IMG/VR virus record: IMGVR_UViG_3300050821_007000
Location: 1 to 34,144 of that record
Length of the DNA stretch: 34,144 bases
Reading direction: 5' to 3' (one strand)
Origin: a virus
Part shown: piece by piece, positions 1-34,144 of the stretch
How positions within the stretch are numbered: the first letter of the stretch is position 1
Layout of the letters: each line of letters opens with the position of its first letter
Program-made: the position numbers and the translations under genes
Notes under the pieces: generated by a model
The model's input: only the letters and a program-made list of their open reading frames with translations
Told to the model about the DNA's origin: nothing
Databases searched by the model: none

Positions 1-99
1 GGTAGGCCTGCGAGACTTGGAAGGGGGGGTTGGTAGGGGGGTTGGAAGTTTTTTGGCAGCAGCGTGACAGGGTGCGACAGGGTGCGACCTCAGCACCAC

Positions 100-139
100 T
101 GATGCAGAACTTGCATCACCCAACATGATGCAATACCTT
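100..139 (+). promoter_or_regulatory. Candidate promoter with overlapping dyad operator for the left operon
   Basis: A perfect 7-bp inverted repeat, TGATGCA-N5-TGCATCA (100-118), overlaps a possible -35 element TTGCAT (111-116). A 17-bp spacer separates this from a possible -10, TACCTT (134-139). The first gene of the rightward operon starts at 168, which fits a short leader. Just upstream (66-86) is a short tandem repeat of ACAGGGTGCG. The dyad is directly visible; the promoter assignment is inferred from spacing and position. Confidence 0.4.
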
Positions 140-167
140 CATCACCGTCAGCCAAGGGAACCAACCC

Positions 168-524
168 GTGACGCAAGTCATCGTCTACAAGAACCTCACA
201 CGCGGATGCTGGTCGATCGCGACGCCCAAGGGCGCCCGTGGTCGCGGCCCGCTTCAGGGCCACACCGACGCGGTGTCGCTCGTCAACGTCACCTTCGTGG
301 TCAGCGCCGCCTCGCAGCGGGCGGTGGCCAACGGCGGTCACCGCAGCGTGCATGCGTGGGCGGTGGGCGAGATCGCCCCCGCCGCAGCCCCTCAGGGCGA
401 GCGGGTCACCTACCGCCCCCACACCGCGCCCGACTTCGTCCTGATGGACGGCACGCCCGTCTCCAAGGCGGCGCGGGTGGACTTCGCCGCTGACGGGCTT
501 GCCTACGCCACCAACCCCAACTGA
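168..524 (+). CDS. Hypothetical small protein, first gene of left operon
   Basis: 118-aa protein from a GTG start preceded by AAGGGAAC (154-161), the same leader seen before several genes of this operon. I recognise no domain. The protein is basic at the N-terminus, has no signal peptide or membrane segment, and has a middle hydrophobic stretch (SLVNVTFVVSAASQRAV) that could be a buried beta-strand. It lies 14 nt upstream of the next gene and is read in the same direction as everything up to 5835. The shared leader and codon-rich GC3 support real coding; the function is unknown. Confidence 0.65.
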   Translation: MTQVIVYKNLTRGCWSIATPKGARGRGPLQGHTDAVSLVNVTFVVSAASQRAVANGGHRSVHAWAVGEIAPAAAPQGERVTYRPHTAPDFVLMDGTPVSKAARVDFAADGLAYATNPN

Positions 525-538
525 AGGAACGATCCACC

Positions 539-763
539 ATGACCATCCCCACCCTCCACCGCTGGTCCGTCGCGGGCTCGCGCTCGCAGCGGCTCTTCGA
601 TGCGGGCGAACTCGCGGGCGTGGACAACGCCGACATCCAGCGTCAGGCGCAGGCCTACACGCGCATCGCGCTGATCTGGGACGACTACGGCGACGAGATG
701 CACGGCATCGCCCCCAACGGGCGCCGCTGGTGCTCGCTGCATTACGAGGGGGTGGCGGCTTGA
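539..763 (+). CDS. Hypothetical small protein
   Basis: 74-aa protein, ATG start with AAGGAAC 9-15 nt upstream. Sequence begins MTIPTLHRWSVAGSRSQ and ends NGRRWCSLHYEGVAA. No recognised domain. The middle (DNADIQRQAQAYTRIALIWDDYGDE) is predicted helix followed by an acidic strand, so a small compact alpha/beta fold is plausible. The C-terminal G-R-R-W-C-S-L pattern resembles the G-x-W-S-L ending of other small proteins of the operon, but the match is too short to call homology. Confidence 0.6.
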   Translation: MTIPTLHRWSVAGSRSQRLFDAGELAGVDNADIQRQAQAYTRIALIWDDYGDEMHGIAPNGRRWCSLHYEGVAA

Positions 764-768
764 CCCAC

Positions 769-964
769 ATGACTCGTCCCAAGCGCGCTTGTCTGGACAA
801 CCCGATGGACCCGGAAGGCGGGCGCATCGTGGTTCCTCGCCTTGCGCTGCAAGGACCGCTTGGAGCGCATCCTGATCGCCACTGCGATGGATCAGGGTCG
901 CCCCTACCTCGCGCCCAACGGCGCCTTCTCGCTCACCCCCATCACCCCCGCCAAGGAAGCCTGA
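769..964 (+). pseudogene. Frameshifted small gene (SLTP-tail family, copy 1)
   Basis: An ATG at 769 opens a frame reading MTRPKRACLDNPMDPEGG. The plausible remainder lies in the +1 frame: ASWFLALRCKDRLERIL, then ATAMDQGRPYLAPNGAF and SLTPITPAKEA, stopping at TGA 962-964 just before the next ATG (967). Neither frame alone gives a sensible gene, and the 3' frame has no ATG until late. The tail GRPYLAPNGAFSLTPI resembles GRTYTDQRGRWSLTPI of the equally interrupted gene at 4615-4799. The change of frame falls near 820-840. It may be true decay, a sequencing indel or, less likely, recoding. Confidence 0.5.
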
Positions 965-966
965 CC

Positions 967-1287
967 ATGACCACTGCCTACGCCACCGCTGAGAGCCGCG
1001 CCGCCGTCAGGGCGATCTCCGACATCCTCGCCGCCCTCCCGCTCGCCCAGCGCGCGGACATCGTGGAGGAGGCCTACGGCGGCGCCCTGCGCGCCGTGGA
1101 GGCGCACGCCTTCAAGGCCCTGCTGGGCAATGACCCCATCCCCGTCTTGCTGGTGGGCGGCGAGATCGCCTCCGACGCCATGCACCACTTCGCGGGGCTG
1201 GACGACGATGGCCACTGCGACGAGTGCGGACTGTACTTCATGGACGGTCATCTGCCGTCGTGCAGCCGCCACGACGCAGCGTCCTGA
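967..1287 (+). CDS. Hypothetical protein with C-terminal Cys/His cluster
   Basis: 106-aa protein starting at ATG 967, with AAGGAAG about 9 nt upstream. The frame is open further upstream to 769 and beyond, but this start follows the stop of the preceding gene by 2 nt and carries the operon's leader. The N-terminal two thirds look helical (SDILAALPLAQRADIVEEAYGGALRAVEAHAFKALLG). The C-terminus has H-C-D-E-C-G-L-Y-F...H-L-P-S-C-S-R-H, a spacing suited to one zinc ion (C-x2-C-x11-C-x2-H). Function unknown; the motif suggests a small metal-bound regulatory or scaffold protein. Confidence 0.65.
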   Translation: MTTAYATAESRAAVRAISDILAALPLAQRADIVEEAYGGALRAVEAHAFKALLGNDPIPVLLVGGEIASDAMHHFAGLDDDGHCDECGLYFMDGHLPSCSRHDAAS

Positions 1288-1317
1288 ACCCACCCGTCAG
1301 ACCAAGGAACAGACCTG

Positions 1318-2016
1318 ATGACGACCGCCCTCCGCCCACTGACGACCCCGCTCATTGCCTACGTCCGCGTCTCCACCGGGAAGCAGGGCAAGAGCGGGCT
1401 GGGCATCGAAGCCCAGAAGGCGGCGATTGAGGCCTTCGCCGCGACCAACGACCTGACGGTGGTCGATTGGCACTTCGAAGTGGAGACGGGGAAGGGCGCG
1501 GACGCGCTTGACCGCCGCCCCATCCTCGCCGCCGCCCTCCAGCAGGCCCGCAAGGCCAAGGCGGCGGTGGTGGTCGCCAAGTTGGACCGCCTGAGCCGGG
1601 ATGTCGCCTTCATCGCGGGCCTGATGGCGCAGCGCGTCCCCTTCATCGTCGCGGAGTTGGGCTTGGACGCTGACCCGTTCATGCTGCACCTCTACGCCGC
1701 GCTCGCGGAGAAGGAGCGCAGCCTGATCGCCGCCCGCACCAAGGCCGCGCTCGCGGCCAAGAAGGCGCAGGGCGTCAGGCTGGGCAACCCCCGCTGCCAT
1801 GAGAGCGTGGCGGGGGCGCGCGCCGCTCAGAGCGCCAACGCCGACGCCTTCGCCGCCAACGTCCTCCCCATCGTCAGGCAACTGCGCGAGAGCGGGGTGA
1901 CCACGCTCGCCGCCATCGCCGACGCCCTCAACGCCCGTGGCGTCAGGACGGCGCGCGGCGGCGAGTGGCACGCCTCCACCGTCCGCAACCTCCTCGCCCG
2001 GAACCCAGCCCCATGA
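1318..2016 (+). CDS. Small serine recombinase (resolvase/invertase family)
   Basis: 232-aa serine site-specific recombinase that would cut and rejoin DNA through a phosphoserine link. The N-terminal resolvase domain (about 11-150) shows Y-V-R-V-S-T with nucleophile Ser19, the K-L-D-R-L-S-R-D block (88-95) and the [12 protein letters not shown] helix E region. The C-terminus (about 195-230, [12 protein letters not shown] then [12 protein letters not shown]) is the DNA-binding helix-turn-helix of the Recombinase family. It lacks the long zinc-ribbon/coiled-coil region of large phage serine integrases, so a resolvase or invertase role is likelier than integration, which here belongs to the tyrosine integrase. 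Start ATG follows an AAGGAACAGACC leader; the stop overlaps the next ATG (ATGA). Confidence 0.9.
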
Positions 2017-2240
2017 ACCACGCCCAAGCCCTCTGCGCTTTCGCTGAGCGCCTCTACGGTGACCAATGGCAGAGCGTCCTCAGCAGGGCGCTGGGCGTCC
2101 ACCGCAACACCCTCTACCGCCTTGCCCGCGCCGCCCGCGCGGGGAGGGACTACGCCACCGCGCCGCAGTTGCTCGCTGATCTGCGCGCCCACCTCGTCGC
2201 CATCGCCACGGACATGGAACCGTGGGCGACCAACTCCTGA
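2013..2240 (+). CDS. Small HTH-like protein, paralogue of the 5047 gene
   Basis: 75-aa protein overlapping the recombinase stop by 4 nt (ATGA), so probably translationally coupled to it. The central segment [18 protein letters not shown] resembles a recognition helix of a helix-turn-helix fold, and the layout (G-D-Q-W-Q-S, HTH, then A-G-R-D-Y and a C-terminal helix ending in D-M-E-P-W) recurs in the 74-aa product at 5047-5271. It is likely a small DNA-binding regulator; the target is unknown. The recombinase pairing could mean an accessory or regulatory factor, but that is inference. Confidence 0.65.
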
Positions 2241-2253
2241 AGGGAACAGACCT

Positions 2254-2523
2254 ATGACCAAGACCATCACCATCGACATCGATGGCAACGCCCACCGCCT
2301 TGATCTGCACCGCCTCCTTGCCAGCGCCCATGAGTATGGGTGGCGCATCCAGCGCCGGGCCGGGGCGTGGATCGTCAGTCTCGCCGACCACCCGTTCGAC
2401 TCAGAGGGCGTGGCCTACGCCTCGCGCGGCGGCGCGGAGCGGGCTGTCGCGGAGGGCCACATCGAAGAACTGCATGTGTGGGGTCACGACATCGACGCCC
2501 GCTGCGGACCCTTGACCGCTTGA
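2254..2523 (+). CDS. Hypothetical small protein
   Basis: 89-aa protein with ATG preceded by AAGGGAACAGACC. It starts with a beta-rich stretch (TKTITIDIDGNAHRLDL), has a middle R-I-Q-R-R-A-G-A-W-I-V-S-L hairpin and an acidic C-terminus. No domain recognised. It is the last gene before the 100-bp gap containing the candidate operator and hairpin ahead of the GHKL gene; its stop codon lies inside the first half-site of that operator. Confidence 0.6.
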   Translation: MTKTITIDIDGNAHRLDLHRLLASAHEYGWRIQRRAGAWIVSLADHPFDSEGVAYASRGGAERAVAEGHIEELHVWGHDIDARCGPLTA

Positions 2524-2547
2524 CGCAGCCGTCAAGTCAACCTTGTC
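2519..2547 (+). promoter_or_regulatory. Regulatory motif copy 1 (CTTGAC-N6-GTCAAG-N5-CTTGTC)
   Basis: This copy has a perfect 6-6-6 dyad, CTTGAC (2519-2524) and GTCAAG (2531-2536), followed 5 nt later by CTTGTC (2542-2547). Three other places in the window (8327-8355, 8653-8681, 18272-18300) have the same three elements at identical spacing, which makes it a good candidate binding site for a phage regulator. A weak promoter could use TTGTCC (2543-2548) and TACTGT (2565-2570), 16 bp apart, to drive the GHKL gene. Confidence 0.5.
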
Positions 2548-2577
2548 CAACCATCCCCGCATGGTACTGTGCGGGTC

Positions 2578-2603
2578 ACCGGGGCGGCGCTCCAGCCGCC
2601 CCC
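2578..2603 (+). terminator. GC-rich hairpin in the leader of the GHKL gene
   Basis: GGGGCGGC (2580-2587) pairs with GCCGCCCC (2594-2601) around a 6-nt loop, ahead of the AAGGGAAC leader and ATG 2624. There is no T tract, so it is not a standard intrinsic terminator. It could be a rho-assisted stop for the upstream genes, an attenuator or an mRNA-stabilising 5' hairpin for the transcript starting at the motif just upstream. Confidence 0.35.
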
Positions 2604-2623
2604 CGTCTGAAGGGAACAAACCC

Positions 2624-4615
2624 ATGACTGCCAAGCCGGAAACCCGCGAGTTCAAGATCCACCCCCAGCTGCTGTTCGATGTCATCCAGCGGCAGGCTGG
2701 GACGCTGACCAAGGCCCTGTGCGAGGGCGTGATGAACAGCATCGACGCGGGCGCCACCAAGGTGGAGGTCACCCTCACCGACAAGCGCGCCAGCATCGCT
2801 GACGATGGGCGCGGCTTCCCCACCCGCGAGAGCATCGAACTGTTCTTCGAAACCTTTGGCCAGCCGCACCAAGAGGGCGATGCCGTCTACGGCACCTTCC
2901 GCATGGGCCGGGGCCAGATGTTCTCCTTTGGCGTCAACCGCTGGCGCTCTGGCCGCTTCGCCATGAAGGTGGACATCAAGGGTAGGGGGCTGGACTACGA
3001 CCTCACGGAGGGCGGCGAAGACGCAGCGGGCTGCGCCATCGACATCGCCCTCTACAAGCCCCTGAGCCTCCTCCAGCAGCGCGAGATCGGCGACGACCTC
3101 CGCCGCATGGTCCGCTACGTCGCGGTGCCCGTGCTGCTGAACGGGGAACAGATCAACAAGGTGGCCTCCAGCGAGCGCTGGGACTTCGAAGACGAGTTCG
3201 CCTTCTACAAGTTGGGTCAGGGGCGCCTCAGCATCTACAACCTTGGCATCTTCGTGAACGACCACAAGGCCTACAACCTTGGCATTGGCGGCACCGTGGT
3301 CGCCAAGCAGCAACTGCGCCTCAACTTCGCCCGCAACGATGTCCTGAGCGACTGCAAGGTCTGGCAGCGCATCGCCAAGGTGCTGCGGTCGAAGGCCGAC
3401 ACCAACATCCGCGAGAAGCGCGGCGCTCTCTCCGCAGAGGAGCGCGCCCTCCTCGCCCAGCGCCTGCGCTCTGGCGATCTGGGGAACGCGGAGCGTCGGG
3501 ACGCAGCGGTCTTTCAGGACGCGGCGGGGCGCTGGCTGACCATCGACAAGTTGGCGCGGGCGATCAGCACCGGCAACCACACCCTCACCGCAGGCCCCAA
3601 GTCGCCGCGCGGCGAGAAGGTGCAGCGGGCGCACATGGCCCTCGTCCTCAACGAGGCGCATCTGGACGAGTTCTTCCGCGTCGATACGGTGGAGGAGTTG
3701 GTCGCCAAGGTGATCCGCCCCAACGCGGGCTGGTTGCCCACCTTCCGCATCGTGCCGTTCAGCACCCTGATCTCTGATGACGAGAGCGAACGCTGCGAGA
3801 TCATCCCGCCGCAGTCCTACACGCCCGCTGAGGCGGTGGTGATCGAAGTCCTCAACGGTCTGCGGGCGCCTGACTTCTCGCGCCAGCGCAAGATCGTGCT
3901 GGGCGAGAGCGACAGTTTCAACGGCTGGACGGACGGGCGCTCCTACATCGCCATCGACCGCAAGTTCCTGAAGGGGAGGGACATAGGCTCTCCCGCGACA
4001 TGGACCGCCATCGCGCTGTTGCTCTGCCATGAGTACAGCCACGGCGGTCCCTCCAGCGCGACGCACGATCACGGGCCAGAGTTCCACGAACAGTACCACG
4101 ACGGCTCGCGCACGGCGGTGCCGCAGTGGGTCAGCGAGAGCGTCAAGTTGGTGCGCGGCGCCGTGGAGCGGGTCAACGAGCGCGTGGGCAAGAACGCCCT
4201 GCGCTGGCTGGACATGATCGATGAGGCCGCGAAGACGAACGGCTCGCTGGACGAGGTGCTGATCGCCGCCCGCGAGAAGCACGCCCGCCCCGCTCCAGCA
4301 CCGCTCCTCATCGCTGCGGACGCGCCCCGCTCACGCCTGCGGTTCGTGCGCATGGAGGAGGACATGCCCAAGAAGACGAAGGTCAAGGCGAAGCCCGCGC
4401 CCAAGCCGCGCGCGAAGGGCGGCAGCTACGCCGACATCCTGACCGCGCAGGGCTACGCGCGGGTGACGGAGATGGTCAGCGCGGGCTGGCAGCGGTGGGA
4501 GAAGGGCGCGGACCACTGCGTCATCGACACCAAGAACGGCGCGTGGACGCTGACCCGCGAGGGCGGCGAGGCGAAGGGACGCCTGACCCCGTCGCTGGCC
4601 AAGGTGTTCGCCTGA
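2624..4615 (+). CDS. GHKL ATPase fused to SprT-like zinc metalloprotease
   Basis: 663-aa protein; ATG 2624 is chosen over upstream in-frame codons because of the AAGGGAACAAACCC leader. Residues about 15-200 show a Bergerat ATP-binding fold: N box E34-G-V-M-N38-S-I-D-A-G, G1 box D60-D-G-R-G64, G2-type glycine loop G90-T-F-R-M-G-R-G-Q-M-F-S-F-G. The middle (about 200-440) resembles no domain I know and could be a transducer. At 469-488 H-E-Y-S-H, nine residues, then H483-G-P-E-F matches the SprT-type HExxH...HG-x-x-F zinc protease signature. A basic Lys/Pro linker (about 578-600) leads to a small C-terminal module with N-G-A-W-T-L-T. ATP-driven conformational change coupled to proteolysis is an inference; no substrate is known. 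Kinase-type histidine phosphorylation is unlikely, as no H box or receiver is seen. The stop overlaps the next ATG (TGATG). Confidence 0.8.
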   Translation: MTAKPETREFKIHPQLLFDVIQRQAGTLTKALCEGVMNSIDAGATKVEVTLTDKRASIADDGRGFPTRESIELFFETFGQPHQEGDAVYGTFRMGRGQMFSFGVNRWRSGRFAMKVDIKGRGLDYDLTEGGEDAAGCAIDIALYKPLSLLQQREIGDDLRRMVRYVAVPVLLNGEQINKVASSERWDFEDEFAFYKLGQGRLSIYNLGIFVNDHKAYNLGIGGTVVAKQQLRLNFARNDVLSDCKVWQRIAKVLRSKADTNIREKRGALSAEERALLAQRLRSGDLGNAERRDAAVFQDAAGRWLTIDKLARAISTGNHTLTAGPKSPRGEKVQRAHMALVLNEAHLDEFFRVDTVEELVAKVIRPNAGWLPTFRIVPFSTLISDDESERCEIIPPQSYTPAEAVVIEVLNGLRAPDFSRQRKIVLGESDSFNGWTDGRSYIAIDRKFLKGRDIGSPATWTAIALLLCHEYSHGGPSSATHDHGPEFHEQYHDGSRTAVPQWVSESVKLVRGAVERVNERVGKNALRWLDMIDEAAKTNGSLDEVLIAAREKHARPAPAPLLIAADAPRSRLRFVRMEEDMPKKTKVKAKPAPKPRAKGGSYADILTAQGYARVTEMVSAGWQRWEKGADHCVIDTKNGAWTLTREGGEAKGRLTPSLAKVFA

Positions 4616-4799
4616 TGCGCGCCTGCCTTGACGCCTACGGCGCCGACAGCGTCGTCGTGGACCCCGTCCCCTTCATCGATCGCGAGTGCAGGCCGCTTGG
4701 AGCGGCGCTGAGGCGCTTCAGGCGCTGCGGGACGGTCGCACCTACACCGACCAGCGCGGACGCTGGTCGCTCACCCCCATCAAAGAGAGAACCCGATGA
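4615..4799 (+). pseudogene. Frameshifted small gene (SLTP-tail family, copy 2)
   Basis: The start is coupled to the GHKL stop (TGATG at 4613-4617) and reads MRACLDAYGADSVVV, then DPVPFIDREC. Continuing in this frame runs into an implausible Arg/Pro-rich tail overlapping the next gene. In the -1 frame from about 4689 the sequence is QAAWSGAEALQALRDG, RTYTDQRGRW, SLTPIKERTR, ending at TGA 4797-4799 and overlapping the next ATG by ATGA. Coupled start in one frame and coupled stop in another strongly suggest one gene broken by a single indel near 4687-4690. Its tail resembles that of the interrupted gene at 769-964. No slippery heptamer is visible at the junction. Confidence 0.6.
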
Positions 4800-5047
4800 C
4801 CGACGACCAACCCCCCTCCGTGTGGGGCGAGCGTACAACCACCTTCGAAATCCTGTTCCTGATTCAGGAGCCCCGCACCGGGGAGTGGGCTTGGTACAGC
4901 TACCATGAGGAGTTCAAGTCGCTGGAGGCAGCCAAGGACGCCGCCAACGCGGACTACGCCGGGCAGCGGTACGCCATCGTGGAGCGCCGCAACAAGGTGC
5001 TGGTGGATCACGACCCGGCCCGCCGCAGCCGCAAGAAGGCGGCTTGA
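4796..5047 (+). CDS. Hypothetical small protein with basic tail
   Basis: 83-aa protein overlapping the preceding gene by ATGA. Residues 15-40 (TTFEILFLIQEPRTGEWAWYSYHEEFKSL) look like a beta-hairpin, followed by a helix (EAAKDAANADYAG), a strand (QRYAIVERRNKVLVDH) and a strongly basic end (ARRSRKKAA) that could bind nucleic acid. I do not recognise a family. Its stop overlaps the next ATG (TGATG), so the 4615-5271 genes form one coupled block. Confidence 0.65.
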   Translation: MTDDQPPSVWGERTTTFEILFLIQEPRTGEWAWYSYHEEFKSLEAAKDAANADYAGQRYAIVERRNKVLVDHDPARRSRKKAA

Positions 5048-5271
5048 TGACGACCAACGCTGAGCGCGTCGTGCAGATCGGCGAGCGCGTGTGGGGCGCC
5101 AATTGGGCCAGCGGCATGGGCGACCTCACCAAGGTCAACCACCGCACCCTGACGCGCATCTACGCGGCGGCGCAGGCCGGGGAGGAGTACCCCGCCGCGC
5201 GCGGCGTCCTCGCCGCCCTGTACGACTGCCTCGCCGCCGTCGTGGACGATCTGGAACCCTTCAGCCGCTAA
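5047..5271 (+). CDS. Small HTH-like protein, paralogue of the 2013 gene
   Basis: 74-aa protein; ATG 5047 overlaps the previous stop, preferred over the in-frame TTG at 5044. It aligns end to end with the 75-aa product at 2013-2240: G-A-N-W for G-D-Q-W, V-N-H-R-T-L-T-R-I-Y for [15 protein letters not shown] for A-G-R-D-Y, and D-D-L-E-P-F for D-M-E-P-W. The shared core looks like a helix-turn-helix recognition region. The two copies flank the GHKL gene, so the region has probably undergone an old segmental duplication. Likely a small DNA-binding regulator; function inferred. Confidence 0.65.
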   Translation: MTTNAERVVQIGERVWGANWASGMGDLTKVNHRTLTRIYAAAQAGEEYPAARGVLAALYDCLAAVVDDLEPFSR

Positions 5272-5297
5272 GCGGCCCCAACCAAGGAACGACCCCT

Positions 5298-5507
5298 ATG
5301 AGCCACCCCCGTGATACCCCCCCGGTGGGCGTGATGACCGCCCTCGCGATGCTTGATCACAGACCGATCCAATCGGCGCCCTACGAGCAGCCACCGCCGC
5401 AGCGCCGCCCCGGCCCGCTGACAACCTTCGTCGGCATCGTGATGGTGGTGGTGGGCGCGGTGACAGCGCTGGCGATGCTGGCGCTGGCGATCTCCTACCT
5501 CGTCTGA
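5298..5507 (+). CDS. Small single-pass membrane protein
   Basis: 69-aa protein with ATG preceded by the AAGGAACGACCCCT leader. A Pro-rich, polar N-terminal half (about 1-39) is followed by one strongly hydrophobic segment (about 41-69, PLTTFVGIVMVVVGAVTALA then MLALAISYLV) reaching the C-terminus. This is a tail-anchored-like or N-in/C-out topology. No holin family signature is obvious and it lies far from any lysis gene, so a holin role is not supported; superinfection exclusion or membrane targeting are possible alternatives. Confidence 0.6.
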   Translation: MSHPRDTPPVGVMTALAMLDHRPIQSAPYEQPPPQRRPGPLTTFVGIVMVVVGAVTALAMLALAISYLV

Positions 5508-5517
5508 CCACCCGCCG

Positions 5518-5835
5518 ATGACCTCCCAGCACAAACTCTTTCAGGCGGCTGAACGCGAGGTGGAGCGCGGCGAGCGCGGTTGGTGGTGGCTGAGTTTCGT
5601 GGACACCGACCGACCTGAGGGCGCGCGCTTCTTGGGCGTCGCCATCGTGCAGGCCTACGGGGTCACCACTGCGGCGATGCTCACCCACGACATGGGAATC
5701 AATCCCGGCGGCGAGGTGGCGGCGGTGCCCATCCCTCCAGACCTCCACCCCCCGCCAGATGCCTGCGACCGCCTGCTGACCCGCGCGGAGGCAGAGGAGG
5801 TATCCCGCGCCTTCTGGTCAGAGCGGTCGCACTAG
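5518..5835 (+). CDS. Hypothetical protein, last gene of left operon
   Basis: 105-aa protein, 10 nt after the preceding stop. The N-terminal half carries E-R-G-W-W-W-L-S-F and G-A-R-F-L-G-V-A-I-V-Q-A, typical of a small alpha/beta fold. The Pro-rich P-I-P-P-D-L-H-P-P-P-D segment (about 71-82) is followed by a C-terminal helix (LTRAEAEEVSRAFW). No family recognised. Its stop overlaps the stop of the convergent primase-helicase gene by 3-4 nt within the palindrome ACTAGT. Confidence 0.6.
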   Translation: MTSQHKLFQAAEREVERGERGWWWLSFVDTDRPEGARFLGVAIVQAYGVTTAAMLTHDMGINPGGEVAAVPIPPDLHPPPDACDRLLTRAEAEEVSRAFWSERSH

Positions 5836-7784
5836 TCGTCTTCTTCAGCCCTCCGCCCCGTGCGGGGGGCTTTTTCTTTGAGCCGCGCCCGGCGCTTGGA
5901 CGGCGGACCCTCCAACTCGACCTCGATGGCTTCCCGCGCGAAGAGGCGGTTCATGGCGTTGCGGAACGCCGCCATCGACACGCCGTGGGCGCTGGGGTCT
6001 TGGGCGAAGAGGGTGGGGGCGTAGGTGCTGCTGGGCTGGTGGCTGACGGGGCGACCCTGGGCGGTGAAGCGGGCCAGAAGCTGGAGGAAGAGCGCGTCCA
6101 CCCGGTCGGCCGCGATCTGCCGGTCCAGCGCGTTGATGGTGGTCTCGCCCTCGAGGACGAACGCGCCCGCCTGGTAGCGCACCATCAGGTCGCCTCCGGC
6201 GGGACCGTAGTTCGCCTTCTTCACATGCAGCACGCGCAGATCGGTCGCAGCTGGGGCGGCGTCCTCGCTGGACGGCAGCGCGAGGTAGAGCCTCGAGCGC
6301 ACGGAGTTGTTCCACGCGGTGGAGCCGGAGAGGCCGGAGCCCGACGAGAGCCCCGCCAGGCTGGGGTGGGCGAGGACGATCAGCGATCCGGCGACGGCGA
6401 CGGCGAGGGCGCCCAGCTTGCGATTGAAGGCGCGGACCAGCGCCCGGTCGTTCTCGTTCGCGCCGTAGACATCGGCCAGGCTGTCGATGATGGTCAGCGT
6501 TGGCTGCCAATCGTCCACCATCTCCCTGAACTCGCCCCATCGGTCTGTGTCCTCGAGCGGTCGCCCCGGCTCGCCCAGCACCAGCACCGCGTCCTCGTTC
6601 GCCAGCGGCCAGAGCTTGAGATCCGCGAAGGAGTCGAGGCCGAGACCGTAGTGCAGCGCGATGCGGTCGAGGCGGCGGTGCAGCTCGTCGCGATCATCCT
6701 CGCAACTGACGTACAGCGCCCGCCCGCGGCGCGGCATGAAGCCCAGCCAGCCCAGACCGGCGGCGGTGGCGCAGGCCAGCTGCAAGGCCAGCGTGGACTT
6801 GCCGACGCCCCCGTCCCCGCCCAGCAGCGTGACGGTGTGCGCGGGGACCAGGCCTTCGACATGCCAGACGCGCGGCGGCACCGGGATCGGCGCGAGGATG
6901 TCAGCCGTGAAGGCGGTGGATCTCACGACCAGGGCGCGGCTCTCGCCCGCATCCGGCAGCGCCTCAGTGAGCCCCTCGAGGTCCGCGATCGACTTGCCCT
7001 GGGTATTCAGGAAGTCCGAAACGTCTCCCTTCGGCGGGCAGTCGGCCCAGAGCGCGCCGAGATCCAGCACCCGCACCCGAGCCGCCACCCCGGCCAGCTG
7101 CGCCGCCACCGCCGCCGCGTGGTCGCGCCCGGCCTGGTCGTTGTCGGCGACCACCACGACATCCGCGCCCTTGAAGTGCTGGTTGAGCTCCCGCTTCCAC
7201 TTTCCGGCGCCGCCGGCGTTGGTCGTGGCCGCCAGCCCGGCGGCGCGCAGGCGATCGACATCCTTCTCGCCCTCGCAGATCCAGATCCTCCGGCCCATGC
7301 CGATGTCTTCGATCAGCTCCGGCAGGCGGTAGGGGACCGGCTTGACGCCGCCCAACTTCCACGACCAGCCGCTGGGATCGTTCGGGTCCGGCTTGCGCTG
7401 CACGAAGGCCTTCGGGACCTTGCGCAGCACCTGGCTGAGGAGGGTCCCGTCCGCGTCGGTGTAGGGGTAGGTGGCGCTGAAGTGCGAGCCGCCGCCGTTC
7501 AGCTTGGGCTTCGGCACCTCGTTCGGGTACTCCTGCCGCAGCCACCGCCAGGCCGCGTCGTGGTCGCCGGGCAGCTGCACCTCGACCAGGCGGACGACGC
7601 CGCCGCCCTCCTTGCCCTCGTTGTCGAAGAAGACGCCCTTCTCGAGGTCGACCGCCAAGCTACCGTTGGTGCCCCAGCGCAGGATCTTCGGCGTGGAGAG
7701 TCGCGGGTTCGGATCGCCGAGGAAGTGCCGGGCGACGGGCTCTATGAGGGAGCGGAGTTCGGGTTCACCAAGGGGGGCGGGCAC
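5832..7784 (-). CDS. Toprim primase / RepA-like replicative helicase
   Basis: 650-aa replication protein with a GTG start. Residues about 30-70 (R-W-G-T-N-G-S-L-A-V-D-L then F-D-N-E-G-K-E-G-G-G) look like a degenerate primase N-terminus without zinc cysteines. A Toprim domain follows, with E171-G-E-K-D and D214-N-D-Q-A-G-R. The second half is a RepA/DnaB-type AAA_25 motor: Walker A G322-G-D-G-G-V-G-K-S-T, Walker B L-T-I-I-D-S-L. The last 70 residues are basic. It should prime and unwind DNA at the phage fork. Such two-domain proteins are common in phages without separate DnaG/DnaB. It lies 27 nt downstream of the RuvC-like gene in the same leftward operon; the stop overlaps that of the convergent gene. 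Confidence 0.9.
   Translation of the reverse strand: MPAPLGEPELRSLIEPVARHFLGDPNPRLSTPKILRWGTNGSLAVDLEKGVFFDNEGKEGGGVVRLVEVQLPGDHDAAWRWLRQEYPNEVPKPKLNGGGSHFSATYPYTDADGTLLSQVLRKVPKAFVQRKPDPNDPSGWSWKLGGVKPVPYRLPELIEDIGMGRRIWICEGEKDVDRLRAAGLAATTNAGGAGKWKRELNQHFKGADVVVVADNDQAGRDHAAAVAAQLAGVAARVRVLDLGALWADCPPKGDVSDFLNTQGKSIADLEGLTEALPDAGESRALVVRSTAFTADILAPIPVPPRVWHVEGLVPAHTVTLLGGDGGVGKSTLALQLACATAAGLGWLGFMPRRGRALYVSCEDDRDELHRRLDRIALHYGLGLDSFADLKLWPLANEDAVLVLGEPGRPLEDTDRWGEFREMVDDWQPTLTIIDSLADVYGANENDRALVRAFNRKLGALAVAVAGSLIVLAHPSLAGLSSGSGLSGSTAWNNSVRSRLYLALPSSEDAAPAATDLRVLHVKKANYGPAGGDLMVRYQAGAFVLEGETTINALDRQIAADRVDALFLQLLARFTAQGRPVSHQPSSTYAPTLFAQDPSAHGVSMAAFRNAMNRLFAREAIEVELEGPPSKRRARLKEKAPRTGRRAEEDD
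5848..5879 (+). terminator. Rho-independent terminator of left operon
   Basis: The 9-bp stem GCCCTCCGC (5848-5856) / GCGGGGGGC (5862-5870), with one T-G wobble, closes a 5-nt loop and is followed by TTTTTCTTT on the + strand. It is a textbook intrinsic terminator for the rightward operon ending at 5835. It lies inside the 3' coding end of the convergent primase-helicase gene. Confidence 0.85.
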
Positions 7785-7811
7785 GGCCCACCTCCGGGCG
7801 ACCTCCCGTTG

Positions 7812-8303
7812 TCAGCATGGCGCCACCTCGCGGTGGAGGCCGCAGTCGCCGATCAGCGACGCTTCAGCGCGGTCGATGTTGGTCTTGTGGGCGAATCGCC
7901 CCGCGTGGGCAGGCCAGCGGGCGATCGCCTTCGTCCTCGCGACATCCTTGTTTTCTTTGCCTGGCGGGACGCCCGCGTGCCGCTTCCAGACGGGTGGAGT
8001 GAGGAAGATTATGGGCAGATCGTAGGCGCCGGCGATGCCCTCGATGACCCCCCGGCAACGACCAAAGCTGAAGGCTTGCATGACACCATCGGTGGGGCGC
8101 GAAGCAACGAACTCGCAGAATATCCGACCAGCTTGTGACTTCGCAATGATCTCGGCAAGCAGCGGGGCGTTGGTTATCTTTCGTCCATTAGGTTCTTGGG
8201 TCCACGGCATGTCGTAGACCTCGATCAATTCCCCCGAACTAGTCAGTACCGCGATGGCTCCTTGAGCGCCGGGATCAATACCAAGAACACAACTGGTCGC
8301 CAT
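7812..8303 (-). CDS. RuvC-like Holliday-junction resolvase
   Basis: 163-aa RNase H-fold nuclease of the RuvC type. The first strand G-I-D10-P-G-A-Q-G-A-I-A-V, the second acidic site I-F-C-E64-F-V, the helix F-S-F-G-R-C-R-G-V-I-E-G and the C-terminal D144-R-A-E147-A give the full catalytic acidic set. Length is typical of phage RuvC-like resolvases. It should cut branched DNA during replication-recombination or before packaging. It starts 27 nt upstream of the primase-helicase and is read with it. A copy of the 29-bp regulatory motif lies 24 nt upstream of its ATG. Confidence 0.88.
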   Translation of the reverse strand: MATSCVLGIDPGAQGAIAVLTSSGELIEVYDMPWTQEPNGRKITNAPLLAEIIAKSQAGRIFCEFVASRPTDGVMQAFSFGRCRGVIEGIAGAYDLPIIFLTPPVWKRHAGVPPGKENKDVARTKAIARWPAHAGRFAHKTNIDRAEASLIGDCGLHREVAPC

Positions 8304-8326
8304 AGCTTGACCGTCCCATCAACGCT

Positions 8327-8355
8327 GACAAGTTGCGCTTGACAACGAACGTAAG
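8327..8355 (-). promoter_or_regulatory. Regulatory motif copy 2, upstream of resolvase-primase operon
   Basis: Read on the - strand: CTTACG-N6-GTCAAG-N5-CTTGTC, with the same spacing as the copies at 2519, 8653 and 18272. It lies between the Cro-like gene stop (8366) and the resolvase start (8303). A further CTTGAC hexamer occurs on the + strand at 8306-8311. Position suits control of the replication operon; the binding protein is unknown, the CI-like or Cro-like product being the obvious candidates. Confidence 0.5.
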
Positions 8356-8365
8356 GGGATACAAC

Positions 8366-8611
8366 TCACTCTGCGGCAGCGTCGCTGGTCGGCGCGTCGT
8401 AAAGGTCAGGACGAAGTCGCCACGGAGGGATGCCGGTGATGTCCGATAGCTTCCTCACCCACTCAGCTGGAACCGCGCGCCAGCCCGCGATGGCTTGGCG
8501 CGAGATTCCTAGCTCCCGTCCGATCTCCGCGAGGTTGTGGTTGTGGAGTTCAGCCACCGCTTCGCGAGCGATCTCGGAGGGAGTGCCGATGCGCTTCGCC
8601 ATAGCGACCAC
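8366..8611 (-). CDS. Cro-like / YdaS-like HTH regulator
   Basis: 81-aa protein from GTG 8611 (78 aa if from ATG 8602). The GTG has AAGG about 5 nt upstream, so I prefer it. The core L-A-E-I-G-R-E-L-G-I-S-R-Q-A-I-A-G-W-R-A-V-P-A-E-W-V, then L-S-D-I-T-G-I-P-P-W-R-L-R-P-D-L-Y is the Cro/YdaS-type helix-turn-helix followed by its P-x-x-L-R-P-D ending. It is divergent from the CI-like gene at 8687, the classic immunity arrangement, and reads towards the replication genes. It probably represses the repressor promoter and favours lytic growth; this is inference from family and position. Confidence 0.82.
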   Translation of the reverse strand: MVAMAKRIGTPSEIAREAVAELHNHNLAEIGRELGISRQAIAGWRAVPAEWVRKLSDITGIPPWRLRPDLYDAPTSDAAAE

Positions 8612-8652
8612 TACTGCCTTGAACGCTGCCGCCCCTAGGCACTGTCCACCCG

Positions 8653-8681
8653 CTTACCAAAAGCGTCAAGTTGGGCCTGTC
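8653..8681 (+). promoter_or_regulatory. Regulatory motif copy 3, between cro-like and repressor genes
   Basis: CTTACC (8653-8658)-N6-GTCAAG (8665-8670)-N5-CCTGTC (8676-8681). It ends only 5 nt before the repressor ATG at 8687. On the - strand the dyad contains TTGACG, a possible -35 for the Cro-like gene with GACAGT 17 bp further. A repressor bound here would therefore occlude both its own start region and the divergent promoter. Confidence 0.55.
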
Positions 8682-8686
8682 CCCGC

Positions 8687-9268
8687 ATGACCAAGGCCGA
8701 CCAACGCCTCACCATCGGCGACCGCATCGCCATCGCCCGCGAGAAGTACGGGCTGACCCAAGCGAAGCTGGGCGCGAACCTGAAGGTGTCGCGCGCGGCG
8801 GTCAGCCAGTACGAGAAAGACTTGATCCGGCCACGCCCGGAAATCTTCGACATGCTGGCCGAACTCTTCAATGCCGACCCCGAATGGTTCGAGCGCGGCA
8901 AGGGCCGGGCGCCGCAGGCGCACGACGCCCCGGTGACGATCCCAGAGATCAACGTGGCCAACGTGACCCACCGCCTCGCCGATCCGCGCGAGGCGGGCAA
9001 CGGGCGCTTCTGGCAGGTCCCGCGCGCCGCCTTCAGCGGCGTCGACATCTCCCCGGATCACATGGTGACGATCCAGGCGCCCAACCCGGTCGGGTCGATC
9101 CAAGCGGGTGACAGCGTTGTGATCGACACCCGGCGCCGCAAGGGCGAGGGCATCTTCCTTGTGCTGGATGTCGCCACGCGCTGCCCGGAACTTCGCCGCT
9201 ACGATGGGCGCAAGCCCGACAGGTCGCAGATCGTCGGGCGCGCGGCTGGCCACTTCAGCGTCCTCTAG
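8687..9268 (+). CDS. CI-like phage repressor (XRE + S24-like domain)
   Basis: 193-aa repressor. Residues about 9-65 form an XRE helix-turn-helix (I-A-R-E-K-Y-G-L-T-Q-A-K-L-G then V-S-R-A-A-V-S-Q-Y-E-K). The C-terminal part (about 105-193; W-Q-V-P-R-A-A-F, D-H-M-V-T-I-Q-A-P, G-D-S-V-V-I-D-T, G-E-G-I-F-L-V) resembles the S24/LexA dimerisation domain. The nucleophile motif expected near residues 123-130 (G-D-S-M) is replaced by S-P-D-H-M, and no catalytic Lys context is evident, so self-cleavage is doubtful. There is no clear Shine-Dalgarno and the motif at 8653-8681 nearly touches the ATG, suggesting a leaderless transcript. It should maintain lysogeny by binding operators in this region. Confidence 0.85.
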   Translation: MTKADQRLTIGDRIAIAREKYGLTQAKLGANLKVSRAAVSQYEKDLIRPRPEIFDMLAELFNADPEWFERGKGRAPQAHDAPVTIPEINVANVTHRLADPREAGNGRFWQVPRAAFSGVDISPDHMVTIQAPNPVGSIQAGDSVVIDTRRRKGEGIFLVLDVATRCPELRRYDGRKPDRSQIVGRAAGHFSVL

Positions 9269-9287
9269 CCTACCCGAAATGGGTAGG
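9269..9287 (+). terminator. Hairpin after the repressor gene
   Basis: CCTACCC (9269-9275) and GGGTAGG (9281-9287) form a perfect 7-bp inverted repeat around GAAAT directly after the repressor stop codon. No T tract follows, so it could be a weak terminator, an mRNA 3' stabiliser or an operator. Confidence 0.4.
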
Positions 9288-9338
9288 GTCGGGCCGGGAT
9301 CGTAGCGGTTGCGTTCCTGCGGCCAAACGCAATGTGGG

Positions 9339-9380
9339 CTTGACGATTTTCCAACTTGGTACTTACCCTAGGCGTAAAGC
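9339..9380 (+). promoter_or_regulatory. Candidate promoter/operator before the recombination operon
   Basis: TTGACG (9340-9345) is a good -35 element; -10 candidates lie at 9363-9369 (TTACCC or TACCCT, spacer 17-18). Overlapping this, CTTACC (9362-9367)-N6-GTAAAG (9374-9379) is a degenerate dyad resembling the first two elements of the 29-bp motif, without the third. The gene at 9428 follows after a leader of about 50 nt. Otherwise the 159-bp gap holds only the hairpin at 9269-9287. Confidence 0.4.
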
Positions 9381-9427
9381 GCAGGTGAGGGCGTGAGGAG
9401 ACGAACCGGGTAAAGGGGGGCGTCATC

Positions 9428-9673
9428 ATGCCCAAGCCGGATTGGGAAGCCATCGCCACCATCCAGCGCCAGACCGATTGGGTCACGCGCCAGGCAGCGA
9501 TCAAGATCGCCGAACTAGGCGGGGCCGACGCGGTCAGCGGGTTCCTCAGCAACAGCGTCTGCAACCTGATCGCCATCGCCTCCGTCGAGCAGGGCAAGGA
9601 GCGCGCCATCGAGCTGATGGTGCACGGCTTCCAGACTGCTGAGGCCTTTGTCGAAGACCAGCTGACCGGGTGA
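9428..9673 (+). CDS. Hypothetical small protein upstream of YqaJ exonuclease
   Basis: 81-aa protein, first gene of the rightward operon, with a G-rich Shine-Dalgarno (AAAGGGGGGCG) before ATG. The sequence is mostly helical, with a central A-D-A-V-S-G-F-L-S-N-S-V-C-N-L-I-A-I-A-S segment that looks like a buried helix pair, and an acidic C-terminus. No family recognised. Its place directly before the YqaJ nuclease (4 nt gap) suggests a role in early recombination or its regulation, as inference. Confidence 0.65.
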   Translation: MPKPDWEAIATIQRQTDWVTRQAAIKIAELGGADAVSGFLSNSVCNLIAIASVEQGKERAIELMVHGFQTAEAFVEDQLTG

Positions 9674-9677
9674 GGTC

Positions 9678-10568
9678 GTGGACGACACGCTCGGCAACGC
9701 CGGGACGCCCGAAGAGCGTCGCACCGGCCTAGGCGGCTCAGACGCCGCCGCCGCCCTCGGCCTCTCGCCCTGGCAGTCGCCGTTCGACCTCTGGGAAGAG
9801 AAGACCGGGCTGGCGCCGCCGGTCGAACAGAACGAGCCGATGCTCTGGGGCAAACTGCTCGAGGACACCATCCGGCGCGAGTACGCCCGCCGCACCGGGC
9901 TCGAGGTCACCTACCGCAAGGACATGATCCGCCACCCGGCGCGCCCGTGGATGTTCGCGCACCTGGACGGCGAGATCGCGCCGCAGCGCAAGATCCTCGA
10001 GGTGAAGACCGCCCGCGACGCGCGCGGCTGGGGCGAGCCGGAGAGCGACGACATCCCGCGGCACTACCTCATCCAGATCCACCACTGCCTGGCGGTGACC
10101 GGCGCCGAGGCCTGCGATGTCGCGGCGCTGATCGGCGGTCAGGACTTCCGCATCTACCAGGTCGCCCGCGACCGCGAGATCGAAGAGCAGCTGATCGATG
10201 GCGAGGCGGCGTTCTGGGAGTCGGTGACCGAGGGGGTGCCCCCGGCGCCCTCGACGCTGGCCGACGCGATGAAGCGGTGGGGTCACTTCAAGGCCGAGGG
10301 CCACACCGTGGCTGAAGCGGACGAGCAGCGCGCCGTCGACATCCTGCGCCGCAGCCACCAGCTGCGCCACGAGCTCGACGCGGCCGAAGAGAGCGCCAAG
10401 CTCACCCTGATGCGCGCGCTCAGCGAGCGGGCCGACACCCTCGTCAACGCCTACGGCGAGGTGCTGGCGACTTGGAAATTGGACGGAGGCCGCAAGGCCT
10501 ACAGCGTGGCCGCGCGCGAGCCCTCGCGTCGGCTGCTCATCAAGAACTTGGAGTTGGTGGATGTCTGA
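9678..10568 (+). CDS. YqaJ-type (lambda Exo-like) exonuclease
   Basis: 296-aa PD-(D/E)XK exonuclease from a GTG start. The N-terminal L-G-G-S-D22-A-A-A-A-L-G-L-S-P-W block, the E62 of L-L-E-D, D97 of A-H-L-D-G and I-L-E108-V-K110 are the YqaJ/lambda-Exo catalytic residues in order, followed by the H-Y-L-I-Q-I-H-H-C-L region. It should degrade one strand of double-stranded ends to give 3' overhangs for annealing. Residues after about 195 form an additional helical tail. The stop overlaps the start of the next gene by 8 nt, as expected for an exonuclease/annealing-protein pair. Confidence 0.9.
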   Translation: MDDTLGNAGTPEERRTGLGGSDAAAALGLSPWQSPFDLWEEKTGLAPPVEQNEPMLWGKLLEDTIRREYARRTGLEVTYRKDMIRHPARPWMFAHLDGEIAPQRKILEVKTARDARGWGEPESDDIPRHYLIQIHHCLAVTGAEACDVAALIGGQDFRIYQVARDREIEEQLIDGEAAFWESVTEGVPPAPSTLADAMKRWGHFKAEGHTVAEADEQRAVDILRRSHQLRHELDAAEESAKLTLMRALSERADTLVNAYGEVLATWKLDGGRKAYSVAAREPSRRLLIKNLELVDV

Positions 10569-11649
10569 CATCGAAAACATGGTCGGCGGCATTGCGGCGA
10601 GTACGGGGGGGGTCGTCGTCGCCAGCCCGTTCGGCGAACCGGCCGGGGCGCCGCAGGAGCGGTCGGCCAACGTCGAGATCGCGGCCGCCCGCGAGATCGC
10701 CGAGGTGCAGGCGCACATCATCATGGCGCACCGCATGCCCCGCGATCAGATGCGCGCGATGGACCGGATCCTCCAGGCCTGCACCCGGCCGACGCTGGCG
10801 CAGAGCGCGCTGTACTCCTACTCGCGCGGCGGCACCGAGATCACCGGCCCGTCGATCCGCCTGGCCGAGGTGCTGGCCCAGAACTGGGGCAACCTGAAGT
10901 TCGGCTGGCGCGAGGTGGAGCGCAAGCCCGCCGAGAAGGACACGGTGACCGGCCGCTGGCGCCCTGGGCGCAGCACCGTCTCGACCTACTGCACCGACCT
11001 CGAGACGAACGTGACCGACGAGCGCAGCTTCCAGATGATGCATGAGCGCTCGACGCGCCAGGGCAAGTACGCGCTTGACGACGACCGCGACATCTACGAG
11101 GCGGCGGCCAACCAGGCCGCGCGGCGCATGCGCGCCTGCATCCTGGCGATCATCCCCGGCGACATCGCGGAGGCGGCGCAGGATCAGTGCGAGGCGACGA
11201 TGCTCGCCAAGGCCGACACCTCGCCGGAGGCGGTCGGCAAGCTGGTCGAGGCGTTCGGCAAGTTCGGGGTGACCAAGGATCAGATCGAGCAGCGCATCCA
11301 GCGCCGCCTCGACTCCATCCGCCCGGCTCAGGTCGTCCAGCTCCGCAAGGTCTGGAAGAGCCTGGACGATGGCATGAGCGTGCCGGGCGACTGGTTCCAG
11401 CCCAAGCCCGCGCCCGAAGGCGAACAGGCGCCGCCTGAGCCTGAGGCCAAGGGCAGCGAGGGGCTGAAGCAGCAGCTGGCGCGCCCCCAGCGCGGTGCCC
11501 GCACTGCGGCGCCGCCCAGCCCTACGCCGGACTCTGCCACGCCTGCGTCGCCCGCTTCGCCGGAGCAGACGGCCTCTGGCCAGCCAGAGCCCGACGCGCC
11601 GTCGAGCGGTGGCGAACTGCCGCTGCGTGAGCCCGGCGAGGAAGGCTGA
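10561..11649 (+). CDS. Phage recombination protein, probable single-strand annealing partner of YqaJ
   Basis: 362-aa protein of a conserved phage family I recognise by sequence pattern (H-R-M-P-R-D-Q then M-D-R-I-L-Q-A-C-T-R-P, Y-S-Y-S-R-G-G-T-E-I-T-G-P-S-I-R-L-A-E, N-Q-A-A-R-R-M-R-A-C-I-L-A-I-I-P-G-D) but whose biochemistry I do not know. The conserved core spans about 30-275. The last 80 residues are Pro/Ala/Glu-rich and probably disordered. The 8-nt overlap with the YqaJ gene matches the usual exonuclease-annealing protein pairing (as Exo-Bet or RecE-RecT), but the core does not show obvious RecT, Erf or Rad52 motifs. Annealing activity is inferred from context. Confidence 0.7.
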   Translation: MSDIENMVGGIAASTGGVVVASPFGEPAGAPQERSANVEIAAAREIAEVQAHIIMAHRMPRDQMRAMDRILQACTRPTLAQSALYSYSRGGTEITGPSIRLAEVLAQNWGNLKFGWREVERKPAEKDTVTGRWRPGRSTVSTYCTDLETNVTDERSFQMMHERSTRQGKYALDDDRDIYEAAANQAARRMRACILAIIPGDIAEAAQDQCEATMLAKADTSPEAVGKLVEAFGKFGVTKDQIEQRIQRRLDSIRPAQVVQLRKVWKSLDDGMSVPGDWFQPKPAPEGEQAPPEPEAKGSEGLKQQLARPQRGARTAAPPSPTPDSATPASPASPEQTASGQPEPDAPSSGGELPLREPGEEG

Positions 11650-11843
11650 TGCGCCAGGTGCGCTCCGTCGCGGTCGAGGCGGTGATCGCCGCCAGCAAAG
11701 GCGTGAAGCCGCCCGGCCCGCTGGACCGCCTGGCCGCTTGGATCATGGGCCTGAGTCGTTCCATCGAGACAAACAGCCCCCACTGGATCTCGATGCCGGG
11801 GCGAGAGCCCCGGGGGCCCGCCAACTCAGAGCGCTCGCGATGA
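11649..11843 (+). CDS. Hypothetical small protein
   Basis: 64-aa protein whose ATG overlaps the preceding stop (TGATG). It is basic, with a possible amphipathic helix (LDRLAAWIMGLSRSIET) and a disordered C-terminus. It overlaps the next ATG at 11840 by 4 nt. No family recognised; overlap at both ends supports translation. Confidence 0.5.
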   Translation: MRQVRSVAVEAVIAASKGVKPPGPLDRLAAWIMGLSRSIETNSPHWISMPGREPRGPANSERSR

Positions 11844-12034
11844 GCGTCACCGTCTCGCTCTCCGACCAGATCAAGTGCGCCAAGCGCGAGCTGGCGATGC
11901 GCGAGCGCCTCTATCCGAAGCGGGTGCGCGAGGGGAGCATGAAGCGCGAGGCGGCCGACTACGAACTCGCCTCCATGAAGGCGATCGTCGACAGCCTCGA
12001 GGCGCTGCTCAGCGTGCAGGCGGTGTGGCTATGA
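11840..12034 (+). CDS. Small coiled-coil protein
   Basis: 64-aa protein starting at ATG 11840 and coupled to both neighbours by 4-nt overlaps. The sequence is almost entirely helical with charged heptads: Q-I-K-C-A-K-R-E-L-A-M-R-E-R-L-Y-P-K-R-V, then M-K-R-E-A-A-D-Y-E-L-A-S-M-K-A-I-V-D-S-L-E. This pattern is common in small early-phage proteins. Function unknown. Confidence 0.65.
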   Translation: MSVTVSLSDQIKCAKRELAMRERLYPKRVREGSMKREAADYELASMKAIVDSLEALLSVQAVWL

Positions 12035-12216
12035 CCACGAACCTTCGGAGCATCTACGCCGCATCGGCCAAGCGGGCCGACGACCACGAACTGCTGCGCC
12101 TGGTCACCACGCTCGAGGCCGAGCCTGAAGGCGACCCGCACATCGCGCAGGCGCTGGAGGTGTTCACTGGGGAGGCGCAGCGGCGCGGCCTGCTGGGCCG
12201 GGAGCGGCTCGCGTGA
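12031..12216 (+). CDS. Hypothetical small helical protein
   Basis: 61-aa protein, ATG overlapping the previous stop. A helix (IYAASAKRADDHELLRLVTTLEAE) and a second (HIAQALEVFTGEAQRRGL) are predicted by composition. No recognised family. Overlaps the following GTG start by 4 nt. Confidence 0.55.
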   Translation: MTTNLRSIYAASAKRADDHELLRLVTTLEAEPEGDPHIAQALEVFTGEAQRRGLLGRERLA

Positions 12217-12443
12217 CGGGCGCCGCGCACGACCTGACCAGGGCTGAAGCGCCGTGGACCGAGAGCGAGGTCGCCAATCTGGCGGCTTGGCAGTCCTGCG
12301 GGTGGGTCCACCCCTACACCTGCCTGAACCACCACACCCTGACGCCGACCGTCCACGGGTGGGTCTGCGGCGCCTGCGACTACACCCAGCGCTGGTGCTG
12401 GCGACCGATGCTGGGCGGCCCGCCGCCGGAGCCGAAACTATGA
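12213..12443 (+). CDS. Small zinc-ribbon-like protein
   Basis: 76-aa protein from a GTG overlapping the preceding stop. The pattern H33-P-Y-T-C37-x2-H40, H41 and, after G-W, C52-G-A-C55-D-Y-T-Q-R-W matches a recurring family of small phage/host proteins with one zinc site (H-P-x-T-C ... G-W-x-C-x2-C-x-Y-x-Q). Probably binds a single zinc; nucleic-acid or protein binding is likely but unproven. Ends with a Pro-rich tail overlapping the next ATG. Confidence 0.65.
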   Translation: MTGAAHDLTRAEAPWTESEVANLAAWQSCGWVHPYTCLNHHTLTPTVHGWVCGACDYTQRWCWRPMLGGPPPEPKL

Positions 12444-12622
12444 CCGCCTGGCCGCTGCACTACCCGCCGGCGACGCACGTCCACCTCGAGGACGGTCATG
12501 TCTACCGGATCGACGCGCTGAGCTTGGAGGAGGCGCGCCGGGTGATCGTGCGGCTCTGCGACGACCTCGAGGTCGAGCGCCAGAAGAAGGACACCAGCGA
12601 TGGCTTTCGACCTGGCGTGTGA
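12440..12622 (+). CDS. Hypothetical small protein
   Basis: 60-aa protein, ATG overlapping the previous stop by 4 nt. A beta-hairpin (THVHLEDGHVYRIDAL) is followed by a helix (LEEARRVIVRLCDDLEVERQKK). No family recognised. The next gene starts inside it, 23 nt before its stop. Confidence 0.55.
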   Translation: MTAWPLHYPPATHVHLEDGHVYRIDALSLEEARRVIVRLCDDLEVERQKKDTSDGFRPGV

Positions 12623-12779
12623 AGACCTCGCCGAGATGTTCCTCGACGACGGGCCGATGCGCGCCCTGCTGGCCGCGCGCGGCTACAGCATCAGCCAGAT
12701 CGACGCCCTGCGCCCGAAGCTGGCCCAGCACATCCAAGACGCGGTCGAGGATTGGTTCTCGCTGCTGGAGGACGAGTAG
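12600..12779 (+). CDS. Small acidic helical protein
   Basis: 59-aa protein starting at ATG 12600 (MAFDLACEDLAEMFLDDG) and ending at TAG 12777-12779, three nt before the next ATG. Strongly acidic and helical, with Y-S-I-S-Q-I-D-A-L-R-P-K-L-A-Q-H-I-Q-D-A-V-E-D-W-F near the C-terminus. It was found by translating the gap between two well-supported genes, where it is the only sensible frame. Function unknown; DNA mimicry is conceivable from the charge but not shown. Confidence 0.55.
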   Translation: MAFDLACEDLAEMFLDDGPMRALLAARGYSISQIDALRPKLAQHIQDAVEDWFSLLEDE

Positions 12780-12782
12780 GTC

Positions 12783-13388
12783 ATGGAAACTGAGACGATC
12801 ACCGTCAGCCCGGCTGAGGCGCGCGAGGCCTACCTCAAGTACAAGGAGCACGCGCACTACTCGACGCCCATCGATCGCGAGATCCAGCGCGTCCACGAAG
12901 CCATTATGAAGGGCAGGGTGGTCTGCCGCGCGCTCGCCAGCATCAAGGCCGCCGGCGTGGGCGACGACGGGCTACCGAAGCTGGCGATCATCCGCGCCGA
13001 CGCCGAGGAGTGCCACCTCTACCTGAAGAACGACGGCGGCGCCCGGTTCTCGACGCGCGCCTACGCGCCGGATCGCAACCGCCGCAGCTACATCGACATG
13101 CCGGCCGGTAGCTTCGCCGACACCGGCAAGCGGTTCCGCAACCATGTCGCCCAGACGCCGCTGGTGCCGATCCATCTGCGCCCGCGGGCGAAGCGCGGGA
13201 CCGGCTATGCGCGCCCGGTCGATCTCAGCAACTTCCATATTCTCTTCGAGGCTGAGTGGAGTCGGGTGCCGCCCCGCGACCCGCTGTTGCTGCGCCGGAT
13301 CGGCTCTGGCGACCTCTGGGAGGTCTGCGCCGCCTGGGATCTCACGGAGGTCGAGCGCGCCGTGCTGGCGGGCCGGATCAATGCCTGA
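12783..13388 (+). CDS. Hypothetical early-phage protein
   Basis: 201-aa protein, ATG 12783, 3 nt after the previous stop. It starts with a helical segment (SPAEAREAYLKYKEHAHYST then DREIQRVHEAIMKGR) and continues with mixed alpha/beta sequence including Y-A-P-D-R-N-R-R-S-Y-I-D-M-P. No domain recognised. Genes of this length between recombination genes in such phages are often of unknown function. Its 3' end is 16 nt before the GTG of the nuclease-like gene. Confidence 0.65.
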   Translation: METETITVSPAEAREAYLKYKEHAHYSTPIDREIQRVHEAIMKGRVVCRALASIKAAGVGDDGLPKLAIIRADAEECHLYLKNDGGARFSTRAYAPDRNRRSYIDMPAGSFADTGKRFRNHVAQTPLVPIHLRPRAKRGTGYARPVDLSNFHILFEAEWSRVPPRDPLLLRRIGSGDLWEVCAAWDLTEVERAVLAGRINA

Positions 13389-13404
13389 CCGATGAGGATA
13401 GGCG

Positions 13405-13857
13405 GTGCCGACGTTCGAGAACGACCAGGATCGGGAACGCGCCCAAGCGGTAGCTCGCGAGATCGAGGCGGCGTGGCATTGCGAGTTGCACGAGTTCGGC
13501 GACTACTCGCCACTCGACTGGTTCGCTCAGCGCGACCGGCGGCTGATGGCGGTGCTGGAATTGAAGTGCCGCCTCAACCGCGCCAGCGATTCCTTTCCGA
13601 CCACCATGCTGAGCGTGCGGAAGTGGTGGGCTTTGACCCAGACCTCATGGGCGCTCCAGTGTTCTGGCCTGTTTGTCGTCCGCTTCTCAGACGGCATCTT
13701 TTGGTTGGACGTAACGACGCTCGACACATCGCAGAACTGCGTAGCTGGGCGCAAAGACCGACAGGCCTTCTACGCTTTCGATGTCGAGCCGGTCATCGAG
13801 TTCCCAGTCTCAGCGCTCACGAAATTGAGCCGGTCAGCGGAGGCGTCCCATGCCTGA
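13405..13857 (+). CDS. Small PD-(D/E)XK nuclease-like protein
   Basis: 150-aa protein from GTG 13405 with AGGATAGG upstream. The segment D38 (S-P-L-D-W), 13 residues, then E52-L-K54 (A-V-L-E-L-K-C-R) is the classic D-x(n)-E-x-K core of PD-(D/E)XK nucleases, and the preceding helix plus following R-K-W-W-A-L helix fit the fold. Length fits minimal phage nucleases or resolvases. Likely a DNA endonuclease acting with the recombination set; substrate unknown. Its codon use is somewhat lower in GC than neighbouring genes. It overlaps the next gene by 8 nt. Confidence 0.6.
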   Translation: MPTFENDQDRERAQAVAREIEAAWHCELHEFGDYSPLDWFAQRDRRLMAVLELKCRLNRASDSFPTTMLSVRKWWALTQTSWALQCSGLFVVRFSDGIFWLDVTTLDTSQNCVAGRKDRQAFYAFDVEPVIEFPVSALTKLSRSAEASHA

Positions 13858-14428
13858 CCGCATGACCAAGGGCGAGCGCGACGACCTCGTTCGGCTGATC
13901 AAGCAGCGGGAGAAGGTCGCCAAGACGGCGGCGAACCAGCGGTCGGCGGCCATGCTGGCCGAGTTCGAGCGCCAGGTTAGCGCCCTGCACAACTTCGCCA
14001 CCGACGAGGTCTGGACCGCCGCCACGCAGGCCGCCGCCGATGCCGCCAAGAAGGCCAACGAGGAGATCGCCGCGCGCGCCAAGGAACTCGGCATCCCCGA
14101 CGAGTTCGCCCCGCGCCTCGGCTTCTCTTGGATCCGCCGCGGCGAGAACGAGTACTCGGCCCGCCGCCAGGAGCTGCGCCGGGTCGCCAAGGCCGAGATC
14201 GAGACGGTGGAGAAGCTCGCCCTGGTGCAGATCGAAGCGCAGTCGGTGCAGGCGCAGACCGAGGTGATCGCCCACGGGCTGACCAGCGACGCGGCCATCA
14301 GCTTCCTGCAGTCGATGCCGGCGGTGGAGAAACTGATGCCGCCGCTCGATGTCGCCGCCATCCAAGCCAAGATTGCGGAGAGCGCCCGCAGTCGCGGCGC
14401 CCGGCCTTATCTGCTGTCGGATGACTGA
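13850..14428 (+). CDS. Helical hypothetical phage protein
   Basis: 192-aa protein. Two long charged helices (MTKGERDDLVRLIKQREKVA then KTAANQRSAAMLAEFERQ, and ATQAAADAAKKANEEIAARA) give a coiled-coil character. A conserved-looking segment, E-F-A-P-R-L-G-F-S-W-I-R-R-G-E-N, sits near residue 85-100. I have no function to propose beyond a possible DNA- or partner-binding scaffold. It overlaps the upstream gene by 8 nt. Confidence 0.65.
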   Translation: MPDRMTKGERDDLVRLIKQREKVAKTAANQRSAAMLAEFERQVSALHNFATDEVWTAATQAAADAAKKANEEIAARAKELGIPDEFAPRLGFSWIRRGENEYSARRQELRRVAKAEIETVEKLALVQIEAQSVQAQTEVIAHGLTSDAAISFLQSMPAVEKLMPPLDVAAIQAKIAESARSRGARPYLLSDD

Positions 14429-14431
14429 GCC

Positions 14432-15085
14432 GTGGCCAGCCTCAACGCCGCGATCCGCGACATCCCGCTGCCGCTGACCATGCGGGACCTGCCGATCGAC
14501 GCGCGCGGCTTCCCGGTGCCGTGGTTCGTCGCCTGGCTGGACGGGGAGCCGGACTTCCGGGTGGTCCGCCCTGAGAAGCGCGTGTGGGCGCTGAAGCAGG
14601 AACTGTGCTGGGTCTGCGGCAAGCCGCTGCGCCGGATGAAGGTGTCGGTGGTCGGGCCGATGTGCACAGTCAACCGCATCTCGAGCGAGCCGCCGTCGCA
14701 CCTCGAGTGCGCCCGCTATGCGGCCAAGGCCTGCCCGTTCCTCGCTAACCCCCGGATGCGGCGGAACGAGAAGAACCTGACTGAGGAGGCTGAGAGCCCT
14801 GGGGGCATCGTCCTCGAGCGCAACCCCGGCGTCGCCGCGCTCTGGTGCAGCACCCAGATGTCCAAGCCGTTCTACGCTCAGGGCGGCGGCTGGCTGTTCA
14901 CCCTGGGACCGCCGGAGCGCGTCGAGTGGTACGCGCGCGGCCGGGCGGCGACCCGCGCGGAGGTGCAGGAGAGCATCGGCTCAGGACTGCCCGTGCTGGC
15001 CGCCCTGGCGGCCGCTGAGGGGCCTGAGGCGGTCAAGGAGCTGGATGGGATGGTCGCCAAGGCCCGCCGCCTGCTGCCCGCCTAA
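14432..15085 (+). CDS. Cysteine-rich conserved phage protein
   Basis: 217-aa protein from a GTG 3 nt after the previous stop. C59-x2-C62, C78 (G-P-M-C-x2-N-R), the motif E-P-P-S-H90-x2-C93 and A-C101-P-F-L form a metal-binding array seen in a conserved phage/bacterial family with no assigned function. The Pro/aromatic N-terminus (L-P-L-T-M-R-D-L-P) is typical of that family. Probably binds one or two zinc ions. Role unknown. Confidence 0.65.
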   Translation: MASLNAAIRDIPLPLTMRDLPIDARGFPVPWFVAWLDGEPDFRVVRPEKRVWALKQELCWVCGKPLRRMKVSVVGPMCTVNRISSEPPSHLECARYAAKACPFLANPRMRRNEKNLTEEAESPGGIVLERNPGVAALWCSTQMSKPFYAQGGGWLFTLGPPERVEWYARGRAATRAEVQESIGSGLPVLAALAAAEGPEAVKELDGMVAKARRLLPA

Positions 15086-15101
15086 TCGAAGGAGAACGCC
15101 C

Positions 15102-15254
15102 ATGCTGACCATCCTCTTCATCCTCGCCGTCGTCGTCGGCTTCATCCTGTGGTTCCTCGCCAGCTGGCCGACGCCGCCCTACACCGAGCGCGCCGCCCGC
15201 TTCTGCTTCATGGTCGCGGCGGTGATCTGGGCGGTCGGGGCTTGGCAGAAGTGA
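15102..15254 (+). CDS. Small two-segment membrane protein
   Basis: 50-aa protein from ATG 15102, with GAAGGAGAACGCCC upstream. Residues 1-20 (LTILFILAVVVGFILWFLA) and about 33-48 (FMVAAVIWAVGAW) are hydrophobic, joined by a short W-P-T-P-P-Y-T-E-R-A-A-R loop, so a hairpin in the inner membrane is likely. A host-exclusion role or, less likely, a holin-like role is possible; nothing nearby decides between them. Confidence 0.65.
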   Translation: MLTILFILAVVVGFILWFLASWPTPPYTERAARFCFMVAAVIWAVGAWQK

Positions 15255-15649
15255 CCGGCGTGAAGTTCGGTCTGCGCGGCGGGTTCGCGGCTGAAGGCAC
15301 GGGCGCGGGCGCCGACGCCTTCATGGCTGAGTGCCGCCAGATGTACATCACCGCCGATCCCGGCGGGCTTGATGAGTCCACCCTTGTCCAGGGCGTCGTC
15401 TCGCTTGCCGTGCAGCGCATCTGCGAGTGGGCCCACCGCCACCGCAGCCTCTGCGCGGAGGACCCGGACGCGGTGCCCTCGCAGACCATCGTCGGCGCCC
15501 TGACTGGCGTCGCCATCGGCGTGGATCAGTTCGGCTACGACATCGATGACGTGATCCTCAAAGGGATCATGGTGATGAAGGTGGCCGCCAAAGATTTGGG
15601 TCGCGCCGACCTTGGTCAGTTCAAAACCCCAACGAACGAGAAGAACTGA
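15251..15649 (+). CDS. Hypothetical protein
   Basis: 132-aa protein, GTG overlapping the previous stop (GTGA). The middle region (TLVQGVVSLAVQRICEWAHR) is helical and hydrophobic-amphipathic, followed by a stretch Q-T-I-V-G-A-L-T-G-V-A-I-G-V that is probably a buried helix rather than a membrane segment. No family recognised. Its stop overlaps the next ATG. Confidence 0.55.
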   Translation: MTGVKFGLRGGFAAEGTGAGADAFMAECRQMYITADPGGLDESTLVQGVVSLAVQRICEWAHRHRSLCAEDPDAVPSQTIVGALTGVAIGVDQFGYDIDDVILKGIMVMKVAAKDLGRADLGQFKTPTNEKN

Positions 15650-15996
15650 TGGATCTCGGGAAGGGCGATGTGGTCGAGGCGATCCACGATGTCGATGTCC
15701 ACCCCCGCTGGACGGACGGGCACGGGTTCTACGCCGTCCGGCAGGGCCAGCGCGCCATCGTGGAGGAGGTCAGGAGCTGCCACGGCTACTGCACGGACTG
15801 CGGCCAGCGGGCGGGCCTGGTGGGCCTGCGGCTGGTCGAGTACCCGCTGGCGCCGTTCGTCCTCTGGTGCCCCTGCGAGTGGCGCAAGATCGGCGGCTCG
15901 ATCGATGAGCATGTGGCCCAGTTCAAGGCCCACCTCGGCGCGCCAGCCCCGGCTGTGGGCCCCTTCCGCCGCTTCATCGAGAAGGTCCGTGGGTAG
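15649..15996 (+). CDS. Small zinc-ribbon-like protein
   Basis: 115-aa protein coupled to the upstream gene (TGATG). C44-x3-C48-x2-C51-G and C74-P-C76 give a five-cysteine cluster suited to a zinc ribbon. The N-terminus (K-G-D-V-V-E-A-I, G-H-G-F-Y-A-V-R) resembles a small beta-barrel. Function unknown. The next gene starts within its last codons. Confidence 0.6.
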   Translation: MDLGKGDVVEAIHDVDVHPRWTDGHGFYAVRQGQRAIVEEVRSCHGYCTDCGQRAGLVGLRLVEYPLAPFVLWCPCEWRKIGGSIDEHVAQFKAHLGAPAPAVGPFRRFIEKVRG

Positions 15997-16369
15997 GACC
16001 GAACCAGCTGAGGTCGCCTGCGGCGGCTGCACGCTCTGCTGCCGGTCGGGCGAGCTGATCCTGATCATGGATGACGACCCCGACTACCCCTACGAGACGC
16101 AGGAGATCGTGGCGGGCGAGCGCACCTTCACCGCGCTGGCGCGCCGCGCGGACGGCGCGTGCGTCTACGTCACCGACACCGGCTGCGCGATCCACGGGCA
16201 TGCGCCCTTGACCTGTCAGGTGTTCGACTGCGCGGCGCTCTACGCCAGCAAGACCCGGCGCCAGCGCCGCACGATGGCGGCGCGCGATCCCAGCGGCTAC
16301 GTCGCTGCGCTCTACGCTCGAGGCCGCGAACTGCACCGACTACGGATCGGGCTGGAGGCGAAGAGATGA
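15989..16369 (+). CDS. CxxCxxCC (YkgJ/UPF0153-like) metal-cluster protein
   Basis: 126-aa protein from a GTG overlapping the preceding stop. C11-G-G-C14-T-L-C17-C18 near the N-terminus and later cysteines in D-G-A-C, T-G-C-A-I-H, L-T-C and D-C are the signature of the CxxCxxCC family, which is thought to bind zinc or iron. Family members occur widely in bacteria and some phages; the biochemical role is poorly known. The C-terminal helix is basic. Ends 4 nt inside the next short frame. Confidence 0.75.
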   Translation: MGRTEPAEVACGGCTLCCRSGELILIMDDDPDYPYETQEIVAGERTFTALARRADGACVYVTDTGCAIHGHAPLTCQVFDCAALYASKTRRQRRTMAARDPSGYVAALYARGRELHRLRIGLEAKR

Positions 16370-16416
16370 CCGCTTGGCTGACCCGCGCCGCGCTCAGCTG
16401 GGGGTCGAAGCGATGA
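16366..16416 (+). CDS. Possible 16-aa peptide
   Basis: ATG 16366 overlaps the CxxCxxCC stop (ATGA) and opens a 16-codon frame (MTAWLTRAALSWGSKR) that ends in another ATGA overlap with the next gene. Perfect coupling on both sides suggests it is translated as a bridge that hands ribosomes to the next start. No function beyond that is supported. Confidence 0.35.
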   Translation: MTAWLTRAALSWGSKR

Positions 16417-16634
16417 GCGAGACGACCGCCTGGGCGGTGATCGACGGGGACTCCGGGCTGCCGCTGCCGGCGACCGTGCATGGGCACCGCCGGGGCGCCA
16501 TCGCCAATTGGCTGGGCGTCTACGGCGGCGTCATGCCGCTCAGCTTCTGGACCGACGAGCGGATCGAGGCTGAGTGGGAGGCGCGCAGGCGGCGAGCCCG
16601 CGTCGCTGAGGTCGTCGTCGTGGAGAAGCAGTGA
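16413..16634 (+). CDS. Hypothetical small protein, last gene of early operon
   Basis: 73-aa protein starting at ATG 16413, with D-G-D-S-G-L-P-L-P-A-T-V-H-G-H-R-R-G-A-I-A-N-W-L in the N-terminal part and a basic, arginine-rich helix (EAEWEARRRRARVAEVVVVE) at the C-terminus. No recognised family. It ends 35 nt before the first integrase arm-type repeat. Confidence 0.6.
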   Translation: MSETTAWAVIDGDSGLPLPATVHGHRRGAIANWLGVYGGVMPLSFWTDERIEAEWEARRRRARVAEVVVVEKQ

Positions 16635-16668
16635 GGCCTGGAACAGCGGGTGAACGTCCCGGCCCGAA

Positions 16669-16694
16669 CCTTGTCAATACCTTGTCACTTTTCG
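16669..16694 (+). repeat. Arm-type repeat, left of attP core
   Basis: CTTGTC-AATAC-CTTGTC-AC (16670-16688) followed by TTTTCG. It is nearly the same as the copy at 16878-16903, on the other side of the tRNA fragment. Two direct hexamers one helical turn apart are typical of integrase arm sites. Confidence 0.6.
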
Positions 16695-16735
16695 TCCGCA
16701 GCGGCCCTTTTTCGATCTTTTTGTTCCCATCCGGG

Positions 16736-16764
16736 CTTGCGCTAAAACCCCGCCCCGCATAGGG
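16736..16764 (+). promoter_or_regulatory. Possible tRNA-type promoter upstream of the tRNA fragment
   Basis: TTGCGC (16737-16742) and CATAGG (16758-16763), 15 bp apart, sit 13 nt before the first base of the tRNA-Leu-like fragment. It resembles a tRNA-gene promoter and would let the phage supply transcription to a tRNA rebuilt after integration. The spacer is shorter than the usual 17, so support is modest. Confidence 0.3.
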
Positions 16765-16776
16765 AAACCGCCCGTC

Positions 16777-16815
16777 GCGGTCGTGGCGGAATTGGTAGAC
16801 GCGCAGCGTTGAGGT
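16777..16815 (+). other. attP core region: 5' half of tRNA-Leu(GAG)
   Basis: The 39 nt starting GCGGTCGTGGCGGAATTGG match tRNA-Leu positions 1-38: acceptor strand GCGGTCG, the D arm with GGTAGAC, 5' anticodon stem CAGCG and loop TTGAGGT with anticodon GAG. The expected 3' anticodon stem (CGCTG) and everything after it are absent; the sequence runs into the integrase 3' end. This is therefore not a functional tRNA but the crossover region, with identity ending at the anticodon loop. Phage genes lie on both sides, indicating attP. Confidence 0.75.
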
Positions 16816-16833
16816 GGCGATGCGTCAGCCACC
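16813..16833. repeat. Inverted repeat next to attP core
   Basis: GGTGGC (16813-16818) and GCCACC (16828-16833) flank a 9-nt loop, directly where tRNA identity ends and overlapping the integrase stop codon. Could be an integrase core-binding dyad or part of a terminator for int. Confidence 0.4.
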
Positions 16834-18018
16834 TACCGCCTTGTTTTCACTGGCGGTTTCTCCAGCCACCTCCTCAGCCTTGTCAATACCTTGACACTTC
16901 GCGACCGCTTCAAGGCCGCGCCGCACGTCCTTCTTCGTCGCCCGCGCGTAGACATCCGTGGAGCGGGGATCGGCGTGGCCCAGCAGCTCCTGCACGATCT
17001 TGATGTCGCCCGTCGCGCGCAGCATCCGCATCGCCGCGTGGTGGCGTAGGTCGTGGGTGCCCTTGGCGCCCCGCGCGCCGGAACTCAGACCCGCCTTGCG
17101 GAGCGCCTGACGCACCGCCCAGATCGCGCTGTTGTACTTCAGCGCCTTGATGCGCCCGCCCTTCAGTTGGCGGAACCAGACCGTGTCCAGCGCCGCCGCC
17201 TCAGCCCGGCTCTTGCGGGCCGCCAGCATCGCGCCGTCCTCAGGCAGCAGCGGCATCCCGAGTTCATCGTCGGCCTTGCGGTCCAAGAGATCGACGCGCC
17301 ACTGCCCATCGACCAGCTTGACCTCAGCGGGGTCGAAGAACATCTCGCCGACCCGCAGCCCGTAGCGCGCCTCGAACCGCGCAAAGTCGCGCCAATGCTC
17401 AGGCAGGGCGGCGTAGAAGCGCTCGACCGCGTCGTCGGCGAAGTCGCGCGCCCAGGGCTTGGGCCGCTTCAGCGCCAGTTCGCCCCACTTGATCGGCGGC
17501 GGCGACACCTCCAGCAGCGCGCAGGCGTGGCGGATGACCGGGCGGATGGTTTCGATGATGTCGCGGTTGACCGTGGCGTTGGCCGGGACGTGGCCCTTGC
17601 CCTTCTGGCCCGGCGCCTTCACCAGCCTGCCGCGCCGTTTCTGGATCGCCTCATGGATGTCGATGGTCCGCAGCTGCGTGACCCGCTTGTCCTTGCCGAC
17701 CAGTTCGACGGCATTGGTCAGTCGCTTGAGACGGAAGACCTCGTCGGTGGGGCGCCCCAAGTCCTTGCCCTTCGCATCCCACCAAGTCGTCGCCGCCGTC
17801 TCCAGCGTGGGTACTTTGGCTGGGGCGCCGGTGATGACGGTGACGACCTCGCCGCGCGCGGCGCGCGCCATATTCAGCGCTTCGGCTTCCTTGCGGGCGG
17901 CCTGGATGGCTTCCGCCTTGCGCTTTGAAGTTGTCTTAGTCTCTCCGTTAAAGGGACGACGGTTGATGTAGAACCGATAGTACCAGTACTTGGAGCCGGT
18001 TGGCTTGAAGAGCGACAT
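16825..18018 (-). CDS. int: Tyrosine integrase
   Basis: 397-aa tyrosine recombinase that would integrate the phage at tRNA-Leu. The N-terminus (about 10-60) is an arm-binding-like domain (YWYYRFYINRRPFNGETKTT), followed by a SAM-like core-binding region. The catalytic domain shows R222 (Y-G-L-R-V-G-E-M), H322-D-L-R325-H, H348 (L-L-G-H-A-D) and the nucleophile Y357 (S-T-D-V-Y-A-R-A). Length is usual for phage integrases. The stop codon is 10 nt from the end of the tRNA fragment, and the second arm-type repeat lies within the last codons, so the gene end doubles as attP. It overlaps the xis-like frame by 145 nt. Confidence 0.95.
   Translation of the reverse strand: MSLFKPTGSKYWYYRFYINRRPFNGETKTTSKRKAEAIQAARKEAEALNMARAARGEVVTVITGAPAKVPTLETAATTWWDAKGKDLGRPTDEVFRLKRLTNAVELVGKDKRVTQLRTIDIHEAIQKRRGRLVKAPGQKGKGHVPANATVNRDIIETIRPVIRHACALLEVSPPPIKWGELALKRPKPWARDFADDAVERFYAALPEHWRDFARFEARYGLRVGEMFFDPAEVKLVDGQWRVDLLDRKADDELGMPLLPEDGAMLAARKSRAEAAALDTVWFRQLKGGRIKALKYNSAIWAVRQALRKAGLSSGARGAKGTHDLRHHAAMRMLRATGDIKIVQELLGHADPRSTDVYARATKKDVRRGLEAVAKCQGIDKAEEVAGETASENKAVGG
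16878..16903 (+). repeat. Arm-type repeat, right of attP core (inside int)
   Basis: CTTGTC-AATAC-CTTGAC-AC (16879-16897) followed by TTCGCG, matching the copy at 16669 at nearly every base in the first 20. It lies in the 3' coding end of int, 63 nt from the tRNA fragment. Confidence 0.6.
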
Positions 18019-18254
18019 GGGTCCCTTCCCTTACTATGGCTGTTCGCCAGGTAGGCGCGGACATCCATCTCCGTGAAACGGTAGGTGCGCGCGCCGATGA
18101 TCACTGCCCTGATCTGACCTGCTTCGCGCATGGCGGCCAAGCTTTTCACATCGACGCCAAGCAGCGCTGCGGTGTCCTTCGCGGTCAGCAGCACGCCGCT
18201 CGAGAACGCCGCGCGAAGCTTCGCTTCAGTCGCCGGGCCGAGGTCATCGGGCAT
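17874..18254 (-). CDS. Excisionase-like MerR/HTH_17 protein
   Basis: 126-aa frame upstream of int and read with it. Residues about 20-65 (V-L-L-T-A-K-D-T-A-A-L-L-G-V-D-V-K-S-L, M-R-E-A-G-Q-I-R-A-V-I-I-G, Y-R-F-T-E-M-D-V-R-A-Y-L) form the winged helix seen in phage excisionases and Helix_17 family proteins. It should bind DNA near attP and favour excision. The frame stays open for 145 nt into int; the last 45 residues (Ser/Pro/Arg-rich) are an int shadow, so the functional protein may be mainly the first 75-80 residues. Start ATG 18254. Confidence 0.75.
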   Translation of the reverse strand: MPDDLGPATEAKLRAAFSSGVLLTAKDTAALLGVDVKSLAAMREAGQIRAVIIGARTYRFTEMDVRAYLANSHSKGRDPCRSSSQPAPSTGTIGSTSTVVPLTERLRQLQSARRKPSRPPARKPKR

Positions 18255-18271
18255 GCTTTTGCCGTAGGCTA

Positions 18272-18300
18272 CTTACCCGCGTTGTCAAGTGCGGCCTGTC
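18272..18300 (+). promoter_or_regulatory. Regulatory motif copy 4, between xis-like and proline-rich genes
   Basis: CTTACC (18272-18277)-N6-GTCAAG (18284-18289)-N5-CCTGTC (18295-18300), same spacing as the copies at 2519, 8327 and 8653. On the - strand the GTCAAG element gives TTGACA, a good -35 for the xis-int operon with TACGGC 16 bp further, so binding here would control excision. Confidence 0.5.
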
Positions 18301-18392
18301 GCGCGAGGTAAGCGGCGCTAAACGCTTAGTGAAAGCGACATGGCAGGGGCGTAGAAGGCGGGGCGCCAACCCCCTGCAGGAGAGCACCCCCA

Positions 18393-18947
18393 ATGGCACG
18401 CCGCGGTTTCCTCGCGAGAATCGTCCCCGTCCGTCGCCCCGGTCACCCCGACCAAGGCCTGCCCGACCCTGAGAACCCGGTGGATCCGGGCTACGGCGTC
18501 GAGGAGCCGGTCACCCCTGAGCATCCCGATGTCGATCCGCCGGTCGGCGTCTGGCCGCCCATCCCCGGTCGCCCCGATCTGCCGATCACGCTGCCGCCGC
18601 CGGTCGTGCGGCCGCCGATCGCGCACCCGCCGGTGGTCTGGCCGCCGCAGATCGACAACAGCCTGCCCAGCCCGCCGCCCGGCCTCTGGCCGCCGCCTGG
18701 CGCGCCCGACAACAGCCTGCCGCCGACCGCGGGCCAGCTGCCGATCTTCCCCGGCACCCCGGCGCCGCCGGGCACCGTCTGGCCGCCGCTGCCGGTCCCG
18801 CCGCGCCCCGACCAAGGCCTGCCGGGCGGGGGCGAGAAGAACTACCTCGTCATCTGCTGGATCCCCGGCGTCGGCTACCGCTGGGTCGTGGTCGACCTAT
18901 CGCTCACGGTCACGCACCCGATCGCGCCGACCCCGGAGCCCAAGTAA
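18393..18947 (+). CDS. Proline-rich phage protein
   Basis: 184-aa protein with AGGAGAG before the ATG. After a basic N-terminus (MARRGFLARIVPVRRPGHP), residues about 20-145 are a low-complexity Pro-rich linker with recurring D-Q-G-L-P, D-N-S-L-P and W-P-P units. The last 40 residues (N-Y-L-V-I-C-W-I-P-G-V-G-Y-R-W-V-V-V-D-L-S-L) form a small globular end. A similar layout occurs in alphaproteobacterial phages and is of unknown function; a structural or assembly role is plausible. Confidence 0.7.
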   Translation: MARRGFLARIVPVRRPGHPDQGLPDPENPVDPGYGVEEPVTPEHPDVDPPVGVWPPIPGRPDLPITLPPPVVRPPIAHPPVVWPPQIDNSLPSPPPGLWPPPGAPDNSLPPTAGQLPIFPGTPAPPGTVWPPLPVPPRPDQGLPGGGEKNYLVICWIPGVGYRWVVVDLSLTVTHPIAPTPEPK

Positions 18948-19014
18948 GCGCCTTCGCGCCATCCCCGCCCGCCTCCTTGGCTGCGATCCATGAAGGGCGG
19001 GGCCAGCGTGAACA

Positions 19015-19052
19015 GCGGCCAGGGCGGTCACCTTCAGCAGCGCCCTGGCCGC
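19015..19052 (+). terminator. Long perfect hairpin after the proline-rich gene
   Basis: GCGGCCAGGGCG (19015-19026) and CGCCCTGGCCGC (19041-19052) pair over 12 bp around a 14-nt loop, followed by TTCGTCTT. A likely terminator for the rightward gene at 18393, though the T tract is poor. Confidence 0.55.
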
Positions 19053-19062
19053 TTCGTCTTGG

Positions 19063-19107
19063 TCAGTTATGCGGTTTTCGTCCGGCGCGATGATGGTTGA
19101 TAACTGA
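19063..19107. promoter_or_regulatory. Inverted repeat before the 19125 gene
   Basis: TCAGTTAT (19063-19070) and ATAACTGA (19100-19107) are perfect 8-bp complements 29 nt apart, between the hairpin and the gene at 19125. It could be an operator for a dimeric regulator, or a stem. The 177-bp gap 18948-19124 holds only this and the preceding hairpin. Confidence 0.35.
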
Positions 19108-19124
19108 CGAGGGAGCTGACCCCC

Positions 19125-19346
19125 ATGACCGAACCCGCCATCCGCGCCTGGCTCGCCGAGATCGAGCGGCTGGGGTCCGAGCATCCCGACTGGGCGGCGT
19201 TCCAGGCCTGGGCGCAGCGCGCGCGGTCGCTCTACGAGGCCAGCCGCCAGCGGTGGCGTGCGGGGAGCCCGGCGATCGATGTGGCCGCGCTCGAGGGCGC
19301 CTACGACCTGACCCCGGCCCTGCTGGCGATCAAGGCTCAGGTGTAG
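19125..19346 (+). CDS. Hypothetical small helical protein
   Basis: 73-aa protein, ATG with GAGGGAG about 9 nt upstream. Mostly helical (AIRAWLAEIERLGSEHPDW then FQAWAQRARSLYEASRQRW). No family recognised. Its stop overlaps the convergent late operon's last gene by 10 nt, so the two transcripts must end close together. Confidence 0.6.
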   Translation: MTEPAIRAWLAEIERLGSEHPDWAAFQAWAQRARSLYEASRQRWRAGSPAIDVAALEGAYDLTPALLAIKAQV

Positions 19347-20014
19347 GCGAACGCCGCGCCGCCGGTCACACCAGGCGAGCCGTTGCCGTTGGTCACGATG
19401 CTGGCGTCGCCCCCGGCGCCGCTGGTGATCAGGTTGCCGACGATGCCGACGCCGCCGTGCGAGGGGGTGGGGTAGAGGGTGTTGCCTTGGCCTGCGTTGC
19501 CGTTGAGGTTGACCTGTCCGCCAGAGGCGATGCCGCCCGCGCCCCCGGCGCCTGGGTTCCAAGTGCCGCCCTGACCGCCCCCGGCCTGCATGTTCGTCGC
19601 CGTCGAGAAGCTGCCGTTGGTGACCGCGCATGCCGCCGCGGCGCTGCCGTTGAAGTTCACGACCGCATCGCCCCCGGCGCCGCCTGGCGAGATCGTCACG
19701 TTGAACGTCTTGCCCCAATCGCTTGAGGTGAGCGGGAAGGTGCAGCGGCAGAGCGCGCCAGAGCCGCCAGAGCCTGACACCTGTGGCGGCGTGCGGGTCA
19801 GGAAAGGCGAGAAGCTGCCGCCGCCGCCTGGCCCGCCTAGCTCGATGACCAGCTGCGAGGGGCCGGGCTGGCCTGTGGCCGGGGTGGGGATGGTCTCAGT
19901 GTACGACCCGTAGGCCGCGTATTGGTGGGTGACGGGCGCGAAGGTGCCGCCGCCCCCGCCACCACCGCCGCCGCCGGGAATTGCATCTGCCAGGGATCGA
20001 GCCGCGAAACTCAC
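19337..20014 (-). CDS. Glycine-rich tail protein
   Basis: 225-aa protein from GTG 20014, chosen because GAGGAC lies upstream and the further upstream part of the frame is Pro/Arg-rich noise. It begins SFAARSLADAIP followed by a run of ten glycines, then repeated Gly/Asn/Ser-rich beta sequence (e.g. G-G-P-G-G-G-G-S-F, G-G-Q-G-G-T-W-N-P-G-A-G-G-A-G-G-I-A). This is the polyglycine-rich adhesin type found at phage tail tips. Last gene of the late operon. It probably contacts the host surface. Confidence 0.7.
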   Translation of the reverse strand: MSFAARSLADAIPGGGGGGGGGGTFAPVTHQYAAYGSYTETIPTPATGQPGPSQLVIELGGPGGGGSFSPFLTRTPPQVSGSGGSGALCRCTFPLTSSDWGKTFNVTISPGGAGGDAVVNFNGSAAAACAVTNGSFSTATNMQAGGGQGGTWNPGAGGAGGIASGGQVNLNGNAGQGNTLYPTPSHGGVGIVGNLITSGAGGDASIVTNGNGSPGVTGGAAFAYT

Positions 20015-20114
20015 TGTGGTAAGTCCTCGCAGTGCCGCAGCAAGGCAAGGCGTTGGGCGGCACGGCCACGCAGGGCTCGGCACTGGGTTGCTTGGCGAAG
20101 CGGGGCAGGCATGG

Positions 20115-20140
20115 GGAGGGCGGCTTTCAGGTCGCCCTCC
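20115..20140. terminator. Hairpin between the two tail genes
   Basis: GGAGGGCG (20115-20122) and CGCCCTCC (20133-20140) pair over 8 bp around a 10-nt loop, starting 1 nt beyond the stop of the 20142 gene on the - strand. No T tract, so partial termination or mRNA processing is more likely than full termination. The surrounding 127-nt gap also holds a 33-codon frame (20011-20113, -) that overlaps the GTG at 20014; its reality is doubtful. Confidence 0.4.
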
Positions 20141-20141
20141 T

Positions 20142-21062
20142 TCACGCGAAGTTCTTCAGCAGATTGGCCAGCCAAGCGCCGCTGGAAGCGAAAAAAGTGC
20201 AGACCAGCAAGTCGACCGCGTTGGCGGGGGTCGAAAGCGTCGGCACCGTGCCGCCGGGCCAGCGGAAGTTGGAGGGCCACGCCATCGTGCGGTTGCCGAC
20301 GCTGTCCTGCTGCAGTCTCCAATTCACGGTCTGCCCATCGTCCATGTTGGCGAAGGCTGGTGCGCCGGTGATGCTGCCGTTCAGTACGGTGCTGAAGACG
20401 TTGGACTGCGAGCAATCGATCGACATGCCGGTGGCGCTGAACGCGATGGCGATCGGGCGCGTGCTGGCGCTGCCGGGGTTGAAGATCAGCCGCCTGGTGG
20501 CGAAGCCGGTGACGGCGAGCGCGCCGCCCACGCTGAGCGGGCCGCCGACCGCCACGGCTTGGGTTGTTGAGTTATAAGTCAACCCGGCGGCGCCCGCGAA
20601 GTTGCCGCTCACGGGGTCGGCGTACTGCACCTGACCAGGCCCGCCAGCCGCCTCAGTGTCGATGCTGTCGCCCCGGCGCGCGCCGTAGACCGGGTCCACG
20701 ACGATCACCGCGCAGTCGCCCTGCGGGACCGCCACCGCCGCGCCGCCGCTGGCCGAGCCCAAGCTGACCGTCGCCGGGCCGGTGGTGTTGTTCTGGAAGA
20801 AGTAGAAGCCGCCGACACCGGCGGGGAGGTTGTAGGTGAGGTTGCCCGCCGGCACCCCGGTCACCACGACGTTGGCGGGCCGGTACTGCGCCAAGGTCAG
20901 CGCGATGACGCCGCTGGCGCCCTGGGCATTGATCGTGGTGAGCCCGCCGAGGACCGCGTCGAGCGCCCCGGCGTTGTTGTTCATCGGCTGGTCCCAGGTC
21001 CCCGGATCGGCGGCGTTGGGCGGCTGGGCCAGTGCTTTGTTGGTGGTGACCGGATCGACCAT
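20142..21062 (-). CDS. Tail fibre / receptor-binding-type protein
   Basis: 306-aa protein. The N-terminal part (V-D-P-V-T-T-N-K-A-L, W-D-Q-P-M-N-N-N-A-G-A-L-D-A-V-L-G-G) and beta-rich body with frequent G-A and small residues resemble phage fibre subunits that attach through their N-terminus. The C-terminal W-P-S-N-F-R-W-P-G-G-T and F-F-A-S-S-G-A-W-L-A-N resembles tail-fibre head domains. The ATG overlaps the stop of the upstream 978-aa gene (TGATG). Probably a homotrimeric receptor-binding fibre; the receptor is unknown. Confidence 0.7.
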   Translation of the reverse strand: MVDPVTTNKALAQPPNAADPGTWDQPMNNNAGALDAVLGGLTTINAQGASGVIALTLAQYRPANVVVTGVPAGNLTYNLPAGVGGFYFFQNNTTGPATVSLGSASGGAAVAVPQGDCAVIVVDPVYGARRGDSIDTEAAGGPGQVQYADPVSGNFAGAAGLTYNSTTQAVAVGGPLSVGGALAVTGFATRRLIFNPGSASTRPIAIAFSATGMSIDCSQSNVFSTVLNGSITGAPAFANMDDGQTVNWRLQQDSVGNRTMAWPSNFRWPGGTVPTLSTPANAVDLLVCTFFASSGAWLANLLKNFA

Positions 21063-23998
21063 CAGAGGCCTCGCTGAGCCACGCGGAGCGCTTGGGCTAC
21101 CGTACTGTCAGGAAGGGCGAGAAGGGGCCTGGTGGACGACTGTGCGGCCTTCTGGGCCTGCTCTGCGCGCGACAGCAGCTGCTCCGTCAGATCGACCACC
21201 CGCCCGCCGGCGGCGTGGGGGCGCCGGTGCTTGTTCTTGAAGAAGAGCTGCGTGCCGATCATCTGGCCCGACCCGTCGTCCCAGGTGGGCTTCTTGCGCC
21301 CCAACCGGGCTTGCAGGTCGGGCGCGTAGTAGCTGTCGGCGCCGCCGGTCGGGTCCTCTTGGCCCGCCAGCACCGGGGCGATGGCGGCGAGGATCCTGTT
21401 GTAGGTCGCCGATCCGGGCTGGAGCGCGGCGTAGTTGCGGTTACCGTAAGCCTCGAACTGCCGGGGCGCGGCAGCGATGTCGGTGAGCGGGTGGTTGTCC
21501 TCGAGGGAGCGGTTGCGCATCACCGCCGCCACCGCCTTCCAGCCCTCGGGGGTCGGGTCGCCCTCGGCGGCGGCCATGCGGACCACGGTGTCGATGTCGG
21601 TGGGGGTGACGGGCGGCCCTTTGCCCGTCTTGTTGGCGGCGTCGACGACCTCCTTGACCGCAGGCGCGGCGGCCGCGACCTCCTGGTCGTTCTTCTCGGC
21701 CTCGCGCTGCTGCTCCTCCGGCGTCTGCGGCGTCGTCCCCCAGGTCTGCCCCGCCGCCAGCGCGGCGCGAGGCGCCAGGCGGGCGAGAGCGCCGCGCGGG
21801 CGCAGCGCGGGCCGGAAGGCGCCGCGCGCGCGGGCGGCGCGGAAGGCCTGCTCGGAGATGTGCTCGCCGACCCGCGCCCCGACATATTCGCCGAACGGGC
21901 CGAAGGCCTTGCCCAGCGTGCCGCCGATCACTGCGCCGGTGCCATGCTGGATGAGGCCGCGCCTGAGGCTGGTCAGCAGCCCGGCCGTCTTCGTGCCCTT
22001 GGCCGATGGGGCCTGCATCAGGCGGTCGCCCTCGGCCAGGCGCATCATGTGCGGCCGGTCGGTCGCGAAGACGCTGCGCGCCATCGGCGACGCCATGAAC
22101 TTGTGGATCCGGCCGGGCCTGGCGGCGAGGTTGCCCTGCGGATCGAGCTTGGCGACCGATTGGCGGACGTAGTCGTTGAGCGCCTTGCCGCCCGCTGTCT
22201 CCGGGCCGCCCATGAGGCTGTTGAGGTGGTCGTAAAGCTGGCTGGCCCCGCCGGGGACGGAGAGGTCGTTCTGGTTGATCAGCTGCTTGCCCAGCTGCGA
22301 GGTCACCGCCTCGGTCGTGCCGGACGCGGAGGGCGCGAGGCGCCCGGTCTCGTCCGCAGTCATGGCGTTGCGCAGCGTCTGCACCGCCTTCGACGCCGGG
22401 CCGCGTTCCCAGGTGTCGATGTGGGTTTTGTAGCCCTGGGTCGCCTTGCGCATGGCGGTGGCCACCGCCATGCCATCGCCGCCCGCGAAGTCGCCCGCCG
22501 CTGCGCTGTTGGCGATGTGGTTGTCCAGCGCCTCCTGAAGCGTCCGCAGGCCTTTGATGTCGGAGCCGCTCGCGCCTTTGTAGTGGCTGCCGATCTCCTG
22601 GCGGACGTTCATCAGGTTGTTGGGCGTCAGCTCGTCGTGCGCGGCCAGATCGGCGATCTGGTCGTGCATCGACTTCATCGCCTCGAGCGTCTTGCCGTAG
22701 GTCTTCGGCAGCGTCGCGAGGGAGCCCGGCCCGGTGAGCGGCGGCAGTTGCTGGTCGGACTTGGCGAAGGCGTCCGCGACCGCGTGGTAGAGCCCTCCCG
22801 CGAAGGAGGGGTCGAACTCGCCAGGCAGCTTCCGCATCTGCTGGAAGTTATCGATCGCCCCGTTGTTGGAGCCGATGTAGGCCTGCTCGAGCTGGTCGCC
22901 GAGCGCGGTCGGGTGCGGGGCGCCTGCCCCGGTCAGCTCCCGCGCCTGAGCGCCGATGTCCTGGCGCCAGTCGTTGATGTTGGCGCCCACCGCTTCCATC
23001 TGCTCGGGGTTGGCGGCGGCGCCGGTCACCGTCTGCCGCGCGATCGGCCGGTCGGGATTGATCGCCCGCAGCACGCTCTCGTTCGCGGCGGGTCCGTTGT
23101 AGCCGCGGCTCCTGAAGGTGCTTTTCAACGCGGCCTGCCCGACATCGTCCGCCATCGCCTCGGCCGGATCGATGGCGCTCTGCGCCGCCTTGAAGGCGCC
23201 CCCGGCGCCGCGCGCGGCGTTGGCCGTGCGGGCGACAGCGCCCGGCGCGCCGGTGACGAGACCGGCGGCGCGGATGGGGTAGCCCAGCGGGTTGACGGCG
23301 GCCTCGCCCACGTCGGCCGCCCTGGTGGCGGTCCTCAGCGCCGTGCCCGCGAGACCGGGGACATCCGCCACCAGGCCCTCGCCGCCCGCCACGATCGAGA
23401 GCGGCACTGAGAGATCCATGCCCAGCTGGGCCGGGTTGTGCTTCAGCGTGGTGAGGAAGCCGTTCCTGGTCAGCCAGCGGTCGTGCACCGCCTGCCCGGC
23501 GGCGTTGATCGCCGCCTGATCCTGCGCCTTCACCTGAGGCGTGCCGCCGTAGACGCCCAGCTTCGACAGCGCGCCCACGCCAAGCTGGTTGATGGCGCCG
23601 ATGGTCGAGGGGAGGTTCTTCGGCTCCAGCGACTCCATCGTTCCCTGGATCGCGCCGACCACGCTCGGCACGAAGTTATGCGCCGCGCCCGCGAGAACCT
23701 TGGGCATCGACAGGTCTTCAGGCGGGGGCGGGGGCGCCGCGCCCCGCGCCCCGACCGGCGCGTCGGACTTGGGCGGCGGCGGCGGACGCGGGTTGCGCGC
23801 CTGGCTGTGCAGGCGCGGCGGACCCAGCGAGCGGGTGGGCGGCGGCGGCGCCGATGCTGACGCCTCGATGTCCGCGTCGGTCGGCATGTTCTTCAGCGCG
23901 GTGAGGGGGTCGTCGCCGCCGCCGCTGGGCGGCCCGCCGCCGATGTCCGCGTCGGTCGGCATGTTCTTGAGAGCGGTAAGCGGATCGTCGTCCGCCAT
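21062..23998 (-). CDS. Large virion protein with C-terminal SleB-type hydrolase
   Basis: 978-aa protein. Residues 4-19 and 29-44 are identical 16-residue repeats (DDPLTALKNMPTDADI), followed by a Pro-rich region. The long middle (about 90-760) is Ala/Gly-rich and helical, like internal virion or ejection proteins of podoviruses. At about 800-920, V-V-R-M-A-A-A-E812-G-D-P, A-V-A-A-V-M-R-N-R and W-D-D-G-S-G-Q-M-I-G-T-Q-L-F-F resemble an SleB/Hydrolase_2 cell-wall hydrolase, with E812 a possible catalytic glutamate. It probably enters the cell wall with the DNA and locally cuts peptidoglycan. Start and stop are coupled to both neighbours. Confidence 0.75.
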   Translation of the reverse strand: MADDDPLTALKNMPTDADIGGGPPSGGGDDPLTALKNMPTDADIEASASAPPPPTRSLGPPRLHSQARNPRPPPPPKSDAPVGARGAAPPPPPEDLSMPKVLAGAAHNFVPSVVGAIQGTMESLEPKNLPSTIGAINQLGVGALSKLGVYGGTPQVKAQDQAAINAAGQAVHDRWLTRNGFLTTLKHNPAQLGMDLSVPLSIVAGGEGLVADVPGLAGTALRTATRAADVGEAAVNPLGYPIRAAGLVTGAPGAVARTANAARGAGGAFKAAQSAIDPAEAMADDVGQAALKSTFRSRGYNGPAANESVLRAINPDRPIARQTVTGAAANPEQMEAVGANINDWRQDIGAQARELTGAGAPHPTALGDQLEQAYIGSNNGAIDNFQQMRKLPGEFDPSFAGGLYHAVADAFAKSDQQLPPLTGPGSLATLPKTYGKTLEAMKSMHDQIADLAAHDELTPNNLMNVRQEIGSHYKGASGSDIKGLRTLQEALDNHIANSAAAGDFAGGDGMAVATAMRKATQGYKTHIDTWERGPASKAVQTLRNAMTADETGRLAPSASGTTEAVTSQLGKQLINQNDLSVPGGASQLYDHLNSLMGGPETAGGKALNDYVRQSVAKLDPQGNLAARPGRIHKFMASPMARSVFATDRPHMMRLAEGDRLMQAPSAKGTKTAGLLTSLRRGLIQHGTGAVIGGTLGKAFGPFGEYVGARVGEHISEQAFRAARARGAFRPALRPRGALARLAPRAALAAGQTWGTTPQTPEEQQREAEKNDQEVAAAAPAVKEVVDAANKTGKGPPVTPTDIDTVVRMAAAEGDPTPEGWKAVAAVMRNRSLEDNHPLTDIAAAPRQFEAYGNRNYAALQPGSATYNRILAAIAPVLAGQEDPTGGADSYYAPDLQARLGRKKPTWDDGSGQMIGTQLFFKNKHRRPHAAGGRVVDLTEQLLSRAEQAQKAAQSSTRPLLALPDSTVAQALRVAQRGL
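23867..23914. repeat. Direct repeat, copy a, encoding the 16-residue N-terminal motif
   Basis: With 23942-23989 this forms a 48-nt direct repeat 75 nt apart. The first 26-27 bases are identical and later changes are largely synonymous. It duplicates DDPLTALKNMPTDADI at the N-terminus of the 978-aa protein. Confidence 0.75.
23942..23989. repeat. Direct repeat, copy b
   Basis: Second copy of the repeat at 23867-23914; encodes residues 4-19 of the 978-aa virion protein. Confidence 0.75.
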
Positions 23999-26900
23999 CA
24001 GTACGCTCCCCCGACGTAGCGCAGCGCTCCACCGCCGAGGCCTGGGTGCCCGTTAGGACCGGGCTCGCCCTGCTCGAGCATCTTGCGCCATTGCGGGTCC
24101 GTGCGATGCGCGGCGTACTGCTCGGCGATGCTCTGACCGCCGCCCTTCGGTCGGTAGTAGATCCTCGGCAGCATCGCCTGTTCGTTGTCGTAGCGGTCGG
24201 CGCTGTCCGCCTTCCAAGACTGTAGGGCGCCCTGCTCGGTGCCCCAGAGGGCATGGTGCGCTTGCCGGTACTGCTGGAAGTCCAGCTGCTTCTCGTTGCG
24301 CACCTGCATCTGCGAGAGGATCTTCAGGGCCGCGCCCTTGTTGGTCTCGAGCGATGGCAGCACCTCGGCCAAGGCCTCCATCGAACTCGCCGCTGGATGG
24401 TCGCCTCGCGAAGCCGCTTGGCCCAGATAAACGGCCAGCTTGTCCATGACCTGCTTGGCGTCGCCGGCCTGCTCGAGCCCCTCGAGGGGCGGCAGGCCGA
24501 AACCCTTCAGGAGCCGGTTGGCGAACTGGGCGGCCTGCACCGTGGCACTGTCGCCGGGACCCGTCGCCAGGAGCCCGCTCTCAGGCCCGGCGGCGATGGC
24601 TTGAGCGTAGGTGCTGAGCGCCTCGCGCACGTAGGGCGCCGATTCAGGATCGCCAGCTTGGATGTCGTTGGCCTTCGCAGCCCGCTCCTCAGCGGCCTCG
24701 AAGCCCTTCTCGCCGCCTTCGCTCGCCCTCAGCAGCGCCAGCTTCTCCGGCACTGGCATGCTCGGGTCGAGGCGCGGCGCGCCGGGGCCGAGTTGGGTGG
24801 CGAAGTTCTGCGCCATGTAGGTCTTGCCGCGCGAGCCGGGGGCGATGCCGAGCGTGCCCGTGTCGTAGTCCGGCTTGAAAGCGTCCTCCTGCTGCGCCGC
24901 CACGGCGGCGGTGGCCTGCGAGCCGATCCCGGGGGCCTGGCCGCCCGCTGGAGGCGCGGCAGCGGGAGCGCCGCCTTGGCCACCTTGGCCACCCTGTTGG
25001 CCTTGCTGCCCGCCCGCGCCCTGCCACAGGCTCCAGACGGGCTCGTAGTGGAACTGCTGGTTGCCCACGGTGACGGTCTGCTGGCCGGGGCCGCCCGCGC
25101 CAGGCACGGCGCGGAAGCTGCTGCGCATATCCGCCGGCAGCAGATTGGTCGCGGCCTGGATGTTCTGGAGCTGCGCACCGCTGAGCGAGGCTTCGCGCCC
25201 TTGCTGCTGCATGTAGCTCTGCGCACCGGCGTTCAGGCCCTGCGTGAGCGCCACCAGCGGGTACTTGGTCGGCGCCGCCAACATGCTGGTGACCGCCGAG
25301 ATGAAGGGGATCAGCTGGTCGCGGTTCCACTGGTGGGTCTGCGGGTTGTAGCCCGCCATGCCCGCGACCGCCTCGAACGGCACGGCGAGGGCGTGCGCGG
25401 CGGCGCCGAGGATCCCGCCGAAGCCGCCCTGGTGCGCCGTCGCGGCGGCGTGGGCGCCATCTGGCGTCGACGGCTGGCCCTGACCGCCCTGAGCCGCTGC
25501 CGCGAATCCTGGACCCGCTTCATGCTGGACCGCGCCGGGGGTGGCTGGATTGCCGGCGGCGTCGGTCGTCGGCAGCGGCGGCCCACCGATGTGCTGGACC
25601 GGGCGCGGGGTGGTGGGGTCCGCCGGATCAGCGACTGCGGGCGGCGGCGCAGGCGGCGAGACGCCCGCGCGGCTGAAGCCGCCCAGGTTGGGCGCGGTGG
25701 AGGGCATGCCGCTGGCCGCAGCGGCGCTGGGCGTGCCTTGGCCGAGACCGGCGGCGGCATCGATGTCGGAGACGGGCGCCGCAGCGGCGCCGAAGCCCGA
25801 GATCGCCGGCGCGGTGGACGGCATGCCGGTGGCGGCCGCAGCGGCCAGCGAGGCGGGCGTCAAGGGGATGTCTGGCGAGACGCGGCCGGTGTCGGGCGTG
25901 AAGCCCAAGCCTGGAGCGGCAGGCCGATGCGGCGGGGGCGCCCTGCGCGCCGGGGCGATGGTGCGCCCTGGGCCAGCCGTGAACGCGCCTCGCATCTGGG
26001 CCTCTGTCGCGGCCTGCGAGGCCGCTGGTGCGGTCGCAGCTGAGGCTGGCGCCGCCGCTGGGCGACCGGCTGGCGCGGCGGCGGTCTGTGGCGGCGGCTC
26101 CTTCATGCCAGCGGCGATGTTCGCGTCCATCGCGCGGTTGGCGGCGTCGATTGCGGGGTGGGGACCGCGGGCATAGTCGCCGAGACCCTTGGTCATCACG
26201 TAGCCGAAACCCGCCGGCGGGTTCGTTTCGAAGAGCCGTTCGCTGAATTGGTCGTCGAGCGTGGGCGCGGGTCGGGGCGGCGGCTTGGGAGGCGGCGCTG
26301 CGGGAGTATCCGGCGCGTCGGGCGGCAGCGAGTAGCCGTCGCCAATGCCCAGCAGCTCGCCGCCATCCTGCTTGCCAATCCGCCCGCCTCGAGCGGCGAA
26401 CATCGCGGCGATCTTGGCGACATCCATGATGTCGCTCATCGTCTGGTCGCCGCCGCCGCCCTGCTTGGGCGGCTGGGCGACAGCGAGCGAGGCGCGCGGG
26501 GTCTCCTCGGGGATGTCGAGGCCCGGCCCGTGCCCGTAGGGGTCCGTGTCGCCGCCATCGGCGTAGCCGACGCGCCCGCCGCGCTGGAGCATCAGGAACG
26601 GCAAGAGGCTGGCCATGCCGCTCGCGCCGGCCCCGATGCCAGCGCCGACGCCAGCCATGCCAGCCCCGGCTGCCCCGGCGCCGCCGAGAAGCCCGGCGAG
26701 GCCGCTGCCGACGCTGCCGATCGCCTTGCCCGCGCCGATGAGGCTGCTGACATCTCCGGCCGCGCCCGCCGCCTGGCCGAGTAGGCCGCCGCCCCCGCCG
26801 CTGGGCGCGGCTGCGGTCGCCAGCTTGGGCGTGGCCATGCCCTGGGTCGGGATGTTCAGGCCGGGGCCCTTCGGGGCGTAGGGGTTGTCATCGCCGCCGA

Positions 26901-28467
26901 GCCCGCCGCCGTCTTGGCGCGCGCGGATGAAGCCGCCGTTGGCCTCGCCGGCGGCGTAGGCGGCGTCAAGGCTCTGGTTGGGCGTCGAGGTCGGCGCGAC
27001 CACGGTCGGGTCGTCCATGTGCTCAGACGCCTTGTAGGTGGGTGACCACTTCTGGTTCCCCAGCCAGGAGCCGGCCTTGTCGGCATCGGTCGCGAGCGTG
27101 TTGACATCGCCCGCCATCGAAGCGGCCTGGTCGAGCGCGCTCTTCTGCGGCTGCTCAGGCGGGTGTGCGACTTGCAGCGCGCCGATCGGCAGGGTGGCCT
27201 GCGGCACGTAGCCGGCGGCGCCGCCGTGCGGCGCGCCGGTGGCGCTGCCGCCGTAGAGCCCGGCGCCGCCGAAGCTGGGCCCGTACATCTGGGCCTGGGC
27301 CTCGAGCAGTTGGGCGATGACCATCGGGTTGACGCCAGACGGGTACGCGCCCCACTCCGACATGCCGCCGCCCGCCTGCCGCGCGCGCCGCTCTTCGCCG
27401 TGGTTGTCGTTGGCCGCCAGCGCGAAGCCGCCCGCAGCGGCGTCATCGGTGGCGCGCTTGTAGTCCACCGTCTTGTAGCCGCCCGCTTCACCGACTGCTT
27501 CGGGATGTTTCCGCTCGACCTCCTGGGCCGACATGCCGATCCGGGTGGTCGGATCGCCGCGGTAGCGGAAGCGGTAGATGTTGGCGCCGTCGAAGCCCTT
27601 GCCGATCGGCTCCATGTCCTCCTTCAGGCGTTCGTCGGAGAAGAGGCCGCCAGGCTGCGTCGAGGTGGTGGTCGAGCCCGACAGCGCGCCCGTCCCCTCG
27701 GCGATGTTCGCCAGGAACTGCGCCGTCTGGAACGGGTAGGACTGCTGTTGCAGGAACTGGTTGTAGAGCGCGCTGAGCCCCGCCTGCGAAGTCTGCTGCT
27801 CGACCTGGCCCGCGCCCAGCTGCGCCTGCGCGCCTTCCAGCGCGGCGCCCTGCGCGCCCGTCCCCAGCCCGGCCAAGGTCTGGCCGGTCTGCTGGAGCGC
27901 GGCGCGGTTAGCCTGCGCGGCCCCGAGGCCGACGCCCTGCTGCTGCTGCGCGGCGGCGAGCGCCTGCTGGTAGGCGTCCGACGCGATGCCGCTGTAGAGC
28001 TGGCCACCCGCGAGTTCCTGCTGGCCTTGCAGCACCGCCGACGCGATGCCAGAGCGGTCGCCGCCGAAGTAGCCCTGCGCCATCGCGTTGCCGGTCTGGC
28101 CAGACATCGCCTGCTGGTTCTGCTGGTTGACCATCGCCTCGGTCGAACCCAGCACCGTCTGCAGGTACGGGTTCATGTAGGCGCCGGTGTCGAGCGGCTG
28201 GGCGTTGACCGGCTGGGCCCCCGCGAGCGCGAAGCCGGTTCCAGCTTGGAAGTAGGGCTGCGCCATCCCGGCGGCGGCGTTGGTGTTCTGGATGCCGGAG
28301 GTCTGGGTCGACGTCAGCGGCGCGACGAAGGCGTTCGGGTTGGTCGAGTACTGCTGGAACGGGGTCTGCGCGACCTGCTCGGCGGTGGCGTTCACCGAGT
28401 TGTAGCGGGCCAAGACCTCAGGGGGGATCTGGACTTGCGAGGAGGTCTGAGAGGTCTTGCCGCCCAC
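23998..28467 (-). CDS. Very large virion protein with internal S74-like chaperone segment
   Basis: 1489-aa protein from a GTG start. Residues 1-265 are Gln/Ala-rich helices with frequent Q-Q-Q and N-terminal Q/T/S repeats. At about 276-345, S-D-E-R-L-K-E-D-M-E-P-I-G, Y-R-F-R-Y-R-G-D, I-G-M-S-A-Q-E-V-E-R-K-H-P-E-A-V and V-D-Y-K-R-A-T match the peptidase S74 (intramolecular chaperone) domain, normally C-terminal and cleaved off tail spikes. Here more than 1100 residues follow: Gly/Ala-rich repeats (D-x-P-Y-x-x-G-P-G-L-x-I-P occurs twice, G-G-R-x-G twice, P-S-T-A-P twice), Pro-rich linkers, then a helical C-terminus. Probably an internal or ejection protein or a long tail component. Start overlaps no gene; the stop is coupled (TGATG). 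Confidence 0.75.
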   Translation of the reverse strand: MGGKTSQTSSQVQIPPEVLARYNSVNATAEQVAQTPFQQYSTNPNAFVAPLTSTQTSGIQNTNAAAGMAQPYFQAGTGFALAGAQPVNAQPLDTGAYMNPYLQTVLGSTEAMVNQQNQQAMSGQTGNAMAQGYFGGDRSGIASAVLQGQQELAGGQLYSGIASDAYQQALAAAQQQQGVGLGAAQANRAALQQTGQTLAGLGTGAQGAALEGAQAQLGAGQVEQQTSQAGLSALYNQFLQQQSYPFQTAQFLANIAEGTGALSGSTTTSTQPGGLFSDERLKEDMEPIGKGFDGANIYRFRYRGDPTTRIGMSAQEVERKHPEAVGEAGGYKTVDYKRATDDAAAGGFALAANDNHGEERRARQAGGGMSEWGAYPSGVNPMVIAQLLEAQAQMYGPSFGGAGLYGGSATGAPHGGAAGYVPQATLPIGALQVAHPPEQPQKSALDQAASMAGDVNTLATDADKAGSWLGNQKWSPTYKASEHMDDPTVVAPTSTPNQSLDAAYAAGEANGGFIRARQDGGGLGGDDNPYAPKGPGLNIPTQGMATPKLATAAAPSGGGGGLLGQAAGAAGDVSSLIGAGKAIGSVGSGLAGLLGGAGAAGAGMAGVGAGIGAGASGMASLLPFLMLQRGGRVGYADGGDTDPYGHGPGLDIPEETPRASLAVAQPPKQGGGGDQTMSDIMDVAKIAAMFAARGGRIGKQDGGELLGIGDGYSLPPDAPDTPAAPPPKPPPRPAPTLDDQFSERLFETNPPAGFGYVMTKGLGDYARGPHPAIDAANRAMDANIAAGMKEPPPQTAAAPAGRPAAAPASAATAPAASQAATEAQMRGAFTAGPGRTIAPARRAPPPHRPAAPGLGFTPDTGRVSPDIPLTPASLAAAAATGMPSTAPAISGFGAAAAPVSDIDAAAGLGQGTPSAAAASGMPSTAPNLGGFSRAGVSPPAPPPAVADPADPTTPRPVQHIGGPPLPTTDAAGNPATPGAVQHEAGPGFAAAAQGGQGQPSTPDGAHAAATAHQGGFGGILGAAAHALAVPFEAVAGMAGYNPQTHQWNRDQLIPFISAVTSMLAAPTKYPLVALTQGLNAGAQSYMQQQGREASLSGAQLQNIQAATNLLPADMRSSFRAVPGAGGPGQQTVTVGNQQFHYEPVWSLWQGAGGQQGQQGGQGGQGGAPAAAPPAGGQAPGIGSQATAAVAAQQEDAFKPDYDTGTLGIAPGSRGKTYMAQNFATQLGPGAPRLDPSMPVPEKLALLRASEGGEKGFEAAEERAAKANDIQAGDPESAPYVREALSTYAQAIAAGPESGLLATGPGDSATVQAAQFANRLLKGFGLPPLEGLEQAGDAKQVMDKLAVYLGQAASRGDHPAASSMEALAEVLPSLETNKGAALKILSQMQVRNEKQLDFQQYRQAHHALWGTEQGALQSWKADSADRYDNEQAMLPRIYYRPKGGGQSIAEQYAAHRTDPQWRKMLEQGEPGPNGHPGLGGGALRYVGGAY

Positions 28468-28469
28468 GA

Positions 28470-28979
28470 CTACGACTCCTCAGCCTTGGCCCGCGAGTTC
28501 GGCCAGTAGATCCAGTAGGCGCCGCTGGGCTTGCCGAGGATGCGTTGGTAGAGGCGCACCTTCGCCTCGGTGCGGTGGTCGCTGAGGACGCCGATCGTCA
28601 GCGGGATGCCCAGCCGGTCGGCGACCTCCATCGAGAACTCAGCCAAGCGCGCCGCGCGCCCGCCGCGCGCCCCCCGGTAGCTGGGGTGTACGAAGATCGC
28701 CCGCTCTTCGACGTGCGGGAGGTCGGAGTACCAGATGGTCCCGATCCGCAGCAGGACGGCGCCCTCGAGCTCGCCGCCAGGCGGGCCGATGCAGCCGACG
28801 ATGCCCTGCTCGAGGTGGATCGCCGCCCAGACATCCTCGAGCACCTTCCGCACCGAGTGCGGCATGAACTCGTTCTCGGCGCAGCCCATCAGCGCCAGCT
28901 TCATCACCGCGTCCAGTTCGTCAGGCGTGGCGACGCGGACGTGCGGGCGCGTGACGACCTGGCCGCTATCGTCGGGCAT
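28470..28979 (-). CDS. GNAT-like acetyltransferase in the late operon
   Basis: 169-aa protein. F-V-H-P-S-Y-R-G, about 6 residues, then R-A-A-R-L-A-E-F-S-M-E-V-A-D-R-L-G-I-P resembles motif A/B of GNAT acetyltransferases (beta4-alpha3). The usual Q/R-x-x-G-x-G/A acetyl-CoA loop is weak (R-G-A-R-G-G-R-A), so activity is uncertain. GNAT-like genes sit among virion genes in a number of podovirus-like phages. It may modify a host or virion component early in infection. It ends 3 nt before the 1489-aa gene. Confidence 0.65.
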   Translation of the reverse strand: MPDDSGQVVTRPHVRVATPDELDAVMKLALMGCAENEFMPHSVRKVLEDVWAAIHLEQGIVGCIGPPGGELEGAVLLRIGTIWYSDLPHVEERAIFVHPSYRGARGGRAARLAEFSMEVADRLGIPLTIGVLSDHRTEAKVRLYQRILGKPSGAYWIYWPNSRAKAEES

Positions 28980-29163
28980 CGACCTGGCTCCACATCGCCG
29001 CCCAGGGCAGCTGGCCGGGTCGCGGCTTCTCCTCGTAGCGGATGTAGATCGTCAGCAGGCCCTGCTTGAACCGCCAGCGGTGCGCGCCGTCATCTACGAC
29101 GCCCTCGAACGCGCGCCTGGGCGGGGGCGGCACCTCTTCGCGCTCGAGCAGTTTGCACGCCAT
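28966..29163 (-). CDS. Hypothetical small protein of late operon
   Basis: 65-aa protein, ATG 29163, 3 nt downstream of the 780-aa gene's stop. Its 3' end overlaps the start of the GNAT gene by 14 nt. It has a Pro-rich middle (E-E-V-P-P-P-P-R-R-A-F) and a beta-like stretch (R-F-K-Q-G-L-L-T-I-Y-I-R-Y). Function unknown; overlap and strand support coding. Confidence 0.6.
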   Translation of the reverse strand: MACKLLEREEVPPPPRRAFEGVVDDGAHRWRFKQGLLTIYIRYEEKPRPGQLPWAAMWSQVDARR

Positions 29164-29166
29164 CGG

Positions 29167-31509
29167 TCAGTCCTTCGCCGGGCCGGGCAAGCGTTGCAGC
29201 GTCTTGATGTTACGCGCCCTAGACCGCTTGACAAACTCGTCAAGTACCTCGGTCCCGAGGTCCGCATCGCCGTGGCCCGCCGCGCGGACCTGATCGGGGC
29301 TCAGGACGTACTCGCCGCCCGCCGCGACGATCGGCACGCCGGCGTCGCCACCATCGTCCGCGCGCCCGCCGCGCGAGTTCTGGAGCGCCTCGCCGTAGGG
29401 GCCTGCGCTCTGGCCATAGGGGCCGCCGGAGCCGCCGCCGTAGGGCGTGCCGCCGAACATCCGGCGCATGGTCTTGAAGCCCGCCATCGTGTTGCCTTCG
29501 CCGTGCGCGGAGACGACATCAGCTGGCAGCACGTAGGACCCGGACGGAACGTGCATGGGGAGGTGGTCCGTTCGTCCGTGGACGGCGGAATGGATCGGCC
29601 CAACGTGCAGATGGGCGCGGCGGTGGTCGAGGTTGGAGTGGAAGACTTGCGGCTTGGGCGGCTTGTGCGGCTTCTGCGTGTGCGGCGAGCCGCCGTGGGC
29701 GAACCCTTCAGCTAGTCCTTGCGATCCGGGCGCTGCTGGTTCGCCGGGACCTTCAGCAGGCGGCCCCCCCGCTTCCTGGGCGTAGCGTCGCTGGACGGCT
29801 CCGACAGCCGGCGCAAGCCGGGCGAGTAGCTGGTGGGCCCTTCCTGATACATGGGGTCCGAGGGCGTCGAGTCCCTGAAGGTAACCTTGCCCACCGGCAG
29901 TCTCCTCATGCTTGAACCCGGTATGATGCCCCATCACAACGTCTGCGTCGATGTCAGGGTGCGCCTGCGGCAATGCGCGCCCGATGGCGCCCGCCAGGTT
30001 CTCGTTCGAGACGCCCGTGTCGTCGTGGTTGAGGATCCGGTAGCCGCGCGCATGCGGCACGACGCTGAGCCGGTCGCTGCCCGTCTCCTGGTGCAGCGCC
30101 TTCTCGACGCGAGTCATCTCATGGTGCTTGGCGGGCCGACCTAGATGCACGTCGAAGAGGTTGCGGGTGTCCCAGTTGAGCCCGCTCGAGGGGAAGTTGG
30201 GCTGGTGCCAGCCGGCGCTGTCGTGGCCGAGTAGATGCCCGCGCACCAGAGCTGCCGCCGACATCAGCTTGTGGGTGCCTTCGTCCACGCCGGCTTGCCA
30301 GCTGGGCGGGTTCTGCTTGCGCCTGACCGTGTGGACGTGGCGCTTCCAGCCTGAGTACTCCGGTCCGGTCATCACGGTCGGGTGCGAGACGAGCCCGTGG
30401 CCAGCCTCTGTCGGCATCGTCAGCAGGCCCATCCCGGCGGCGATCTTGTCGCGGCCGATCTCGTCGGTCAGCAGATGGTGGATCTCGTCGTGGTAGCGCT
30501 GCTTCTGCTCGTCGGAGAGGTGGTGGTACTCAGGGAACTGGCCGCTGCGCTTGCCGGGCGCGCTGGTGTAGGTCATCCGCGCGCTGCGGTCTCGAGCGGC
30601 GTCGGCGATGTCGTAGTCGGCCTCAGGCGAGCCCTCCTGGGCGCGCTTGCCGGTCCAGCCCACCGCCTGCACCTGTCCCGGCTCCCACTTGCCGCCGTCG
30701 AAGCCGTGGGCGTTGAGGACGTGGGTAACGGCGCTTCGCATGAAGGCGTCGTAGTTGTGCTGGCTGGTGTTGGGCGTCCCTTTGAAGTCGTCCCATCCGT
30801 GCCAGCGCATGTTCCAGATGTCGTTGGCGCCCCGGTTCTTCATCCCCGGCACCCAGGGCAGGCGGAAGCCCGATTGGTAGCCGCTGATCTTGGGGCCGAT
30901 CACCTGCGGGTTGGTCTCGTTGTAGGCCTGTTGGATGGGCCCGCTCATGTCGGTGTAGTTCATGCCGGTGTGGATCGGCAGGCCGGCGGCGTGGAGGTGG
31001 TGACCCCTGGCCGCGTAGGCGGCGTTGGCGAGGACTGGCGTCTGCTGCGAGGTCTTGGACACCCCGAAGGTGAGGCGGTCGGCGGCGGTCGGGTCGCGGC
31101 CGACCATGTCGTAGATCGCCCGGCCGCTGTTCTCGTACCAGTAGCGGCGCTTGGGGTTGTTCCAGGCCTTCACCTCGTCGGTCAGCCTGCTGACTTGGCG
31201 CGCAAAGTCCTTCAGCTTCAGGCCGGGCGGCAGTTCGACATCGCGCGCCGCGCCGTGCAGCGGCAGATCGTTCTCGTCCGTCCCGAACTCGCGCCCGGTC
31301 AGTTTCTTAAACGCCTTGCGAAACTCGGGGACCGGGACCAGCTGGCCGCCGGATTTGCTCAGTTTCGGCGAGGCGCCGCCTGAAGCGCGGCTATCGCGCG
31401 CCGCCCGCATCGCCGCCGCCACCGCCTGATCCTGCGGGTGACCGGCGTTCACCATCTCGCGGATGTTGCTCGAGATCGTCTTCTCGCTGGACCCGTGGGC
31501 GAGCGGCAT
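29167..31509 (-). CDS. Large structural/internal virion protein
   Basis: 780-aa protein from ATG 31509 (coupled by TGATG to the upstream stop), chosen over longer frames that overlap a better gene. The N-terminus (S-S-E-K-T-I-S-S-N-I-R-E-M-V-N-A-G-H-P-Q-D-Q-A-V-A-A-A-M) matches a recurring phage/plasmid motif (K-T-I-S-x-N-I-R-x-x-x-x-x-G-x-P-x-x-Q-A-V-A). The middle (about 90-330) is a globular region with W, Y and P. The C-terminus has P-S-G-S-Y-V-L-P-A-D-V-V-S, G-V-P-I-V-A-A-G-G-E-Y-V-L-S-P-D and a basic ending, a pattern I recognise in other alphaproteobacterial podoviruses. Likely an internal virion component; exact role unknown. Confidence 0.7.
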   Translation of the reverse strand: MPLAHGSSEKTISSNIREMVNAGHPQDQAVAAAMRAARDSRASGGASPKLSKSGGQLVPVPEFRKAFKKLTGREFGTDENDLPLHGAARDVELPPGLKLKDFARQVSRLTDEVKAWNNPKRRYWYENSGRAIYDMVGRDPTAADRLTFGVSKTSQQTPVLANAAYAARGHHLHAAGLPIHTGMNYTDMSGPIQQAYNETNPQVIGPKISGYQSGFRLPWVPGMKNRGANDIWNMRWHGWDDFKGTPNTSQHNYDAFMRSAVTHVLNAHGFDGGKWEPGQVQAVGWTGKRAQEGSPEADYDIADAARDRSARMTYTSAPGKRSGQFPEYHHLSDEQKQRYHDEIHHLLTDEIGRDKIAAGMGLLTMPTEAGHGLVSHPTVMTGPEYSGWKRHVHTVRRKQNPPSWQAGVDEGTHKLMSAAALVRGHLLGHDSAGWHQPNFPSSGLNWDTRNLFDVHLGRPAKHHEMTRVEKALHQETGSDRLSVVPHARGYRILNHDDTGVSNENLAGAIGRALPQAHPDIDADVVMGHHTGFKHEETAGGQGYLQGLDALGPHVSGRAHQLLARLAPAVGAVQRRYAQEAGGPPAEGPGEPAAPGSQGLAEGFAHGGSPHTQKPHKPPKPQVFHSNLDHRRAHLHVGPIHSAVHGRTDHLPMHVPSGSYVLPADVVSAHGEGNTMAGFKTMRRMFGGTPYGGGSGGPYGQSAGPYGEALQNSRGGRADDGGDAGVPIVAAGGEYVLSPDQVRAAGHGDADLGTEVLDEFVKRSRARNIKTLQRLPGPAKD

Positions 31510-31922
31510 CAGCTGAAGCTCACGCTGACGGTCTGGCCGGTGCCGGGGACGACCACCAGGCCGAGGTTGAAGGGCAGGTTGATGAAGTACGAGCCCACCG
31601 TCTGCGGGATCAGCGCCAGCACCGGCGAGGTTGCCGCCGCGCTGTTGCTGTCGACGAGCGCGCCCCCCGTGCTGCCGGCGACGGTGACGTTGACGTAGGC
31701 GACCCGGCCCGAGCCCTGCTTCAGCAGCTGCGCGCCGCTGGCGGCGGCGATGCCGCTGCGCGACTGCTGGCCGTTGACCGCCAGGTAGGTCTGCGCCGCC
31801 TGGGCGATGTTCGAGGCGACGTGCTGCACCGCCGTCAGCAGATCCGACAGCGACGCCCCGGCGGGCCCCTGACCGTGGCCAGGGTGGGCGCGGGGGATGT
31901 TCTGGTTCTCCTGAAAGGTCAT
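31509..31922 (-). CDS. Small virion-type protein
   Basis: 137-aa protein whose ATG and stop are coupled to both neighbours (TGATG). After a polar N-terminus, residues about 24-70 are helical (L-S-D-L-L-T-A-V-Q-H-V-A-S-N-I-A-Q-A-A-Q-T-Y), and the rest is beta-rich with small residues (V-A-Y-V-N-V-T-V-A-G-S, L-G-L-V-V-V-P-G-T-G-Q-T-V-S-V-S-F). Resembles small accessory tail or head-surface proteins; no family assigned. Confidence 0.6.
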   Translation of the reverse strand: MTFQENQNIPRAHPGHGQGPAGASLSDLLTAVQHVASNIAQAAQTYLAVNGQQSRSGIAAASGAQLLKQGSGRVAYVNVTVAGSTGGALVDSNSAAATSPVLALIPQTVGSYFINLPFNLGLVVVPGTGQTVSVSFS

Positions 31923-34006
31923 CAGCCATACCTCCCGGCGGGCTGGCCGCGGTAGCGGAAGCGGCCCATGCGCCAGAATGATCCGATGTCGGACGATTGT
32001 ACCTGCATGCTGAAGAGCCGCCCGCGGGCGCGCGGGTTGAGCCAGCGCACCGCCTGGGTGGCGGTGAACGGCCCGTAGACTCGCTGCGGATCCTCGGGGA
32101 AGTCGCGGACGAGGAAGGTGATCGCCAGCGTGGCGTTCTGCGGCTGGTTGTAGTCGCCATAGCGGGCGTCGGGCCACAGCTCGTCCAAGAACGTCATCAT
32201 GTCGCCCTCGGAGAGGGTGAAGTCGCCGGTCGCGAAGTAGGAGACGAGCGGCGCGCCATCGGCGTCGTTCGAGGTTTCGTGCTGGTAGATCAGCAGGCGG
32301 TTGGGGTCGGCCCCCAGCGGCGCGCCCAGCACCGACTGGTCGATCCAGGCCGAGCGCGAGAGCAGCGCGTAGTCCCACCAGCCCAGGGCGTAGTTGTACT
32401 TCAGCAGGGTGGTGTTCTCGCCGCCGCCGCCGATGGTCGGGATGTACCAGCCGATCTCGTTGAAGCGGCTGTTCACCGCGACCCTGATCTTGCTGATGTT
32501 GGCCAAGTCCATGTTCTGGAAGGCCACGTCCCAGATCGGGCAGGAGAGGGGCTGCACGCCCTCGCTGGTCAGGCTGTAGAACTGGGTCGGGCCCATCCAA
32601 TAGACGACGCCGTTGGCCGCCGCGGCCGCCTTCCTCGAGATGAGCCCGCAGCCGGTGGCGATCTCGTTGAAGCCCCAGACGCCTGGCAGATTGATGTACT
32701 GCATCGACCAGACGGAGAGGTCGGTCCACAGGAGGCCCTGCTGCGGCCCTTGGATGCCGCCGACGATCTTGGAGCCGCGCGGCAGGCGGAACTTCCCGGC
32801 CTGATTGGTCGGGATGTCGAACCACATGGTGAAGTTGTTGATGTCGCACCAGCGGACCAGCAGCGGGTCTTGGATGCCGGTGTCGGTCGAGCCCCAGCAG
32901 ATGATCTGGCGCTGCGGCATGGCGACGAAGAAGCCGTCGTTGACGGTCGGCCCCTGGCTGATCACCGCCGCCTGCGGCGAGCCGGAGAGCGGGTTCCAGT
33001 AGTAGAGCGGCTGGTTGAGGGTGCCGTTGACCGGGCAGGCGATCAGCACCTCGCCGAAGTTGTCGAGCGTCCAATCGGTCGCGGTGATCGGCAAGCCGGT
33101 GGCCGGGTTGGCCGGGGACCCGGCGCCGCCGAACGGGCCCGCGCCGAAGCCGTTCTGGCCGAAGCCGGTGGCCGGCAGGGTCGGGCCGATGCCGAAGCTG
33201 TAGGCCAGCCGCACCTGGCCGCCGTTGATCGGCACGGTGGCCGCCGCCATCGCCTGCGACTGCGCCATGATGGTGAAGGTGTTGGCCGACAGCACCGACT
33301 GGATGAGGTAGTTGCCGACCGCCAGGGTGAGGCCGCCGACCGCAGTGGCGACGAGGATCGGGTAGGTGTTCCCGGCCACGTAGCCGTGGTTGGGTAGGGT
33401 GACGGTGATCAGGCTGGTGTTCACCGTGGTGGTGAAGGTGGCCACCACGCCCGGCGAGCCGTTGCTCGCCGCCGGCAGCGGGTTGCCGAGGATGTCGAGC
33501 GCGGTGATCTGGTAGTGGGTCGCGTCGACCTGCTGGACCGGGTAGCTGCCGAACAGGATCAGCCCGCCGACGCTGACGTGGGTCTCGATGAAGACGGTGT
33601 CGAAGCTGGTGATGCCGGTGGTGGTGGCGTCGGTGATCGTCACCAGCGGCGAGCCGGCGGTGGTCGCGAAGCCGACCGCGATGTTCTCGACCTTGCCGGT
33701 GGGGGTGATGTCCTGAATGGAGCCGCCGGTCGCCACGGCGAGCTGCGTGCGCCCCGAGAAGGTGTCGGTCCCGTAGGCCAGGTGGGTGACGGCGTTGGTG
33801 TCTTCCCAGCCCCAGAGCGCCCTCGGCGGCGCCGGGACGGTGGTCAGCAGGTACTTCGTCCAGCCGCCGATCTTCTGCACCATCGGCTGGCCGGAGTTGT
33901 CGAACTGGTAGCGGATCAGCTGGCTGGTGCTGATGCCGTACTGGTTCAGGGCCGGGGTCCGGTTGACGTTGACCCCGTCAGCAAGCTCGACGGCGGCGTG
34001 CGGCAT
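31922..34006 (-). CDS. Phage stabilisation / tail-type protein
   Basis: 694-aa protein, ATG 34006. The N-terminal G-V-N-V-N-R-T-P-A-L-N-Q-Y-G-I and repeated beta-strand pattern with W, Y and G (e.g. A-L-W-G-W-E-D, G-Y-V-A-G-N-T-Y-P-I, L-W-T-D-L-S-V-W-S-M-Q-Y-I) fit the phage stabilisation family of podoviruses (P22 gp10-like), which closes the head-tail channel as a propeller-like ring. The middle is Gly/Pro-rich. It is the first complete late gene and overlaps the next by TGATG. Family assignment is from pattern recognition, not alignment. Confidence 0.7.
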   Translation of the reverse strand: MPHAAVELADGVNVNRTPALNQYGISTSQLIRYQFDNSGQPMVQKIGGWTKYLLTTVPAPPRALWGWEDTNAVTHLAYGTDTFSGRTQLAVATGGSIQDITPTGKVENIAVGFATTAGSPLVTITDATTTGITSFDTVFIETHVSVGGLILFGSYPVQQVDATHYQITALDILGNPLPAASNGSPGVVATFTTTVNTSLITVTLPNHGYVAGNTYPILVATAVGGLTLAVGNYLIQSVLSANTFTIMAQSQAMAAATVPINGGQVRLAYSFGIGPTLPATGFGQNGFGAGPFGGAGSPANPATGLPITATDWTLDNFGEVLIACPVNGTLNQPLYYWNPLSGSPQAAVISQGPTVNDGFFVAMPQRQIICWGSTDTGIQDPLLVRWCDINNFTMWFDIPTNQAGKFRLPRGSKIVGGIQGPQQGLLWTDLSVWSMQYINLPGVWGFNEIATGCGLISRKAAAAANGVVYWMGPTQFYSLTSEGVQPLSCPIWDVAFQNMDLANISKIRVAVNSRFNEIGWYIPTIGGGGENTTLLKYNYALGWWDYALLSRSAWIDQSVLGAPLGADPNRLLIYQHETSNDADGAPLVSYFATGDFTLSEGDMMTFLDELWPDARYGDYNQPQNATLAITFLVRDFPEDPQRVYGPFTATQAVRWLNPRARGRLFSMQVQSSDIGSFWRMGRFRYRGQPAGRYG

Positions 34007-34012
34007 GGCGCG

Positions 34013-34144
34013 TCACCTCGTCGGGGTCGCGACGGGCGACTTGGCGAGCGCCGACCAGGCATCGGCCTCCCAGCGGCGCTGGAACTCCTGCTTGTTCGCG
34101 CCGTTCAGCAGCGCCTGGTACTGGCCCTCGTAGGACTGCGCCAT
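34013..34144 (-). CDS. Small or partial late gene at window edge
   Basis: Frame of 43 residues (MAQSYEGQYQALLNG then ANKQEFQRRW...) from an ATG at the last base of the window to TGA 34013-34015, 6 nt before the next ATG. It may be complete or the C-terminal end of a longer gene extending past the window. Short helical sequence; no family recognised. Confidence 0.45.
   Translation of the reverse strand: MAQSYEGQYQALLNGANKQEFQRRWEADAWSALAKSPVATPTR

Follow-up and report, generated by a model that had tools for sequence, protein, structure and literature searches.

An Hsp90-type ATPase joined to a predicted Wss1/Spartan-like metalloprotease in phages, plasmids and conjugative elements

What would a mobile element gain from a single protein that seems to combine an ATP-driven clamp with a zinc protease? 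The question is raised by a 34,144-base virus record of IMG/VR (called the window here, at its full length), for which an initial annotation had described a 663-aa fusion of a GHKL ATPase with an SprT-like protease in a phage small-gene operon and had proposed an ATP-gated protease that acts on host DNA-bound proteins or serves in defence or counter-defence. The other genes of the window are those of a temperate phage, namely a serine recombinase, a CI-like repressor, a RecE-like exonuclease, a tyrosine integrase, a Toprim/AAA primase-helicase-like protein, a tail fibre and an S74-peptidase-type structural protein, and the assumed phage origin is borne out by the exonuclease, the repressor, the integrase and the tail fibre. 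Recombinases of both the serine and the tyrosine (integrase) type occur on the record (1318-2016 (+), 16825-18018 (-)). The 650-aa Toprim and AAA_25 protein (5832-7784 (-)), which is probably the phage primase-helicase, is convergent with the transcription unit of the fusion gene. Further along, a 1489-aa structural protein (23998-28467 (-)) has its S74-type chaperone domain near the N-terminal end and a second protein (31922-34006 (-)) shows a weak endosialidase beta-barrel match.

Architecture of the fusion protein

The 663-aa ORF lies exactly where it had been placed, with the ATG at 2624 and the stop codon at 4613-4615. Its GC content by codon position (0.64/0.45/0.91) identifies it as the coding frame, whereas a 568-aa antisense ORF at 2576-4282 only displays the shadow of this pattern (0.90/0.44/0.64) and was rejected as a real gene. 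The proposed coupling to small HTH and other proteins turned out to be weak, as the HTH match of the upstream 91-aa ORF is sub-threshold and the three small ORFs that follow the gene have no recognised domain. In the AlphaFold2 model of the protein (mean pLDDT 86), the basic Lys/Pro linker and the small C-terminal module that had been noticed before reappear as a disordered stretch and a confident beta module (Table 1). The latter is present only in the two closest phage relatives and, searched alone in phage records, gave no match.

Table 1. Coordinates of the fusion gene, its mapped parts and the adjacent small ORFs in the window
Feature	Position	Strand	Basis or remark
Hsp90-like ATPase / zincin fusion protein, 663 aa	2624..4615	+	
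Bergerat (GHKL) ATP-binding domain, residues 1-145	2624..3058	+	Pfam HATPase_c_3; fold match to Hsp90/MORC
N-box E34..N38	2723..2737	+	invariant, 48/48
G1 box D60-D-G-R-G-F65	2801..2818	+	D60, G62 48/48; G64 47/48
G-loop / ATP lid G90-TFRMGRG-Q98	2891..2917	+	G90, G95, Q98 48/48
Transducer / large middle subdomain, residues 146-265	3059..3418	+	alignment with Hsp90 middle domain
Catalytic-arginine loop N234-F-A-R237	3323..3334	+	R237 48/48, N234 46/48; hhalign to HtpG LPLNVSRE
Small middle subdomain, residues 266-395	3419..3808	+	structure model; inside the 11-381 span aligned with TRAP1/Hsp90
Predicted Wss1/Spartan-like zincin (metalloprotease) domain, residues 396-517	3809..4174	+	model of 386-545, fold matches
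HEYSH, residues 469-473, zinc ligands and catalytic Glu	4028..4042	+	conservation
HGPEF, third zinc ligand H483 and F487	4070..4084	+	H483 42/48, F487 44/48
Disordered Lys/Pro-rich linker, residues 562-599	4307..4420	+	pLDDT under 50
Small all-beta C-terminal module, residues 601-663	4424..4612	+	confident in structure model
Upstream 91-aa ORF	1965..2240	+	sub-threshold HTH match; relative downstream of gene in L006
Downstream small ORF	4796..5047	+	coding-like GC pattern
Downstream small ORF	5044..5271	+	relative beside gene in L006
Downstream small ORF, phrog_13485 (function unknown)	5518..5835	+	
Terminator-like hairpin and T run, end of rightward gene set	5847..5881	+	chance level in region about 2

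The ATP site had been described as a complete-looking Bergerat fold, and all of its elements are present: E34, N38, D60-D-G-R-G and the G-loop at residues 90-98. The Pfam model HATPase_c_3 matches with 33.5 bits at a cut-off of 25, and E34, N38, D41, D60, G62, G90, G95, Q98 and R237 are invariant in all sequences of a 48-member alignment of viral and cellular homologues. The assignment as a GHKL ATPase is correct as far as the superfamily motifs are concerned, but too narrow, since alignments and structure model indicate that this half is an Hsp90-type N-terminal plus middle domain with a catalytic-arginine loop (LNxAR) and goes beyond a bare GHKL domain. Residues 11-381 of the model match the N and middle domains of TRAP1/Hsp90 with Z 19-20 over 337-350 aa at an rmsd of 6.6-7.7, a value which suggests that the domains are shifted relative to one another, and MORC3 matches residues 11-267 (Z 16.8, rmsd 3.9 over 248 aa). 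Using hhalign, the alignment with E. coli HtpG continues through the middle domain, where LRLNFARND pairs with LPLNVSREI; taken by itself, the middle domain of HtpG reaches a score of 30.0 versus a maximum of 18.4 in 30 shuffles. In the same test the MutL transducer alone did not match the family; MutL aligns better than HtpG at the ATP site, but the alignment ends there, and the annotation of Acinetobacter members as MutL-like is unsupported beyond this site. R237 corresponds to R380 of yeast Hsp90, an arginine in contact with the gamma-phosphate of ATP.

Besides the Bergerat N domain, the protein shares the lid, the middle domain and the arginine loop (LNxSR in Hsp90) with Hsp90, HtpG and TRAP1. 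In contrast to these chaperones, the putative zinc protease sits at the position of the Hsp90 C-terminal dimerisation domain, and sequence similarity to HtpG stops before the zincin. None of the HSP90 family models in Pfam or NCBIfam matches at the thresholds used; the window protein appears to resemble Hsp90 in its ATPase part and yet falls outside the curated Hsp90 families. The top viral fold matches are an unnamed protein, viral Hsp83 and rIIA proteins. T4 rIIA is likewise a phage GHKL protein, but lacks the zincin motif and matches in sequence only at the ATP site (74 columns). A weak fold match was also seen between residues 386-545 and the C-terminal domain of TRAP1 (4iyn chain A 588-707; Z 5.8, 87 aa). 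This likeness to the very domain whose place the zincin takes may be due to chance, and we do not claim homology.

For the C-terminal half, the zinc protease signature HEYSH-x9-HGPEF begins at residue 469, in agreement with the initial annotation. The pattern HExxH-x8..10-H-x3-F appeared in 7 of 200,000 shuffles of the window protein, and a chance motif is ruled out by this frequency together with the conservation in homologues. Folded alone, residues 386-545 (pLDDT 90) place the HEYSH region in a predicted zincin fold with Wss1 and Spartan among the best neighbours. The best match among solved structures is the DNA-protein-crosslink protease Wss1 (Z 7.8, rmsd 3.0, 97 aa, second aligner); minigluzincins match at Z 6.5 (selecase) and lower and Spartan at Z 5.5 with 19% identity. 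The Z near 8 for Wss1 is modest and the resemblance to Spartan moderate, but nearly all top rows are zincins and the model has its metal site in place. Foldseek alone gave weak matches to the protease domain, led by the putative Zn peptidase 3c37 (E 0.036) and BepA, and a profile of the domain, compared with the sequences in PDB and with E values as high as 5 allowed, retrieved human Spartan only (both matches, E 0.7). The Pfam check proposed for both halves supported one of them: HATPase domains were the only hits in the window protein, with none for the protease region, and the SprT-like model did not match it, although this model weakly matches 4 of 46 members (best E 0.0023). Likewise, no PHROG family was found for the protease region. 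Based on the model, the C-terminal half most probably folds as a zincin similar to Wss1, minigluzincins and Spartan. It has the HExxH and the third histidine in common with Wss1 and Spartan, and we take HGPEF to be as in Spartan, whereas the ATPase in the same chain sets the window protein apart from both.

Conservation and loss of the zinc site

In 42 of the 48 homologues, the three zinc ligands (H469, H473, H483) and the catalytic residue E470 have all been kept. In combination with the invariant ATPase residues, this is a stronger proof of real sites than the shuffle test. With a zincin fold predicted for the HEYSH region and its H and E residues conserved in most homologues, neither of the two objections named beforehand against the initial annotation holds. 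A comparison of the window protein with two approximately 70%-identical phage relatives yielded dN/dS values of 0.28-0.29 for the ATPase part and 0.35-0.44 for the zincin part, and values below 0.5 in the middle region as well; the low values indicate that both halves are under purifying selection.

Nevertheless, the zinc site was lost at least four times, namely in large phages (L035/L039), Firmicutes (L053/L054), Variovorax (L101) and an archaeon (L107), and the ATPase was kept each time. Proteolysis can therefore not be the function of every member, but the retention of the site in most sequences across distant lineages makes it probable that it matters in the majority. Three large-phage members (L035, L036, L039) retain a fold-sized C-terminal region in which every zinc ligand is gone; a C-5 cytosine methyltransferase gene is located nearby. 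In pairs of protease-dead phage copies, the former protease domain still shows low dN/dS values (0.15 and 0.21). Moreover, two versions consist of the ATPase only (L037, L083), and three (L042-L044) carry a different C-terminal part. In these phage versions (4992-6206) a short ATPase part is followed by an unrelated region that by eye resembles a SAM-dependent methyltransferase, for which Pfam gives no support. Repeated loss of the zinc site, ATPase-only versions and a swapped C-terminal part argue that the clamp is the constant part of the family and the protease its usual but non-obligatory effector. In three Pseudomonas conjugative elements (L097, L099, L100) the frame is broken by a single-base deletion near codon 270-280. 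Programmed frameshifting was considered, but as L099 and L100 share one deletion and L097 has another, decay or sequencing error is the likelier cause.

A gene family of mobile elements

The fusion had been described as unusual for a phage gene, but it is no phage peculiarity: its relatives are spread over large phages, integrative conjugative elements and plasmids, both conjugative and haloarchaeal, and 202 plasmid records together with many genomes rule out a phage-only gene. In the plasmid records, identified by tblastn, both domains are covered in most distinct lineages, including Pseudomonas, Xanthomonas, Variovorax, Aeromonas, Burkholderia and haloarchaea; the Acinetobacter matches end at residue 367, but the zincin motif is nevertheless present in these proteins. 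A pattern scan added 28 viral loci, many of them on phage contigs of 100-480 kb, and a second scan 63 loci in genomes, among them Paenibacillus, Sporomusa, Armatimonadetes and Anaerolineae bins. Taken together, the relatives range from proteobacteria and Firmicutes to haloarchaea, and most are annotated just as 'ATP-binding protein'. Evenly drawn genomes hardly contain the gene, with a single match, a fragment, in 397 other sampled Pseudomonadota genomes and none in 298 further genomes of the phylum to which a Paenibacillus copy belongs, a rarity that leads us to class it among mobile-element genes. In a tree built from the ATPase half, the viral sequences mostly fall together, as a well-supported set of 21 rows unites all 19 viral rows with 2 cellular ones.

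The gene neighbourhoods are rich in DNA-processing functions. In what we take to be integrative conjugative elements, the recurrent order is DUF2857, a presumed replication gene, the AcaB/PFL_4669 family, SSB, the fusion gene and topoisomerase III. Topoisomerase III neighbours the fusion gene in 16 loci, Paenibacillus included, and SSB in several. On P. syringae-type plasmids the gene lies between virB11 and virD4, and the Pseudomonas cerasi plasmid p58T3 has three copies (L060, L061, L062), all with VirB11 and VirD4 as neighbours. The next gene in large phages is an NAD-dependent ligase, and some of these phages also have terminase-like genes upstream of the fusion gene; in others, a DNA methyltransferase lies nearby. 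Such neighbourhoods reveal the module in which the gene travels and are silent on what gets cut. On an Acinetobacter plasmid, an M48-family metallopeptidase gene (L017, 5087-5827) is located directly upstream, and PAPS-reductase-family genes are found close to the gene on three large plasmids (L002, L011, L013), one of which also encodes DndB (L011).

Possible function and its alternatives

ATPases of the GHKL/Hsp90 type dimerise on ATP and close, and Wss1 and Spartan cut proteins on DNA, with Wss1 working together with the Cdc48 ATPase. The reading that we tentatively prefer is a clamp-protease, encoded by mobile elements and gated by ATP, that clears host proteins from the element's DNA. By analogy to Hsp90, MutL and MORC, the N-terminal ATPase would dimerise and close on ATP and reopen on hydrolysis; the closing clamp would capture a substrate and position or gate the C-terminal Wss1/Spartan-type protease. 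The likeliest substrate would be a protein that is bound to or obstructs the DNA of the element during entry, establishment or replication, for example a host restriction or silencing protein. The earlier idea of an ATP-gated protease is supported by the two conserved sites and the predicted zincin fold, whereas we infer the gating itself as well as the target, be it host DNA-bound proteins or defence. Contact with DNA is suggested by relatives and neighbours; a DNA-binding domain was not recognised in the window protein.

The nearest described designs are ArdC and VcSduA. ArdC of R388 is an antirestriction protein of a mobile element with a Spartan-like zincin domain that acts at DNA entry and is needed in the recipient for conjugation (PMC7213743). 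In place of the ATPase it has an ssDNA-binding domain, one that Pfam does not find in the window protein, and its third ligand is Glu. VcSduA (type I-D Shedu) has the same layout of N-terminal GHKL ATPase, clamp-like middle domain and C-terminal effector, but here the effector is a PD-(D/E)xK nuclease (PMC12137116). In addition, phages carry SprT-like and ArdC-like proteases (PMC7824862), and polyvalent proteins of phages and plasmids fuse zincin domains to other activities (PMC5512222), in a survey whose text does not mention GHKL or Hsp90. Such fusions and proteases are therefore already known; new, as far as the literature searched is concerned, which covered few subscription papers and preprints, is the union of an Hsp90-type/GHKL ATPase with a Spartan-like protease in one protein.

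Several of these observations also fit other explanations. The structural proximity to Wss1 and Spartan as well as the adjoining topoisomerase III and SSB genes are consistent with DNA-protein-crosslink repair of the element's own intermediates, in which a relaxase, topoisomerase or recombinase covalently attached to DNA would be removed and the Hsp90-like ATPase would act in cis as Cdc48 does for Wss1. However, many carriers (large phages, haloarchaeal plasmids) have no relaxase nearby and protease-dead lineages persist, and we consider such a repair function rather unlikely. Given that the fusion of a GHKL part to an effector is well established as a design for defence (PMC12137116) and that several copies reside on large plasmids amid conflict genes such as DUF262 and DndB, the GHKL part might instead sense foreign DNA or a phage structure and trigger cleavage of a host or invader protein, as is thought for the nuclease of VcSduA. 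This role in defence or superinfection exclusion seems improbable to us: the window protein matches no defence model in PADLOC, which speaks against a known defence protein, two relatives have weak matches only, in the GHKL region, and the conserved place in a conjugative DNA-processing module, or beside the ligase of large phages, is easier to reconcile with a function that serves the element itself.

A comparably low probability applies to a regulatory or chaperone device, in which the Hsp90-like clamp would remodel a client and the protease would be dispensable or only remove this client, e.g. a repressor as with ImmA/IrrE proteases. The constant presence of the ATPase despite the repeated loss of the zinc site, the stand-alone ATPase versions and the finding that ArdC mutated in its protease site (E229A) still supports conjugation (PMC7213743) are in line with such a device, but the zinc site has been kept across distant lineages by most of the family. 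Returning to the clamp-protease, its broadest form, which we regard as doubtful, would be an Hsp90-type ATP-driven protease, undescribed in the literature searched, with an N/M clamp and a Spartan/Wss1-like protease in C-terminal position. Phages, plasmids and conjugative elements, bacterial as well as archaeal, would keep it for removing or degrading host proteins on DNA that enters the cell, and it would have been converted repeatedly into protease-dead clamps.

To our knowledge, all other bacterial ATP-dependent proteases rely on AAA+ motors. A covalent link between an Hsp90-type ATPase and a protease would, if true, represent a different coupling of ATP to proteolysis, and the fusion would offer a direct test bed for Hsp90-type closure acting on a bound client. 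Natural protease-intact and protease-dead relatives make the roles of the two halves separable. Finally, the place beside SSB and topoisomerase III in conjugative elements hints at a so far unnoticed step in the entry or replication of DNA, which bears on host range and plasmid spread.
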